NCBI GenBank assembly: GCA_001795735.1
Contig: MGKQ01000020.1
Location: forward strand, 1 to 52,049
DNA length: 52,049 nucleotides
Reading direction: 5' to 3'
DNA from: Candidatus Yanofskybacteria bacterium RIFCSPLOWO2_02_FULL_41_13
GTDB taxonomy: Bacteria > Patescibacteriota > Minisyncoccia > 2-02-FULL-40-12 > GWA2-44-9
Shown: one piece after another, positions 1-52,049 of the stretch
Layout: each line of letters begins with the position of its first letter
Position numbering within the stretch: position 1 is the stretch's first letter
Made by a program: the position numbers and the translations under genes
Notes under the pieces: generated by a model
Databases searched by the model: none
Seen by the model: the letters and a program-made list of their open reading frames with translations, nothing else
Told to the model about the DNA's origin: nothing

Positions 1-78
1 CGGGTGGCGCGGCATCCTCCCCGCGCCCCTCCTGCCGCGCCACCCTCGCAGGAAGCCAAAAGATTTTTCATCGCCAAA
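1..78. repeat. Left arm of 78-bp GC-rich inverted repeat
   Basis: This stretch is the reverse complement of 1287-1364 with two mismatches by eye. Together the two arms enclose the XRE/zincin gene pair. The arm is far richer in GC than its surroundings. It can itself fold, because GGTGGCGCGG near its outer end pairs with CCGCGCCACC about 20 nt further in. The repeat may continue to the left of the window. Confidence 0.85.
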
Positions 79-81
79 CTC

Positions 82-987
82 CTAAGACTTATCTTTTCTT
101 AATTCTTTATTGTCTTCCTCTGGAATTACTACCATATTGTACATTTTGCTTTTTTTCCAAAAAGCCGGAGACTCTCTCAATTGTTGAAGATCTTTTAAAT
201 CTCCAGACATTAATTTTTTCATAAATAAATCCGTGTCATATGTGTATAGACAATATGCGACGTACGCTCTTATTTGGGCAATATTTTCATATCCAGCAAA
301 AACATCATAGCCCTCTTGCTCGAGTTTCCGTAGAGAACGTAGGGCATATGCCCATGCACCTCTTTCAGCTTGCGCGTCAGATTTTGCCCTTTTGTCGAGA
401 TACCATTGTGGAAGCAAACTATCCACATCAAGTTTTTTTACCATTTCCATAAACTTTTCTCCCGAACCTTTTTGCTTTAATTCTTTTTTCACTGCTATCG
501 TCACGTATTTAAACCACCATTTTAGGAGACCACCAAGAGCGCGCAAATCATCCCAGCGTGTAGTTGCATGTTCTTGTTTTTCGTGAGAATGTCCTATCTC
601 ATGGAACAAAGACAGTAAAAATCCCCTTAACTCAAGTTCATTTTCGGGAAAACCGATTTTCTTTTCTCTGCCACGGTAGATAAAAATTTCATCTTTTCCA
701 AAAAAATGTTCTGGCGGCAGATAAATGCTCAAATCTTTTTCTGTCGCGCCTTCTTTATGTTTAAGTCGTAAATTTATTCTAGATTCCGATTCTTGTAATT
801 CAATATCAAAATTCCTATCCTGCGGAATAACTTCGCGAAGGTTTTTACCAACTTCCCTTAATTGCTCATACGCTCTCCCAATTGCCTCAGCGAGATTATC
901 TTCAACTTTTTTCTCGCCCTCCCCGCCTTCTTGTGGCTTTTCGGGTTCTATGTGAGATTTTTGAATTTCAAAATTACTTTTGGGCAT
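82..987 (-). CDS. ImmA/IrrE-like zincin metallopeptidase
   Basis: This 301-residue protein is predicted to be a cytosolic zinc peptidase. The zincin signature HEIGH lies at H129-E130-H133. An ERGAW motif at residues 208-212 matches the downstream helix that often supplies the third (Glu) zinc ligand in ImmA/IrrE-like proteins. The N-terminal 30 residues are rich in Glu, Lys and Pro and look disordered. The gene starts 3 nt after the XRE regulator stops, on the same strand. That is the usual layout of ImmR/ImmA-type pairs, where the peptidase cleaves the repressor to switch on a mobile element. That role is inferred here. Both genes lie between the arms of a 78-bp inverted repeat. Confidence 0.7.
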   Translation of the reverse strand: MPKSNFEIQKSHIEPEKPQEGGEGEKKVEDNLAEAIGRAYEQLREVGKNLREVIPQDRNFDIELQESESRINLRLKHKEGATEKDLSIYLPPEHFFGKDEIFIYRGREKKIGFPENELELRGFLLSLFHEIGHSHEKQEHATTRWDDLRALGGLLKWWFKYVTIAVKKELKQKGSGEKFMEMVKKLDVDSLLPQWYLDKRAKSDAQAERGAWAYALRSLRKLEQEGYDVFAGYENIAQIRAYVAYCLYTYDTDLFMKKLMSGDLKDLQQLRESPAFWKKSKMYNMVVIPEEDNKELRKDKS

Positions 988-990
988 ATT

Positions 991-1209
991 TTAGAATTTT
1001 AATAAAGCGTCTCGCTTGATTTCTAACGCAGAGGCGATTTTATCAATAACCTTTAATGACGGATTGCGCAAGCCGCGCTCCAAACTGCTAATATATGTCG
1101 GGTGAACACCTAGCTTGCTTGCAAATTTTCTTTGAGAAAACTTTCTTTGCTTACGCAATCCAGCTAATTTTTTACCAAAATTTTTAGTAATGGACGTTTT
1201 TTCTAGCAT
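991..1209 (-). CDS. XRE-family HTH transcriptional regulator
   Basis: This 72-residue Cro/CI-type DNA-binding protein is almost entirely helix-turn-helix. The recognisable core runs from LAGLRKQRKFSQRKF through GVHPTYISSLERG to a conserved IDKIASAL helix. I placed the start at the ATG at 1209, because the open frame further upstream only translates the flanking GC-rich inverted repeat. It probably represses its own promoter and the adjacent zincin gene, 3 nt downstream. Such pairs control mobile elements or act as toxin-antitoxin-like modules. The target operator was not identified. Confidence 0.8.
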   Translation of the reverse strand: MLEKTSITKNFGKKLAGLRKQRKFSQRKFASKLGVHPTYISSLERGLRNPSLKVIDKIASALEIKRDALLKF

Positions 1210-1548
1210 ATGAATATTCACTTGCGTTGATTGTAGCAAATGTAATACAATAGGTCTATGAAGACTTATAAGTCTATTTGTATTAATTTGGCGATGAAAA
1301 ATCTTTTGGCTTCCTGCGAGGGTGGCGCGGTAGGAGGGGCGTGGGGAGGATGCCGCGCCACCCGAGCGTCCGGCGAGCATCAGCGAGCCGGTGGGTTCTC
1401 AAAAAAGGTTCGCGCAAAGGATACAATTTCACCGCATTGACAACTTATTATCGGCATGACCTAGTATCTTGAGGTTGCAGTGCGACCCGAGTGCCCGATA
1501 AAATAAGTTAAAACTAAAAGAGCGACAACTTCGCTCTTTTAGTTTTAA
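1210..1548. other. Intergenic stretch between XRE and recombinase
   Basis: No gene is visible in these 339 bases. They hold the right arm of the inverted repeat (1287-1364), about 140 bases of unassigned sequence, and a terminator hairpin at 1506-1550. Being next to the serine recombinase, the unassigned part is a reasonable place for an attachment site. I found no matching core sequence elsewhere in the window. Confidence 0.5.
1287..1364. repeat. Right arm of 78-bp GC-rich inverted repeat
   Basis: This is the reverse complement of positions 1-78, with two substitutions inside the GC-rich part. It lies just upstream of the XRE start at 1209. The high identity between the arms suggests recent duplication or active maintenance, as for terminal repeats of a small mobile cassette. 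Confidence 0.85.
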
Positions 1549-1550
1549 CT
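1506..1550. terminator. Bidirectional intrinsic terminator
   Basis: A perfect 19-bp stem (1506-1524 with 1532-1550) is rich in A/T at its base and closes a 7-nt loop. It ends in the last codons of the recombinase gene and should stop transcription from both directions. Confidence 0.8.
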
Positions 1551-2817
1551 ATTCCTCGATCAGCGTGATTTTCTTATCCTTGTAATTCAATCTGCTTCTT
1601 AGGTTTGCTAATAGCTCACGCTTGTCTGACACGCTACCCTCTTTGAGAAGGTACTTGGCATACTGGCGGATATTCACATCATCTTCTTCAACTAGAGCTT
1701 TTCCGCTTCGGCCATTTACAATTTTCTGAAGCTTATTAAATCTCCTGATCTCATTCTCCATTTTATGTCTCATGCCCAGCTCATTGATATTTACCTTGTC
1801 TATAATCTTAAGCAGTTCATCAATTAATTCTTCTTCTCGGATGTATTTGTTTTTGCAGTTCCTATCACGTGATCTGGTACAACCATAGTAGATATAATGT
1901 GCCGATGTGCCATCTTTAAGCGGTTTCCATTTTTCCTCGGCTGTTATGCCAGATTGGCAATATCCGCAGGTGAATAATTTAGTGAAGGAAAACTCTTTAT
2001 TTTCTCTTTGAATATTATCTCGTTTTAATTGGGCTTGGACTTGGTCAAACAATTCCTTGGTAATGATAGGCTGATGCTTGCCTTGATACCAGTTGCCGCT
2101 TTCTCGAGGCCGTTCAAAGACTCCATAGTAGAACGGGTTTTGGAGCAATCTATATACGCCGCTTAATGTCAGGGGCTTGTTGCCTCTGGTATGAAAGTTG
2201 AGTTCAAATTTGAGCCAGTTGTATATCTTCCTACCCGAGTAATGTTCATGGGCAACTTTTTCAAACATTTTCTTGATAACGGGTGCTCGCAGAGAATCAA
2301 TAATTACTTGGCACTTTTTATCCATTAGTCCCTGATTAAGATAACCGAGGGGAGCAGTTCCGGCCCAGAGGCCCATCTCGCACCTTGTCCGTAGTCCGCG
2401 TTTAACATTCACACCGCGATTATCATTCTCCAATTTGGCCTGCGATCCCAATATCATGAGCAGAAACTTTTCACTGGGGCTATTACTAAATCTCTGACCG
2501 TAAGTCCTAATTTCTACGAGGAGCTTGGCATCCATAAGGTCAACTATCTTACCTAGGTCGCCAGCATTTCTAGAAATTCTGTCTGGTGCCCACGTTAGGA
2601 TACCGTTGTACTTACCCTGACGTATCTCATCTATAATCTCATTGAAGATAGGACGTTGTCCCGTCTCCTTTGCACTGTGACTCTCTCTTTTTATTTCGAC
2701 CACATCAAGCCCTTCTTTCTCGGCTAGAAGAAGCATCTCCTTGATCTGGCTATCAATAGAGAGGACTTGTCGTTCCTCGCTCTCCGTGCTTTTTCGCGAA
2801 TAAAGCACGTACTTCAT
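1549..2817 (-). CDS. Large serine recombinase (site-specific integrase)
   Basis: This protein of about 422 residues catalyses site-specific DNA strand exchange through a Ser-DNA intermediate. From the chosen start the order is: resolvase domain with nucleophile S7 in YSRKS and catalytic arginines around R80 (APDRISRN); a Recombinase domain with LGYLNQG and YRLLQNPFYYG; and a zinc ribbon with CGYC and a second pair of cysteines. I start at the ATG at 2817 because MKYVLYSRKS is the usual N terminus. The frame stays open to 2886, so a 23-residue extension is possible. It lies at the end of a phage-like minus-strand operon and probably integrates that element. Confidence 0.9.
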   Translation of the reverse strand: MKYVLYSRKSTESEERQVLSIDSQIKEMLLLAEKEGLDVVEIKRESHSAKETGQRPIFNEIIDEIRQGKYNGILTWAPDRISRNAGDLGKIVDLMDAKLLVEIRTYGQRFSNSPSEKFLLMILGSQAKLENDNRGVNVKRGLRTRCEMGLWAGTAPLGYLNQGLMDKKCQVIIDSLRAPVIKKMFEKVAHEHYSGRKIYNWLKFELNFHTRGNKPLTLSGVYRLLQNPFYYGVFERPRESGNWYQGKHQPIITKELFDQVQAQLKRDNIQRENKEFSFTKLFTCGYCQSGITAEEKWKPLKDGTSAHYIYYGCTRSRDRNCKNKYIREEELIDELLKIIDKVNINELGMRHKMENEIRRFNKLQKIVNGRSGKALVEEDDVNIRQYAKYLLKEGSVSDKRELLANLRSRLNYKDKKITLIEE

Positions 2818-2949
2818 CTTTGTTACTTCGACTGCTATTGGGGGTGGGAAAGCCCCCGAAATCCCTTGTGTTGGTATGCTATTCATACACTAAGGAATGA
2901 CGCTTTGGTGGTAGGAGTCCAGAGCGCCCCAAGAACCTAAAGTTGGTAA

Positions 2950-4482
2950 CTAAACAAGGAACATATTTCTCATATTCTCTCGAACCCTCATCATTTTCTC
3001 TCGTTCATCTGGTGGCAGATGATCATACTCGCCAGCATACTCTCCTTTGAACACTATCCCCATAACTGGTTGCCTATTATCCTCTTCAATTATTTTCGAC
3101 AGTAGAATTGTAAAAGCATCAACAAGGTCATCATGCTTCTCAGTGCCAAATCCCAAGATTTGATTACTAAGAATCTCTGAACCTAGAGGAAATAAGACCT
3201 TTCCGCTTTGCAGAAGATGGCTTACTGCACTTAAGCGAGCATACTTATCTTGACCATGAACCTTGACCCCATTGACCGGATAACCATCCTTTTTAAGCTG
3301 TTCAATAATTGCAGCTTGATAGCTGACATCCTCAACAAATAGCTTGCTTCGACCCATGCTATCGGAAATGGCCTCTGCTTTGTCGATGGTTTCCAAAAAT
3401 GTCAGTCGTTGATTCACAATATTCGGTAGAATATATATTTTAAGATTTTTTCCCTTGCCGCAAACTCTAGCCGATACCATTGCCGTAAAATCAGCTCTTT
3501 CATCCTTAGATATAGCTGGGTCAATTCCGGTGGCACAATACGAATTTTCTTCCGGCGGAGGTCCATCATAGCACTGGATCCATTCTTTTCGTATAAGTTG
3601 TTCCTCTGTAGAGATAATCTTGAGTAAATATTCTCTGGCCCAAGAAGCATCGGTAATAGTATTCATCCTTTCTTTCTCAATATCTTCCGGGGTTGGATAT
3701 TTCCCAGGCCACAAAGGATCGCCATCTTTATCTACAATCGGGTATTCCCGATAAATACTGTTGGGTCGGCCAGTTTCAATACTTTTTTGCAGTCGGCGAA
3801 TCAGTCCGTCATCGTGAAGCAAGTTGCCGATAGCGATTATTCTTGTCTTTCTGCTCCCGGCTGGAATAACTTCCCCAGTCAGCCAATTAAACAATTTGTC
3901 TCTACTCTCCTGGGTTTTTACCGACTCAAGATCTTCGACGTCGTCTAAAATAATCAGATCCGGACGATGTTCGTCGTGCAATACTCCACGGATGCTCTGT
4001 CCGACCGAAGCAATCATGATTTTAGCGTTTAGCTTGCTGATGGTTAGTGCCGTCGCACCCCAAGGACCCCTTTCTTCTTCAAATGGCCCTAGGTCTTTTT
4101 TAAGCAGTTCATTATTCTCAAGCTGGCGTCTAATATTCATAAGGTATGTCCGGGCTTTCTGCTCGGTTTGACCAACAATGACAACGAATTTCTTTTGCTG
4201 GATGCCGAATACAGCCCACAGCACATAGGCCACACTGATTAAAGTCGACTTGGCGGATCCTCTAAAAGCAAGAATAACCGCGAGACTTATCGCCTCGTCT
4301 TCAAGAATACGAAATATTTCTTCGTGAAATGGCGGGGTTTCATATTCTAGCCTTTTATGGAAATAAACTGGGAAAAAGAATTCGAATGCTTTTGTAACAA
4401 TCGCTTTTCTTACATTCTTATCCTTTAGGATTTTATCAAATATTTTCTCAGCTTTATTTTTGTTGTTTTTTATTTTGTCCAT
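2950..4482 (-). CDS. Phage terminase large subunit
   Basis: This 510-residue DNA-packaging motor couples ATP hydrolysis to DNA translocation and cuts the concatemer. The N-terminal ATPase has a variant Walker A at residues 74-80 (RGSAKST) and a Walker B LIILDD at 176-181. The C-terminal RNase H-like nuclease shows acidic residues at D321 (GIDPAIS), E384 (FVEDVS) and D451/D455 (DDLVDAF). Length and motif order are normal for an intact protein. It overlaps the terminase small subunit by 29 nt. No portal, capsid or tail genes accompany it, which fits a satellite element or a decayed prophage. Confidence 0.9.
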   Translation of the reverse strand: MDKIKNNKNKAEKIFDKILKDKNVRKAIVTKAFEFFFPVYFHKRLEYETPPFHEEIFRILEDEAISLAVILAFRGSAKSTLISVAYVLWAVFGIQQKKFVVIVGQTEQKARTYLMNIRRQLENNELLKKDLGPFEEERGPWGATALTISKLNAKIMIASVGQSIRGVLHDEHRPDLIILDDVEDLESVKTQESRDKLFNWLTGEVIPAGSRKTRIIAIGNLLHDDGLIRRLQKSIETGRPNSIYREYPIVDKDGDPLWPGKYPTPEDIEKERMNTITDASWAREYLLKIISTEEQLIRKEWIQCYDGPPPEENSYCATGIDPAISKDERADFTAMVSARVCGKGKNLKIYILPNIVNQRLTFLETIDKAEAISDSMGRSKLFVEDVSYQAAIIEQLKKDGYPVNGVKVHGQDKYARLSAVSHLLQSGKVLFPLGSEILSNQILGFGTEKHDDLVDAFTILLSKIIEEDNRQPVMGIVFKGEYAGEYDHLPPDEREKMMRVRENMRNMFLV

Positions 4483-4885
4483 AGTTTCTAAGTGATGATA
4501 ATTTTAATGCTTGGCGTATAAGCCCCTTTTGAGTGGCGGTTAAAGGTTCATCTTTAGTAGAAACTGTTCCGGACAATTCCAGACGGTCGGCATAACGTGG
4601 ATTGTTGTGGCGGAGTACGTATTTTATTGCTTCTATCTTTTTGTCTTTTACTAGACTGAAGAGTTGCGACTCGGCAATATCAGAGATAAAAAGCCTGCCC
4701 TCGAATAGCGCTTCTTCAACCTGTTTCGCGAATTCTTTGCTGGCTTTAGTCCAACGATAGAATGTCATTCGGGAGATGCCAACCTTCTCGCAAGCAATTT
4801 CGATAATCGGCGTTCTCATCAATTGTTCCAGTACCGCTTTCTTTAATTTGGCCTGTCGGATTTTAATAGTTTTTTCCTTACTCAT
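4454..4885 (-). CDS. Terminase small subunit-like HTH protein
   Basis: This 143-residue protein should recognise packaging-site DNA and load the large subunit. The N-terminal helix-turn-helix runs through IIEIACEKVGISRMTFYRW, a typical small-terminase DNA-binding segment. A helical middle (ESQLFSLVKDKKIEAIKYVLRH) resembles the oligomerisation region, followed by the NNPRYADR phrase common in this family. It sits between the methyltransferase (4-nt ATGA overlap) and the large terminase (29-nt overlap), so the three are translationally coupled. The call rests on the motif plus position. The helix-turn-helix alone would not separate it from other regulators. Confidence 0.8.
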   Translation of the reverse strand: MSKEKTIKIRQAKLKKAVLEQLMRTPIIEIACEKVGISRMTFYRWTKASKEFAKQVEEALFEGRLFISDIAESQLFSLVKDKKIEAIKYVLRHNNPRYADRLELSGTVSTKDEPLTATQKGLIRQALKLSSLRNYGQNKKQQK

Positions 4886-5640
4886 AATTTTATCGCTTTA
4901 AGGTTAGTTAGTTTTTCGAAGCGGTCAATAATTGTTTGGCAATATTCTGAATCAAGTTCAACGCCGATACAGATTCTTTTGGTCTGTTCGCAAGCCAATA
5001 GCGTTGTACCTGAGCCCAGAAATCCATCATAAACAACATCTCCAATGCGAGTGCTGTTTAATATCAGTCGGCGAATTAATCCGATTGGCTTGGTGGTGGG
5101 GTGAAATGGGCTCTTGCTTGGTTTTGGATGGACGATTACGCTTCTATCTTTGGACTTGAGAAATTCGTGAGTGCCATACCAGCCATATGCAATCAGCTCG
5201 TGTTGCGGAGCGTAATCCATTCTACCTATCACAGCCTGAGTTTTAACCCAGATCAGAAGCTGGGCGAATTTGAACCCGACTTTCAAAATGCCTTCTCGCA
5301 AGGCGAAGATCATTTTGTCGGAGTTAAAGATGTAGAAGCTGTTCTTCTTTGTCAGATGTGGTTTTACCGTTTCGAGCCAATCTCGAGTAAATTTTACATA
5401 CTCCCCATCGCTCTGAATTTGATCATTGGCTATGACCTTGTTTTTTAACAAGGGCTGAAATCCTTCTTTGGATTCCGTGACAGCTACACCATAAGGAACA
5501 TCGCAGATCACTGCTTTTATTTTGTGTTCCCCAACCAACTGAGCAACAGCTTCTTTATTTCTCGCATCCCCACAAAGCAGCAGATGACTGCCCAGACAAA
5601 ACACAGAACCATGTTTAATTGAGTTTTTTGATTTGGTCAT
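4882..5640 (-). CDS. DNA N4/N6 methyltransferase
   Basis: This 252-residue protein is an amino-methyltransferase using S-adenosylmethionine to methylate adenine (N6) or cytosine (N4). Catalytic motif IV reads DVPYG, a variant of DPPY. Near the C terminus the AdoMet motif is DGFLGSGTTLLAC, followed by GVELDSEYC. Motif IV precedes motif I, which is the beta-class order. HPTTKPIGLIRRLI is the usual segment between them. The gene overlaps its neighbours on both sides in the packaging operon. No restriction enzyme gene is adjacent, so it probably protects or marks the element's DNA rather than forming an R-M pair. Confidence 0.85.
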   Translation of the reverse strand: MTKSKNSIKHGSVFCLGSHLLLCGDARNKEAVAQLVGEHKIKAVICDVPYGVAVTESKEGFQPLLKNKVIANDQIQSDGEYVKFTRDWLETVKPHLTKKNSFYIFNSDKMIFALREGILKVGFKFAQLLIWVKTQAVIGRMDYAPQHELIAYGWYGTHEFLKSKDRSVIVHPKPSKSPFHPTTKPIGLIRRLILNSTRIGDVVYDGFLGSGTTLLACEQTKRICIGVELDSEYCQTIIDRFEKLTNLKAIKL

Positions 5641-6895
5641 TTGATATTTTTTTAAAACGATTAATAATTACCTGGCAAAACACTGGCTCAAGTTCGCAGA
5701 GATATGCGGTACGTTTCATTTGCTCACAGGCCGACAAGATACTGCCTGACCCAGCCGTCAGATCTAATACGACGTCTCCAGGCTTGGTACAGCGACGCAA
5801 AGCCTTTTCGTGGAGTGTTGGATTTTTCTGAGTCGGGTGTTCGTACTGGTTACCTGGCAATCTTTTTACAAGCCATATATTTAAGAGATCCAGAATATCT
5901 TCGGTGAGCCGATTACCAGTGCCGACTTCTTTGTTTATGACCTCATTCAAATTTTTTACTTTATCCGATAAGTACGGCCGACCGATTGTTCCATATACGA
6001 TATACTCTGTGACCTTATTAAAGGCGATGTTGGGTGTGGGCGATGCATTGTCCTTAATCCATATTAATAACCGCTTAGAATTGATATCGAGCTCTTTATA
6101 TAGTTGCTGCAATAGCCAAACATTTCGTTCATCGCACCAGAACATAACATGGGCATCCGGTTTAGTAACCGAGAGCGCATTCTGGATAATCGACTTCACA
6201 AATTTTCTGTATTCAGCATCTGACTTATTATCATTCATTGTGCCACCGTAACTTCCTTTGTTACCGACACCACGATCGTATGACAACCCGATATTAAAAG
6301 GTAAATCATCATTTATTAGGTCGGCACGGATGTTGCCCATGAGTTTCTTCGCATTTTCTGGTTGAGTTGCGTCAGCACAAAGCAGTCGATGTCTCCCAAG
6401 AGCAAAATAGTCTCCGGGTTTGATAGTCGTGCTTTTGGCTTTTTGAATCTCTTTCTCATCTTCAAATTCATCATCTAGAATTTCAAGGTTGTCATCATAG
6501 ATGTTGCTGAGATCGATTGAATCAAAACCTGCTGTCAGCAATTCGCCTAGATCAAAATCAGTTGCCAATTTTTCCCAATCCCAAGACGCTCCTGACCTAT
6601 TTGAAGTCAGAAGGTAGTCTTTAAATTCTTTTTCGGTTAATTTGCGATTAGGAACTCTGACCTCGATTTCTTCACCCCCTCTACCTAGAAGAGATAATGC
6701 TAAGACACGCTGATTTCCAGCGACCAACGTTCCGTCTGTATTAATACAAGGCAGTTCGGCTACATTGTATTTTTTAAGGCTTCGTTGTAACCCAGCTAGT
6801 TGAACCTGGCTAAGTACTCTCGGATTTTTATCATATCTGACGAGATCCTTTACTCGTCTTTTCTCCGTGTGCCATTCCATTTTTTTTGTTGGCAT
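5615..6895 (-). CDS. ParB-N domain/DNA methyltransferase fusion
   Basis: This 426-residue protein has two parts. Residues about 10-100 form a ParB/sulfiredoxin-like domain (VKDLVRYDKNPRVLS, then LVAGNQRVLALSLLG). The C-terminal half is a beta-class DNA methyltransferase. Its motif IV is DLPFNIG, a variant of DPPF, followed late by HPTQKN and DLTAGSGSILSACE. Such fusions are common in phages and integrative elements. It is the first gene of the minus-strand operon and overlaps the next methyltransferase by 26 nt. Both methyltransferases have an altered motif IV. Whether they remain active cannot be read from sequence. Confidence 0.85.
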   Translation of the reverse strand: MPTKKMEWHTEKRRVKDLVRYDKNPRVLSQVQLAGLQRSLKKYNVAELPCINTDGTLVAGNQRVLALSLLGRGGEEIEVRVPNRKLTEKEFKDYLLTSNRSGASWDWEKLATDFDLGELLTAGFDSIDLSNIYDDNLEILDDEFEDEKEIQKAKSTTIKPGDYFALGRHRLLCADATQPENAKKLMGNIRADLINDDLPFNIGLSYDRGVGNKGSYGGTMNDNKSDAEYRKFVKSIIQNALSVTKPDAHVMFWCDERNVWLLQQLYKELDINSKRLLIWIKDNASPTPNIAFNKVTEYIVYGTIGRPYLSDKVKNLNEVINKEVGTGNRLTEDILDLLNIWLVKRLPGNQYEHPTQKNPTLHEKALRRCTKPGDVVLDLTAGSGSILSACEQMKRTAYLCELEPVFCQVIINRFKKISNDQIKKLN

Positions 6896-6936
6896 ATATT
6901 TTTGTAGGTTATTTAATTAATATCTCACACAACGAA

Positions 6937-6965
6937 AGCAACCGGCCATATAATGGTCGGTTGCT
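6937..6965. terminator. Hairpin upstream of the ParB-methyltransferase gene
   Basis: AGCAACCG at 6937-6944 pairs perfectly with CGGTTGCT at 6958-6965, and the loop CCAT/ATGG can extend the stem. No clear U-tract follows on either strand, so it may be a boundary or regulatory structure instead of a terminator. Confidence 0.4.
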
Positions 6966-7444
6966 AATGAAAGAAGGCTATAAATCCAAGCAACAAACCA
7001 TTTTAGGTTAGTTACCTCGATTCATAGCCCTTTAGTAAATCCGTACGGGCGCTATAGCCTAATCGGACCCACTCAGTTTTTCTATAAATTCATTGAATCT
7101 TACTTTTCGCCTTATTGTTTTGCCACTGGGGACTAAAGCGACTAGTATATTCCGCCCCAGACTTCACGAATGGGGCAAAGGTGTATTTAGTTGTTCTCTA
7201 TGTACTTGATATAAGTATAGCCTTATAGAGAACACCTCACAAGTACCCTGTGGATAATGCTATAAATACGTATTCTGTCAAAATTCATAAAAGTGTTCCG
7301 AATTAGGTCTGTCGGTAAAGCCCCTTCGCAACCGCCCTTTTTTAAGCTTGAATGGACGCCTGGTCGATATTTTGCTAAAATTCCCTTAACAATTCATTAA
7401 GTAGCCTAAACTCCAGGTATTGTTGCTTGGGGCATGGCGAAAAG

Positions 7445-7485
7445 TCGTATAAGGCATAAAAACCCCATCATAGGGTCGCCTTATA
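7445..7485 (+). other. Stable hairpin in the leader of the nuclease-like gene
   Basis: CGTATAAGGC pairs perfectly with GCCTTATACG, and the 22-nt loop contains a further CCC/GGG pairing. Two smaller hairpins follow (GAGAC/GTCTC near 7508-7522 and TGGTGG/CCACCA near 7531-7553). This clustering suggests a structured 5' untranslated RNA rather than coding sequence. Confidence 0.45.
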
Positions 7486-7571
7486 CGCCGTATTGGGAAA
7501 CCAATGCGAGAGACTCCGGTCTCTACCTGTGGTGGGCTTTTTGTATCCACCATGGGTTAAATTATAAACCT

Positions 7572-8633
7572 ATGGCTATAATAATTTCCCAAAACGGCAA
7601 GAACGCCGTGAAGGTTGAGAAATCAACTTTCGAAAAAGAAGATTCTCTTCAGCAGTATATTTATCAAAACCCCGAGAGCATTCCTCTCTACGATATTAAG
7701 GAAGATATCCGCCTTCTAATATTAGCTCGGGAGTTCCCAACCAATAGCGGTCCGATTGACGCTATTGGAATTGATAAGTTCGGCGAGCTATATATTGTCG
7801 AAACCAAATTATACAAGAATCCAGATAAGCGAATCGTCATCGCCCAAGTAATTGATTACGGTGCCGCGCTTTGGAAGCACTCCAATGACTTCAATGAATT
7901 TCTCTCTATTCTGGATGAGCACACTCAAAGAGTTTTTAGTTTAAGGACAACGGAAAAAATTCAAAGCTTCTTCCAGCTTTCCGAAGAAGAAGCGACTGCC
8001 CTAATAGACAAGTCGAAACGCAATCTTAACGATGGCGTTTTTCATTTCGTAATTCTCATGGACAAGCTCGACGATCGATTGAAAGACTTAATTCTCTACG
8101 TTAACCAAAACAGCCAGTTTGATATCTACGCCGTTGAGCTCGAATACTACAAGCACGATACGTATGAAATAGTCATACCCAGAATTTTTGGAGCAGAGGT
8201 TAAGAAGGATATCGCGGTTTCATCAGGTTCAAGTGCAAGGCGAAAGTGGGACGAGCGATCTATGCTCGAAGATGCTAAACAAAAATTCAACCCTGATGAG
8301 TTGGTGTTATTTGAGAAAATCTACAATTTCTCCAAAGAAAATGCCGATCTCATAAACTTCGGCACTGGATCATATGCAACGTTTAGTCCGATCTTTGAAA
8401 AACTATGCTCTAAATCCTTATTTACTCTCGGTACTGATAAACGGCTCAGCTTTAACTTTGAATGGGTTGGTCATGACAATCCAGAAACAATGGGAAAACT
8501 TAAAGAAGGGCTAGATAAGATTGGATTCAAATTCAAAGAAGACTACTCCAATACTCGTCCTAGTTTTCCCTTCGAAGATTGGTCATTGAAAACGGATGAA
8601 ATAATACGGGTCATTAATAACTTACTTTCATAA
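7572..8633 (+). CDS. PD-(D/E)XK nuclease-like protein
   Basis: This protein of about 353 residues carries a nuclease-fold signature: D63 in GPIDAIGID, then E77-T-K79 in LYIVETKLY, giving the D...ExK catalytic triad. The rest (helices around LIDKSKRNLNDGVFHFVILMDK and a C-terminal FKEDYSNTRPSFPF segment) is unfamiliar. I start at ATG 7572, since the 46 residues coded from 7434 cover a hairpin-rich stretch and read like chance sequence. There is no clear Shine-Dalgarno for either start. It overlaps the next gene by one base (TAATG), suggesting translational coupling with the membrane nuclease. A role in DNA restriction or defence is inferred from the fold and the island context. Confidence 0.65.
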   Translation: MAIIISQNGKNAVKVEKSTFEKEDSLQQYIYQNPESIPLYDIKEDIRLLILAREFPTNSGPIDAIGIDKFGELYIVETKLYKNPDKRIVIAQVIDYGAALWKHSNDFNEFLSILDEHTQRVFSLRTTEKIQSFFQLSEEEATALIDKSKRNLNDGVFHFVILMDKLDDRLKDLILYVNQNSQFDIYAVELEYYKHDTYEIVIPRIFGAEVKKDIAVSSGSSARRKWDERSMLEDAKQKFNPDELVLFEKIYNFSKENADLINFGTGSYATFSPIFEKLCSKSLFTLGTDKRLSFNFEWVGHDNPETMGKLKEGLDKIGFKFKEDYSNTRPSFPFEDWSLKTDEIIRVINNLLS

Positions 8634-9637
8634 TGAAAATTATCCAATTACCGAAAAATAAGTTTCTCAAGGTTCTTTCGGTGTCATTATTGGGCATAAT
8701 TGGCCTCATTCTCTGGCCATTTACAGTCGGAGGATTAATAGTCTTTCAAGTTAATAAGCGGATTAAGTTACGGAGGTTAAGACTAGGCTTGATAATTGTT
8801 GTTAGTATTGCCGGAATACTGTTCGGCTCAGTATGGACTTGGGCTTTATTCTCCGGCTCTAGTCCAGTTACTGTCACGGAAAAAGTGGCGGAAGAAAATA
8901 TAATTCTTGATCCGAGTCCGACAGAAAGTGTAAGTCCCAATAATAGAGAGTCGGATGCTAGTCCTCAGGGGACAACTAACTCAAATCCAAAAGTTAGCAC
9001 CAAGTCCACACCAAGTTCGTCATCTGCACCTACTTACCAAGTTGTGAAAGTCGTTGATGGCGATACTCTCGATCTTAGTATTAATGGCAAGACAGAACGA
9101 ATAAGATTGATTGGTATCAATACCCCGGAAACCGTAGATCCCAGGAAACCAGTTGAATGTTTTGGTATCGAGGCTTCCAATAAAGCTAAGGCAACTCTTT
9201 CTGGAAAGTATGTATCTCTTGAGAAAGATGCCAGTCAAGGCGATAGAGATAAGTATGGCAGACTGCTTGGCTATATCTTTCTCGCTGACGGCACTAACTT
9301 CAATAAGATGATGATTCAGCAGGGCTATGCCTATGAATATACCCATGGTACTCCGTATAGATACCAAGTTGAATTTAAGAAAGCCCAACAAGAAGCTCAA
9401 GTCGCCAAAGCTGGACTTTGGGCTTCTGATGTATGTGATGGAAACTTAAGTCCTACACCAGCACCAGTCAATGGTCACATCTTCTATCTCAGTACCTATT
9501 ACAGTGCTAAATACTACTACTGTGACACGGATGAGGGCTGGAAATCTCTATCGACTCAATATCTGAAGTCTTATCCGTCAGAATCGGCTTTGCTAAAAGA
9601 CTATCCTAATAGAACTTTGCACGAGGCATGTAGGTAG
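8633..9637 (+). CDS. Membrane-anchored staphylococcal-type nuclease
   Basis: This 334-residue protein is a thermonuclease-family phosphodiesterase held on the membrane. Two hydrophobic segments at about residues 12-33 and 43-62 are followed by a Ser/Thr/Pro linker and an SNase domain (about 133-270). Catalytic residues are present: VDGDT at 141-145, R158 and E166 in RLIGINTPE, and R210 in DKYGR, equivalent to R35, E43 and R87 of the S. aureus enzyme. A C-terminal Cys-containing domain (YYCDTDEGW to HEACR) follows. The domain is probably extracytoplasmic, acting on external DNA for uptake, nutrition or defence. It converges with the reverse transcriptase gene with a 3-nt gap. Confidence 0.85.
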   Translation: MKIIQLPKNKFLKVLSVSLLGIIGLILWPFTVGGLIVFQVNKRIKLRRLRLGLIIVVSIAGILFGSVWTWALFSGSSPVTVTEKVAEENIILDPSPTESVSPNNRESDASPQGTTNSNPKVSTKSTPSSSSAPTYQVVKVVDGDTLDLSINGKTERIRLIGINTPETVDPRKPVECFGIEASNKAKATLSGKYVSLEKDASQGDRDKYGRLLGYIFLADGTNFNKMMIQQGYAYEYTHGTPYRYQVEFKKAQQEAQVAKAGLWASDVCDGNLSPTPAPVNGHIFYLSTYYSAKYYYCDTDEGWKSLSTQYLKSYPSESALLKDYPNRTLHEACR

Positions 9638-9640
9638 GGG

Positions 9641-10693
9641 TTATTCAGTCAGCCAAAAGAATATTTCATTTTCCAATTCTTGTTGTAGCTCGAACGAGTT
9701 GCTATGAGAAAGTATGCCCAGATATGAATTTATGCTCTGACCTAAAGATTCCAAAGTACGCTGTTTCCGTTTATATAACAAAATATTGCCATGTATTTTA
9801 TCAAATATTCTGTCCCTAGTCCTGTCTCTGGGTATCACGAAATGAGGAAAACAAACATAACCCAAGAAATCCACGCCTTGGCTAAACTTTCTGATCGTAA
9901 TTTTATTGGGATGCAGTTCAAGCTTAAGAACATCTTTAAGAAATCTGTTTATCGACTTTACGATCTCCAAACAATGATCTCTTTGAGGGTGTAGTATCAC
10001 GAAATCATCTGCATAACGAATGTAATGCTTTTCTTTCAACTGATGCTTCATGAATTGGTCGAGCTCATTGAGATACACATTGGCAAAAAGCTGTGAGGTC
10101 AGATTTCCAATTGGCAATCCCTTAGGCTCCTCGGGGTTAATTGTAAATTCTGATTTAAAACTTGAGACAACTTCATTTATTAACCACCGCGCATCAGGAT
10201 CAGTAACTTGCTTAAATACGATGTCTATCAGAACTTTATGATCAATGCTGGCGAAGAATTTTCTGACATCACATTTGAGCACCCAGCATGGAATAGTCCA
10301 ATTCTTGCTGACCTGTCGGGCATGTTCGGTAAAAGCCTCTACTCCCCGATGAGTACCTTTATCGATTCGGCAAGAGTATGAGTCGTAAATAAAGTTTGGC
10401 TCAAAGATGGGATTGAGATGTTTCACAATCGCATGGTGCAAAACTCGATCACGGACTAATGCTTTGTGAATATGCCTCACCTTTGGATCTTGGACGAAAA
10501 AAGAAGAGTACCCCGAATGCTTATACGTCCTATCCGCAAGAATGCGATGAAGCTCCCAAATGTTATCCTCCAAGTTATGTTCAAAGATGAGCGTATCTCT
10601 CCGATGTTTTTTGCCAATTCGAAATTCCCTCCACGAAATTACTAAATTCTCCAAACTAATAATTTGATCAAAAATATTATGGAAAACTCTCAT
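9641..10693 (-). CDS. DGR reverse transcriptase
   Basis: This 350-residue RNA-directed DNA polymerase copies the template RNA and misincorporates at adenines in mutagenic retrohoming. The fingers/palm order is complete: catalytic D142 in LKCDVRKFF, the motif GLPIGNLTSQ at 192-201 (a variant of the DGR-diagnostic motif 4), catalytic YADD at 227-230, and GVDFLGY at 273-279. There is no maturase or endonuclease domain, and the protein ends soon after the thumb, as in DGR enzymes. The template repeat lies on the same strand upstream. Its start overlaps the divergent Avd-like gene by 15 nt. The group II intron reading is rejected because a matching TR/VR set is present. Confidence 0.95.
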   Translation of the reverse strand: MRVFHNIFDQIISLENLVISWREFRIGKKHRRDTLIFEHNLEDNIWELHRILADRTYKHSGYSSFFVQDPKVRHIHKALVRDRVLHHAIVKHLNPIFEPNFIYDSYSCRIDKGTHRGVEAFTEHARQVSKNWTIPCWVLKCDVRKFFASIDHKVLIDIVFKQVTDPDARWLINEVVSSFKSEFTINPEEPKGLPIGNLTSQLFANVYLNELDQFMKHQLKEKHYIRYADDFVILHPQRDHCLEIVKSINRFLKDVLKLELHPNKITIRKFSQGVDFLGYVCFPHFVIPRDRTRDRIFDKIHGNILLYKRKQRTLESLGQSINSYLGILSHSNSFELQQELENEIFFWLTE

Positions 10694-11053
10694 AACTATG
10701 ATGGTAAATTTAGCTTAGATATTCCTATCTTTAAGAAAACGTACGATTTCTTAAAAGAATTCTATATCTTTGAACTAGATTTTCCAAAGAAAGATCGCTA
10801 CACACTCGGACAGCGTTGCGAAGAATACATCCTAAAGATTCTCGAGGGTATTATGCTTGCGGCTCAAACAAGTAAAAGCCACAAACTGCCGATCCTAGAG
10901 TCGGTCAGCAATAAGCTCGATATGCTAAAAGTATTTATCCGGTTAGCAAGCGATGTCGATGCACTCAGTGACGCTAGATATATTGTTTGCCAAAATCACA
11001 TTCAAGAAATCGGCAAAATGCTTGGCGGTTGGATTCGATCCACTCGCGAGTAA
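10679..11053 (+). CDS. avd: Avd-like four-helix-bundle accessory protein
   Basis: This all-helical basic protein of 124 residues is the expected DGR accessory factor, which in studied systems forms a ring, binds the reverse transcriptase and template RNA, and is needed for mutagenic cDNA synthesis. The helices run roughly IPIFKKTYDFLKEFYIF, RYTLGQRCEEYILKILEGI, PILESVSNKLDMLKVFIRLA and a final helix ending in GKMLGGWIRSTRE. I prefer ATG 10679; a TTG at 10664 would add five residues. It is divergent from the reverse transcriptase, with the two start regions overlapping. A 14-bp hairpin closes the gene. The assignment rests on size, helix pattern and position. Confidence 0.85.
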   Translation: MENSHNYDGKFSLDIPIFKKTYDFLKEFYIFELDFPKKDRYTLGQRCEEYILKILEGIMLAAQTSKSHKLPILESVSNKLDMLKVFIRLASDVDALSDARYIVCQNHIQEIGKMLGGWIRSTRE

Positions 11054-11084
11054 GTAATAGGCCTTCGAAAGAAGGCCTATTACT
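11053..11084. terminator. Perfect hairpin between avd and the template repeat
   Basis: A 14-bp perfect stem (11053-11066 with 11071-11084) closes a GAAA tetraloop and overlaps the avd stop codon. A short T-rich tract follows on the plus strand, so it should terminate avd. On the minus strand it lies just 3' of the template repeat and has no U-tract. There it could serve as the 3' structure of the template RNA rather than a terminator. Confidence 0.75.
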
Positions 11085-11096
11085 TTAACTTAGACA

Positions 11097-11219
11097 AAAC
11101 TACCGAGAGGGGCAGACGCCGAGATTGGAGTTCGTGTTGTCACGGGTATCGTTGTTGACGTTGAGACCATCCGAATCGAAGTTGCCAACGTTGACGAAGT
11201 TGCCGTCGGACGACTGAAC
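11097..11219 (-). repeat. DGR template repeat (TR)
   Basis: This 123-nt sequence, read on the minus strand, aligns without gaps to the three variable repeats. Read in the target frame it contains eight AAC codons and one AAT, so adenine mutation yields many residues but never a stop at those codons. Twenty-five adenines lie in the mutable core. The last eight codons before TAG have no adenine, giving a GC-rich 3' end as expected for the homing-initiation segment. It is on the same strand as the reverse transcriptase and opposite to the targets. Confidence 0.97.
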
Positions 11220-11223
11220 CTAA

Positions 11224-11340
11224 GTGTTTTGTTCCCTCCATAAGCGCCCCGTGGCCACCGGATAGCTTCAAAAAGGAAACATCTCCTGAATTTTACGTGA
11301 TGGCAGTCTAAGAGTCGACATCCACACTGAAACAAAACAC
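11224..11340 (-). ncRNA. Putative structured segment of the template RNA
   Basis: GTGTTTTGTT (11224-11233) and AACAAAACAC (11331-11340) are perfect inverse complements. They bracket about 97 nt directly upstream of the template repeat in the minus-strand sense. A stem here would present the template at the base of a folded RNA. That the region is transcribed is inferred from its position, since the cDNA template must be made as RNA. Confidence 0.45.
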
Positions 11341-11560
11341 GTAGTTTCGTTTTGTTGCTTTCTGTGCCCGCACCTCTTTCCATAACCGTTAAGCCATAGA
11401 AACTCTGGCGGAAATTACAAAAAGGAGATCCGTAAGATTAAACCAGCCGTAGCCAGGCCCAATCTCTATTAACAAAAGCTCGATACTATTATGGCATAAA
11501 CCTTGTGATTATGACAGCTAGCAAAAATTTAGGATTGGCTGTATATTTGAATAAAGAACT

Positions 11561-12388
11561 ATGCCATTTGAAGCCTATAAAATCTACGAAGAGTACGAGC
11601 CAGACAAATACAAGACCTCCACTCAAAAGAAAGTAGAGCAAGCTTTGGATACCGCCAAAAAGGAGGGCTTAGTACCTGAGGGTAAAGAAGTTAATATTGA
11701 ATTCCAAGAAGCCGAAGAAATTCTAGGTAAAGACTTCTTGGGGCCGGAAGCGGTTCAAGCTACTTTTAACGTAGAATTAACCCCTGAAGAATTACAGGAA
11801 ATTGAAAATATACCATTCACCAGAGAAGATTTAGAACAAGCCAAGCAATTGGGTATGATGCTGGTTTTAAGAGTACCTCGACTTGGTGAAGGCAAGACGG
11901 AACGGCCATTAACTATGGATTCGGCTAGAGAGTTATTTGCTGGCGGTGACACGCTTGGAGATCCTAAGAAAAAGAAGCAGAAAGTTTTTTATGGTAAAAA
12001 AGGAGAAAGCTGGTACGACAACGAAGGGTTCGCCACTCAAGAAACTCCTAAGCTTGGCTGGGGCTTAGTCATGAAATCAGTTCTACCAGATTCGTTGGAC
12101 AAGAACTGGGATCAGCAAGAAGATATTTTAAAGAAATGGGCAAAGGACAATAATATTGATCCGACCCTTGTTAAAAGAAGGACCCCGGTCGAAATTGCTT
12201 ATGACACCTTGATATATTATGGTGCAAACAAGGAGTCACTGTTAGAGGGTAAATATGATTGGTCCGGCGTTCAGTCGTCCGACGGCAACTTCGTCAACGT
12301 TGGCGCCTTCGTTTCGGATGGTCTCAGCGTCAACAACGATACCCGTGACAACACGCTCTCCCATCTCGGCGTCTGCCCCTCTCGGTAG
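11561..12388 (+). CDS. DGR target protein 1 (variable C terminus)
   Basis: This 275-residue cytosolic protein, with no signal peptide, is diversified by the retroelement. Residues 1-45 are charged and helical (YKIYEEYEPDKYKTSTQKK). The middle carries FLGPEA, LTPEELQEIENIPFTREDLEQAKQLGMMLVLRVPR and LGDPKKKK. The C-terminal module from about residue 160 (SWYDNEGFATQ to VCPSR) should be the ligand-binding fold, C-type-lectin-like in most DGR targets. Residues 237-275 are the variable repeat. It differs from the template at seven adenines, giving five altered residues. It is followed by the MoxR ATPase gene. Its ligand is unknown, and the lectin-like fold is inferred from the DGR setting. Confidence 0.9.
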   Translation: MPFEAYKIYEEYEPDKYKTSTQKKVEQALDTAKKEGLVPEGKEVNIEFQEAEEILGKDFLGPEAVQATFNVELTPEELQEIENIPFTREDLEQAKQLGMMLVLRVPRLGEGKTERPLTMDSARELFAGGDTLGDPKKKKQKVFYGKKGESWYDNEGFATQETPKLGWGLVMKSVLPDSLDKNWDQQEDILKKWAKDNNIDPTLVKRRTPVEIAYDTLIYYGANKESLLEGKYDWSGVQSSDGNFVNVGAFVSDGLSVNNDTRDNTLSHLGVCPSR

Positions 12389-12391
12389 TTT
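12269..12391 (+). repeat. Variable repeat VR1
   Basis: This 123-bp copy of the template forms the end of target 1 and includes its stop codon. All seven differences from the template are at template adenines: AAC to GCC, GAT to GTT, AAC to AGC, AAC to CTC, and AAT to CAT. It is the least diversified of the three. Confidence 0.97.
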
Positions 12392-12451
12392 CGCCTTGGG
12401 TGCTTGGTCTCCTTGATCCTTATTGATTCCTTGGTCTTTCGAAAAATTTTT
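12392..12451 (+). repeat. Conserved 60-bp flank after VR1
   Basis: This non-coding block starts CGCCTTGGGTGC and ends AAAAATTTTT. It matches the sequence after VR3 exactly over 60 bp by eye and the sequence after VR2 with about three or four changes. The template repeat is not followed by it. Confidence 0.85.
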
Positions 12452-12491
12452 TAAACTGGTAAAATCTATGTAAAAATGTAACATTTATTAT

Positions 12492-14186
12492 ATGTCTAAC
12501 TCAAAAGAATCACTCCCACCGATACCAAATATGCCCACTACTCCTGAACGAATTATTCAGGAAAGAGGCGTAGATGCCACAAAAGAAAAAGAAAAACTCT
12601 CGCCAGAGCAACTTGAAGCCAGAGTCCAAGAACTCATGGACTTATCGGCGGCTCGAGCCGAAGCCTCTAAACATGTCCGTGAATCTTGGGGCGGTCTCAC
12701 TAAAGATGAGCGCGAGGAATTAAAGAAAGAGGAAGGTCAAAATACAGGAGCTGTAGCAGCTCAATTCGACGCTCTCAAAGTTGACCCAGAGCTGGCAGAA
12801 TTTTCTGAAAATGTCCTCGCCGAGTACGATCAGCGTATCCAAGAGCTGGGAAGCAACCCCAAAGTCATAGAAGCATATGGTGAGCGTTTTGAAGGAATGA
12901 AAGACGCTTTAGCTAAAGTTCTAGAGTATGAGCATATTCAGAAAGAACTCGATGCGATTACTAGTAGCGAACAGAAACTGCGTTTAATGTATGAAAAAGT
13001 CGGACGTTCACCCGGTCCGATTGAGCGAACCAAACTGACCGATTTGGCAAAGCGTAAAGAAGAACTCCAAAAAGAAATAAGTGGTTTTGAGTTGGATCCG
13101 GCATCGATTGACATGCTTCGACGCCGAGAGGTTCGGGGTATGCAAAGAGATTTAGAGCGTTACAACTTTGCTGAAACTGAATCCCGCACCGAACTCATTA
13201 GAGAAGTTTTACCTGACCTACTCCATGGCGCACCAATTCTATTTCAAGGTGAAACCGGCTCGGGCAAAACCCAGTTAGCTAAATATATTTCTCACAGATT
13301 TTTAGGCCACGAAGTATCGCCAATTTCTATCTCCGAACAGATTAAAGAATCCCAAATCATGGGAAGGGTTACACTGAAAGAAGGTGCCACCGATTTTCTG
13401 TACTCTGAAATGGTCAAAAGCATGAAAGAGGGCCGTCCAGTAATCATGGATGAGATCAACTTGATGCCTCATGAATTTCAAGGCATCCTCAATGAAATTT
13501 TCCAATTACGAATTGGTAGCACATGGAAGCACCCCTCTACCGGAGAATCAATCAAAGTTGCCCCTGGCTTTGTGATCTTTGCTACTGCCAACCTTAAGTC
13601 AGAACGCTACAAGCAACGCTATGAACTAGATGTTGCCACTCTAAGACGTTTCATCGGTGGTGCCGGTGCCAGAGAAATTCACTACTTGGATCTAGGCAAG
13701 AAAAGCAAAGAGGGAGAGTATATCGCACCAGAGACACTTAAGATTCTTGCCTCAGTGTTGGCAGATCGAAACGGCAACATTATTTGGAGCGAACAAGAAT
13801 CACCTCAAAAACTTGATGAGCTAAAACGTTTTGTTGGTGCTTGCCGCAAAATTCAAGAAGACTTTACTTTGAGCGTTAGGGAAGGCTCTGAAGATTCATT
13901 GTCTCGAGGTGACAAATTGGCTTTCAAAGAATTAGTCATTACGCTCAAAGACCAGATTGAGATTATGAAAGCATGGAAAGCATCTGGTTTTGCCGAACCA
14001 CTAGAAAGTATTGTCCTAAGAGAGTTTTTCAGAAAAGCTGAAATAAGCGGCCGAGCAGCCAAGGACAGGGAAAATATGGTCAAAGTGTTTATGGCTAATA
14101 AATTCTTCAAAGACACTGACCCAGAAGACTTTAATATCCAAGGGTTATCCTCTAAAACTGTTCGCCAGTGGCAAGGTAAAGAATAA
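12492..14186 (+). CDS. MoxR-type AAA+ ATPase
   Basis: This 564-residue AAA+ protein should remodel or activate partner proteins using ATP, typically together with a VWA-domain protein. The N-terminal 230 residues are charged and probably coiled-coil. The AAA core has Walker A GETGSGKT at 253-260, Walker B VIMDEIN with D320/E321, sensor 1 ATAN with N367, and an arginine-rich LRRF nearby. A helical C-terminal region follows. It lies between target 1 and target 2, and the VWA protein comes two genes later. The next target starts 5 nt after this gene stops, so cotranscription is likely. MoxR-VWA pairs are known in cofactor insertion, chaperone and proposed conflict systems; the last fits best here. 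Confidence 0.88.
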   Translation: MSNSKESLPPIPNMPTTPERIIQERGVDATKEKEKLSPEQLEARVQELMDLSAARAEASKHVRESWGGLTKDEREELKKEEGQNTGAVAAQFDALKVDPELAEFSENVLAEYDQRIQELGSNPKVIEAYGERFEGMKDALAKVLEYEHIQKELDAITSSEQKLRLMYEKVGRSPGPIERTKLTDLAKRKEELQKEISGFELDPASIDMLRRREVRGMQRDLERYNFAETESRTELIREVLPDLLHGAPILFQGETGSGKTQLAKYISHRFLGHEVSPISISEQIKESQIMGRVTLKEGATDFLYSEMVKSMKEGRPVIMDEINLMPHEFQGILNEIFQLRIGSTWKHPSTGESIKVAPGFVIFATANLKSERYKQRYELDVATLRRFIGGAGAREIHYLDLGKKSKEGEYIAPETLKILASVLADRNGNIIWSEQESPQKLDELKRFVGACRKIQEDFTLSVREGSEDSLSRGDKLAFKELVITLKDQIEIMKAWKASGFAEPLESIVLREFFRKAEISGRAAKDRENMVKVFMANKFFKDTDPEDFNIQGLSSKTVRQWQGKE

Positions 14187-14191
14187 CCACT

Positions 14192-15010
14192 ATGCCATTT
14201 GAAGCCTATAAAATCTACGAAGAGTACGAGCCAGACAAATACAAGACCTCCACTCAAAAGAAAGTAGAGCAAGCTTTGAGTTCAGCGAAAAAAGAAGGTC
14301 TTATACCAGAAAGAAAAGAAGCGAGTATTGAGTTTGAGGAAGCTAGAGAAATCTTTGGCAAGGACTTTCTTGGTCCTGAATCTGCTGAAGCCACTTTCGG
14401 TGTTGAGTTATCACAAGAAGAACTGGAGCAAATTGAAGATATCCCATTCTCTCGAGAAGAATTAGAACAAGCCAAACAGCTTGGCATGATGCTTGTTTTG
14501 AGAGTGCCCAGAATCGGCAAAGAGAAAAATGCTAAATCATTTAGCATCAACAGTGTGCGAGAGGCTTTTAAAGACGACGATAAGTTGGGCGATCCTAAAA
14601 AGAAGAAATCAAATATCTTTTACGATCAAGATTGGTACGACAATGAATCGTTTGCTACCCAAGACACTCCCTCACTAGGGTGGGGCCTCGTTATGAAAGA
14701 AGTGTTACAAGAATCACGAAGCAAGAATTGGGACGAGCAGGAAGAAGCTCTTAAAGCATGGGCCAAGGAAAACAATATTGACCCTGCAAAAGTTAGGCGC
14801 AGAAAACCAATAGAGATTATTTACGATACCCTCCTTTACTACGGCACCAACAAGGAATCGCTTTTGGAAAACTCCTATGATTGGTCCGGGGTTCAGTCGT
14901 CCGGCGGCAACTTCGTCTTCGTTGGCCTCTTCGATTCGGGTGGTCTCTTCGTCGGCAACGTTCCCCGCGGCTACACGCTCTCCAATCTCGGCGTCTGCCC
15001 CTCTCGGTAG
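14192..15010 (+). CDS. DGR target protein 2 (variable C terminus)
   Basis: This 272-residue paralogue of target 1 has the same layout. Its first 87 bases are identical to those of target 1, although the rest of the body is clearly diverged. The linker after LRVPR is shorter and the YGKKGES segment is reduced. The variable repeat spans residues 234-272 and is the most diversified of the three, with 16 adenine-site changes plus one silent change elsewhere. Several positions become hydrophobic (Phe, Leu), suggesting a different ligand. Its ATG lies 5 nt after the MoxR stop, with no clear Shine-Dalgarno of its own, so translational coupling is likely. Confidence 0.9.
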   Translation: MPFEAYKIYEEYEPDKYKTSTQKKVEQALSSAKKEGLIPERKEASIEFEEAREIFGKDFLGPESAEATFGVELSQEELEQIEDIPFSREELEQAKQLGMMLVLRVPRIGKEKNAKSFSINSVREAFKDDDKLGDPKKKKSNIFYDQDWYDNESFATQDTPSLGWGLVMKEVLQESRSKNWDEQEEALKAWAKENNIDPAKVRRRKPIEIIYDTLLYYGTNKESLLENSYDWSGVQSSGGNFVFVGLFDSGGLFVGNVPRGYTLSNLGVCPSR

Positions 15011-15013
15011 TTT
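14891..15013 (+). repeat. Variable repeat VR2
   Basis: This 123-bp copy of the template has 17 differences, 16 of them at template adenines (for example AAC to TTC, CTC, GGC or TAC). The exception is a silent T-to-C change at 14968 (CGT to CGC). Confidence 0.97.
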
Positions 15014-15073
15014 CGCCTTGGGTGCTTGGATTCCTTGATCCTTATTGATCCCTTGGTCTTTCGAAAAATTTTT
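15014..15073 (+). repeat. Conserved 60-bp flank after VR2
   Basis: This is the same block as after VR1 and VR3, with small changes (GGATTCC for GGTCTCC and GATCCCTT for GATTCCTT). It ends 10 nt before the VWA gene and may overlap its translation signals. Confidence 0.8.
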
Positions 15074-15083
15074 ATAAACCACA

Positions 15084-17078
15084 ATGCCCCCAGAATCATT
15101 CCCCATAAATCGAATAGAACCTCCTCAAGACGAGCCTAAGCCAGAGGTCTCCACGAATGAAGGCGAAGTTGATGCTCAAGCAGTTGAGGAATTTTTAAAT
15201 CGGGAAACAGAACTCTTAGCCGCTTACGGATTAAAAGGCGACATAACTTTGGAGAGAGGAAATGGTGGCTGGGCGTTTGATTTTCAAAACCGAAAACTCA
15301 TTTATGACCCCAAGTTCTTTATTGAACGAGGATACAGCCTGCAAGAGACTCTCTTTGCTACTACCCATGAACTCATGGCTCACTATGGCGAGCTGATGCG
15401 TGACCCGGAGCTTGTTTTAAGGGAAGCCAAGCGTTATAGCGCCAAAGGCCACCTCCATCTTTTGTACAACATCTTTGAAGATGTATTAGGTAATAGACGC
15501 ATTGTTGCCGAACTACCATTTCTAGAACAAACCAGAGAAGATCTTTACCGAGAAAAGATGTTTCCCCCTACTGACTACACCGATAAGTCATCTCATGTTC
15601 AATTTACTTACGGTTTTATTCGACAAATGATGGTGCCGGGTGAAGCAGTACAACTTGGACCGGAGGCTCAGGCCGCTTTAGATAAGTTGCGAAGTTTTGG
15701 CTCTGACAAAATAGATATTCTTGACCTCGTTACAACCCCGACAATTGATCCCAAAGATCGCTTTCGCATCATGCGAACGATTGTTGAACCTATTTACCGA
15801 GAACTCTACGAGAAAGATTTAGAAGAAGAGAAGAAAAGCGGTAAAAGTCAGGATCAAGGTGAAGGTTCGCCCACAGACACTCAGGTTTCTGATAAACCTC
15901 AACAGGGTCAGGGTTCGGGTCAGGAAAAGAAAAAATGGTGGCAAAGAAAAAAAGAAACTCCTCAAGAAGGAAAAGACAAAGAGGAACAACAACCTGGCAA
16001 AGGCGTAGATAAAAAGTCCAGTGATCGTGCCGCCAGAGAAGCGGCTGAAAAGAAGTTCAAAGAAGAATATAAGGCGTACCACGATGGTCACCCAGAGCCT
16101 ATAACGCATGCGGAGGAAAAGCAGATCAAGAAGTTGATGGAAGAAATCGTTGCCAAGAAAGGCGGCGAGCCAACTCTTGAGCAACACATTCTTGAAGAAT
16201 GGGCTCGTGAGCATGGAGTTAATGCCGAAGATGTTCTCGGATATCGAAAAGAATATGCAGAGATTGCCCCGCTGGTAGCTGAACTCCGGGAGGTTTTTAA
16301 ACAAATCATTTCTCGCCGACTAAAGGAACGCTGGAAGTTTTCCCCACAACTTGAAACTGAAGGCGAAGAGTTATCAGAGGATACTCTCGTTGAATCTTCC
16401 ATTGAATCCCAAACTGGAGGTCAGCCTAGGGCTTTTCGAGAACTTGAGAAGCACAAGAAAGAACAAGAAGGCTACGGCATGTTAGACATGACCCTGGTCA
16501 ATGACTTGTCTGGCTCTATGAATGAGGGTGGTAAGCTTGTGATGGATCGTAAAAGTAAACTCTTATTCTTAGAATCCTTGGCTGATTTCCAAAAAGAAAT
16601 TGAACAAGCTGAATATGAGAGTGGTGTTTCTCTCGGTCTGCAAGTAAGAACCGAAACCCGAGCATTTGGTGATTTCGGTGACACTGAGCTTAAAGAACTC
16701 TCAACTGATCTATCCGAGAAAGACAGAATCGGTATTTGGAAGAAAATGCACAAGGCTGGTGGCGGTACACCCGATTACCTATCTTTAAACGAAGTCTTGA
16801 AATCGATCACTCCGGAACAAGAGAAAGAATTACGCGAAAAACTAAGAAGAAAGATAGTCGTTGTTCTTTCTGATGGCGACAGTCAAGATGCTGGTAAAGT
16901 TCAGAGCATCCTTCTTCAGCTACGAAATAAGGGTGTTATGGTATTGGGTCTTGGCATGACCGAATCTGGTCAAGCCGTTAAAGAAACATATAAACCTGAC
17001 GCTGAGGTTATCGTTGATATCAATACATTGCCACAGGCAGTTCAAAAAGTTATTCTAAAATATACTCAAGACCTATAA
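15084..17078 (+). CDS. VWA-domain protein with N-terminal metallopeptidase-like region
   Basis: This 664-residue protein is the likely VWA partner of the MoxR ATPase. The N-terminal region contains THELMAH (H95-E96...H100), an HExxxH pattern close to but not matching the zincin HExxH, followed by a YNIFEDVLGNRRI helix. This resembles predicted metallopeptidases fused to VWA. A long Lys/Glu/Gln-rich linker spans about residues 245-330. The VWA domain has the MIDAS motif D474-L-S476-G-S478, a downstream GGGTPDY and VVVLSDGDS. A Mg-dependent adhesion or conformational switch role is expected. It ends one base before target 3. Whether the peptidase part is active is doubtful. Confidence 0.85.
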   Translation: MPPESFPINRIEPPQDEPKPEVSTNEGEVDAQAVEEFLNRETELLAAYGLKGDITLERGNGGWAFDFQNRKLIYDPKFFIERGYSLQETLFATTHELMAHYGELMRDPELVLREAKRYSAKGHLHLLYNIFEDVLGNRRIVAELPFLEQTREDLYREKMFPPTDYTDKSSHVQFTYGFIRQMMVPGEAVQLGPEAQAALDKLRSFGSDKIDILDLVTTPTIDPKDRFRIMRTIVEPIYRELYEKDLEEEKKSGKSQDQGEGSPTDTQVSDKPQQGQGSGQEKKKWWQRKKETPQEGKDKEEQQPGKGVDKKSSDRAAREAAEKKFKEEYKAYHDGHPEPITHAEEKQIKKLMEEIVAKKGGEPTLEQHILEEWAREHGVNAEDVLGYRKEYAEIAPLVAELREVFKQIISRRLKERWKFSPQLETEGEELSEDTLVESSIESQTGGQPRAFRELEKHKKEQEGYGMLDMTLVNDLSGSMNEGGKLVMDRKSKLLFLESLADFQKEIEQAEYESGVSLGLQVRTETRAFGDFGDTELKELSTDLSEKDRIGIWKKMHKAGGGTPDYLSLNEVLKSITPEQEKELREKLRRKIVVVLSDGDSQDAGKVQSILLQLRNKGVMVLGLGMTESGQAVKETYKPDAEVIVDINTLPQAVQKVILKYTQDL

Positions 17079-17079
17079 T

Positions 17080-17907
17080 ATGCCATTTGAAGCCTACAAA
17101 ATCTACGAAGAATACGAGCCAGACAAGTACAAAACCTCTACCCAAAAGAAAGTAGAGCGGGCTTTGGATTCAGCAAAGAAAGAAGGTCTTGTACTAGAAA
17201 GAAAAGAAGTTAACTTAGAGTTTGATGAAGCCAAAGAGATATTTGGTAAAGACTTTCTCGGTCCCGAAGCTATTAAGACTACTTATGGAGTAGAGCTTAG
17301 CCCAGAGGAATTACAAGAAATTGAAAACATACCGTTTACCAGAGAAGATTTGGAGCAGGCTAAACAGCTTGGCATGATGCTTGTCCTCAGGGTGCCGAGA
17401 CTTGGTGAGGGTAAAAACGAAAAGCCTCTTACCATAGATCAAATTCGTGAAAAGTTCTCTGGAGGAGACACTCTCGGTGACCCTAAGAAAAAGAAGCAGA
17501 AAATGTTTTATCGCAAAAAGGGTGAAGGCTGGTATGACACCGAAGCATTTGCCACTCAAGAAACTCCTAAGCTTGGTTGGGGCTTGGTCATGAAATCAGT
17601 GCTACCTGATTCACTGGGCAAGAACTGGGATCAGCAGGAAGATGTACTCAAAAACTGGGCTAAACAAAATAACATCGATCCGGCTTTAGTGAAGCGCAGA
17701 ACCCCAGTTGAAATCGCTTACGACACATTTCTCTATTACGGCGAGAACAAAGAAACTCTACTAGAAGATAAATGGGATTGGTCCGGCGTTCAGTCGTCCG
17801 ACGGCTACTTCGTCCGCGTTGGCATCTTCGATTCGGATGGTCTCTACGTCGACCACGGTACCCGTGACTACGCGATCTCCATTCTCGGCGTCTGCCCCTC
17901 TCGGTAG
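17080..17907 (+). CDS. DGR target protein 3 (variable C terminus)
   Basis: This 275-residue third paralogue begins one base after the VWA gene stops. Its body is closest to target 1 (for example LGWGLVMKSVLPDSL and KRRTPVEIAYDT), but its 5' end differs from the other two at many silent sites. The variable repeat covers residues 237-275 and carries 12 differences from the template, all at adenines. They introduce Tyr, Arg, Ile, Asp and His, the kind of residues seen in diversified binding surfaces. It is the last gene of the target/MoxR/VWA operon and is followed by the conserved 60-bp block. Confidence 0.9.
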   Translation: MPFEAYKIYEEYEPDKYKTSTQKKVERALDSAKKEGLVLERKEVNLEFDEAKEIFGKDFLGPEAIKTTYGVELSPEELQEIENIPFTREDLEQAKQLGMMLVLRVPRLGEGKNEKPLTIDQIREKFSGGDTLGDPKKKKQKMFYRKKGEGWYDTEAFATQETPKLGWGLVMKSVLPDSLGKNWDQQEDVLKNWAKQNNIDPALVKRRTPVEIAYDTFLYYGENKETLLEDKWDWSGVQSSDGYFVRVGIFDSDGLYVDHGTRDYAISILGVCPSR

Positions 17908-17910
17908 TTT
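17788..17910 (+). repeat. Variable repeat VR3
   Basis: This 123-bp copy of the template has 12 differences, every one at a template adenine. Examples are AAC to CGC, ATC, TAC, GAC or CAC, ACG to GCG, and AAT to ATT. Confidence 0.97.
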
Positions 17911-17970
17911 CGCCTTGGGTGCTTGGTCTCCTTGATCCTTATTGATTCCTTGGTCTTTCGAAAAATTTTT
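17911..17970 (+). repeat. Conserved 60-bp flank after VR3
   Basis: This block is identical by eye to the one after VR1. It precedes a small hairpin (AAGCGGCTG...TTAGCCGCTTT, about 17980-18003) that probably ends the operon. Confidence 0.85.
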
Positions 17971-17979
17971 AGAACTTAG

Positions 17980-18004
17980 AAAGCGGCTGGATTAGCCGCT
18001 TTCT
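17980..18004 (+). terminator. Hairpin after target 3
   Basis: AAAGCGGCT and AGCCGCTTT pair around a short loop, followed by CTGCTTG. The U-tract is weak. It is the only terminator candidate between target 3 and the helicase gene. Confidence 0.55.
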
Positions 18005-18072
18005 GCTTGATAATCCAAGAGAAGTGGTCTAGACTTTGCCTTATATGTCCCCAAAAAGGAACTTTAAACCAT

Positions 18073-21000
18073 ATGATAATAAAGTTACCCAATTTAGGTG
18101 TATCCCACTGGGATCACAACAAAAACGTTGTGCAGCAACTTATTTTACCAGCACGAGAGCTGGAATTTACTGTCACAGAATTTAACGAGGCTGGTATTAC
18201 TGGCTTTATTCTCCAAGAAGATGGCGAAACCGGGGCTGTGGGTGCCCCGGTTCTTGTTATAAGAGGTATGAAAGAAGGACCGCCCCGTTTTGAAAAAGTA
18301 ATTCAATTTAAGGCTCTCCCGATTATTCTCCCACCCGACCTATCAGATGGGATCTGGGTTAAGCATCCAGAGATTGATCAATTACGATCTAATCCAAGAA
18401 CTCATACGGATATCATTACTTCGTGGCGACAACCCTTCTCTTATCAAGAAGAGGATGTGGTAAACGGAACCCACGGATTGAGGTCTCCGCAAATTGGCGC
18501 ACTTCACGCAATTCATGCTCATTGGATTGTAAGTGAGGATCCTGCAACTGTAGTGATGCCTACGGGAACTGGAAAAACTGAAACAATGTTGTCAGTATTA
18601 GTATCAAAACAGTGCACTAAGGTCTTAGTTATCGTTCCAACCGATGCATTAAGAAGTCAGATTGCTGGAAAATTTTCTTCTTTGGGCATACTAAAAGAGC
18701 TTGGTGTGATTCCTGGTAATCATCATTACCCGATTGTGGGCATGTTAAAGAGTAAACCAGATAGTATTGCTGAGCTCGATCAAATATTTGAACAATCAAA
18801 TGTCATCGTTACAACTATAAATATAGCAGGACAGATGTCGTCTGAACTACAAGAGAGGATGGTCCATCATTGCGAGTATCTTTTTATTGATGAAGCTCAC
18901 CATATAGGGGCCAGAACATGGAAGGAATTAAAAGGAAAGTTTAAAAATAGGAAAATACTTCAGTTTACTGCAACTCCATTTAGAAACGATAATGTAACAA
19001 TCGATGGGAAGATAATTTTTAAATACCCCTTAAAGAAGGCTCTTGAAAATGGATACTTTAAAAAAATCCACTTCAAGCCAGTGAACGAGTTTGATCCCGA
19101 AAAAGTAGATACGGCCATCGCGGAAAAGGCCGTTGCTCAGTTACGGGAGGATCCAATTAATCATATATTAATGGCCAGGGTTGAGACGGTTGCAAGAGCA
19201 GAAGAGGTTTTTAGGATATATGAGCAATATCGAGAGTTTAACCCCGTGCAGATACATTCTGGTATTAAATCAAAAAAGGACCGTGAGCGTGTTCGGCAAG
19301 AACTCCTAACTGGCAGGTCCAGAATAGTTGTATGTGTTGATATGCTCGGAGAAGGTTTTGACCTGCCTGAATTAAAGATTGCAGCTTTTCATGATATTAG
19401 AAAGAGTTTGGCGGTAACTTTGCAACTTGCGGGACGTTTTACCAGATCAAGAGTAGATCTTGGAGAGCCTACATTTATCGCCAATGTAGCGGACGTAGGA
19501 GTAAGAGATGAACTAAGAAAACTTTATGAGCATGATGCAGACTGGAATGTTCTATTAGAACAAAGTAGTGAAGAAGCAATTGGTGGGCAAATATCCCTTC
19601 ATCAGTTTGCTGAAGGATTTGTTGATTTTCCGGCTGATATCCCACTTCAAAATCTTCATCCAGCCACCAGTACTGTAATATATAAAACGAAGTGCACTGA
19701 ATGGAATCCTGATAATTTTGAGCGAGGCATAAAGGGGTTGGGTTCTGTCGATAAAATTTTTCACAGTATAAATCCCCATGCCAACACTCTCGTCATTGTC
19801 ACTGCTAAAAAAGTTCCAGTGGATTGGATTAAGGTTAATGAGGTTTATAACTGGGACTGGGAGCTCTATATTGTTTATTGGAATAGTGAAACGAAGTTGT
19901 TGTTTATTCATAGCTCTAGCAACGCGGGATATTTTCCTACGCTCGCTCAGGCTGTAGCTGGAGCAGATGTCGAGTTGGTTCAAAATAACGATGTCTTTCG
20001 TACTCTTTCGGGAATTAAACGATTACTGCTTTATAATGTTGGCTTAAGAAAACAACTAGGAAGACTCATCCGATATACCATGCAAGCTGGGTCCGATGTC
20101 GAGGCTGGACTTGGAGAAACTGCAAAGAGAAATGTTACTAAATCTAACTTGTTTGGAGGAGGTTATGAACATGGGAAAAGAACAAGTATCGGATGCTCGC
20201 GCAAGGGAAGAATTTGGTCTAGACGTATAGTAAACATCGAAGCGCTAATCGGATGGTTTAACTCTGTGGGTGCTAAAGTTATAGATGAGACTATTGATCC
20301 CGACGAGATTCTAAAAGGAACACTGAAGCCAAAAATCGTGGGATCGAGACCAGCCAAAGTACCAGTCCGAATAGATTGGCCAGAAAAGTTTTATATGGAG
20401 ACAGAAACCGATTTCGCATTTACTTATGGAACCAGGAAAGTTCCTCTTCATATGACCGATATAAACCTTAAAGATATTTCCGATACAGGTAATATAGAGT
20501 TTACTGTTAAGTCAGACAATTACTCTACAAACTTTTCTCTACAACTTACAGAAGTTGATGATGTGCAGGAATACAAGTTTGCTAGGACGGGCGGCGATGT
20601 GGTTAAAATTTACTCAAAAGGTCAAGATATTCCTCTTGAAGAATTTTTCTACTATAACCCTCCAGTTGTATGGTTCGCTGACGGCTCTTCCTTGGAAGGA
20701 AATACGTATACAGAATTAAACTCAGAGCCCATAGCTTTTGCAGACAGTAAAATTGAAGCTTGGAATTGGTCTGGTACCAATATTAGAAGGGAATCGCAAG
20801 GAGTTACTAAGGATCAAGAATCAATCCAGTATAAAGTCATCCAAAAGCTTATCGCTGATGATTCTGAAATAGTGGTAAATGACGATGGTTCCGGAGAAGC
20901 CGCAGATATAGTTGCAGTGCGAGTTGTAGAAACTGAAGGTGGAGATAATTATGTTGAGATAGATCTTTATCATTGTAAGTTTTCAAGCGAAGATACTCCT

Positions 21001-21339
21001 GGTGCACGGTTAAAAGACTTATATGAAGTTAGCGGGCAAGCGCAGAGGAGTTCCTATTGGAGAGAGAATCCTTCCAGGCTTTTCTCGCATCTTATGAGAA
21101 GAGACCCAATGCGGGAGAATGGTCAGGAGGTTAGCCGATTTGAGAAGGGAGACAAAAATGTTCTTCAGAAGATTAGTCGCATGAGTGAAATTATTGAGTC
21201 TCGTATGAATATTTATATTGTTCAGCCAGGAATCTCTAAGGCCAGGATCAGTGAGGAGCAGAAAAAACTTTTGGGTGTTACCGAAAATTACCTGACCGAA
21301 ACATATGAGTTACCTTTTAAAGCAATAGTTTCTGAATAA
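18073..21339 (+). CDS. Large SF2 DEAH-type helicase, possible defence protein
   Basis: This protein of about 1088 residues is an ATP-dependent nucleic-acid translocase. Motifs from the chosen start are Walker A PTGTGKT (163-169), DEAH at 273-276, TATPF, an MLGEGFD motif V and QLAGRFTR as motif VI. The C-terminal part is unusual. It includes D945 (AADIVAV) and an EIDLYHCK segment at 962-969 that resembles a degenerate PD-(D/E)XK nuclease core. I chose ATG 18073 because AAGGAAC lies a suitable distance upstream; the frame extends 22 codons further. The layout recalls restriction-type helicases in defence islands. Its link to the DGR operon is positional only. Confidence 0.75.
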   Translation: MIIKLPNLGVSHWDHNKNVVQQLILPARELEFTVTEFNEAGITGFILQEDGETGAVGAPVLVIRGMKEGPPRFEKVIQFKALPIILPPDLSDGIWVKHPEIDQLRSNPRTHTDIITSWRQPFSYQEEDVVNGTHGLRSPQIGALHAIHAHWIVSEDPATVVMPTGTGKTETMLSVLVSKQCTKVLVIVPTDALRSQIAGKFSSLGILKELGVIPGNHHYPIVGMLKSKPDSIAELDQIFEQSNVIVTTINIAGQMSSELQERMVHHCEYLFIDEAHHIGARTWKELKGKFKNRKILQFTATPFRNDNVTIDGKIIFKYPLKKALENGYFKKIHFKPVNEFDPEKVDTAIAEKAVAQLREDPINHILMARVETVARAEEVFRIYEQYREFNPVQIHSGIKSKKDRERVRQELLTGRSRIVVCVDMLGEGFDLPELKIAAFHDIRKSLAVTLQLAGRFTRSRVDLGEPTFIANVADVGVRDELRKLYEHDADWNVLLEQSSEEAIGGQISLHQFAEGFVDFPADIPLQNLHPATSTVIYKTKCTEWNPDNFERGIKGLGSVDKIFHSINPHANTLVIVTAKKVPVDWIKVNEVYNWDWELYIVYWNSETKLLFIHSSSNAGYFPTLAQAVAGADVELVQNNDVFRTLSGIKRLLLYNVGLRKQLGRLIRYTMQAGSDVEAGLGETAKRNVTKSNLFGGGYEHGKRTSIGCSRKGRIWSRRIVNIEALIGWFNSVGAKVIDETIDPDEILKGTLKPKIVGSRPAKVPVRIDWPEKFYMETETDFAFTYGTRKVPLHMTDINLKDISDTGNIEFTVKSDNYSTNFSLQLTEVDDVQEYKFARTGGDVVKIYSKGQDIPLEEFFYYNPPVVWFADGSSLEGNTYTELNSEPIAFADSKIEAWNWSGTNIRRESQGVTKDQESIQYKVIQKLIADDSEIVVNDDGSGEAADIVAVRVVETEGGDNYVEIDLYHCKFSSEDTPGARLKDLYEVSGQAQRSSYWRENPSRLFSHLMRRDPMRENGQEVSRFEKGDKNVLQKISRMSEIIESRMNIYIVQPGISKARISEEQKKLLGVTENYLTETYELPFKAIVSE

Positions 21340-21364
21340 TCTGCCAAATGATCAACTATCTTCG

Positions 21365-21523
21365 ACCGCACCAACATTACCCTAGAAGAAACGAATTGGC
21401 GGCTTAGGGCCGATGGAGTACTGTATAAACTCGGCTTCCTAACAGGTCAGTTAAGAGGCGTGGAGGAAGAGGAGGGTCTCCGTAAATTGGTTGAAAAGCT
21501 GGAGAAGAAAGCTAAACCCTAAA
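21365..21523 (+). pseudogene. Fragment of an unknown small gene
   Basis: An open stretch encodes 52 residues beginning FDRTNITLEETNWRL and ending in LEKKAKP before TAA. It lacks an ATG, GTG or TTG start, and an in-frame TGA lies just upstream. The amino acid composition looks real. It could be the tail of a gene broken by a frameshift or by insertion of the island. Confidence 0.35.
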
Positions 21524-21668
21524 TACCTTCTTTGGCTTGGTAAATGTTACAGTCCCAAAAGGCCGTTTTTATGTAACATTTGTAACATCCTAATTTTGTA
21601 AACCCGACCCACATACCTCAAATTTCCTTCTGGTAAAGTAGCTCAAAAAGCCTTATACTGCCTTGTAA

Positions 21669-21695
21669 CGGTGGGTACTTAACCCACTATCACCG
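21669..21695 (+). promoter_or_regulatory. Alternative hairpins in transporter leader
   Basis: GTGGGT (21671-21676) pairs with ACCCAC (21682-21687). The overlapping CGGTG (21669-21673) can instead pair with CACCG (21691-21695). A TATACT box at 21654-21659 would start the transcript just before them. Two mutually exclusive stems ahead of a transporter suggest an RNA switch. No known riboswitch class was recognised. Confidence 0.3.
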
Positions 21696-21731
21696 CCAGT
21701 TAGGAAATGAAGTAAAGTTAATAATAATTTT

Positions 21732-22616
21732 ATGAAAAATAGCAGGCCCTATTTGTATGTTTTGTTAGCCTCACTGCTTTGGGCGTCTACGCCGGCAGTT
21801 GTGAAACTCCTGCTGGCTGATTTGAACGTTCTTCAAATCCTATTTTTTAATAACCTCTTTGCCCTTATAGGTCTTGCGGTTGTGACTTTTATCCAGGGCA
21901 AGCTGACTTTAATCAGGGGATACAGTAGAAATGATTATGTTGTTTTTGCCTGGATGGGTTTTTTGGGTGTTTTTCTTTATACCCTTTTTCTTTCTGGAGC
22001 GATTAGTCTTCTAAGGGCTCAGGAGGCGTATATTATAAATTATCTGTGGCCGGTGATGATACTGATATTTGCATCCGTTATTTTAAAAGAAAAAATAACA
22101 AAGCGGAAAATAGTAAGCATCATTTGCTCATTCGTCGGGGTCTCTATTGTCATAACCGGAGGCGATTTATTAAATTTGAAATTTGGCAATTTCTACGGAA
22201 TTTTATTAGCCGTATTCGGAGCGGTTACCTACGGACTTTTTTCTGTAACTGGGAAAAAGCAGGATTATGAGAAATATACCAGCATGACCATCTATTATAT
22301 ATTCGGTTTTGTTTATGCGGTAGTTTCTGTTTTGTTTTTCTCCGAGATTCCCAAAATCTCAATATATCAACTGGCCGGTCTTTTCTGGCTGGGATTTTTT
22401 ACCAGCGGGCTTGCTTTTGTTTTTTGGTTCCTTGCCCTAAAACATGGGGATACGGCCAAAATGTCGAGCATGATTTTTCTTACTCCATTTTTATCTCTTA
22501 TATATATCTATTTTATGATCGGAGAAAAAATACTTTTCTCATCAATCGCGGGACTCGTGATTATAGTCGTTGGAATTCTGATTCAGTCAAAATCGCCTAA
22601 TCCGCGATCTTTTTAG
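21732..22616 (+). CDS. EamA/DMT-family transporter
   Basis: This 294-residue integral membrane protein of the drug/metabolite transporter superfamily has about ten hydrophobic segments arranged as two tandem EamA domains (roughly residues 5-140 and 150-288). Typical features are LLASLLWASTPAVVKL at the N terminus and LTPFLSLIYIYFMIGEKI in the last repeat. Such proteins export or import small metabolites such as amino acids or nucleotides; the substrate cannot be told from sequence. It is a single-gene unit preceded by a structured leader. Intact length suggests it is functional. Confidence 0.85.
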   Translation: MKNSRPYLYVLLASLLWASTPAVVKLLLADLNVLQILFFNNLFALIGLAVVTFIQGKLTLIRGYSRNDYVVFAWMGFLGVFLYTLFLSGAISLLRAQEAYIINYLWPVMILIFASVILKEKITKRKIVSIICSFVGVSIVITGGDLLNLKFGNFYGILLAVFGAVTYGLFSVTGKKQDYEKYTSMTIYYIFGFVYAVVSVLFFSEIPKISIYQLAGLFWLGFFTSGLAFVFWFLALKHGDTAKMSSMIFLTPFLSLIYIYFMIGEKILFSSIAGLVIIVVGILIQSKSPNPRSF

Positions 22617-22636
22617 CGGTGGCGTCGCGCAGTTAT

Positions 22637-22665
22637 TTGCAATTTTTCATTAAAGCGGGTATAAA
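22637..22665 (+). promoter_or_regulatory. Promoter of upp
   Basis: TTGCAA (22637-22642) and TATAAA (22660-22665) are separated by 17 bp, a good sigma-70-type match, 45 bp upstream of the upp start codon. Confidence 0.65.
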
Positions 22666-22710
22666 TTTCTAAGCACTCTAAAATACAAATTAAAAAGCAA
22701 GGGTGGCAGT

Positions 22711-23292
22711 ATGACCGAAGTTTTTGAGCACTTAACGGCTATAAGAAACAGAGATTTACCTTCAGGACCCTTTAGGGAGCATAGCCTTGTTCTAGCTGAT
22801 TATTTGACGAACGAACTCTTGAAAAAAGTTCCGGCAGATAAGCATCAAAATATTGTCCCAATTCTTGTTTTTCGCGCCAGTCTGGTATTCTTACCGGCTA
22901 TTTTTAAAAAAATACCGGATTCTCCGATAGGATTTGTGGGTCTAAAACGCGATGAAAAAACGGCTGTAGCTGATAAATATTACAGCCAGCTTCCACCGAT
23001 TTACGAAAATTCGATCGTTGTTATTTTTGATCCCATGCTGGGTACTTGCGGAACGCTTAGGCAGGCCCACCTGGAAGCTTCTAAAAAATTTGAATCAACT
23101 TCAGGATACTTTCTGGGGCGTGAGAATGTTTATTATGTCGGCTTTGTAGCGGCCGAATCAGGTTACCGCAAGGCTCTCAACTTTATATCGAAAAAAAATA
23201 TAATTCTGCTAGCCATTGACCCCGGGCTAGATTCTAGTTACTTTATTGTTCCAGGCCTTGGTGATTTTGGCGACAGGTTCTTCGGAAACTGA
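22711..23292 (+). CDS. upp: Uracil phosphoribosyltransferase
   Basis: This 193-residue enzyme salvages uracil by making UMP from uracil and PRPP. Family marks are RDEKTAVADKYYSQLP, the PRPP loop DPMLGTCGT (usually DPMLATGGT, so two positions differ), and the C-terminal uracil-binding signature PGLGDFGDRFFG. It is about 15 residues shorter than most bacterial homologues. A good promoter lies 45 bp upstream, and AAGGGTGG serves as the ribosome site. A strong terminator follows at once, so it is a single-gene transcript. Pyrimidine salvage suits an organism with limited nucleotide synthesis. Confidence 0.88.
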   Translation: MTEVFEHLTAIRNRDLPSGPFREHSLVLADYLTNELLKKVPADKHQNIVPILVFRASLVFLPAIFKKIPDSPIGFVGLKRDEKTAVADKYYSQLPPIYENSIVVIFDPMLGTCGTLRQAHLEASKKFESTSGYFLGRENVYYVGFVAAESGYRKALNFISKKNIILLAIDPGLDSSYFIVPGLGDFGDRFFGN

Positions 23293-23293
23293 T

Positions 23294-23315
23294 GCCCCCA
23301 ATATGGGGCGTTTTT
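23294..23315 (+). terminator. Terminator of upp
   Basis: GCCCC (23294-23298) pairs with GGGGC (23305-23309), followed by GTTTTTAT. Confidence 0.85.
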
Positions 23316-23317
23316 AT

Positions 23318-23346
23318 TTGACACACATATTTTATAGGTGTAGTTT
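23318..23346 (+). promoter_or_regulatory. Promoter of the envelope block
   Basis: A perfect TTGACA (23318-23323) is followed after 17 bp by TAGTTT (23341-23346), a weak -10. It lies 43 bp before the start of the 1020-residue gene. Confidence 0.55.
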
Positions 23347-23388
23347 GTGATTAAATCAATGTTCTTTATCAACTAAATAGGAGAGACA

Positions 23389-26300
23389 ATGAGAATACGA
23401 TTAGTGGCTTTAGTCTTAGTATTGATTGCTTTTACGGCTTATCCTGCTGGGGCTCAGCAGCTGGGTCAATTCGGAAAGAACAATGTTCTTTGGAATGGCA
23501 AGATTCTTAATAATTTTTATGAGTCTTATCATTTTGATATTTGGCACGATCTTGATGAAAAAGACCCAGTCCAGCGAGAGAATTTAAGACGGACGGCGGA
23601 TATCCTTGAGGGTGCCTATGTTTGGATGTCGAGTGCTCAAGTTTTTAACTACAATATCAATAAAAGAATTCCGATTCTTTTATATAACACTCACGGAGAG
23701 ATGGAGCAAAGTGGCTTAGTCGGTGGATTCATGCCCGAAGGCATCGGCGCTTTTGTTGAAGATACGAGAAGTCGGATGGTTCTCAAGGCCGACTTTTCAA
23801 AACCGTTATTTCGAGCCATTGGAGTTCATGAATTAGCCCATGAGTTTCAGATCGATATTATGAAAAAAGGAATTATCAGTAGATTAGCTGGACGACCCCG
23901 GGTGCCAAATGGTTATATTGAGGGTTTTGCCGAATATGTTGCTAGTCTTTACAGCCCTCACACAAGGGATGATTTACGAAGAGGGCAAGAAAGAATGGCC
24001 GCCTCGAATCCAAAATCATTGCCGACCTGGTATGACCTAATGACTGATGCTGTAAGCGGCTATACGATGTGGAAGATGGTCTTTGAATTTATTGATGAGA
24101 ACTTTGGCCGCCAAGCCGCCATATATTTTGGTGTTACCGGCCTGAGATATAATCATTTTGGAGAATTAGTATACGATCTTTCCAGGGGACAACTTGGCAA
24201 TCCGGATATTAATTCTGAAAAGTTCGATCAAAAAGCCCGTGCCTACTGGTCCAAGAAATTTGAGCTGGACAGAATTCAGAGGCCCAACCCATACGATCAA
24301 ACCGATAATTTTAAGGGACGTTCGGTTACCCCGTTTACACATCCTTATCCTATCCTTTCTGCTGTGCCATGTTCGGCAGACGGAAAAACAATAGCCGGCT
24401 TTAGTATCCAGAAATACGGCGTTGCCTTGATAGCGTTTGATATTCCTGAGGAAACTCCATACTTGAATCCACAGGCTAGAGATAAAATAGTCAAAGAATC
24501 CAGAAGCAAATCGGCGGCTTTTCCAAAACCGAAAAAACCAATTCGCAATCTGACTCCTCAGCTTCCGCCTGAACCATGGGAGTATTTGGTTGTTCAGGGG
24601 TTTGAAACCTGGCCGTTTAACGGTTCTGATGTGAATTGTTCAAGAGATGGCAGTAGAGCTGTATTTTTCGCCAGAAAGAACAGGGATCATGCTCTGGTCG
24701 TGGTTGATACAAAGACCGATAAGATCACCAGTATTATCGAGTTGCCGTTGGATCAGGCTTTCTCGCCTTTTTTTAGTCCAGATAACGAATGGATATATTT
24801 TTCGGCGGCTGAAAATTCTGTAAGAAATATTTACAAAGTTTGGATTAATAATTCTGGACCGGCTGAAGTGGTTAAAATTACCACTGATGACAGGTTTAGT
24901 ACTGCGCCAGCAGTTTCTCCGGACGGCAGTAAAATAGCCTACATCGGTTATGATGGCGATTACCAGCATTTATTTCTTCACGATTTAGTAAACGGAACAA
25001 CCGAGCAATTGACCTTTGGCCGGTTTAACGACAACTCTCCGAGCTGGTCTGATGACGGCACTCTGCTTGTTTATTCATCCGATTATGATGATCAAATTTG
25101 GAATCTTTATACCATGGAATTGGCGACAAAAACCGTCAGTCAATGGACAAACTTCTTTGGCCAGGTTGATACTCCATTTTTTGGCAAAGGGTCAACCACT
25201 AAGGCTTATTACACGGTTTTCCGAGATGATGATCAGTATGTAAATCAAATTTATCAGAATTTTGAGGTTTTCGAAATCGAACTTTTAAAGCCGATCAGGC
25301 AGTTTGTCTCGGTGAACGTAAACGAATCAAATCAGTTTTCATTTAATCCCTACAAGGATCTTTTCAGATTCGATCTTGACTCTAACCAGATGTTTAATCC
25401 GAAGAAGCCGCCGGAAATGTGGCGTCTCAATACTGCTCAGGCCTCATTTGGAGGTTACAGCTACTACGGTTTTTCTAATCAGGCGTTTTTCCAGTGGTCG
25501 AATATGCTCGAGACAAAAACTCATTCCGCGCTTTACGCTTCGTCTGGCAATTTTTTCAGAATTATGGACTATTCGTATGTGAATCAGGAAGAAAGATTCG
25601 GAAAGCGTTGGCGGGGCTATTCTTACAGACTGCCGCTTTACTACTTCCATTTCTCTTTGCCTGAAGTATATCCGGCTCAGCCGGTTTTGCGGAGCACACT
25701 TTTTGAAGACAAGGGTCTGGAATTTTATTCCAGCTATCCGAAAGATAAGTTTAACCGGATTGAATTATTTTCACGATTAAGAAACAGGACTTACGCGGTT
25801 CTTGGGATTGATGAAGAGGTGATTCAGAATTATCCGGACGACTTTAATGATCGTGATCTGGAGATGTTACGATTCTTCCGAAACTCAAACTCATCGAGTT
25901 TAAGTTTCGGTGCCGCATATGTAAGAGATACGGTTTTATTTTCGAACGGTACTCAAGGGCCGTTTCACGGTAATGCTTTTAGAGCCGAAGTTGAAATTGC
26001 CCCGTCGATTAGCAGTAGTTTTAAGGGCTTTGCTTCAGTAACATTTGACGGAAGAACATATAGGCATATCGGCCAGAGAGTGGTTTTTGCCGGAAGAGGG
26101 ACTGTCTTCAGCTCTTCTCGGGCTAACGGCGATTTTGTTTTAATGGGCGGAGCAGATATGCTTCGCGGAATAACCTATGGGAGCCTGGCCGGCAATCAGA
26201 TTGCTTATGCTAGCGCCGAATTGAGATTTCCTCTTATCGATGTAGTTGCTTTCCCCGGAAGTGTTTTTTTCGGACCGTTCAGGGGTTTGGCTTTTGTTGA

Positions 26301-26451
26301 CGCCGGATTCACTAGATTTAGTGATGAGAGATTTTTTGGCCAGAAAAATAAATCTTTTGGCCTAGGGTTTCAATACTTGCCACTTAACTTTGTCTGGTCA
26401 AATGTTGAGGGCAGGTGGAATAGGCATCTCTACATTACCTATAATTGGTAG
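23389..26451 (+). CDS. Secreted gluzincin/beta-propeller/Omp85-like barrel protein
   Basis: This 1020-residue exported protein has a signal peptide (LVALVLVLIAFTAYPAGAQ). A peptidase-like domain carries HELAHEFQ at about residues 149-156 (HExxH) with a later Glu in GFAEYVA. TolB-like WD40 repeats follow (SPDNEWIYFS, SPDGSKIAYIGYDG, SWSDDGTLLVYSSD). The C-terminal 200 residues end in aromatic beta strands typical of surface-antigen or Omp85-like barrels: DMLRGITYGSLAG, YASAELRFPL, GLAFVDAG and a final Trp. This predicts an outer-membrane anchor. TAGGAGAGA is the ribosome site. It heads a block with the two genes downstream. Such architecture is known in diderm phyla and is unexpected in CPR. 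Confidence 0.75.
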   Translation: MRIRLVALVLVLIAFTAYPAGAQQLGQFGKNNVLWNGKILNNFYESYHFDIWHDLDEKDPVQRENLRRTADILEGAYVWMSSAQVFNYNINKRIPILLYNTHGEMEQSGLVGGFMPEGIGAFVEDTRSRMVLKADFSKPLFRAIGVHELAHEFQIDIMKKGIISRLAGRPRVPNGYIEGFAEYVASLYSPHTRDDLRRGQERMAASNPKSLPTWYDLMTDAVSGYTMWKMVFEFIDENFGRQAAIYFGVTGLRYNHFGELVYDLSRGQLGNPDINSEKFDQKARAYWSKKFELDRIQRPNPYDQTDNFKGRSVTPFTHPYPILSAVPCSADGKTIAGFSIQKYGVALIAFDIPEETPYLNPQARDKIVKESRSKSAAFPKPKKPIRNLTPQLPPEPWEYLVVQGFETWPFNGSDVNCSRDGSRAVFFARKNRDHALVVVDTKTDKITSIIELPLDQAFSPFFSPDNEWIYFSAAENSVRNIYKVWINNSGPAEVVKITTDDRFSTAPAVSPDGSKIAYIGYDGDYQHLFLHDLVNGTTEQLTFGRFNDNSPSWSDDGTLLVYSSDYDDQIWNLYTMELATKTVSQWTNFFGQVDTPFFGKGSTTKAYYTVFRDDDQYVNQIYQNFEVFEIELLKPIRQFVSVNVNESNQFSFNPYKDLFRFDLDSNQMFNPKKPPEMWRLNTAQASFGGYSYYGFSNQAFFQWSNMLETKTHSALYASSGNFFRIMDYSYVNQEERFGKRWRGYSYRLPLYYFHFSLPEVYPAQPVLRSTLFEDKGLEFYSSYPKDKFNRIELFSRLRNRTYAVLGIDEEVIQNYPDDFNDRDLEMLRFFRNSNSSSLSFGAAYVRDTVLFSNGTQGPFHGNAFRAEVEIAPSISSSFKGFASVTFDGRTYRHIGQRVVFAGRGTVFSSSRANGDFVLMGGADMLRGITYGSLAGNQIAYASAELRFPLIDVVAFPGSVFFGPFRGLAFVDAGFTRFSDERFFGQKNKSFGLGFQYLPLNFVWSNVEGRWNRHLYITYNW

Positions 26452-26468
26452 AAATTAATAATTATCAG

Positions 26469-26490
26469 GACCCTCTTGCGAGGGTCTTTT
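26469..26490 (+). terminator. Terminator after the barrel protein gene
   Basis: GACCCTC (26469-26475) pairs with GAGGGTC (26480-26486) around TTGC, followed by TTTT. Confidence 0.85.
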
Positions 26491-26537
26491 AATTAGTATA
26501 AGGTAGTTTCAAGATCCTTTACATCTAAGAGGAAAAA

Positions 26538-27152
26538 GTGAGAAAAATCTTACTACTCGTCATATTGCTTATTCCTTGGCCTTGCCGGGCTCAGACTGCA
26601 TCTATTTCGCCTCCGCCAGACTTAAGTGGCTGGAGGGAAGTTTCAAGATCAAGAATAGAAGTTGTTATCTCTGAGTCGTTAAATATTTATATGGGTTTTG
26701 ATATTGAGTATGTCAATCCGGTTAATCCCAACGAGTTTATCAGGGTAATAACAAAGCACAGACCTTCAATTATTAAAGGCCGGAATGCGCCCAACGACCG
26801 GCTTATTTCGGAAGTTGTTCTAAGCCGTTATGCTGAGCGCGACAGAGCCCAAATGACAGAAGAACTTTTTAAGGAAGCTGATCCGGTAATCTGCGTCAAA
26901 TGGCGGATCAAAAAAGATCCTCGGACAGGAAAAGAGATTCAGGATGGCGATATCGAAACCTGGTTCAGGGTTAACAGCGGAGATTGGCTGTTTAACAAAA
27001 ATCAGGAAATAAGAGTGGAATTTTTAACCGAGCATATTGACGGCAAGCTGAACAAGAATATTCTTCTAGGACGAAAATATTCTTTTGCCGGTGTCTATAA
27101 CATATTTAAGCCAAGCCGGAGCGATATCATGTTAGCAATGGAGGCAAAGTAA
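26538..27152 (+). CDS. Exported protein of unknown function
   Basis: This 204-residue protein has an N-terminal signal peptide (ILLLVILLIPWPCRAQ) and should be periplasmic or surface-located. The mature part is a mixed beta protein with no family I recognise. It has a YVNPVNPNEF segment and a basic RIKKDPRTGKEIQ loop. The start is GTG at 26538 with AAGAGGAAAA as ribosome site. It ends one base before the GWxTD-type gene, so the two are cotranscribed and probably act together in the envelope. Confidence 0.7.
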   Translation: MRKILLLVILLIPWPCRAQTASISPPPDLSGWREVSRSRIEVVISESLNIYMGFDIEYVNPVNPNEFIRVITKHRPSIIKGRNAPNDRLISEVVLSRYAERDRAQMTEELFKEADPVICVKWRIKKDPRTGKEIQDGDIETWFRVNSGDWLFNKNQEIRVEFLTEHIDGKLNKNILLGRKYSFAGVYNIFKPSRSDIMLAMEAK

Positions 27153-27153
27153 C

Positions 27154-28398
27154 ATGACCAGAAGGTTAATCTTCTTTGCCTTGATGGTTTCGGCTTTTTT
27201 TTCGGTTAGTATAGTTGAAGCTGCCCCATCGGATAAGAATTGCACAAGCCAGGATGCCGATGCTAAGAAATACTGCAATGATTTTATGGAAAAATATGGT
27301 TTTTTTGTTACTAACCCGGAATTAAAGGATTTAAAATCCCGCCATACTCTTAAGTCAATTGAAGAGTTTGAGGCCGATTTTTGGAAGAAGAGAGACACTG
27401 ATCCCAATACATCCGATAACGAATTCAAGATTTTAATTGACCGGCGTTTATTAGAAATTCAGACAGAGATTCTTACTGTAGATTTTGATATCCCCGGAAC
27501 ACTTTTCTCAAGTACCGGCGGCCTGAAAGGGGATATGGCTCACGTTTATCTTTTCTACGGCATGCCCCATATCAAGCGCAGATTAAGCGGCAATCAGTAT
27601 ATGGCTGATCTGATGACCTGGTACTATTTTGATGAAAATGGCCGGGTTCTGTTCAGATTTTTGTTCATTAATAAACTAGGCCGGGTTTTGCTCTTCGATC
27701 GTCATAATTTCTCGTTCGAGTATAGATTAGAAGCTTTGAGCATGAATATTAATCCTACGGTATATGAACTGCAGATAATTCTGGATTATTTATTTATGCG
27801 TGATCCTGAGAATTTGTTCTATGCTTCAGTTGTAGAATTTTCTTATTATTCCGATATGACGCTTAGTAAGGCCCTTGATCCGCCCGATCCGATATCTCTC
27901 ATTGCCGAGAGAACTAAGCCGCTTGATTTCGGCCAGTCCAATATCCCGAAAGACAAAGAGTTTATTTATGGTAAATTTAAGTCATTTATCGGGGCTAATT
28001 TAGCAATAAACGGAGACAAAACCAACAAGATCTCAATGGAATTAATGGTTTTATATTCCGGTATGGATTGGGAAGTGATTAAAGACAGAGGCCGGGGAAA
28101 TTTTGATCTTCGGATCAGTTTTCAGAACAAAGTTACCAGGGCTATCTCTGAATTTGAGGTCAGGTTCAGTTTTGAAATTGATTTGGCAAAAATCAAGGCA
28201 AACCCAGACAGCTATTTCAGGATTGAGCTTGATGACCTGAAAAATTATAGAAACACCAACGATCCCGAAAATCCTGAAGGGACATTGAAAGACATCACTG
28301 CCAGCATTGAACCGGGTGATTACGTCGTTAACATTGATCTGAGAGACACCTATACCAGAAAATATATGTCTTGGCAGGAGCACATCATTAAAAAGTAA
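27154..28398 (+). CDS. GWxTD-domain-like exported protein
   Basis: This 414-residue exported protein has a signal peptide (LIFFALMVSAFFSVSIVEAA). The N-terminal region carries the hallmark surroundings of GWxTD proteins: a FWKKRDTDPNTSDNEF segment followed by GGLKGDMAHVYLFYGMP. The GWxTD motif itself is altered to GLKGD. The C-terminal half looks like a beta-sandwich (MSMELMVLYSGMDW to YVVNIDLRDTYTRK). The function of this family is unknown; it occurs in several diderm phyla. Its ribosome site GGAGG lies in the end of the previous gene. A terminator follows. Confidence 0.65.
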   Translation: MTRRLIFFALMVSAFFSVSIVEAAPSDKNCTSQDADAKKYCNDFMEKYGFFVTNPELKDLKSRHTLKSIEEFEADFWKKRDTDPNTSDNEFKILIDRRLLEIQTEILTVDFDIPGTLFSSTGGLKGDMAHVYLFYGMPHIKRRLSGNQYMADLMTWYYFDENGRVLFRFLFINKLGRVLLFDRHNFSFEYRLEALSMNINPTVYELQIILDYLFMRDPENLFYASVVEFSYYSDMTLSKALDPPDPISLIAERTKPLDFGQSNIPKDKEFIYGKFKSFIGANLAINGDKTNKISMELMVLYSGMDWEVIKDRGRGNFDLRISFQNKVTRAISEFEVRFSFEIDLAKIKANPDSYFRIELDDLKNYRNTNDPENPEGTLKDITASIEPGDYVVNIDLRDTYTRKYMSWQEHIIKK

Positions 28399-28424
28399 CT
28401 TTTTCTGTTTCGATTCAAGTAAAA

Positions 28425-28455
28425 AAAGCAGCACTTAAGGCTGCTTTATTTTTTT
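28425..28455 (+). terminator. Terminator between the GWxTD gene and dnaG
   Basis: AAAGCAG (28425-28431) pairs with CTGCTTT (28441-28447) around CACTTAAGG, followed by a long T-rich tract. Confidence 0.85.
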
Positions 28456-28480
28456 ACGATTTTATTGTAGAATATAAGCT

Positions 28481-30307
28481 ATGGAAGATAACATTTCAAA
28501 AATAAAAGACCGGCTTAGCGTGGTGGATGTTATCTCAGGTTACATTAAGGTTCAGAAATCAGGCATTAACTTTAAGGCCCGCTGTCCTTTTCATAATGAA
28601 AAAACCCCCTCTTTCTATATCTCTCCTGAGCGTCAGATATGGCATTGCTTCGGTTGTCAGAAAGGCGGCGATATTTTTGGTTTTGTTAAAGAGATTGAAG
28701 CCGTCGAATTTCCCGAAGCTTTGAGGATTCTCGCCCAAAGAGCTGGAGTCAAACTTCAATCTTTTGATCCTTCAACTCGCGATGCCAAAGCCGTTCTTTA
28801 TGATATTTGCGAAACAGCTACCAGATTTTTTGAGAAACAGCTTCATGGTTCTTCGGTCGGCAAAAAAGTTGCGGCTTATCTTAAAAACAGGGGATTGGAA
28901 GAAGATATGATAAAAGAATTCCGCCTTGGGCTTGCGCCTGACAGCTGGCACTCTCTGGGGAATTTTCTCAGGGATTGTGGGTTTAGTGATGAAGACATTA
29001 TTAGCGCCGGCGTTTCTTTAAGGCGGGAGAACGGAAGTGATATGTATGACCGTTTTCGCTCAAGAATAATTTTTCCAATAGCCGATGCCAATGGCCAAAT
29101 GGTCGGCTTTACCGGCCGTATATTCGAAGAAGGTATCAACGTTGATCCCTTTCCCGGCCACCAAAAAGCGTTAGACCCAGGCGCTAAGTACATAAATACA
29201 CCCCAAACGCTGATATATGATAAAAGCAGGGTCCTCTATGGTTTAAATAAGGCGAAATCGGAAGCTCGCAGGGCCGACCGTTGCCTACTTGTCGAAGGCA
29301 ATATGGATGTTATAATGTCTTATCAAGCTGGAGTGAGAAACGTTGCCGGTACTTCTGGCACAGCCCTTACTCCCAGTCATCTGCAACTTTTGCAGAGATA
29401 TACAAGCAATCTCGATTTTTGCTTCGATGCTGATCAGGCCGGTCTGGTTGCTACCAGACGCGGGATAGGCTTAGCCTTAAGCCAGAATTTTAACGTTAAA
29501 ATAGTCAGCCTTCAGGATCCGGAATGCAAGGATCCGGCCGATTATGTTAAAAAATTCGGCAATAAGTGGCAAGAAATCGTTCAGATAGCGAAGCCGGTAA
29601 TTGATTTTTATTTTGATAAATTAAAGTCCGATGTCGACATTACTTCGGTTGAGGGTAAAAAATCTATTATTGTCGTTCTGGGGCCGCTTATTAAAAGATT
29701 GGCGAGCAGAGTTGAAAAATCGCACTGGATCACCAAACTAGCGGTTGCCCTAAAGACCAAAGAAGACGCAATCGAAGAGGACATTAATCTTGTGAAGGAC
29801 GATCTGGCTACCTATGAACTTCATGGACCCCATGTGCCGGATCAACAGATTGCTAAGATTGAAAAACAAAAAAATATGCCCGAGGATATGCTAAGCCAGG
29901 CTATTCTCGCGGTCATATTCAGAAACCCGGCAGTTCTAAAAAATAAAATCATGAGCTTAGATGTCAACGGCCTGGATTTATTGGCCAGTAAAGCATTATC
30001 CAAGCTTAAAGAATCCGACTTAGATGATTTTAATTTTGGCAAGTTTGTCAAAGAATTTGATTCAGATACGGCGATGAGGCTGGAATTTGCCCATCTAAAA
30101 TCCGAAGAGTTGTTAAAAGATTTTAATGATGAAGAGCTGAAGGAAGAACTTATGCGGCTTATTAATGTCCTAGAACGTAAATCAGTCTCGGCCAAGCTTG
30201 CTAACCTGGAGCTGGATATTAAAAAAGCAGAGCTGGATAAAGATGATAAAAAGCTTGTTCCGTTGTTAACTAAATTTGCTAATCTAACGAGAAAATTATC
30301 GCGATAA
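28481..30307 (+). CDS. dnaG: DNA primase
   Basis: This 608-residue primase makes RNA primers for chromosome replication. The N-terminal CHC2 zinc ribbon shows C35, H38, C56 and C59 ([21 protein letters not shown]). The catalytic core has [15 protein letters not shown] and the TOPRIM acidic motif DADQAG. The C-terminal region is helical, with the usual long charged helices of the helicase-binding domain. A TAGAAT box lies 7 bp before the ATG and no Shine-Dalgarno is seen, so the message may be leaderless. It is followed 10 bp later by rpoD, the classic macromolecular-synthesis pairing. Confidence 0.95.
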
Positions 30308-30317
30308 CCTAAATATT

Positions 30318-31508
30318 ATGCCTAAGAAAAGTAAAAAGATTAAAAAAACAAAAGTAAAAAAACGTCCCAAGAAAATCCGTAAACTCAAGAAGAAGAAGGT
30401 TAGGAAAGTTCGGGAAAGTTCACCAAAAAAACAGGTCATTACCGAGGATAGTATTTTGTCTTTGATTGAGAAAGGGCGTCATCGTGGGTTTGTTACTCAA
30501 GCCGAGATTATCAACACTTTTCCGAATTTGGAGAAGGACATTAAGGGTCTTGAGATGCTCTACGATCGTCTTGAGTCGGCCAATGTAAACATAATTGAAT
30601 CGGGAAGAGTTTTTGAGGAAGAAAAAGCTCGTGAATATGATGAAAAGAAAAAAGTAGAGCTAGAACTTGAAGGGGGGTCTTCTTCTGACTCTGTGCAGAT
30701 GTATCTTAGGGAAATAGGAAAATATCCTTTGCTGTCCAGCGAAGAAGAGATTGAGCTGGCAAAAAAAATTGAGAAAAACGACGAAGCGGCAAGGCAGAAA
30801 TTAGCCGTGTCCAATCTGCGTTTAGTTGTTTCTATCGCCAAAAAATATGTCGGCCGTTCGGCCAATTTAACCCTGCTTGATCTTATTCAAGAGGGTAATA
30901 TAGGCTTATTCAAAGCTGTTGAGAAATTCGACTATAAGAGGGGATATAAATTTTCTACTTATGCCACTTGGTGGATAAGACAGGCTATTACCAGGGCTTT
31001 AGCCGATCAGGGCAAAACTATCCGTATTCCTGTTCACATGGTGGAAACAATCAACAAATATCAGCAGGTTGTCAGGCGGTTAGTACAGGATCTGGGCCGT
31101 GAACCTTTAGCGGAAGAAATAGCCGCTGAGATGGGTGTTGAAGTCGACAAAATAAGGTATATTCAAAAAATTTCTCAAGACACTGTGTCTCTTGAGGCTC
31201 CGGTCGGGCAAGACGACGAAGACAGCGCTTTGGAAAGCTTCATTCCTGATGAGGATTCCATCACACCTTCCATGTCCACTGCCAGAGGGATATTAAAATC
31301 CCATATTCAGGAGATCATAAACGACCTGACTCCCCGTGAGCAGAAAATTCTTGATATGCGATTCGGTTTGACCGACGGTGTAACTCATACGCTTGAAGAG
31401 GTTGGGAAAGTATTTACCGTCACCCGCGAGCGTATTCGTCAGATTGAGGCCAAAGCGCTGGAAAAAATCCGCCAGCATCATAAGGTGGAGAAACTAAAGG
31501 GCTACTAG
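30318..31508 (+). CDS. rpoD: Primary sigma factor (sigma-70 type)
   Basis: This 396-residue protein directs RNA polymerase to housekeeping promoters. A very basic N-terminal tail (about residues 1-40, Lys/Arg-rich) replaces the acidic region 1.1 of E. coli. Region 1.2 starts at [15 protein letters not shown]. Region 2 has [12 protein letters not shown] and [13 protein letters not shown]. Region 3 follows. Region 4 has [15 protein letters not shown] and the helix-turn-helix [24 protein letters not shown]. It is cotranscribed with dnaG. Its recognition regions fit the TTGACA/TATAAT promoters seen in this window. Shortly after the stop a sequence coding MERLKGY resembles its own KVEKLKGY end. 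Confidence 0.95.
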
Positions 31509-31519
31509 CCCTTTAGTTT
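31491..31519 (+). terminator. Hairpin overlapping the rpoD stop codon
   Basis: A 12-bp perfect stem (31491-31502 with 31508-31519) includes the last rpoD codons. No U-tract beyond the TTT at its end, so it may be the first of two tandem terminators. Confidence 0.55.
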
Positions 31520-31575
31520 CGGAATCCAGCCTTTTCTGTGAAGGGGCTATGATGGAAAGACTGAAAGGTTATTAA

Positions 31576-31600
31576 AAAACTCCGATTGATTCGGAGTTTT
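31576..31600. terminator. Bidirectional terminator between rpoD and tdk
   Basis: AAAACTCCGA (31576-31585) pairs with TCGGAGTTTT (31591-31600). It serves convergent transcription from both sides. Confidence 0.85.
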
Positions 31601-32198
31601 ACTCTGGCGGTTTTCTATGGCAAGTTCGGCAACGGGCCTCATAGTCCTTATCTCCTACCAGAACGGCATCTTTTTTGTCCTTCTTTTTATAGTAAGTCAT
31701 CTCTGCGGTCGGAGGCCACTCTCTGCATCTGAAACAAACGGCTTTTAGTTTAATTATTTCATGGGCCATAGCCATAAACTGGGGCATCGGTCCGGGGAAC
31801 GGGTCTCCTTCCGAGGTCATATCCAATCCCGATATGATAATTGTCAGCCGGCGGTACTTTTTGTTCTTTAACAGATTTTTTATAAACCTATCAAATTTTT
31901 GGTCAAAGAACTGTCCTTCATCCATAGCTAGAATATCAGGTTTATGTGACCTAAGTAATCTTTTAGCTTTTTTTGGAGAATCTACGGTATAAGCTGGGAA
32001 TGAAAAGAATTTTTTAAAACTTTTAGAATTTTTAGTTTTTTTCTTTCTCGAATAAACCTCATTTTTGGCCCGAGTATCCCTCTTCGGTTTTAAGACCATG
32101 ATTACCTTTTTAGAATGCCGTGCAACATGGAGCCTTCTTATCAATTCTTCACTTTTTCCCGAGAACATTGGCCCGGTGATTACTTCCAGTCTTGCCAC
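31599..32198 (-). CDS. tdk: Thymidine kinase
   Basis: This 199-residue type II thymidine kinase phosphorylates thymidine with ATP for salvage. The P-loop is GPMFSGKSEELIRR near the N terminus. The Walker B-like DEGQFF and the lasso segment SGLDMTSEGDPFPGPM follow, then a zinc-binding lobe with CFRC and CRTC. A Lys-rich insert at about residues 50-70 (RKKKTKNSKSFKKF) is longer than in E. coli. It converges with rpoD and shares the terminator at 31576-31600. Together with upp it shows reliance on pyrimidine salvage. Confidence 0.93.
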   Translation of the reverse strand: MARLEVITGPMFSGKSEELIRRLHVARHSKKVIMVLKPKRDTRAKNEVYSRKKKTKNSKSFKKFFSFPAYTVDSPKKAKRLLRSHKPDILAMDEGQFFDQKFDRFIKNLLKNKKYRRLTIIISGLDMTSEGDPFPGPMPQFMAMAHEIIKLKAVCFRCREWPPTAEMTYYKKKDKKDAVLVGDKDYEARCRTCHRKPPE

Positions 32199-32320
32199 CT
32201 CGTCGTACCTCTAAGTAATTACAATGAACTATGGCATATCTTAGCACGCTTATATAATTTGAAGCAATTGTTGATAAAAATAAAATAGATAGGGAGTAAA
32301 TTTTCGACATGCTGAAGTTG

Positions 32321-32353
32321 AAGTTGACTTTACTATCTTCATAGTGTATAATT
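32321..32353 (+). promoter_or_regulatory. Promoter of the FeeM-like gene (33-bp repeated promoter)
   Basis: TTGACT (32324-32329) and TATAAT (32347-32352) are separated by 17 bp. The same 33 bp occur at 33132-33164 before the RNA helicase gene. Confidence 0.88.
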
Positions 32354-32409
32354 GTAGTACGTTCTTCACAATAAACCCCATAGGTTATTGGAAAGGAGGA
32401 GGGACGGCC

Positions 32410-33030
32410 ATGATGTCCGACAAGAGTGATCTGGAAAAACCAATTTTTACGGAAATTAGAAATAAGGCCGATCTTATTGCCTGCGCCGAACTTCTAATTT
32501 CGGAATATACAGCTGAAGGCCTTACGCCGCCTTGTCCCCCTTCTTTAGAAGAGGTACTAGACCAGTATGGGAGAAGCTACGTTTTTGCTGCTAAAATAGG
32601 CCGGAAAGTAATCGGAACCATAGCGGTAATGTCTGATTCTGATAAGGGTCTTTCCATGGATGAAGTGTTTGGCACTGAGCTGAACCAAATTCGTTCTGTC
32701 ACTAGTGACAGTCGGTTAGCCGAGATGGGTGCTTTTGCAAGCAATCACAAGCGGGACGATGCAATTTACCTTCCTCTTATGACGCTTGCCTACCTAAAGT
32801 GCATAGTGGTTGGAGTGCGGGATATCTGCATTAGTGTCCATCCGAGACGAAGACGTTTTTATCAGCATCGAATCGGCTTCAAACTTCTTGATGAAAAGCC
32901 TCGTAGCTACAGCAAGATGAACGGGGCCTTGGCTCTAGGCATGGTTCTTAACGTAGAGGAGGGGCTTAAGAATAATGATTTCATTGCTCGAAACTTACGA
33001 TACCCCATATTGACCTTGGAGTACATGTGA
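32410..33030 (+). CDS. FeeM-like N-acyltransferase (GNAT fold)
   Basis: This 206-residue enzyme resembles N-acyl amino acid synthases and acyl-homoserine-lactone-type synthases, which move an acyl chain from acyl-carrier protein to an amino acceptor. Visible elements are IRNKADLIACAELLISEYT at the N terminus, GRKVIGTIAVMSDSD with a following DEVFGTEL, the RLAEMGAFASN strand, and HPRRRRFYQHRIGFKLL near the end. I chose ATG 32410 (or the adjacent 32413), because AAAGGAGGAGGG precedes it. The GTG at 32344 lies inside the promoter. Its product could be a signalling or membrane lipid. The family call is moderately sure; the substrate is unknown. Confidence 0.7.
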   Translation: MMSDKSDLEKPIFTEIRNKADLIACAELLISEYTAEGLTPPCPPSLEEVLDQYGRSYVFAAKIGRKVIGTIAVMSDSDKGLSMDEVFGTELNQIRSVTSDSRLAEMGAFASNHKRDDAIYLPLMTLAYLKCIVVGVRDICISVHPRRRRFYQHRIGFKLLDEKPRSYSKMNGALALGMVLNVEEGLKNNDFIARNLRYPILTLEYM

Positions 33031-33131
33031 GTCTAAGATGGCCATCAAGGCCGTCTTATTTTATATAAGAATCCTACATTTAGCTTGGGGTTAGTCTTTA
33101 TCCAAGCAAGAGAAAAGGAAAAAATGAGAAA

Positions 33132-33164
33132 AAGTTGACTTTACTATCTTCATAGTGTATAATT
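33132..33164 (+). promoter_or_regulatory. Promoter of the DEAD-box gene (second copy)
   Basis: TTGACT (33135-33140), 17 bp, TATAAT (33158-33163). It is identical over 33 bp to the promoter at 32321. A hairpin (GAAGTTTC with GAAACTTC, about 33177-33199) follows in the leader. Confidence 0.88.
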
Positions 33165-33280
33165 AAGTCCAGACATGAAGTTTCATTTAACGAAACTTCG
33201 ACTCGAAACCTTTGCCTCTAAAATAGGCTTACCGTGTCATTAATAATAATGGCCACATGGGGGATCTCGGGTCATTATTT

Positions 33281-34504
33281 ATGACAACACAAGAAACACC
33301 TAACCGGGGCCTGCCTGCGCAGTCAGGCTTTAACGGTCTTGGTATTGCTCCTGAATTTTTAAAAATTCTTGAGAAAAACAATTTTATTACGCCTACTCCT
33401 ATCCAGCGTCAGGCTATTTTACCGGCAATGGAGGGTAGTGACATAGTTGGTATTGCTCAAACGGGAACGGGGAAAACCCTGGCTTTTGGGTTGCCTTTAT
33501 TGCAGCGTCTCCGAGGTTCAAAGAGCATTGGCTTAATAGTTCTGCCGACACGAGAACTGGCGATACAGGCCGATGAGATGCTTCAGAAGATTGGTCGTTC
33601 ATTAGGCCTTGTGACTGCTGTTCTTATCGGTGGCGAGGGTATGGGAAGGCAGATAATGGCATTGCGTCGCCGGCCGAATATTATAATCGCTACTCCCGGT
33701 CGATTACTTGATCACACTGAACATGGATTAAGATTGGACAATGTCGGAATAGTCATCCTGGATGAAGCTGATCGGATGCTGGATATCGGTTTTGCTCCGC
33801 AGATAAGAAAAATATTGGTCCTTGTTCCGGTCAAACGTCAGACCATGCTTTTCTCGGCGACGATGCCTCCGGAAATAGTTCATCTTGCATCTGCATATAT
33901 GGCTACGCCGGTCAGGGTTGAGGTTGCCCCTACCGGAACGGCGGCTGAGCTTGTAGATCAGGAAATATTTTTAGTAAAGAAAGAGTTAAAATTCAAACTT
34001 TTGGAAGATTTACTCAATGAGTGCCGAGGAACAGTGCTTATTTTTTCTCGCACAAAGCATGGCGCTCGTAAAATATGCTCGGCCATAGGGGATATGGGTT
34101 ATAGGGTTGCCGAGATACATTCCAACCGCTCGCTTGGCCAGAGGAAGGAAGCTTTAGCCGGCTTTAAGTCTGGCAGATATCGTATTTTGGTGGCAACTGA
34201 TATTGCAGCCAGAGGAATTGATGTTCAGGGTATTGAGCTGGTTATAAACTATGACCTTCCTGATAATAGCCATGATTATGTCCATCGAATAGGCCGTACC
34301 GGCCGTGCCGGCGTGATCGGCAGGGCGGTCTCATTTGCTACGCCCGATCAACAGCGGGATGTCAGGGATATAGAAAGGCTTATACGCAAGCAGATACCGG
34401 TCATTCCTCACGGCGATGCAATCTTCTTAAGCGGCGGTACTTCTCGCAGTTTCGGCCGCAACCAGCATATGCGCCGGGCTCCTCGCAAGTGGCGTCGGAT
34501 ATAA
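33281..34504 (+). CDS. DEAD-box RNA helicase
   Basis: This protein of about 407 residues unwinds RNA duplexes with ATP. Canonical motifs are present: Q-motif TPTPIQRQAI, Walker A AQTGTGKT, PTRELA, TPGRLLD, DEAD in VILDEADRMLD, SAT, ARGIDVQGIE and HRIGRTGRAG. It ends in a short basic tail (MRRAPRKWRRI), as in RhlE/cold-shock types, where it aids RNA binding. The start is uncertain: ATG 33281 gives MTTQETPN and ATG 33257 adds eight residues; neither has a clear Shine-Dalgarno. The leader of about 110 nt contains a hairpin, a place for cold or autogenous control. Confidence 0.9.
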   Translation: MTTQETPNRGLPAQSGFNGLGIAPEFLKILEKNNFITPTPIQRQAILPAMEGSDIVGIAQTGTGKTLAFGLPLLQRLRGSKSIGLIVLPTRELAIQADEMLQKIGRSLGLVTAVLIGGEGMGRQIMALRRRPNIIIATPGRLLDHTEHGLRLDNVGIVILDEADRMLDIGFAPQIRKILVLVPVKRQTMLFSATMPPEIVHLASAYMATPVRVEVAPTGTAAELVDQEIFLVKKELKFKLLEDLLNECRGTVLIFSRTKHGARKICSAIGDMGYRVAEIHSNRSLGQRKEALAGFKSGRYRILVATDIAARGIDVQGIELVINYDLPDNSHDYVHRIGRTGRAGVIGRAVSFATPDQQRDVRDIERLIRKQIPVIPHGDAIFLSGGTSRSFGRNQHMRRAPRKWRRI

Positions 34505-34548
34505 ACAAAAAATCTCTTACTTCATGCTAAGTAAGAGATTTTTTGTTT
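34503..34548. terminator. Bidirectional terminator between helicase and obg
   Basis: An 18-bp perfect stem (34503-34520 with 34531-34548) has A-rich and T-rich ends. It closes both convergent genes. Confidence 0.9.
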
Positions 34549-35519
34549 AAGATGTTTATTCTGAGTTTTTGTATTTCCCGAAGTATCTTATTTACTTTTT
34601 GTATTGATTCAAAGTCGTGGATAGACAGAGCCAGAACATTTTTATTTAATTTCTTAAGTTTTGCCAGCTTATTTTTTATATCTTTCTTATCCATCATGTC
34701 CGTCTTGCTCAGGAACAGGTATTCGTCTTTTTTAAGCATGAGTTTATTGTATGCGCTAAGCTCTTTTCTGACTGCCCTGTAATCTTTTACCGGACTTTCG
34801 GATTCAGCCGAAACAAGGTGAAAAAGAATGCGCGTTCTTTCAATATGGCGGAGGAACTTAATTCCAAGCCCTTTGCCTGCGGAGGCCCCCTCTATAAGTC
34901 CGGGAATATCGGCCAGGATTAGGTCATAGAATACACCGAGATGAGGTTCCAGGGTGGTAAAAGGATAATTAGCAACTCGGCTGTTGGCTTGAGTCAGTTC
35001 GTTAATTAGGCTGGATTTTCCGGCATTGGGCAGTCCGATTATGCCCACGTCAGCTATCATTTTAAGCTCTAGCCGGATATTGAATTTTTCTCCGGGTAAA
35101 CCGTATTGGAATCTTCTTGGGCTTGTACTGTGGGGTCCGCGAAATAAGAAGTTTCCCTTTCCCCCATGCCCTCCTTTGGCGACAAGGATCTGTTCACCTA
35201 TATTTATTATTTCATGGTCGGTGTGGGTATCCAGATTATGAATTACGGTTCCGATGGGAACTTTGATAACAAGGTCTTTTCCGGCTGTGCCGTCATTTAA
35301 TTGATGTCTGCCGTTTTTACCGTCCTCGGCCTTAAAAACCTTCTGGTTGCGAAGAGAGTTCAAGGCACCTAGGTCGGATATGCCGATAAAGTAAATATTT
35401 CCTCCGTTTCCGCCGCGACCTCCGGTCGGCCCAAGAGCGCCTTTATTTTTGTTAAAGGAAACAATGCCTCTTCCGCCGTTTCCCGCCTGGACATGGATTG
35501 TCATATCATCTACTATCAT
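34527..35519 (-). CDS. obg: Obg/CgtA family GTPase
   Basis: This 330-residue ribosome-associated GTPase takes part in 50S assembly and stress control. The N-terminal glycine-rich Obg fold starts MIVDDMTIHVQAGNGGRG and continues LGPTGGRGGNGGNIYF. The G domain has G1 GLPNAGKSS, switch region NYPFTTLEPHLG, G3 DIPGLIEGAS and G4-like SKTD. The C-terminal extra domain of some homologues is absent. I start at ATG 35519, since the Obg fold begins there; the open frame upstream runs through a terminator. It is convergent with the RNA helicase and lies downstream of the SWIB gene. Confidence 0.93.
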   Translation of the reverse strand: MIVDDMTIHVQAGNGGRGIVSFNKNKGALGPTGGRGGNGGNIYFIGISDLGALNSLRNQKVFKAEDGKNGRHQLNDGTAGKDLVIKVPIGTVIHNLDTHTDHEIINIGEQILVAKGGHGGKGNFLFRGPHSTSPRRFQYGLPGEKFNIRLELKMIADVGIIGLPNAGKSSLINELTQANSRVANYPFTTLEPHLGVFYDLILADIPGLIEGASAGKGLGIKFLRHIERTRILFHLVSAESESPVKDYRAVRKELSAYNKLMLKKDEYLFLSKTDMMDKKDIKNKLAKLKKLNKNVLALSIHDFESIQKVNKILREIQKLRINILNKKSLT

Positions 35520-35574
35520 GCCGGTTATTCTATCATAGAAACATATATTTCCTAACTGCCAGACAACCGGGTAA

Positions 35575-35605
35575 CTAAAAGGCACCTCTCGGGGGGTGCC
35601 TTTTA
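35575..35605 (-). terminator. Terminator between the SWIB gene and obg
   Basis: CTAAAAGGCACC pairs with GGTGCCTTTTAG around a G/C-rich loop. On the minus strand it follows the SWIB gene and has a run of T within the stem end. Confidence 0.8.
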
Positions 35606-35622
35606 GAGCCATAAGATTTAGG

Positions 35623-35880
35623 CTAGGAGAGATGCTTGGAAACAAGCTTTGCCATCTCAAACATACTGACCGTTGCTTTGCCGCCGAATACCTTTTTCAA
35701 GGCTTCATCAGCATTGATATTCCTCTTATTGACCTTGTCTTGAAGGCCTTTTGCTTTGATATAGACCCAAAGCTTCTTAACCACTTCCGACCTGGGCATA
35801 GGGCCCTGTCCGACTACTGCCGCTAAATCCGAGCTGACGTTCATAGGCTTCATGAACGCAGCATTTGGTTTCCGTGCCAT
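35623..35880 (-). CDS. SWIB/MDM2-domain protein
   Basis: This 85-residue protein consists of a SWIB domain, a small fold best known from eukaryotic chromatin remodelers and MDM2 and also found in chlamydiae and some other bacteria. The key stretch is NVSSDLAAVVGQGPMPRSEVVKKLWVYIKAKGLQ, then NADEALKKVFGGKATVSMFEMAKLVSKHL. I prefer ATG 35880 (MARKPNAAF); an upstream ATG at 35910 would add ten residues. The bacterial role is unclear, with DNA-topology or developmental functions suggested. It has its own terminator. Confidence 0.9.
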   Translation of the reverse strand: MARKPNAAFMKPMNVSSDLAAVVGQGPMPRSEVVKKLWVYIKAKGLQDKVNKRNINADEALKKVFGGKATVSMFEMAKLVSKHLS

Positions 35881-36003
35881 ATGATTATGCAGGGGTCCTA
35901 TCAAAACCACAGTTTATATAATTTTGACAGGATCCCACGTTTATTAATTGTTTATTTAAGCAAGTATACTATAAATTCACAGAAAATACCAGAACCAACC
36001 ATC

Positions 36004-36032
36004 TTGGAGATTTTAAGACCAGATGTTATAAT
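36004..36032 (+). promoter_or_regulatory. Promoter of tRNA-Asn
   Basis: TTGGAG (36004-36009), a 17-bp spacer and a perfect TATAAT (36027-36032) lie 31 bp before the tRNA. Confidence 0.75.
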
Positions 36033-36063
36033 ATATTCGTTGTGTTTTATTAACAAGTTATAT

Positions 36064-36388
36064 TCCGCGGTAGCTCAATGGTAGAGCGGCTCCCTGTGAA
36101 AAAATCGCAGCTTCCTAACGAAAGTTAGGTTGAAACTTTTCGGGATATCGGTGAAGCCCTAACGTAAAGTCGAGGGTAATACCGAGGGAACTGAGCACTC
36201 AATTTGGATATGCTAAAACAATGGCATTAAAGATGCTAATCCAAATTGAGTGCTCAGGCACCGTAGAGACTAGATACCGAAATCCCGTCAGACGAAAGTC
36301 TCGGGAAAGATATAGTCCACGCCACTACGAAAGTTATGGATCATGTGTAAGGAGATGGTTCCAGGTTCGAGTCCTGGCCGCGGAGCCA
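36064..36388 (+). tRNA. tRNA-Asn(GUU) interrupted by a group I intron
   Basis: The 5' exon (36064-36097) gives acceptor TCCGCGG, D-arm GCTC...GAGC and half of the anticodon arm. The 3' exon (36348-36388) gives the rest, T-arm CCAGG/CCTGG, acceptor CCGCGGA, discriminator G and an encoded CCA. Joining the exons makes anticodon loop CTGTTAA with anticodon GTT, reading Asn codons. The intron cuts the anticodon between its second and third bases. The first anticodon-stem pair is G with A, a mismatch. Unspliced reading would suggest GTG (His), but no stem could then form. Confidence 0.93.
36098..36347 (+). ncRNA. Self-splicing group I intron in tRNA-Asn
   Basis: This 250-nt intron has no open frame. 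P1 is formed by exon end CTGT with the internal guide GCAG, giving the U-G pair expected at the 5' splice site. The intron ends in G before TAAGG. P7 is visible as GACTA (36268-36272) with TAGTC (36313-36317), within the conserved AGACTAGATA and AAGATATAGTCC elements. P2 is CCTAAC-GAAA-GTTAGG. An 18-bp perfect stem (36191-36208 with 36240-36257) forms the extended P6. It should self-splice with guanosine. Confidence 0.92.
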
Positions 36389-36394
36389 AGTAGG

Positions 36395-36692
36395 ACTGTC
36401 GGCTAGTTCTAATACTAGATTGAAGGGAGAACGCAAGGTAAAACCTAGCGTTTTTTCTTTTACAGTTGGGTTCTGAAGTAAGTAGTTCAAAAATACCCTT
36501 TGTTCAGCAGGTTCAGAACTTTCAAAGATTGCTTTAGCACGACGGGCAACAGAAAGCACTGATGCTACGGTGGTTTGATAGTCATAATCGGCTTTTGTAT
36601 GTTCTTCAAGTTCAATGTTTGAGAGCTGTATCTTGTCGTGATAGTCTTGATGTTTCTTGTCATAGATGTCCTTAGTAATTCTCCAGTCCAAA
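36395..36692 (-). pseudogene. C-terminal remnant of a serine recombinase
   Basis: About 100 codons match the end of a large serine recombinase: YLDWRITKDIYDKKHQDYHDK, then ARRAKAIFESSEPAEQRVFLNYLLQNPTV and a final strand region TLGFTLRSPFNLVLE. The catalytic domain and zinc ribbon are missing. The frame runs on into the antisense of the tRNA, which is not part of the gene. The upstream end meets a remnant on the other strand near 36690. It is a relic of an element once integrated beside this tRNA. Confidence 0.75.
36430..36456. terminator. Terminator downstream of tRNA-Asn
   Basis: AACGCAAGGT (36430-36439) pairs with ACCTAGCGTT (36443-36452), with an opposed A-A pair, followed by TTTTCTTTT. 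It also falls inside the antisense recombinase remnant. Confidence 0.75.
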
Positions 36693-36917
36693 TACGGAAA
36701 AAGAATTGTAGATAGATACACCTACGGAGCAACTAATAAACACCTAAATATAAAAGGATTTGTAGAAAATTTTGTTGTGCCGGAATTTAATCAAAATGAA
36801 ATAAATCGTGTCAGTAAATTAACAGAGGAAGCCATAAGACAAAGAATGGAGAGTAAGCAAAAACTCAAGGAAGCCAAGGATTTTGTTGAAAGTTTGATTA
36901 AAAAAACAAATAGCTAA
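36690..36917 (+). pseudogene. C-terminal remnant of a type I restriction specificity subunit
   Basis: About 75 codons resemble the distal end of HsdS: SKYGKRIVDRYTYGATNKHLN, then GFVENFVVPEF and a long helix (VSKLTEEAIRQRMESKQKLKEAKDFVESLI) like the conserved spacer helix. Both target-recognition domains are missing, as are HsdM and HsdR. It abuts the recombinase remnant head to head, which suggests a deletion or recombination junction. Confidence 0.55.
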
Positions 36918-36919
36918 AT

Positions 36920-37177
36920 ATGCTACCCAAAGAAGCCACAGAAGAATTTAAGGTATTGTATAAGAAGCATTACGGCCAAGATATTTCTGATGAAGAAGCA
37001 TCTCGTAGGGCCAATAATCTTGTAAATCTATACAAGGTAGTCTATTCTCCGGCAGAACCATCGGAAGAACAGGCAAGGAAAGTCAGTGAGGCCTACGAAA
37101 TTTTATTTGAAGAAGTATTGAAGCAAAGAGAACTAAAAAATTCTAATTTAGGCCGTAATAATGAGAAGGAAGAATAA
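36920..37177 (+). CDS. Small conserved-looking helical protein
   Basis: This 85-residue acidic, mostly helical protein starts 2 nt after the preceding remnant stops. It has no family I recognise. A charged segment KKHYGQDISDEEASRRANNLVNLYKVVY resembles short proteins often seen next to restriction or mobile genes in CPR genomes, from memory only. It overlaps the next gene by 17 nt, so the two are probably cotranslated. Confidence 0.6.
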   Translation: MLPKEATEEFKVLYKKHYGQDISDEEASRRANNLVNLYKVVYSPAEPSEEQARKVSEAYEILFEEVLKQRELKNSNLGRNNEKEE

Positions 37178-37469
37178 GGCCCAATACTATATCCGAGAGT
37201 ATTTTGACCGACCCGTTAGTAAACGGGAATTTTTACAAAACAAGGATAAAGAGGTTAAAAAATCTTGTGTAAGCCAAAAGTATCTCTTGGCAACCAAAAC
37301 CCTATCTAGGGGCAAAATTAAGGCATACGAGAGGCGTGAAATCCTAGTTCCGATATGGCACAAGAGGCGAAAATATTTTATAACAGAAACGGTAATGAAT
37401 CAGTTAAAAATAGATGCCCGGCCGACAGAACGGATTCAACAGCTAGGTCTTTTTAGAAATAATTTATGA
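37161..37469 (+). CDS. Small basic protein of unknown function
   Basis: This 102-residue protein is rich in Lys and Arg (pI clearly basic), with segments YYIREYFDRPVSKREFLQ and REILVPIWHKRRKYFITETVM that could form a beta-rich nucleic-acid-binding fold. It overlaps both neighbours (17 nt upstream, 4 nt downstream), so it belongs to a small operon from 36920 to 37735. I do not recognise it. Confidence 0.6.
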   Translation: MRRKNKAQYYIREYFDRPVSKREFLQNKDKEVKKSCVSQKYLLATKTLSRGKIKAYERREILVPIWHKRRKYFITETVMNQLKIDARPTERIQQLGLFRNNL

Positions 37470-37735
37470 GTTCAATTTATCACAGCGAGGCATTTGTATA
37501 TATTGTCGGGAGTATATGGATGGTGGCCGTAGCTTGGGCGACTATATTAACCGTGCTGTCTAAGAAGTTATCTATCGTAGAAAAAATAGTGATTTGTTTT
37601 GCAATAAGCTTTTCTTTTTATCTGGCGGCATTTGTTGACGATTCTTATTATGAAGATATATTCCCCAATCCAGACCCGGAATATGCCCTAATAAATCCTC
37701 ACCGATTAATTGACACGAAACAATTCTGTTGTTAA
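37466..37735 (+). CDS. Small membrane protein
   Basis: This 89-residue protein has two hydrophobic segments (about residues 10-30 and 38-55) and an acidic tail (DDSYYEDIFPNPDPEY) ending in Cys-Cys. Its ATG overlaps the stop region of the previous gene by 4 nt. No function can be assigned. Confidence 0.55.
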   Translation: MSSIYHSEAFVYIVGSIWMVAVAWATILTVLSKKLSIVEKIVICFAISFSFYLAAFVDDSYYEDIFPNPDPEYALINPHRLIDTKQFCC

Positions 37736-37765
37736 TATATGGCAACGTTCTTTGATTGAGGAGAT

Positions 37766-38014
37766 ATGGAAATGTCAGAACCGAAGAAGACCCTAACTTT
37801 AACTTTTACTCTTGATGAAGTTGAAATGGGCATTCGTAATAAATGGTTGGAAGAACACTCTAAAAAGTGTGCACTTTATGGTCCAGCAACGGCTGGTTGG
37901 TTCGGTAGTCCGTATCACTATGTTTTTACTCCTTGGGGTTGTGGAACTGGCAAAGAGATTAAGTGTAATTGTGGTGAATCCCAGAGCTTAAATGACCCCA
38001 ATGAGGAACTTTGA
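37766..38014 (+). CDS. Small Cys-containing protein of unknown function
   Basis: This 82-residue protein has a charged N terminus and a C-terminal half with five Cys and several aromatic residues (KCALYGPATAGWFGSPYHY, then CGTGKEIKCNCGE), which could bind zinc or form a small beta domain. GAGGAGAT lies just before ATG 37766; the ATG at 37772 is an alternative with better spacing. A terminator follows at 38020. Confidence 0.6.
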   Translation: MEMSEPKKTLTLTFTLDEVEMGIRNKWLEEHSKKCALYGPATAGWFGSPYHYVFTPWGCGTGKEIKCNCGESQSLNDPNEEL

Positions 38015-38019
38015 GTTTT

Positions 38020-38040
38020 GACCCTTGTCGGGGTCTTTTT
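38020..38040 (+). terminator. Terminator
   Basis: GACCC (38020-38024) pairs with GGGTC (38031-38035), followed by a T-tract. Confidence 0.8.
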
Positions 38041-38094
38041 ATTATCCTAAAACAATGCTAATCTATCTCTGGTTCAATTAAAAAGAGGTAAAAT

Positions 38095-38505
38095 ATGGAA
38101 GATTTCTCAAAATACAAAATGAAGGACTATAAACACTGGAGCGTGTTTATTCATCCAAATCAGGGATATTTAGGTCGTTGTGTTGTCTGGTGCAACCGAG
38201 AAGATGCTTTGGATTTTGCCGATGCCACAGAAGAAGAATCCACAGAACTGGTTAAAGTATTGAAGGACTTGAGAGAAGCAGTAAAGAACGCCTTCCAAGC
38301 CGATTGGTTTAACTATGCCTTGCTTGGTAATGAAACGAGACATCTCCATTGTCATTTTATTCCTCGTTATTCTTCAGAAAGAAACTTTGAAGGTATTACG
38401 TTCAGAGATGTCCTTTGGGGACATAATTATAAAACTGACCGAGGTTTTGAAACTCCGCAAGAAGTTCTGGAAAAAATCAAAACCAAATTAGAAGAGAACC
38501 TATAA
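38095..38505 (+). CDS. HIT-family nucleotide hydrolase/transferase
   Basis: This 136-residue protein belongs to the histidine triad superfamily. The signature HLHCHFIPRY (about residues 83-92) gives the HxHxH catalytic set, in which the middle His attacks the alpha phosphate of a nucleotide. HIT enzymes hydrolyse AMP-lysine-type, Ap4A-type or nucleoside phosphoramidate substrates; which one applies here is unclear. The N-terminal WSVFIHPNQGYLGRCVVWC fits the first strands of the fold. AAGAGGTAAAAT is the likely ribosome site. A terminator follows. Confidence 0.82.
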   Translation: MEDFSKYKMKDYKHWSVFIHPNQGYLGRCVVWCNREDALDFADATEEESTELVKVLKDLREAVKNAFQADWFNYALLGNETRHLHCHFIPRYSSERNFEGITFRDVLWGHNYKTDRGFETPQEVLEKIKTKLEENL

Positions 38506-38508
38506 TCC

Positions 38509-38530
38509 AGCTCTACTCGTTAGAGCTTTT
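38509..38530 (+). terminator. Terminator
   Basis: AGCTCT (38509-38514) pairs with AGAGCT (38522-38527), followed by a T-run. Confidence 0.75.
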
Positions 38531-38548
38531 TTGTGGTTAAATCATTTT

Positions 38549-39187
38549 ATGAAGCAAGAAAATAAAAATCTATGCACGCTTTATCTTGTTCGGCACGGAG
38601 AAACTGAATGGAATAAAAGCGGTATTGTAATGGGGCAATCCGACTCTCCACTTACCGAAGCTGGGCTGGAGCAAGCCAAAACAACAGCCCAAGAATTAAA
38701 AGATATTCATTTTGATGCTATTTTTTCTTCTGACCTACACAGAGCCCAAAGAACAGCAGAAATTATTAAACTTGAAAGGCGGTTGGCAATCCAGACATCA
38801 AAGGCATTAAGGGAGAGAACTTATGGAAGCTGGGAAGGCAAAATTGGTGAAGATTACAGAAAGAACTTCCAGCATCTTTTTGACAAGGTGAAACAACTAT
38901 CAGAGAAGGAGGCAAAAAGTTTTAAGTTTGCCGACGACATTGAAAGCGACGAAGAAGTCATTGGCAGGTTTATTACGCAATTAAGAGAAATGGCCATTGC
39001 TTATCCGAGTAAAACAGTCCTCGTTATTACACACGGAGGTTGTATAAGGACATTCTTAATGCACACTGGCTATGTAAAATGGGGCGAACTACCAGTTGGC
39101 TCATTCTCAAATGCTGGCTATGCCAAAATCCAATCTGATGGGGTTGATTTCTTTATCCAAGAGGTTAAGGGTATTAAAAAACAATGA
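38549..39187 (+). CDS. Histidine phosphatase (phosphoglycerate mutase-like)
   Basis: This 212-residue protein is a member of the histidine phosphatase superfamily. The phospho-acceptor motif is LVRHGETEWN near the N terminus. Other catalytic elements are SSDLHRAQRTAEII, LRERTYGSWEG and the second catalytic His in VITHGGCIRTFL. Substrates range from 3-phosphoglycerate to nucleotides and phosphosugars and cannot be told here. I use ATG 38549; six upstream codons run into the terminator. It overlaps the following kinase by 4 nt (ATGA), implying coupled translation and perhaps a salvage pathway with the HIT protein. Confidence 0.87.
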   Translation: MKQENKNLCTLYLVRHGETEWNKSGIVMGQSDSPLTEAGLEQAKTTAQELKDIHFDAIFSSDLHRAQRTAEIIKLERRLAIQTSKALRERTYGSWEGKIGEDYRKNFQHLFDKVKQLSEKEAKSFKFADDIESDEEVIGRFITQLREMAIAYPSKTVLVITHGGCIRTFLMHTGYVKWGELPVGSFSNAGYAKIQSDGVDFFIQEVKGIKKQ

Positions 39188-39774
39188 AAACTATCTTTGT
39201 TGGAGTTGTTGGCCCATCGGGCTCTGGCAAGACAACTCTTTGCAAAAAACTTAAGTTATCTAACAAAAACCACGAGCACATAAGGTTAGATAACTATTTC
39301 AAGCATCCTCGGAATTTTCCGTTAAAATATGGTTTCCGAAATTGGGAAAAACCATCTAACCTTAAATTTGATGTTTTATTGAAGCATTTGAAAGCATTAC
39401 AAAATGGCAAAGAAGTTCATACAAAGTCATTTCCCAAGAAGGCGGGAGCTAGGCCAGAGCTTATAACATTAAAACCTAAGCCCGTTATTCTTATTGAGGG
39501 CTTTATGCTTTTCAAGGACAAGAGAGTGAGGGATATGCTCAATATTAAGATTTATCTGGAAATTCATCCCGAACTAATGCTTAAACGCCGAGCTATTAGA
39601 TTTGGAAAAGCACATATAACAGATTACGATACCAAAGTAGCTATTCCAGAATTTATTAAACACGGCACAGCTCAAAAAAAGTATGCTGATTATATCGTTG
39701 ATGCCACAAGGCCACAGACACAAGTAATTAAAGAGGTTCAAAAAATAGTCAATCAAAACCTTACCAACTCCTAA
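39184..39774 (+). CDS. P-loop kinase, uridine kinase-like
   Basis: This 196-residue kinase has the P-loop GPSGSGKTTLC (about residues 10-20), a DNYFKHPRNFP segment resembling the uridine kinase substrate loop, and PVILIEGFMLF as Walker B region. A lid with KRRAIRFGKAHITDYDTK supplies Arg residues. The fold fits uridine/cytidine or pantothenate-type kinases; nucleoside is the best guess. It is translationally coupled to the phosphatase upstream, making an enzyme pair for phosphate transfer and removal. Confidence 0.78.
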   Translation: MKTIFVGVVGPSGSGKTTLCKKLKLSNKNHEHIRLDNYFKHPRNFPLKYGFRNWEKPSNLKFDVLLKHLKALQNGKEVHTKSFPKKAGARPELITLKPKPVILIEGFMLFKDKRVRDMLNIKIYLEIHPELMLKRRAIRFGKAHITDYDTKVAIPEFIKHGTAQKKYADYIVDATRPQTQVIKEVQKIVNQNLTNS

Positions 39775-39901
39775 CAAAAGCGAATGGCGATGGGCCAGTT
39801 ATGGCCTGTAAAGCAGTTCTGACTTGTCCCAATGCTCGGAGCAAGACACGACATAAAAACCAAAGTTCATAATTCCATTTTTGATTGAGCAACTCAAGGA
39901 G

Positions 39902-39907
39902 TATAAT
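39902..39907 (+). promoter_or_regulatory. -10 box giving a probable leaderless mRNA
   Basis: TATAAT ends 8 nt before the ATG at 39916, so transcription would begin at or within about two bases of the start codon. No Shine-Dalgarno fits between them. Confidence 0.6.
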
Positions 39908-39915
39908 TTGGGTAT

Positions 39916-41430
39916 ATGAAAAAGTGTTGGCCGCTATTTCTCGTGTCTTTATTGTTAATCTTGCCCGAATTTTCTAATGCAGTTCTAACCCCTAAAAATG
40001 AGTTAAAAGAAGGCGACCTTATAAGCGTCTCCGACTACGGCGATCCCGACATTTTTATAATTAACAGCTTCGGTTACAAACGGCTATTTTTAAATCCGGT
40101 AATTTTTAATTTTTACGGACATCTGGGCGGATTCCAAAGAGTGAAAAAAGTCACACTCCAAACTCGTGATTCCTATGTTACCAGCGGTTTATTCAGAAAT
40201 TGCGAAGTGGATGACCCAAAAGTTTACGGGGTAGAAACGACCAAAGAAGATGAAGGCAATCTCCATTGGGTGAATACCTCTGGCGATCAAGCCGTGAAAG
40301 ATGACCCCAACTTCTTTAAGAAGGTGTTCTGCATAAATAATCGTGAATTCAGCTGGTATCCCAAAAGCAGTGATTATGGTTCGGTCAAACAAATTCCGGT
40401 TTATGCGAGGACAGAAACATCAACACCGATGAAAAAAGCCGAATTGTGTCCGGATAACATATGGGATGTGGCGGAGCAGAAAGATCCGGGCTTATGTCCG
40501 GAGGACAACCCAGCGAATAATCCGAATTCGGTAGTCGAAAAATCCTCCTTGACGTCCATGCCGCTTGCTTCGCCGATTTCATCTCCTTCTTTATCGCCGT
40601 TGCCATCGTCCTCTCCACAAACACCCATTATTTCGATTACCTGGACCAAAGATGCGGGAACCAGAGTTTCCGGGGGGCAAGTTCCGTATGTTCACAAACT
40701 CAAGGATGGAAGATCTCGCATGTACTACTGCGGATTGAGGGGTAGTATGGAATCGGCTATTTCGTCAGACGGCCTTAATTTCCAGGCGGAGTCAGGCGTA
40801 CGACTGGCGCCGATATATGGCGGTTATGAAACTATAATTTGCGATCCAACGGTTGTAGAACTATCCGACGGCCGTTTCCGCCTTTATTATAAAGGCGCGA
40901 ACGTGGGCGGAGTGCCGGCAATACACAAAATATTTTCTGCAATTTCACCTGATGGATTGAATTTTGAACGTGAAAGACTGGTCATTGATTCAGAAAAAAC
41001 CGACGATCAAGGATGGGCAAGCGTGCCCGAAGCGATCAAGTTATCAGATGGACGCGTCCGCCTTTACTATGTATCAAGAGCTTGCGGCCGCGGTTGTATA
41101 GTTTCTGCCATCTCAAGCGACGGATTAAACTTCACAAAAGAAGAAACAAAAATCTACGACTATGTTGACCCGTCAATGACGCAACTTACAGACGGCAGAT
41201 TTTTTCTTATTACAGCGAATTTTACTCAACAGGGCGGAACCGAACTCTACAGCTTTATTTCGAGCGACGGCATTCATTTTGACAATGCGAATCCGCAATC
41301 AGTGATCGTTGAATCAGTTGCGGATCCCGCAATTGTCAGAGTGGACGATAAAACTTTCCGAGTTTATTACTGGAAGATACCAGACAACTTGCCGACCATA
41401 TACAGTATTACCGGAATACTTGATCAATGA
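39916..41430 (+). CDS. Secreted protein with YKRLFLNP domain and beta-propeller
   Basis: This 504-residue exported protein has a signal peptide (LFLVSLLLILPEFSNA). The next 150 residues form a domain shared with the gene at 41854: DPDIFIINSFGYKRLFLNP, FYGHLGGFQRVKKV, SGLFRNCE, then LHWVNTSGDQAV and FFKKVFCINNREFSWYP. A Ser/Pro linker follows. The rest is a beta-propeller with repeats LSDGRFRLYY and AISSDGLNF, like glycoside hydrolase family 43/32 or sialidase-like propellers. No catalytic triad could be assigned, so it may bind or cleave a surface polysaccharide. Confidence 0.75.
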   Translation: MKKCWPLFLVSLLLILPEFSNAVLTPKNELKEGDLISVSDYGDPDIFIINSFGYKRLFLNPVIFNFYGHLGGFQRVKKVTLQTRDSYVTSGLFRNCEVDDPKVYGVETTKEDEGNLHWVNTSGDQAVKDDPNFFKKVFCINNREFSWYPKSSDYGSVKQIPVYARTETSTPMKKAELCPDNIWDVAEQKDPGLCPEDNPANNPNSVVEKSSLTSMPLASPISSPSLSPLPSSSPQTPIISITWTKDAGTRVSGGQVPYVHKLKDGRSRMYYCGLRGSMESAISSDGLNFQAESGVRLAPIYGGYETIICDPTVVELSDGRFRLYYKGANVGGVPAIHKIFSAISPDGLNFERERLVIDSEKTDDQGWASVPEAIKLSDGRVRLYYVSRACGRGCIVSAISSDGLNFTKEETKIYDYVDPSMTQLTDGRFFLITANFTQQGGTELYSFISSDGIHFDNANPQSVIVESVADPAIVRVDDKTFRVYYWKIPDNLPTIYSITGILDQ

Positions 41431-41509
41431 TCTGGTTTATGTCGGTTTAACTCGTGATAACTCCAAAGGCGGGCAGGCAGTTCGGAGTAAAACATAAGCA
41501 TGATATGAT

Positions 41510-41537
41510 TTGCGAAAAGTGTTTTAATTGATATACT
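41510..41537 (+). promoter_or_regulatory. Promoter with leaderless spacing
   Basis: TTGCGA (41510-41515) and TATACT (41532-41537) are 16 bp apart. The -10 ends 6 nt before the ATG at 41544, so the message should start at about its own start codon. Confidence 0.6.
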
Positions 41538-41543
41538 AAAACT

Positions 41544-41744
41544 ATGCAAAAAATAGCTACAAAAGTATTTGTCTGGGCATCCATCGCTTTCGCCATCATT
41601 GGGATGCTGATGGTCTTAACGACCTCTCCCACGAGCAATGGTCCGAACGTTATTTTGTTAAAACTTCTGTTCACGACCGTTATCGTTATTTTGACCTCAT
41701 TCGCCTTGAGCATCGCCAGTAAGTATCTAAACGGCAAATCTTAG
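41544..41744 (+). CDS. Small two-segment membrane protein
   Basis: This 66-residue protein has two hydrophobic helices (about residues 9-28 and 38-60) joined by a Pro/Ser/Asn loop, and a basic C terminus (SKYLNGKS). No family was recognised. Its own promoter lies immediately upstream, and a terminator follows at 41771, so it is a monocistronic gene. Confidence 0.65.
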   Translation: MQKIATKVFVWASIAFAIIGMLMVLTTSPTSNGPNVILLKLLFTTVIVILTSFALSIASKYLNGKS

Positions 41745-41770
41745 TTCTAGCTGCAGCTAAATAGGACAGA

Positions 41771-41799
41771 AAAAACCGGAGTTCATAACCCCGGTTTTT
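41771..41799 (+). terminator. Terminator before the PG-binding protein gene
   Basis: AAAAACCGG (41771-41779) pairs with CCGGTTTTT (41791-41799). The loop contains GTTCATAAC, which recurs in the terminator at 43953. Confidence 0.85.
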
Positions 41800-41815
41800 A
41801 ATTGATGAAGATGGG

Positions 41816-41824
41816 TGGTATAAT
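41816..41824 (+). promoter_or_regulatory. Extended -10 promoter (TGGTATAAT)
   Basis: TGGTATAAT fits the TGnTATAAT extended -10 consensus within GGGTGGTATAATTAG. The same 15 bp recur before the gene at 44018. The -10 is 29 bp before the start codon at 41854. Confidence 0.7.
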
Positions 41825-41853
41825 TAGCTTATTAATTAACCTTAATTAAAACT

Positions 41854-43845
41854 ATGAAAAAAATCCTCTTTTTTGCAGTTATTGCCTTGGCAATGGGGTC
41901 GTTCTTTGTTTTTAATACAAATCAAGTTGGTGCTGTAAAGCCCACTGACTATGGCCTCAAAGAGGGCGACCTTATCAGCGCCATCTTCTCTGACGACCCG
42001 GATGTGTATATCATCAACGAGCAGGGCTACAAACGCCTCTTCCTAAATCCGGAAATATTCAAGTTCTACAGCCATCTCGGCGGTTTTGCCAATATTAAAT
42101 TAGTCACTCCCGAAATCAGGGATTCATTTCCTACCTCCGGTTTTTTCAGGAACTGTGAGGATAACGATCAGAAGGTATATGGGACAAGCGTGGAAGGCGA
42201 AGACACGGGCCGACTTCACTGGATAAATAAGTCGGGAGACCAGGCGGTTCAGGAAGATCCAGACTTTTTCAAAAAGGTATTCTGTATTAACAGGAAAGAA
42301 TTCAATTGGTATCCGAGGGGAACCGAATTCAAGGCATTAAAAGAAGTGCCCCGGTATAACCGTAGCGTAGAGGCTGAAAATCCCGTTATTTGTCATCGTC
42401 CACCCGATAGCCCAGAGAATATTCAGACGATAAGAGTTGCGCCCGAATCATTAGATACACATTTCCAGCACGGAGATACCAAGGGAGCTTGTTTAATATC
42501 TTCTGAACAGCAATCATTTCCTGTTGACGTGAAAATTAATGGTTCAGACACCCCGTCGGGCGTTCCATATGATTCGGTATTTACCGTATCTTGGACTTCA
42601 AACGGCGCGGTAAGTTGTAGAGATTTCGGTCAATTTATTCCGACAGTTGACGGAGGAACATGGGCTAAGTTCATAAATCTGCCGACATCAGGAACTAAAT
42701 CTCTTTACGCTCGCGCCAGTGAGGGATATCTGGCAACATTAGATATTCAAGTCCAATGTTCTAACGCAGCCGGCCAAACTTCAGATGATGTAATCCACCT
42801 TGCTGTCCAACCTTCCACAACTTCTATCCCAAACATTCCTGCTTTACCTATGCCAGTTCCGACGACGCCATCCGTTGCCCCGGTTCCTATTTCTATCGGT
42901 TCTCCGAATGGCGGCGAAGTTTACCAAAAAGGCACTACCCAGCTTATCAAGTGGAATTCAAGCAATATTTCGAAAATATATATTAAATTGAGAAAAGGGA
43001 ATGATACATATCCCGGACCAGAAGGCATGATTACGGATATCATACCTAATGTGGGCGGGTATTATAAATGGTGGATTCCGACAACATTGCCGGACGGAAA
43101 CGACTATGCTGTCCGAATAATTGATGGGAATTACACTGGTGGATTTGATGACAGTGACAAACAATTTAGTATTGTTTCGTCAGCAACCCAAACCCCGGTT
43201 CCAAGCGTATTTCCGACTCCAATTGTTTCCACTACCCCAATGCCCACGGTCTCACCGTTGCCTGGTACTACCTCTACCACCCCATCTATCACCGTCCTTT
43301 CGCCGAATGGAGGGGAAATATGGCAGGCCGGGTACTATTATGAGGTAAAATGGACAAACACTACCGGCAAGAGCGTGAATCTTGAATTGGTAAAAGGAAA
43401 CAATGCTGTCGCAGGCTGGAGTTCCATTGATTTCACGGTTTCTACATATATCATTGGGCTCCCTCTGCCCCTAGAAGCCGGCTCTGACTATAGAATTAGG
43501 ATTACTACCGTTGACACAGGGAATGTTGATTACAGCGATGCCCCATTCAGTATTGCTTCGGGAACAACTCAGACCCCAGATTTAACACCCAAACTGGCTC
43601 CAACGACTCAATCCAATTTCTTTCGTAACTTGACCCTGGGTTCAACCGGTGACGATGTCAAACAGCTTCAGGCCCTTTTAGTAAGTGAGGTTGGTTATTC
43701 AGCCAATTTAATTACGGGCTATTTCGGACGCATTACCCGCGATGCCGTAGCGAAGTTTCAGGAGAAATATGGCATAAAGCCGACATACGGCTACTTTGGC
43801 GAAATAACTCGTAAAACTTTAGGTGCACTGATATCCGGTCGGTAA
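41854..43845 (+). CDS. Secreted modular protein with peptidoglycan-binding domain
   Basis: This 663-residue protein has a signal peptide (FFAVIALAMGSFFVFNTNQVGA). Domains in order: the YKRLFLNP-type domain shared with 39916 (about 30-170); a short Cys/His segment ICHRPPDSPENIQTI; an Ig-like part; two related beta domains beginning SPNGGEVYQKG and SPNGGEIWQAG separated by Pro/Thr linkers; and a C-terminal PG_binding_1 domain (LGSTGDDVKQLQALL, then GYFGRITRDAVAKFQEKYGI). It should be a wall-anchored surface protein. An extended -10 promoter and a ~23-nt leader precede it. Confidence 0.82.
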   Translation: MKKILFFAVIALAMGSFFVFNTNQVGAVKPTDYGLKEGDLISAIFSDDPDVYIINEQGYKRLFLNPEIFKFYSHLGGFANIKLVTPEIRDSFPTSGFFRNCEDNDQKVYGTSVEGEDTGRLHWINKSGDQAVQEDPDFFKKVFCINRKEFNWYPRGTEFKALKEVPRYNRSVEAENPVICHRPPDSPENIQTIRVAPESLDTHFQHGDTKGACLISSEQQSFPVDVKINGSDTPSGVPYDSVFTVSWTSNGAVSCRDFGQFIPTVDGGTWAKFINLPTSGTKSLYARASEGYLATLDIQVQCSNAAGQTSDDVIHLAVQPSTTSIPNIPALPMPVPTTPSVAPVPISIGSPNGGEVYQKGTTQLIKWNSSNISKIYIKLRKGNDTYPGPEGMITDIIPNVGGYYKWWIPTTLPDGNDYAVRIIDGNYTGGFDDSDKQFSIVSSATQTPVPSVFPTPIVSTTPMPTVSPLPGTTSTTPSITVLSPNGGEIWQAGYYYEVKWTNTTGKSVNLELVKGNNAVAGWSSIDFTVSTYIIGLPLPLEAGSDYRIRITTVDTGNVDYSDAPFSIASGTTQTPDLTPKLAPTTQSNFFRNLTLGSTGDDVKQLQALLVSEVGYSANLITGYFGRITRDAVAKFQEKYGIKPTYGYFGEITRKTLGALISGR

Positions 43846-43952
43846 AATATAGAATACTGAGTACTTCCCTGAATTTAACTTAAACTTCAACGACCCGCTG
43901 TTTAAAGTGGGTTTTGATTTTTGTGTAAACTCATCTCAATAATCTAAAACCC

Positions 43953-43983
43953 AAAAAACCGAAGTTCATAACTTCGGTTTTTT
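43953..43983 (+). terminator. Terminator before the FN3 protein gene
   Basis: A perfect 14-bp stem (43953-43966 with 43970-43983) with a 3-nt loop and a T-tract end. It resembles the terminator at 41771, including GTTCATAAC. Confidence 0.9.
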
Positions 43984-43999
43984 GATTAGGATAATAGGG

Positions 44000-44008
44000 T
44001 GGTATAAT
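44000..44008 (+). promoter_or_regulatory. Extended -10 promoter, leaderless
   Basis: TGGTATAAT (44000-44008) is repeated from 41816-41824. It ends 9 nt before the ATG at 44018, so the transcript should be leaderless or nearly so. Confidence 0.7.
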
Positions 44009-44017
44009 TAGAATATT

Positions 44018-45589
44018 ATGTTTAATTGGATATCAAAAATTATATTAAGTATTGCGGTAACATTAGGAATTTCATCTCCGGCCGTTTCACCGGCTCCGAC
44101 GCCGAATACAGTACCAATTTCTAGCATAGTAGTGCCAACATCTACTCCGCCCCCAACCCCGATTATTATCACCAATACATCTGTTGTTACGATATGTCAC
44201 CATCCATCTGAGAAAAATTCAAAACCCCAAACTATAACTATCAACGCGTCGGCCATGAATGTTCATCTTACCCATGGTGATACTGTCGGATCTTGTCCCG
44301 GCGCACCTCTTGCGCCGGACAACTTCAAGGCGGTTGCCGTCAAAAATCAGGTCAATTTAAGCTGGGAGGATAATTCTGACAATGAATCCAAATTAAAAAT
44401 ATCAAGACGTCTGATGGGTGGTGCCTGGGTATTAATTAAGACTACGGCCACGAACACAACCTCCTATACGGATAGCGGATTAACCAACGGGGTTTATGAA
44501 TATGACGTAATGGCTTGTAATTCTTCAGGTTGCTCCGCTTATTCAGATGTTGCTACCATAACGATAAGCGATCAGGCCGTTTCATCTGGCCGACTGGTCT
44601 CGTCTCCCGTTCCTACGCCCAGAATCACGATTATCCCAACTCCAAGACCTACGGCCGCTCCATCAGCTACGCCAAATATTTCTGCTTCTCCGAGACCCGT
44701 ACAGTCAACACCTCTACCTTGGCCACAGGTTAACGCAGTTGATTTGTCGGCAAAATGTGGCGGAAGTTTTACGGAACTTTTTCCGCCATCTTCTTCGCAG
44801 GGAGAATTTAAATACTATTTTCAGAGGAAGGAGGATCCTTATCTTGAGCTCCAAATCTATGTGACTGTTCTCGATTTACGTCCTGGCATGCGAAAATTTG
44901 ATTGGCAGACAGCCTCATTCCAATTCTCTTCCGAAACAAAGCGCGAACCGCCGTATGTTATTACTGCTCAAAACTTTGCCGGTGACCAGTCTGCACTTAT
45001 TCCGGATGCCGGAGTAGGAGCGAAGGCGGTGGCGCGAAAGGGCGATTATTTTGTGAAGATTGAAGAAATGCAACGCGCGTGTCAGGCGCCGGGCTGTACG
45101 GTATTACCGACTTGTGCGAGCGGATTTCCGAATCTTGCCCAAACAATTGTTACTCGGATTTCGGGTGGTACGGTGACTATGCCAACAACAACGCCGACTC
45201 CAACTCCAGCACTAACACCATTCCCGTCCCCGTCTTCCGTTACATCTTCTCCCTCGTCATTTACGCCCAATGATTTAGGGGGAGTATGGGAATTAGTATT
45301 TCCTACTGGGCCGGGGCGAGAAGCAATTATGTTTCATGGAGATAAAATATGTCTGGATGTAGGAATCGTGGCTTATTCAGAGTATGTAACAAGTCCTTGT
45401 TATCCGTCTTGGGCCTCTTATGTTTTATCGGATAACACCCTGAAGTTTGTTTGGAATGGCAGCTCTCTAGAGTGGAAAATAACCAAAAATACTGCCGGTA
45501 ATTTAGAGATTACTGGATCTGGCAAAGTTGGTGGATATAATACTACCTATAAAAAAATTACTATTGCCCCAAATCTTTATGGATTATAG
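44018..45589 (+). CDS. Secreted Fn3-domain protein
   Basis: This 523-residue protein has a hydrophobic N-terminal stretch (IILSIAVTLGISSPAV) that should act as a signal or anchor. It continues with a Pro/Thr linker; an ICHHPSEKNSKPQTI segment like that in the 41854 protein; a fibronectin type III domain (APDNFKAVAVKNQVNLSWEDNSDNE to YDVMACNSSGCSAYS); a second Pro/Thr-rich linker; and two further unrecognised domains, the latter starting DLGGVWELVFPTG. Fn3 and the linkers are typical of surface proteins. It is monocistronic, with an extended -10 promoter. Confidence 0.75.
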   Translation: MFNWISKIILSIAVTLGISSPAVSPAPTPNTVPISSIVVPTSTPPPTPIIITNTSVVTICHHPSEKNSKPQTITINASAMNVHLTHGDTVGSCPGAPLAPDNFKAVAVKNQVNLSWEDNSDNESKLKISRRLMGGAWVLIKTTATNTTSYTDSGLTNGVYEYDVMACNSSGCSAYSDVATITISDQAVSSGRLVSSPVPTPRITIIPTPRPTAAPSATPNISASPRPVQSTPLPWPQVNAVDLSAKCGGSFTELFPPSSSQGEFKYYFQRKEDPYLELQIYVTVLDLRPGMRKFDWQTASFQFSSETKREPPYVITAQNFAGDQSALIPDAGVGAKAVARKGDYFVKIEEMQRACQAPGCTVLPTCASGFPNLAQTIVTRISGGTVTMPTTTPTPTPALTPFPSPSSVTSSPSSFTPNDLGGVWELVFPTGPGREAIMFHGDKICLDVGIVAYSEYVTSPCYPSWASYVLSDNTLKFVWNGSSLEWKITKNTAGNLEITGSGKVGGYNTTYKKITIAPNLYGL

Positions 45590-45772
45590 TTGATAACTTG
45601 CTCAGCTATTTGTGACATAGTTAAAATATAAAAAATTAATATAAAAATTATGATAAACAAAATTAAGGCGAATGGGCATATTAGCCTGTACCCCATTCTT
45701 TGTAAACTCTGTCTACGGTCTAACGGATAATTTCTTTGACCCGGGAACGTACTCCTGCCTACTGTGCGGAAC

Positions 45773-45843
45773 CACGACCTTAATGTCCCATGTCTGGGAC
45801 AAGAAAAGGTGTCAGGTACCGTTTTTAGGACCGGTTTCTTGAT
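45773..45843. repeat. Palindrome-rich REP-like sequence
   Basis: The gap before the next gene contains the palindrome TGTCCCA/TGTCTGGGACA and GGTGTCAGGTACCG, a phrase resembling sequences next to REP-associated transposases. No transposase is present. It may be a MITE-like remnant. Confidence 0.35.
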
Positions 45844-45873
45844 ATTAATTACACCATGGGTTACACTAAGATT

Positions 45874-47238
45874 ATGAGTAGATTTAACCCAAAAGAACTT
45901 AAATCTTTTATGGATTTACCAGACGAAGAAAAGCTCAACTTCCAAGAGCTTGGAGATGGTGGTTTTGTTAGAAAAGAAGTAGAGAAAAATCCAGAGGTTG
46001 CTCACCGAATGGGTATCGTAGAAGATCAAATAATAAATACCCTTAAACACGAGTTGGAAGTGGGCGGTTTATCTCAACAGGAGGCCCTAACGAGATATAA
46101 CGAGGCAGGCGAGAAATATGATTACAAGAACCAAAAATTATATGGTGATATACTACGAAAATTCTCTGATGTTGAATTCTTGTCGTCTGGTAAAGACTAT
46201 GATGAGGCCACAAAACAGGCATTTAAGAAACGCTGGGATTCTTTAGGGTATTCCGATAAAACCCAGTCGTCATTTCTCGAGGGTATTGACAAAAAGGATC
46301 TAGAGGTCGTCTCCAGATTGTTGCTGGACAAAAGATTTTCAAGAAAAGGAGACTTAGCCAAGTTACTAGAAGACGAGTCATCTATCAAAACTATATTCAA
46401 CTACGTTAAAGATAAAGATATTAACGTTGTTGCTTTGCTGATAGAAAAGTCTAGAGATAAAGATTTTAAAATCAGGGCTTTAAGGGAAATTTCTGAGATA
46501 GTAAACTCCCTGGTTTCTACAGAGAAAAGAGACGCCGAATATCACCTCAACTCAATCCAGGCCAGTTTAGCAGAGTATCTTATCTTGTCTGGTAATCATA
46601 CAGACTTTTTTAATCTAGTCGAAGACGGGTTAATAAAAGCCGAATCAGCCAATAGTTTTCTGCACAAAATCGACTCCGATCATGTGTTGTATCAATTAGT
46701 TACCAGAACTTCAAACCCCCGTACAGTAATAAGAATTTTTAAGTTTATGGCAGATCCGGTTATATTTGCAAGGATTATAGAAACACAGGGGTTAGAGTTT
46801 AAAAACCTAAATGAGGGGCAAAGATCTAACGTCCTTAAAATGGCTGAAAAATATCTCAACGCATTAAACTCTGAGCCTCAGATTTTCGAGGCAGATAGGC
46901 TTAAAGACCAAAATAAATTTGTAATAGGAGTAACTACGGATAATGAAGGTAAATATTATATCTCATGGAGCAATACTGGCTCCCATGGCTATCATAAGGA
47001 CATTTTTCAATCTCTGCAGAGGGAGTTTAGAATAAATATTCAAGATGATTTTAGAAGTGGCGGATATATACAGTTAGGTCAAGAAGATGGAGGGGCCATG
47101 GCTATCTTTGATAGTAGTAGTGGAGATTTTGGTAACTATAGCCATAAGGTTCTTGAACGATTTAAGCCAAAACTACGAGAAGCTCTAAGAAATAGTCTAG
47201 GCAAAGAGGTTGAAGTAAAAATAGATATTTCTAGATAA
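45874..47238 (+). CDS. Large helical protein of unknown function
   Basis: This protein of about 454 residues has no signal peptide or membrane segment. Most is acidic helices (LPDEEKLNFQELGDGG, LVSTEKRDAEYHLNSIQ). Residues 340-454 switch to beta-rich sequence (GVTTDNEGKYYISWSNTGSHGY, then YIQLGQEDGGAMAIFDSSSGDFGNYS), perhaps a small catalytic or binding domain. I prefer ATG 45874 (MSRFNPKEL); ATG 45856 adds six residues. I know no relative. It stands alone between two palindrome-rich gaps. Confidence 0.65.
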   Translation: MSRFNPKELKSFMDLPDEEKLNFQELGDGGFVRKEVEKNPEVAHRMGIVEDQIINTLKHELEVGGLSQQEALTRYNEAGEKYDYKNQKLYGDILRKFSDVEFLSSGKDYDEATKQAFKKRWDSLGYSDKTQSSFLEGIDKKDLEVVSRLLLDKRFSRKGDLAKLLEDESSIKTIFNYVKDKDINVVALLIEKSRDKDFKIRALREISEIVNSLVSTEKRDAEYHLNSIQASLAEYLILSGNHTDFFNLVEDGLIKAESANSFLHKIDSDHVLYQLVTRTSNPRTVIRIFKFMADPVIFARIIETQGLEFKNLNEGQRSNVLKMAEKYLNALNSEPQIFEADRLKDQNKFVIGVTTDNEGKYYISWSNTGSHGYHKDIFQSLQREFRINIQDDFRSGGYIQLGQEDGGAMAIFDSSSGDFGNYSHKVLERFKPKLREALRNSLGKEVEVKIDISR

Positions 47239-47324
47239 ACATCAGGTTTTCCGATGTTTTAATTTTACCTAATTTTAGGTTCTCCTTCGACTCTTCCTAT
47301 ATACTCAGGACAAGTAACATCTGC

Positions 47325-47360
47325 CTGCACCATGCCTGTGCATGCAGGAGGCAGGTCTCG
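47325..47360. repeat. GC-rich hairpin
   Basis: CTGCCTGCAC and the later TGCATGCAGG/GGCAG contain overlapping complementary arms (CTGCCT with AGGCAG). A small REP-like element in the gap between two genes, of unknown role. Confidence 0.35.
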
Positions 47361-47417
47361 GGTAAAGCGGAGTCTACACCAAAAAAACCGCTTAGTTTGC
47401 TGTGCAGAGACCCGTTT

Positions 47418-47426
47418 TGGTATAAT
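47418..47426 (+). promoter_or_regulatory. Extended -10 promoter, leaderless
   Basis: TGGTATAAT ends 6 nt before the ATG at 47433, as at the surface-protein genes. Confidence 0.65.
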
Positions 47427-47432
47427 AAAAAA

Positions 47433-47567
47433 ATGGGCAAAATAAAAGTAGCTGTATTAGTAGTAATTGGTGGCATTTTATTATTTGTTATTGGCAGGAT
47501 CTTTGCAACGGGCTACTTTCTAGCAATTGTTGATGGGAAACTTGACGACTCCTATAAACTGTGCTAA
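47433..47567 (+). CDS. Very small membrane protein (44 aa)
   Basis: This 44-residue protein has one hydrophobic helix (AVLVVIGGILLFVIGRIF) and a short acidic tail ending in Cys. Its promoter is an extended -10 placed 6 nt upstream. It is too short for a family call. A second small gene follows 42 nt downstream and may share its transcript. Confidence 0.5.
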   Translation: MGKIKVAVLVVIGGILLFVIGRIFATGYFLAIVDGKLDDSYKLC

Positions 47568-47609
47568 TATAGAGCACAGTTTTTAGTTACTTGGAAAGAG
47601 GAAAAAGAT

Positions 47610-47747
47610 ATGGCAACTGCAGAAGAGAAAGTAGCTGAAATCGAAAAGAGACAGAGAGAGCTTATTAAAGAAGCTGAGCAGGCCGAAAGAGACAATGATT
47701 ATTTCTCTGCCTGGTTATGTCGAATTGCGGTGCATAATAAAAAGTAG
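47610..47747 (+). CDS. Very small charged protein (45 aa)
   Basis: This 45-residue protein is almost all one charged helix (EEKVAEIEKRQRELIKEAEQAERDND), followed by FSAWLCRIAVHNKK. AAAGAGGAAAAAG gives a good ribosome site 9 nt upstream. A 12-bp terminator hairpin follows directly, supporting it as a real gene. Function unknown. Confidence 0.55.
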   Translation: MATAEEKVAEIEKRQRELIKEAEQAERDNDYFSAWLCRIAVHNKK

Positions 47748-47752
47748 GGAGA

Positions 47753-47781
47753 AAAATAACCGCTTATAGCGGTTATTTTAA
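47753..47781. terminator. Bidirectional terminator
   Basis: A 12-bp perfect stem (47753-47764 with 47768-47779) with A-rich and T-rich ends. It serves the small gene and the convergent XRE gene. Confidence 0.85.
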
Positions 47782-47800
47782 TACTTTAGGAGAGAATGAT

Positions 47801-48022
47801 TTATCTACTAGATTTATCGCCTTTGTATTCTATGATGTCTCCAGGCTGACATTCTAATGCTTTGCAGATCGCTTCCAGAGTTGAGAATCGGATAGCTTTT
47901 GCTTTTCCATTTTTCAATATGGAAATATTAGCCATCGTAATACCGACTTTTTCTGTAAGTTCAGTTACGCTCATTTTTCTCTTGGCTAGCATTACGTCAA
48001 TATTTATTACAATATTATTCAC
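47801..48022 (-). CDS. XRE-family regulator (YozG-like)
   Basis: This 73-residue Cro/CI-type repressor is a single helix-turn-helix: MSVTELTEKVGITMANISILKNGKAKAIRFSTLEAICKALECQPGDII. Its length and form match the small regulators that accompany DUF2975 membrane proteins. It starts 2 nt after the DUF2975 stop on the same strand. The pair probably regulates its own promoter through the palindrome at 48563-48584. Confidence 0.85.
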   Translation of the reverse strand: MNNIVINIDVMLAKRKMSVTELTEKVGITMANISILKNGKAKAIRFSTLEAICKALECQPGDIIEYKGDKSSR

Positions 48023-48024
48023 AA

Positions 48025-48504
48025 TTAAACTGTTAAGTCGTTTTCCGACTTTATATCTACGGCCCTTTGTAAAAGTTTTTCAAAAATAGCGGCCGCGGTG
48101 GCTATTACAATAGAAGTAATGGTCGTGAAAATACCCATGGCAATAAAGCCCGCTGGATCGTCATCTTTATTATGTTGTATCCTTATGTATACTACCGCTA
48201 TTACAATTAAGATGCTTAGTATGATTGCGCAATATTTAATGATGCTTAAAGTTTTCACAGAGCTTAACGAGAATACTTCATTTCGCCCAATATGTCCGAG
48301 TAATTTAAACGCCTGATACAATGCAACAAAAAATGGGATAGACGCTACGTACGCGAACAAAATAAACGGATCAGAGTAAATACTAAACAGATCTAAGTTT
48401 ATGGCTCTCCCTTCGGTCAAAGGAAACCGAATCATGCCCGCAAGCGCCCCAACTGCCATAAGGCAAAGTACTATCTTTAAGAATATTGTTGAACCTTTTT
48501 TCAT
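48025..48504 (-). CDS. DUF2975-family membrane protein
   Basis: This 159-residue protein has about four hydrophobic segments (FLKIVLCLMAVGALAGMI, FILFAYVASIPFFVALY, IIKYCAIILSILIVIAVV, FIAMGIFTTITSIVIATAAA). The arrangement and the adjacent small XRE regulator fit DUF2975. Its function is unknown; the membrane protein may modulate the regulator. It is the first gene of the two-gene operon, with promoter TTGACA-17-TATCGT upstream. Confidence 0.8.
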   Translation of the reverse strand: MKKGSTIFLKIVLCLMAVGALAGMIRFPLTEGRAINLDLFSIYSDPFILFAYVASIPFFVALYQAFKLLGHIGRNEVFSLSSVKTLSIIKYCAIILSILIVIAVVYIRIQHNKDDDPAGFIAMGIFTTITSIVIATAAAIFEKLLQRAVDIKSENDLTV

Positions 48505-48534
48505 GGGAAATTCTAGTTAATTATTCGTAGATAC

Positions 48535-48563
48535 ACGATATTCTATCATTTATCGTTTGTCAA
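48535..48563 (-). promoter_or_regulatory. Promoter of the DUF2975-XRE operon
   Basis: On the minus strand TTGACA (48563-48558) and TATCGT (48540-48535) are 17 bp apart, 31 bp before the start codon. Confidence 0.75.
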
Positions 48564-48584
48564 TATATAGCTATCGCTATATAT
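48563..48584. promoter_or_regulatory. Palindromic operator next to the promoter
   Basis: ATATATAGC and GCTATATAT form 9-bp arms around TATC. The dyad abuts the -35 box of the DUF2975-XRE promoter, the expected place for autorepression or activation by the XRE protein. Confidence 0.6.
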
Positions 48585-48655
48585 ATCCTCGCAAAAATCT
48601 TTGGAGTCGAGAAAAACAAGTTCTAACGTTGTCCAAGGAGTGCGGTAGCAAAGAT

Positions 48656-48677
48656 AAACACCCCTTCGGGTGCTTTA
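48656..48677 (-). terminator. Terminator of the Nudix gene
   Basis: On the minus strand GCACCC-GAAG-GGGTGT is followed by TTTATC, directly after the Nudix stop codon. Confidence 0.75.
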
Positions 48678-49133
48678 CTACGGTTGATTAAAAAAATGGC
48701 TTAGAATTGTACGCCAAACTGGTTCCAATTCTAGGGTGTTAATTTCTTTGAGCGTGAACCAGCCAATACCTTTATGCTTTTCCGGTTCTTTCAATTCAAG
48801 GCGGTCATCTTTAGCCCGTAACATATAAACCCACCATTCATGTGAATTAAATCCTCTTTTGCAGGCATTGTCCATGTCGGCATGCAACACTAACTTATAG
48901 GAACTATTTAGCTCCACCCCGGTTTCTTCAAAGAGCTCTCTTCTAAGGGCACAGAGCGGATCCTCTCCTGATTCTAAGTGTCCAGCCGGACCAGCCCAGC
49001 CAAGTACACCTTTACGACGATCTAGTAAGAGGACTTCATGCTCTGGATTCATGACAATTAGTCCAACACTTTTACACTCTAATCTTCCTGAAGGACTTGA
49101 AATACTCACAGCCTTACTCACCCTGCACCTCAT
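48678..49133 (-). CDS. Nudix hydrolase
   Basis: This 151-residue hydrolase acts on nucleoside diphosphates linked to another moiety. The Nudix box is GHLESGEDPLCALRRELFEETGVEL, from 20 residues including the REL.EETG core, which coordinates Mg. The N-terminal VGLIVMNPEHEVLLLDRR and the C-terminal GIGWFTLKEINTLEL strand match the fold. The substrate (oxidised nucleotide, ADP-ribose, NAD or other) is unknown. It is a single gene with its own terminator. Confidence 0.87.
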   Translation of the reverse strand: MRCRVSKAVSISSPSGRLECKSVGLIVMNPEHEVLLLDRRKGVLGWAGPAGHLESGEDPLCALRRELFEETGVELNSSYKLVLHADMDNACKRGFNSHEWWVYMLRAKDDRLELKEPEKHKGIGWFTLKEINTLELEPVWRTILSHFFNQP

Positions 49134-49194
49134 TTTAGTCTGGTCGTGATCGGTAAAACGTTAGCACGGATGGTCCAAAAAGTAAACATCTTAA

Positions 49195-49222
49195 TTGACA
49201 GGCTAAGCTATTCGTGTAAAAA
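49195..49222 (+). promoter_or_regulatory. Promoter of the acyl-CoA synthetase gene
   Basis: A perfect TTGACA (49195-49200) with TAAAAA 16 bp downstream (49217-49222), a moderate -10, lies 38 bp before ATG 49261. Confidence 0.45.
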
Positions 49223-49260
49223 GCTTTAGTATGCACGTTAAAAATGGGGGGGCTTAGGTT

Positions 49261-51213
49261 ATGGAAAACTTAGCCTGGGAATCATACGGAAGCTACCTTA
49301 GCGAATCGAATGTCACCTCGTTTATGAAAACCACCGGCATAGAATCGGCAAGCGATTTAATAAAACGATCGACCGAAGATATAGAGTGGTTCTGGGATGC
49401 GGCTATTAAGCATCTTGGGGTAGAATTCTTCGAGCCGTATGACAAAGTTTTAGATAAAAGGGGAGGCATATCCGACTCTAAGTGGTTTCTCGGGGGTAAA
49501 CTCAATATCGTCCATAACTGCCTGGATCGTCACGCTTCCGGTTCTGGAGCCGTGCATACGGCCTTGATTTTTGAGAGTGATGAAGGTTCTGTGCGAAAAA
49601 TATCCTATCAAGACTTGAATCGAATGGTCAATGAAATAGCCTGGGCCTTGAAAGAATCCGGTGTGGGACTAGGCGATAAGGTGGCGCTATGTATGCCTAT
49701 TTCTATTGAAGCAGTTGCCGTAATGCTCGCTACTCTAAAGGTAGGCGCCGTGTCCATGCAGCTTTCTTGCCGAATTTCACCTAATGAATTCTCTGAACAC
49801 ATCAAAGATGCTTCTCCGAAAGTTCTTTTTATGAATGATGGCTATTGCAGAGGGGGAAAGCGATTTGATTGCCATCTGTTGTATGATGAGATAAAGAGCA
49901 GATTTTTGGTTAATAATATTGTGGTGCTTGAACGCTTGTATACCGGTTTGGTTTCGGAAAAGGGATGTGAGTCGTGGCATAGCTTTGTTAACTCTGGATA
50001 CGGCCGCTTTGTCGGGACAAGTTGGATGGATAGCGAAGATCACTCCCTTATCCTATACAGTTCAGGCACTACTGGAAGATCAAAAGCGGTGATTCATACT
50101 CATGCTGGCGCGTTAGTTCAGGCGGCTAAAGAAGTTGGGTATTTTTTTGACTGCCATAGGAACGATACTTTTTTCTGGTTTACTAATATCGGCTGGATGA
50201 TGGCGCCATGGGAAATAATCGGAACCCTCTTCTTCGGGGCAACCCTAGCTCTTTATGAAGGAACGCCGTTTTATCCTAATCCGCACAGGGTTTTTGAGAT
50301 AATTGAACGACATAAAGTGAACATATTTGGCTTTGTTCCTACTGCTATGCGAGCTCTTGCCTCCTTGGGGGAGGATTTTTCTAAACATGATACTTCTTCT
50401 TTGCGAATTCTTGGTTCTACCGGAGAACCTCTTGATGGTAAAACTTGGGAATGGTACTTTCGTGTATTTGGGAAAAAACGATGCCCGATTATTAACTTTT
50501 CCGGAGGTACAGAATTAATTGGCGGTCTCGTCGGGTCTTTGCCGATACTTTCTCAGAAACCGGGAACCGTAGGCGGTCCTGCTCTTGGAATGGATGTTGA
50601 TATTGTTGATGAAAACGGAACGTCGATACGGGGCAAGGTAGGATATCTAGTCTGTCGGAAATCTTTTCCCTCGATGACCAAGGGCTTCTTAAATAATTGG
50701 GACGGGTTTATGGAAACGTATTTTTCTAGAATGCCGGGCGTATGGTTTCATGGCGATTTGGCAGAGATAGATGAAGATGGCTTCTGGTTTTTGCGGGGTC
50801 GAGCCGATGACCTCATTGTGCGCAGCGGAGTGAAGCACGATCCAGCAAAGATAGAGCAATCTTTGATTAACTTCCCGGGAGAGCCAAAGGTGTTGGAAGC
50901 GGCGGCAGTTGGTATTCCTGATCAATTAGTTGGACAAAAGATCGTGTGCTTTGTAGTTGTTAATAATAACGAGCCGGAAAAATTTAAGGAGGGTGAATAT
51001 TCTGAAGTTCTTAAAAAACACGTAGGTGTTACTCATGATCCAATGGCACGGCCTGACCAAGTACATTTAGTAAAAGAGCTTCCAAAGAATATGGCCGGTA
51101 AAATTCCCCGCAATGTTCTACGTAAGGCATATAACGGCGAGCAGTTAGGAGATCTCTCTAAATTAGAGAATCTCGAAGTATTAGAAGAAATTAAAAATTT
51201 AAAACCCAGATGA
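49261..51213 (+). CDS. Acyl-CoA synthetase (acetyl/acetoacetyl-CoA type)
   Basis: This 650-residue ANL-superfamily ligase activates a carboxylate with ATP and CoA. The N-terminal region resembles the acetyl/acetoacetyl-CoA synthetase N domain. The AMP-binding motif is YSSGTTGRSKA with S267, S268, G269 and T270 onward. Later motifs are TGEPLDGKTWEWYF, a GTELIGG segment, GDLAEIDEDGFWFLRGR and the catalytic lysine K614 in AGKIPR. The length suits acetoacetate- or acetate-CoA ligases; the substrate is not certain. It is monocistronic with a strong terminator. A fermentative organism could use it to activate scavenged acids. Confidence 0.85.
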   Translation: MENLAWESYGSYLSESNVTSFMKTTGIESASDLIKRSTEDIEWFWDAAIKHLGVEFFEPYDKVLDKRGGISDSKWFLGGKLNIVHNCLDRHASGSGAVHTALIFESDEGSVRKISYQDLNRMVNEIAWALKESGVGLGDKVALCMPISIEAVAVMLATLKVGAVSMQLSCRISPNEFSEHIKDASPKVLFMNDGYCRGGKRFDCHLLYDEIKSRFLVNNIVVLERLYTGLVSEKGCESWHSFVNSGYGRFVGTSWMDSEDHSLILYSSGTTGRSKAVIHTHAGALVQAAKEVGYFFDCHRNDTFFWFTNIGWMMAPWEIIGTLFFGATLALYEGTPFYPNPHRVFEIIERHKVNIFGFVPTAMRALASLGEDFSKHDTSSLRILGSTGEPLDGKTWEWYFRVFGKKRCPIINFSGGTELIGGLVGSLPILSQKPGTVGGPALGMDVDIVDENGTSIRGKVGYLVCRKSFPSMTKGFLNNWDGFMETYFSRMPGVWFHGDLAEIDEDGFWFLRGRADDLIVRSGVKHDPAKIEQSLINFPGEPKVLEAAAVGIPDQLVGQKIVCFVVVNNNEPEKFKEGEYSEVLKKHVGVTHDPMARPDQVHLVKELPKNMAGKIPRNVLRKAYNGEQLGDLSKLENLEVLEEIKNLKPR

Positions 51214-51237
51214 TTTTGATCATTTGTCTGGGTTTTT
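51201..51237 (+). terminator. Terminator of the acyl-CoA synthetase gene
   Basis: AAAACCCAGA (51201-51210) pairs with TCTGGGTTTT (51227-51236); the loop ATTTTGATCATT contains a smaller hairpin. Confidence 0.88.
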
Positions 51238-51417
51238 GTTACGACCAGGACTTATATCCTTTAAAGATACGGGGATTACTTTAATTTACAATTTCGGTAT
51301 AGGCTAATATCACGGTTACGCTAAAAACCCACTTTAAGAGTTTTGCCCAGTTGGTGCTTTACAAAAATTTTTGAATAAAGGAAAATCTAATAAACACGAT
51401 ACGATAAGAAGGAAAAG

Positions 51418-51900
51418 TTGGCTGAGAATACTGGCGGTCAAGTTATCCGAAAGAAGAAATTAAAAGTATATGTAATCGGTTCTTTAAGAAATCCAGAAGT
51501 ACCCAAGCTGTCGCAGGAGATAAGGAAGCTCGGATTTATTGTTTTTGACGACTGGTATGCTGCCGGCCCAGAAGCGGATGACAAGTGGAGAGATTACGAA
51601 AAAGCCAGAGGTCATACGTATCAAGAGGCGCTTAAGGGTTTGGCCGCAGATCACGTCTATCAGTTTGATCTTAAGCACTTAAAGGAATGCGATATTGCTA
51701 TTCTTTGTTTGCCGGCGGGAAAATCCGGGCACTTGGAATTAGGGTACGTGATCGGTAAAGGAAAAATCGGCTATATATTGCTAGATAACCCTGAAAGATG
51801 GGATGTTATGTATCAATTTGCCCGTGGCGTGTTTCTAAGTTTCGAAGAGCTAAAGAGGGAGTTGATAAGTTTTAAAAAGAATTATATAGAAGAAAAATAA
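51418..51900 (+). CDS. Nucleoside 2-deoxyribosyltransferase-like protein
   Basis: This 160-residue protein has the Rossmann-like fold of nucleoside 2-deoxyribosyltransferases and related hydrolases: a starting VYVIGSLRNPEVPKLSQEIR, a FDDWYAAGPEADDKW loop, and CDIAILCLPAGKSGHLELGYVIGKG, in which the Ser/Glu pair could be catalytic (expected from the family; not verified). It may trim or exchange bases of deoxynucleosides. The likely start is TTG 51418 with AAGGAAAAG close by; an internal ATG is not available nearby. A terminator follows at 51913. Confidence 0.75.
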   Translation: MAENTGGQVIRKKKLKVYVIGSLRNPEVPKLSQEIRKLGFIVFDDWYAAGPEADDKWRDYEKARGHTYQEALKGLAADHVYQFDLKHLKECDIAILCLPAGKSGHLELGYVIGKGKIGYILLDNPERWDVMYQFARGVFLSFEELKRELISFKKNYIEEK

Positions 51901-51912
51901 AATTGTCCGTAT

Positions 51913-51936
51913 AAACACTAGATTTTCTAGTGTTTT
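51913..51936 (+). terminator. Terminator
   Basis: A 10-bp stem AAACACTAGA (51913-51922) with TCTAGTGTTT (51926-51935), followed by TATTTTAT. Confidence 0.85.
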
Positions 51937-51995
51937 ATTTTATCCCAATAAGTCTGGGATATTGCAGATTAGCTACTATATGGTAATTTTAAGCT

Positions 51996-52049
51996 ATGAA
52001 AAGCCAGTTATTAGACAGCCAAGACGATTTAATTGACAGACGTCAAAAG
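51996..52049 (+). CDS. Start of a gene cut by the window end
   Basis: An ATG at 51996 begins an open frame (MKSQLLDSQDDLIDRRQK) that continues past the last base. Eighteen residues are not enough for a call. The frame is acidic then basic. No ribosome site is evident. Confidence 0.4.
   Translation, partial: MKSQLLDSQDDLIDRRQK

Follow-up and report, generated by a model that had tools for sequence, protein, structure and literature searches.

A Patescibacteria diversity-generating retroelement whose three targets probably act as sensors coupled to a MoxR-vWA machine

The window analysed in this study (a stretch of 52,049 nucleotides of Candidatus Yanofskybacteria DNA) contains what is probably, at about two chances in three, a functional chromosomal diversity-generating retroelement (DGR) of a Patescibacterium that diversifies three sensor proteins coupled to a MoxR-vWA machine. 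The sequence shows that the block holds all the parts of a DGR, that its repeats differ specifically at template adenines, that the flow from template to variable repeats is of long standing, and that the interleaving of the target genes with genes for an AAA+ ATPase and a vWA protein is conserved. Sensing by the targets, transfer of a signal by way of the AAA+ and vWA proteins, and a role in defence or recognition are what I propose for this arrangement. The original prediction did not extend to the AAA+ and vWA partners, to the recurrence of the entire block in relatives or to the unusual way in which Avd and the hairpin are laid out. The features of the block are listed in Table 1.

Table 1. 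Features of the DGR block, by position in the window.
Feature	Position	Strand	Basis
DGR-type reverse transcriptase (RT), 350 aa, YADD and IGNLTSQ motifs	9641..10693	-	Pfam RVT_1 E 3.8e-26; PDB 8ub7 E 1.4e-38
Avd accessory protein	10685..11053	+	NF033474 93 bits (cut-off 80); PF22296 bAvd 69.5 bits (cut-off 40)
Hairpin directly 3' of TR, between TR and Avd stop	11055..11086	-	stem kept through two-sided changes in relatives
Template repeat (TR), 123 nt	11097..11219	-	repeat alignment
Target gene T1, 275 aa, with VR1 at its 3' end	11561..12388	+	ORF, paralogue comparison
Variable repeat VR1, differing from TR at 7 sites, all of them TR adenines	12269..12391	+	TR alignment
Iterated CTTG element 3' of VR1	12392..12450	+	motif count
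MoxR/midasin-type AAA+ ATPase (AAA_5), 564 aa	12492..14186	+	Pfam AAA_5; Walker A and B invariant
Target gene T2, 272 aa, start 6 nt past AAA stop	14192..15010	+	ORF, paralogue comparison
Variable repeat VR2, differing from TR at 17 sites (16 of them TR adenines) over 14891-15013	14890..15013	+	TR alignment
Iterated CTTG element 3' of VR2	15014..15073	+	motif count
vWA protein, 664 aa, MIDAS DLSGS, N-terminal HELMAH	15084..17078	+	Pfam VWA above cut-off, alignment
Target gene T3, 275 aa, start 2 nt past vWA stop	17080..17907	+	ORF, paralogue comparison
Variable repeat VR3, differing from TR at 12 sites, all of them TR adenines	17788..17910	+	TR alignment
Iterated CTTG element 3' of VR3	17911..17970	+	motif count

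The original prediction of a complete DGR is borne out, since no part is missing or damaged, from the RT, Avd and TR to the three VRs at the C-termini of the targets. The RT has the catalytic motif YADD, and the closest PDB chain to it is 8ub7, which I take to be the structure of the BPP-1 DGR RT. Avd exceeds the curated NCBIfam cut-off for DGR-Avd and starts with an ATG at 10685 on the plus strand, head-to-head with the RT, with a 9-nt overlap of the start codons. The same head-to-head orientation is found in all 50 RT/Avd locus pairs annotated in the host's class and in 19 of 20 elsewhere in the phylum; in phage loci the two genes share a strand in nine of the nine scored. The literature searched gives no account of this orientation, which may be new. 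The host assembly is that of an uncultured Patescibacterium (1.02 Mb, with Candidatus Yanofskybacteria and other Patescibacteria as its named relatives) and contains four DGR RT genes. The three besides that of the window (L065, L066 and L067, at C9, C22 and C20:68197) were accompanied by TR/VR pairs in two cases.

A gap-free alignment of a 123-nt template with three VRs, each ending a paralogous gene, had been claimed and proves exact, with all VRs spanning the stop codon. The predicted 7, 17 and 12 differences, 35 of 36 of them at TR adenines, were reproduced when the alignment was counted by template base. With 27 adenines in the 123 nt of TR, the binomial probability of at least 35 such differences in 36 is 2.5e-22. 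TR adenines are changed to T (16), G (11) or C (8), and the sole non-adenine difference in the 123 nt, at offset 77, changes T to C in VR2. A recount also gave 22 of the 25 core adenines altered in at least one VR, as predicted; the codons of the template, said never to reach a stop, are indeed stop-free under any rewriting of all 16 variable codons; and the figure of about 4^25 (10^15) variants agrees with the ~6.3e14 amino-acid combinations computed here. Just past the repeat, at offsets 123 and 125, TR has T where all three VRs have C, and these two fixed differences may mark an IMH/IMH*-like boundary. DGRs with multiple VRs are common (28.6% of 948; PMC6642488), so the presence of three targets is in itself unremarkable.

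The TRs of the window and of the related genomes or loci G020, G011 and L118 differ mutually at non-adenine sites, which allows the VRs to be compared across genomes (rows L119 and L121 are left out of the comparison). Each VR has 0-1 non-adenine mismatches in 93-95 sites to the TR of its own genome, against 3-15 to the TRs of the other genomes; for the three VRs of the window the values against their own TR are 0, 1 and 0. Since the VRs match their own TR and differ from the others, the flow from TR to VR went on after the lineages split. By comparison of species, then, the VR follows its own TR over time, as expected of mutagenic retrohoming, and the claim of recent activity gains support from this concerted evolution and from a near-zero drift at non-adenine sites of the VRs, although the rest of the paralogues has diverged.

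It is improbable that the retroelement is instead a recently inactivated relic, its VRs frozen and its pattern left over from earlier activity. Such a loss does happen, and one relative (G029) illustrates it: only the last 45 codons of its RT are left, neither Avd nor TR was found at the locus, and a search of the genome with the TR returned only its three VRs. These have stayed clean for a while, with 0, 3 and 0 non-adenine mismatches to the TR of G020. In the window, however, both RT and Avd have undamaged reading frames and conserved, intact catalytic motifs, and the near-perfect agreement of its VRs with their own TR given above also argues against a relic. There is still less to be said for ordinary gene conversion among the three paralogues, with no retrohoming at all, as the source of the similarity of the VRs; I give it almost no weight. 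The paralogues are near-identical at their 5' ends too (T1 and T2 share their first ~90 nt), but gene conversion could not confine the differences to template adenines, and it leaves unexplained why the VRs match a TR located beside the RT and in none of the target genes. Gene conversion alone is ruled out by the adenine bias.

The targets alternate with the AAA+ ATPase and the vWA protein in the order T1-AAA-T2-vWA-T3 and are paralogues with 71-82% protein identity. The identical starts of T1 and T2 (11561-11650 and 14192-14280) are found despite an overall protein identity of 71%, and gene conversion therefore probably occurs within the target family. The targets have no match in Pfam, NCBIfam or PADLOC, and none of them has a start that reads like a signal peptide. 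A PDB sequence search with the targets and the vWA protein gave nothing useful, nor did a viral structure library yield anything significant for the target model. The stretch most conserved among targets is an N-terminal tail (MPFEAYK.YEEYEP) that is predicted to be flexible; beyond it the model is of high confidence (mean pLDDT 86, pTM 0.80). Its best matches in the PDB, headed by a C-type lectin domain (E 0.16), are C-type lectin and formylglycine-generating-enzyme (FGE) folds, at non-significant E-values of at least 0.16. The diversified C-terminal domain may be C-type-lectin-like.

The AAA+ ATPase is midasin-like, with invariant Walker A and B motifs, and the MIDAS motif of the vWA protein is intact, its DLSGS invariant. 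The HELMAH of this vWA family sits where the vWA proteins of distant relatives carry HExxH, so a peptidase-like N-terminal domain is possible. The AlphaFold model of the vWA protein is unusable (pLDDT 39.6). General profiles of Pfam, NCBIfam and PADLOC matched no VMAP, iSTAND, FtsH or beta-propeller in the targets or their neighbours, and no known effector gene or VMAP-like third protein was recognised.

The T-AAA-T-vWA-T block recurs, whole or nearly so, in G011, G029, L118 and L119, and in part on the partial contigs L120, L121 and L123. A tree of 53 Patescibacteria RTs places the RTs of all the split T-AAA-T-vWA-T systems together (SH-aLRT 100). In G029 (L022) the RT, Avd and TR are gone, yet the five genes are intact; its outer targets appear to be swapped, the first being T3-like and the last T1-like. 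In G020 (L023) the DGR, two targets and the vWA gene were kept while AAA and T2 were lost, plausibly by recombination between paralogues. No AAA homologue was found in the G020 assembly (93% complete), and AAA is therefore not strictly required. These natural losses, one of RT, Avd and TR and the other of AAA, provide ready comparisons.

Elsewhere the same partners occur in other arrangements. Three loci of the host's class (L125, L128 and L131) encode an AAA domain and a VR in a single protein of 720-800 aa, next to which, or next to the RT, there is a vWA gene, and such a fusion accompanied by a vWA gene is also found in another part of the phylum (L138); these fusions argue for joint action. 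Another locus (L084) shows a vWA-T-AAA-T interleaving with an unrelated target family; its middle protein (585 aa) is a putative AAA by its P-loop-like GTGKNK motif. The vWA partners in the fusion loci and in L084 carry HExxH. In most of the approximately 50 other annotated DGR loci of the class, the targets have no AAA or vWA matches nearby.

In the mechanism I propose, the RT with Avd would reverse-transcribe the TR RNA, miscopying adenines, and the cDNA would replace the 3' ends of the three target genes. Their products would be ligand-binding sensors, each with a diversified C-terminal domain, and their partners would be the two proteins whose genes lie between theirs, the MoxR-type AAA+ ATPase and the vWA protein. 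A sensor that has bound its ligand would signal to the ATPase, and the ATPase in turn would work on the vWA protein, with its putative peptidase-like N-terminal domain, or act by way of it. The interleaving of the targets with the ATPase and its partner gene suggests a set of changeable sensor proteins, the likeliest role of which would be the recognition of phage or of another variable partner.

A more serious rival than those considered above, though still an unlikely one, accepts the DGR as real and takes the AAA+ and vWA genes for mere operon or island mates, the targets being surface or secreted binders used, for example, in attachment to a host. Attachment is a plausible need of small, probably host-dependent cells, and this explanation fits both the loss of AAA and T2 in G020 and the lack of AAA/vWA matches near the targets of most of the other DGR loci in the class. 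Against it stand the conserved interleaving with near-zero intergenic gaps and the five-gene block that has outlived the DGR core in G029; the AAA-VR fusions beside a vWA gene and the independent split example of L084 likewise speak against it. Surface binding, for its part, agrees poorly with targets in which no Pfam, NCBIfam or PADLOC domain and, as far as sequence can tell, no signal-peptide-like start is found. I continue to prefer three sensors coupled to a MoxR-vWA machine.

The DGR of Bordetella phage BPP-1 (brt, avd, mtd) is like that of the window in its RT, its Avd, its adenine-specific change from TR to VR and its C-terminal VR. In BPP-1 the target, Avd, TR and RT lie on one strand, whereas here Avd is antisense and head-to-head with the RT. 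The cis elements also differ: homing in BPP-1 requires a hairpin after the VR (PMC3240598), whereas here the strong hairpin comes after the TR, and what comes after the VRs is a series of iterated CTTG motifs. A strong hairpin stands between the TR and the antisense avd gene in most CPR loci. In close relatives, 6 of the 12 consensus pairs of the post-TR hairpin have changed on both sides with pairing retained. A perfect stem of at least 8 bp within 70 nt of the TR is found in 28 of 50 class loci, as compared to ~0.1% of shuffles and 5 of 50 VR flanks. The GC-rich hairpin with a GRNA loop, a feature of phage DGRs though not a strictly defining one, is absent after the VRs of the window, and a stem of at least 8 bp was seen after the VR in those same few class loci.

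The density of CTTG was counted in the VR 3' flanks of the 50 class loci, one VR per locus. CTTG or CTTTG occurs there 3.0 times per 70 nt, as against 0.06-0.7 after other genes of the same loci, and successive motifs stand 7-9 nt apart in 74 of 105 cases (18 expected). Loci outside the class have a weaker motif, and phage VR flanks have fewer, weaker or variant short repeats, which weakens the idea that the element is unique to CPR. It is possibly an element for recognition of the target site, and I hypothesize that it replaces the phage-type hairpin after the VR. A wider reading, which I advance tentatively and hold at somewhat less than even odds, is that the Patescibacteria DGR layout has been rewired, with an antisense head-to-head Avd, a hairpin at the 3' end of the TR RNA and a target site marked by CTT(T)G in place of a hairpin, and that here, in single tiny cells, it serves a compact MoxR-vWA recognition system with three sensors. 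The head-to-head Avd, post-TR hairpin and post-VR CTTG may point to differences of CPR DGRs in the expression of template RNA and the recognition of target DNA.

DGRs with MoxR-vWA sensors are already a known kind, and what is new is the arrangement and the partners. Ternary conflict systems of the MoxR-vWA type (VMAP and related) with DGR-diversified targets have been described (Kaur 2020, PMC7159879; Dore 2024, PMC10907252) and likewise bring together, at a single locus, a MoxR-type AAA+ protein, a vWA protein and a putative sensor diversified by a DGR; in clade 5A a target is immediately preceded by the MoxR gene (PMC10907252). Those systems often have vWA and variable domain fused in one protein, and genes for VMAP, a peptidase, TIR or an adaptor are common in them, whereas the three targets here are small, separate proteins encoded in alternation with AAA and vWA, and neither a VMAP nor an effector gene was recognised. 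The ternary systems occur mainly in multicellular bacteria and the present host is a Patescibacterium, which suggests that diversified sensors with MoxR-vWA modules also exist outside multicellular bacteria.

CPR DGRs make up clade 2 of Roux 2021 (PMC8144416), and AAA-CLec fusion targets were reported for CPR by Paul 2017, as cited in PMC10907252. The DGR of the window is likened to these by its Patescibacteria host, chromosomal location, domain-less targets and the AAA-VR fusions found in its class; it differs from them in its split arrangement, its three paralogous targets and its separate vWA gene. Patescibacteria DGR targets, usually domain-less, are thereby linked to a specific AAA+/vWA machine, and a target tied to such a partner permits a testable guess at its function.

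The surroundings of the block also deserve mention. A minus-strand serine recombinase is encoded within 1549-6895, along with two DNA methyltransferases and a terminase-like protein that scores below cut-off; this is likely a mobile-element or prophage remnant beside the DGR. The DGR block itself is flanked by a NucS-like protein, a match to the candidate defence family PDC-S11 (7434-8633), and on the other side by a type III Res/DEAD-type helicase (18007-21339).

What the first reader, a model, noticed from the sequence alone, without database searches (positions are those of the whole stretch)
11561..17907. DGR targets interleaved with a MoxR ATPase and a VWA protein: a diversified conflict module
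Seen: the order is target 1, MoxR AAA+, target 2, VWA (with HExxxH N-terminal region), target 3, with 5-nt and 1-nt spacings, one strand. Known: MoxR ATPases work with VWA partners. MoxR-VWA ternary modules have been proposed as counter-invader conflict systems, and DGR-linked versions have been discussed (recalled, not checked). Inferred: each target is a variable recognition subunit that would load onto the NTPase/VWA machine on sensing a ligand. The targets lack signal peptides, so the ligand should be intracellular, unlike most DGR adhesins. I do not know whether this exact layout is described.
Basis: partly seen in the sequence, partly recalled or inferred. Interest (0 to 1): 0.93.

Follow-up and report, generated by a model that had tools for sequence, protein, structure and literature searches.

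The report
Swappable-receptor operon in tiny bacteria
[quoted passage not shown] it looks like a detection system inside the cell, perhaps against viruses, but no function has been tested.

Summary
RT, Avd and TR (9641-11219) serve three targets interleaved with a MoxR-clade AAA+ and a VWA protein; 35 of 36 TR/VR mismatches lie on TR adenines. The layout is no accident: in all 8 loci of the close VWA clade VWA has targets on both sides, four with the full target-MoxR-target-VWA-target order. Of 56 VWA loci in Patescibacteria, 42 have a MoxR nearby and 29 an RT or RT remnant within 10 kb; in the phylum-wide sample 11 of 27, against about 1.4% expected.

Beyond the finding: the third component is a constant tail plus an exchangeable C-terminal domain. 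The tail (residues 1-16 identical in 11 of 11 targets, predicted disordered) is kept while the rest changes: hypervariable lectin fold, another lectin type, LRR-like, helical-repeat or WD40-like. VWA N-terminal domains also alternate (HExxH or transglutaminase-like). The module sits beside a methylase-terminase-recombinase element whose other cargo includes restriction systems and CBASS parts.

Best reading: cytoplasmic sensors docked on a MoxR-VWA-peptidase-like switch, a Patescibacteria variant of the published MoxR-vWA conflict systems, without their VMAP, iSTAND or FtsH parts. Function is inferred, not shown.

The parts
9641..10693 (-). DGR reverse transcriptase (RT)
   Evidence: RVT_1 E 3.8e-26; YADD visible in the translation
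10679..11053 (+). Avd (accessory variability determinant); ATG at 10679, a TTG at 10664 is possible; divergent from RT, 5' ends overlap
   Evidence: bAvd E 4.1e-19; NF033474 DivGenRetAVD above cut-off
11097..11219 (-). template repeat (TR)
   Evidence: matches the three VRs with mismatches at TR adenines only, one exception
11561..12388 (+). target T1: constant tail (about residues 1-43), conserved domain, C-terminal variable region
12269..12391 (+). VR of T1
   Evidence: 7 of 7 mismatches at TR adenines
12492..14186 (+). MoxR-clade AAA+ ATPase (AAA_5)
   Evidence: Pfam AAA_5 E 6.5e-20; P-loop and DE invariant in 14 aligned relatives
14192..15010 (+). target T2
14891..15013 (+). VR of T2
   Evidence: 16 of 17 mismatches at TR adenines
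15084..17078 (+). VWA protein: N-terminal HExxxH domain (HELMAH at residue 95), charged linker, C-terminal VWA with MIDAS DLSGS
   Evidence: VWA E 1.3e-5; model best matched by Rea1-MIDAS and NorD VWA
17080..17907 (+). target T3
17788..17910 (+). VR of T3
   Evidence: 12 of 12 mismatches at TR adenines
1549..2886 (-). large serine recombinase of the neighbouring mobile element
   Evidence: Resolvase E 8.2e-19, Recombinase E 1.2e-15
2950..4482 (-). terminase-large-subunit-like protein of the element
   Evidence: phrog_38 E 1.4e-84
4454..4885 (-). terminase-small-subunit-like protein of the element
   Evidence: phrog_4102 E 3.9e-7
4882..6895 (-). two DNA methyltransferases of the element (4882-5640; 5615-6895, the latter with a ParB-like N-terminus)
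   Evidence: N6_N4_Mtase; phrog_498 and phrog_620
7434..9637 (+). nuclease-like protein (7434-8633; PADLOC candidate PDC-S11) and SNc-type nuclease (8633-9637), also seen near related modules

Best explanation
This is a cytoplasmic detection module. Each target is a sensor: its constant N-terminal tail docks it onto the MoxR-VWA machine and its C-terminal C-type-lectin-fold tip, rewritten by the DGR, binds a ligand inside the cell. Ligand binding lets the MoxR ring hydrolyse ATP and remodel the VWA protein, which exposes or releases its N-terminal peptidase-like (HExxxH) domain; that stops the invader or the cell. The module is one cargo of a Patescibacteria mobile element that also carries defence genes. 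SHOWN by computation: the DGR and its adenine-specific variation; conservation of MoxR, VWA and targets as a unit; constant tail with exchangeable C-terminus; lectin fold; MoxR-partner type of VWA; company of the mobile element. INFERRED: docking of the tail on VWA or MoxR, order of signalling, peptidase output, invader as ligand.
For: Order kept in other genomes, at 91% VWA identity across families. MoxR beside VWA in 42 of 56 loci, RT within 10 kb in 29 of 56; phylum sample 11 of 27 against 1.4% expected. Tail residues 1-16 identical in 11 of 11 targets although predicted disordered. In L099 three partners share 93-98% of the first 45 residues but 17-23% of the last 150 (lectin type, helical repeats, another lectin type); L139 has ten partners, two ending in WD40-like repeats; L040 four with LRR-like repeats. 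In L082 the window's tail sits on an unrelated lectin tip. Partner type changes at least 5 to 7 times on the VWA tree. T1 model (pLDDT 87) is closest to TvpA, itself a DGR target (Z 9.1); VWA to Rea1-MIDAS and NorD (Z 21 and about 19.5). VWA N-terminus: HExxH in 29 of 48, HExxxH in 5, neither in 14; Transglut_core in 11 of 33 scanned. Element company and cargo.
Against: No binding, enzymatic or phage data. HExxxH in the window clade is not the canonical HExxH, so catalysis there is doubtful. G020 keeps VWA and targets but no MoxR was found in the genome. Relatives of the targets occur in DGRs without MoxR or VWA in the stretch fetched (8 of 8 loci). A VWA locus of L088 has neither MoxR nor target in view. 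The tree count of partner changes (7) is no lower than for shuffled labels (mean 8.4). The PADLOC test of element cargo had no control set. Terminase genes allow an element-serving role.
Confidence: 0.58

Rival explanations
1. The module serves the mobile element rather than the cell: it senses competing elements or phages, or host factors, and secures the element's persistence.
For: The methylase-terminase-recombinase set flanks the module in the window, L077, L081 and L083 and in the distant L153 and L155; terminase genes are phage-like; patchy distribution with 91% VWA identity across families.
Against: Most of the 56 loci showed no element genes within the stretch (clear element sets in 6 loci, weaker hits in 4 more); the same element carries ordinary defence systems, which protect the cell as well.
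Confidence: 0.2
2. MoxR-VWA is an assembly or maturation chaperone that loads or exports diversified adhesins used to hold the host cell in episymbiosis.
For: MoxR-vWA pairs are described as assembly factors (Kaur 2020, section 8); Dore 2024 suggests host interaction as a role for some CPR DGRs (passage).
Against: No signal peptide or membrane segment in any of the five proteins; partners end in LRR-like, WD40-like or helical repeats elsewhere; VWA carries peptidase-like domains of two different folds.
Confidence: 0.14
3. Partners are effectors or substrates rather than sensors: MoxR-VWA unfolds or releases hypervariable binders which act by dominant-negative binding.
For: Kaur 2020 places the FGS domain among effectors (passages); the same gene data fit.
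Against: Partner tips are binding folds without a catalytic signature in Pfam or NCBIfam; peptidase-like domains sit on VWA instead.
Confidence: 0.06
4. Neighbourhood by chance.
For: MoxR or RT is missing in some relatives (G020, G029).
Against: Recurrence through the phylum, binomial tail about 5e-14 for 11 of 27.
Confidence: 0.02

Closest known systems
MoxR-vWA ternary conflict systems of Kaur et al. 2020 (PMC7159879; passages and sections 8 and 22 read), VMAP kind with DGR
   Same: MoxR-clade AAA+ with vWA co-chaperone, DGR-linked hypervariable lectin-fold domain, proposed intracellular sensing
   Different: Variable domain is on separate proteins with a constant tail, not fused to vWA; no VMAP, iSTAND or FtsH; vWA carries an HExxxH, HExxH or transglutaminase-like N-terminal domain; Patescibacteria, which that paper left out of its multicellularity statistics
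DGR-diversified antigen-sensor loci of Dore et al. 2024 (PMC10907252; passages read), clade 5A-5E
   Same: DGR target beside MoxR ATPase; targets proposed as sensors
   Different: [quoted passage not shown] the loci here are CPR and have MoxR, VWA and peptidase-like domains. The RT clade of the window was not determined
CPR DGR targets with an AAA ATPase fused to a lectin domain (Paul et al. 2017, not held; known here only as quoted in Dore 2024)
   Same: Distant relatives here have exactly that fusion (L038, L085, L087, L091, L093, L102)
   Different: In the window clade the lectin part is separate and triplicated; the VWA partner gene next to the fusion is the added observation
TvpA of Treponema denticola and Mtd of phage BPP-1 (DGR target structures 2y3c, 1yu3)
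   Same: C-type-lectin fold of the variable domain (Z 9.1 and 6.9)
   Different: Those act outside the cell or on the virion (recalled); here no export signal and a docking tail
NorQ-NorD and midasin/Rea1 MIDAS
   Same: VWA part of the window protein is closest to these partners of MoxR-clade ATPases
   Different: No peptidase-like N-terminal domain and no DGR in those (recalled)

Membership tests
Diversity-generating retroelement | DGR-type RT gene | tested here: met
   RVT_1 E 3.8e-26; adjacent Avd and TR
Diversity-generating retroelement | Avd | tested here: met
   NF033474 93.2 bits, cut-off 80
Diversity-generating retroelement | TR/VR pairs differing at TR adenines | tested here: met
   35 of 36 mismatches
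Diversity-generating retroelement | variable region in a C-type-lectin fold | tested here: met
   AF2 model pLDDT 87.1, pTM 0.81; TvpA Z 9.1, rmsd 3.3, 148 aligned; Foldseek alone gave only weak E 0.3 or more
Diversity-generating retroelement | present-day mutagenic activity | not testable with these tools
   needs reads of a population
MoxR-vWA ternary conflict system (Kaur 2020) | MoxR-clade AAA+ gene | tested here: met
   AAA_5 E 6.5e-20, AAA_3 E 0.003; clade-defining helix-2 insert not examined
MoxR-vWA ternary conflict system (Kaur 2020) | vWA protein with MIDAS aspartates | tested here: met
   DLSGS; D474, S476, S478, D597 invariant in 19
MoxR-vWA ternary conflict system (Kaur 2020) | one of the four published third components (VMAP, iSTAND, FtsH, propeller-fused vWA) | tested here: not met
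   targets match no Pfam or NCBIfam family; VWA matches only VWA models
MoxR-vWA ternary conflict system (Kaur 2020) | effector domain, often peptidase | tested here: inconclusive
   HExxxH in window clade, HExxH in 29 of 48, Transglut_core in 11 of 33; activity unknown
DGR-VMAP variant | lectin/FGS domain fused to vWA | tested here: not met
   targets are separate genes
CPR AAA-lectin DGR target | lectin domain fused to the ATPase | tested here: not met
   window MoxR ends without a VR; fusion with adenine-specific VR seen in relatives L038, L085, L087, L091, L093, L102
Known anti-phage system (PADLOC 2023) | match of MoxR, VWA or target to a model | tested here: not met
   targets T1 and VWA none; MoxR only weak generic AAA matches, best 3.2e-5

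The most novel reading that the evidence does not exclude
A plug-in receptor system of Patescibacteria: a constant AAA+/VWA/peptidase-like switch to which any binding fold can be coupled by a short constant docking tail, with one branch of receptors rewritten on demand by a retroelement, and the whole set spread by mobile elements. It would be a bacterial counterpart of a constant-region/variable-region receptor system working inside the cell, and the function of a large part of the so far unexplained CPR DGR targets.
Probability: 0.35. Interest if true: 0.93.

Novelty: new variant of a known kind. Interest (0 to 1): 0.8.

Why it matters
Roux 2021 (PMC8144416, passages) leaves open what the domain-less, non-membrane DGR targets of CPR bacteria do, and Dore 2024 found its CPR/DPANN clade not linked to conflict domains. 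Here a set of CPR DGRs is tied, again and again, to a MoxR-VWA pair with peptidase-like domains, and the partner proteins show a constant tail with exchangeable tips. That gives a concrete, testable hypothesis for the docking site (tail residues 1-16, VWA MIDAS), for the switch (MoxR ATPase) and for the output (VWA N-terminal domain), in organisms in which little defence is understood, and it names a mobile element whose cargo slot can be searched for further unknown systems.

Tried and rejected
Chance neighbourhood: rejected by the recurrence. Family names for the targets: no Pfam, NCBIfam or PADLOC match. Foldseek on T1: no hit at E 0.001 or better; only the second look by VIA-align gave a clear lectin fold. 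The N-terminal HExxxH part of the VWA model was not covered by the structure matches (spans 385-664) and was not folded alone, so its fold is untested; model quality is modest (pTM 0.44). Viral contigs: six loci, all generic VWA beside MoxR without DGR; so the module is not seen in viral contigs at that sensitivity. Hairpin behind the VRs: no conserved G+C-rich inverted repeat. Reverse test of the element: of 20 further terminase loci fetched out of 43 listed matches, the MoxR-VWA module is in 0 and a DGR in 1; the element is a carrier of varied cargo, not part of the module. Rfam: nothing at the module; LOOT RNA at 7403-7524. Papers: five with DGR+MoxR+vWA, three with DGR+CPR+AAA, seven with DGR+Patescibacteria, three with DGR+MoxR+CPR, three with DGR+defense system+CPR, none with Patescibacteria+MoxR+von Willebrand or Patescibacteria+terminase+serine recombinase; so I found no description of this layout in that library, which lacks Paul 2017 and most subscription journals. 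RT clade placement was not attempted.
Full report
1. What is there. The window is contig C20:1-52049 of a 1.02-Mb, 26-contig genome, 97.8% complete; relatives with the same module are named Candidatus Yanofskybacteria and other Patescibacteria. On the + strand lie T1, MoxR, T2, VWA and T3 with gaps of 103, 5, 73 and 1 nt. Upstream, on the - strand, lie RT (9641-10693) and TR (11097-11219); Avd (10679-11053) is on the + strand, divergent from RT. TR/VR mismatches fall on TR adenines in 7 of 7, 16 of 17 and 12 of 12 cases. No export signal or membrane segment was found in the five proteins.

2. The close clade. Searching 95 relatives with T1 gave 12 genomes, three of them with close copies: G011, G020 and G029. 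A scan of named genome contigs with a 4+3-row VWA alignment (22 loci) added L080-L083. In these 8 loci (window, L077=G011, L078=G020, L079=G029, L080, L081, L082, L083) VWA has targets on both sides in 8 of 8; the full order T-MoxR-T-VWA-T stands in 4 of 8 (window, L077, L079, L081). L083 lacks the first target, L078 lacks MoxR and one target, L080 begins at a contig end, L082 has an RT fragment between target and VWA. VWA is 91% identical between the window and G029, which belongs to another family, so the module has moved. G029 shows how the retroelement is lost: sequence around the RT end in L017 (7615-7858) is 91% like L019 8444-8686, and the match resumes at L017 9365 / L019 8688, so RT, Avd and TR are gone while the three targets remain. 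G020 lost MoxR; none was found in that genome.

3. Linkage in the phylum. I collected 56 VWA loci without identical copies (window; 22; L099, L100, L102-L105 from the class search and its wider regions; 27 of the 28 regions from the phylum search; L162 was dropped because no VWA frame was called, although it has MoxR, a target and RT). A MoxR profile hit lies within 6 kb in 39 of 56 (two of these hits, L085 and L092, fell on a partner or fragment, but a MoxR frame is present in both); three more were recognised by eye or P-loop (L105, L098, L152), making 42. Of the other 14 loci, several end near a contig edge. An RT lies within 10 kb in 29 of 56, two of them fragments (L082, L089). In the phylum-wide sample alone, which was drawn without regard to RT, it is 11 of 27. 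A control search gave 82 RT matches in 145 phylum genomes of roughly 0.9 Mb, that is about 1.4% expected per locus; binomial tail about 5e-14. The VWA profile was built partly from RT-linked members, so some bias remains.

4. Two forms of target. In the window clade, L105, L148, L138 and L151 the variable lectin part is a separate protein; in L038, L085, L087, L091, L093, L097, L102, L144, L146, L153, L155, L159 and L163 it is (or is also) fused to the end of MoxR, with adenine-specific TR/VR pairs (in L102 part of the TR reads N). L105, L148 and L153 again interleave separate targets with MoxR.

5. Constant tail, exchangeable tip. Residues 1-16 are identical in 11 of 11 close targets, yet the model of T1 gives residues 1-18 and 36-43 a pLDDT under 50, with a helix at 20-34 and a folded body from about 45: a conserved disordered segment, typical of a docking motif (inference). 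In L082 the same tail (YKIYEEYxPDxYKTSxQKKVE) carries an unrelated lectin tip. In L099 three partners placed as X-MoxR-X-VWA-X share 93-98% of residues 1-45 but 17-23% of the last 150: lectin type like T1, helical repeats, another lectin-like tip. L139 holds ten partners with 44-86% identity in the first 45 residues and 16-40% in the last 150, two of them ending in WD40-like repeats. L040 has four with LRR-like repeats, L143 two with helical repeats of the L099 type, L149 a leucine-rich-repeat protein (NCBIfam internalin models), L154 four with helical repeats, L145 repeats of WG type (repeat names by eye except L149). Relatives of the T domain in 8 loci without MoxR or VWA in view (L020-L027) lack this tail. 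On a tree of 56 VWA proteins the partner type (lectin 32, repeat 9, 15 unlabelled) needs 7 changes, at least 5 forced by well-supported branches; shuffled labels need 8.4 on average, so the type is not inherited in a clustered way (labels assigned by me).

6. The switch. The T1 model is closest to TvpA, a DGR target (Z 9.1, rmsd 3.3, 148 aligned). The VWA part of the window protein is closest to Rea1-MIDAS (Z 21.1) and NorD in the NorQD complex (Z 19.4-19.6), that is to partners of MoxR-clade ATPases. H95, E96, H100 and D133 and the MIDAS residues are invariant in 19 aligned VWA proteins, though the window clade has HExxxH where most have HExxH. Of 48 VWA proteins 29 have HExxH in the first half, 5 HExxxH, 14 neither; 11 of 33 scanned match Transglut_core (the call names L104 only). 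So the N-terminal domain is peptidase-like and of two different folds, which suggests that it is the output (inference).

7. The mobile element. Left of the module lie a large serine recombinase, terminase-like large and small subunits and two methyltransferases. The same set surrounds the module in L077, L081 and L083 and in the distant L153 and L155. In L155 a SAVED protein and a SMODS nucleotidyltransferase follow; in L077 a KAP NTPase. The terminase occurs in 36 of 361 phylum genomes; in 20 of the further loci that I fetched, the module is in 0 and a DGR in 1. Of 10 large cargo frames, chosen by size except L155, 8 match defence models at E 1e-15 or better (type I and III restriction, PDC-S28, PDC-S53, SAVED effector). 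There was no control set for that count.

8. What it most likely does. Kaur 2020 (sections 8 and 22 and passages read) proposes that vWA captures a peptide and MoxR releases it in an altered state; Dore 2024 (passages) proposes that DGR targets sense antigens and relay through MoxR. The present anatomy fits that, with the sensor as a separate, tailed, interchangeable subunit and a peptidase-like domain on VWA as output. Steps from ligand to output are inferred. Rivals (service to the element, adhesin assembly, binders as effectors) are given with their tests.

9. Known or new. DGR membership is met on all testable features. Membership in the four published ternary kinds is not met for the third component. 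I therefore call it a new variant of a known kind. I found no description of it in the library searched, which lacks Paul 2017.

Noticed in passing
window 7403-7524: LOOT RNA (RF03000, 83.5 bits, E 2.3e-14), overlapping the start of the nuclease-like gene at 7434, between the mobile-element genes and the DGR.
   Followed up: no
window 10664-10693: Avd and RT are divergent and their 5' ends overlap (15 nt if Avd starts at 10679); Avd opposite to RT recurs in most CPR loci seen (e.g. L038, L087, L093, L100, L103, L148).
   Followed up: partly
G000:C9:28357, G000:C20:68404, G000:C22:18778: The same 1-Mb genome has three further RT genes beside the window's one; one (L164 5450-7366) has a 638-residue target with 17 of 17 adenine-site mismatches.
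   Followed up: partly
L019 8444-8688 (G029): Scar of a deleted RT-Avd-TR with all three targets kept: a frozen receptor set.
   Followed up: yes
L018 (G020): MoxR and one target missing between repeated target genes; the remaining first target looks like a T2/T1 chimera, as loop-out recombination between targets would give.
   Followed up: partly
L097 9509-16493: A genome that needs TGA read as sense carries VWA, a MoxR-lectin fusion and RT: the system reaches the recoded CPR lineages.
   Followed up: partly
L156 8535-11936: One frame of 1133 residues matches both VWA and the serine recombinase.
   Followed up: no
window 82-987: 301-residue protein with HEIGHSH next to the recombinase, another possible metallopeptidase.
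   Followed up: no
window 18007-21339: Long helicase-like frame (ResIII, DEAD; PADLOC PbeA E 1.8e-16) directly after T3.
   Followed up: no
L189 17456-19901: Terminase element with its own DGR (16 of 16 adenine-site mismatches) and a 300-residue target without Pfam match.
   Followed up: no
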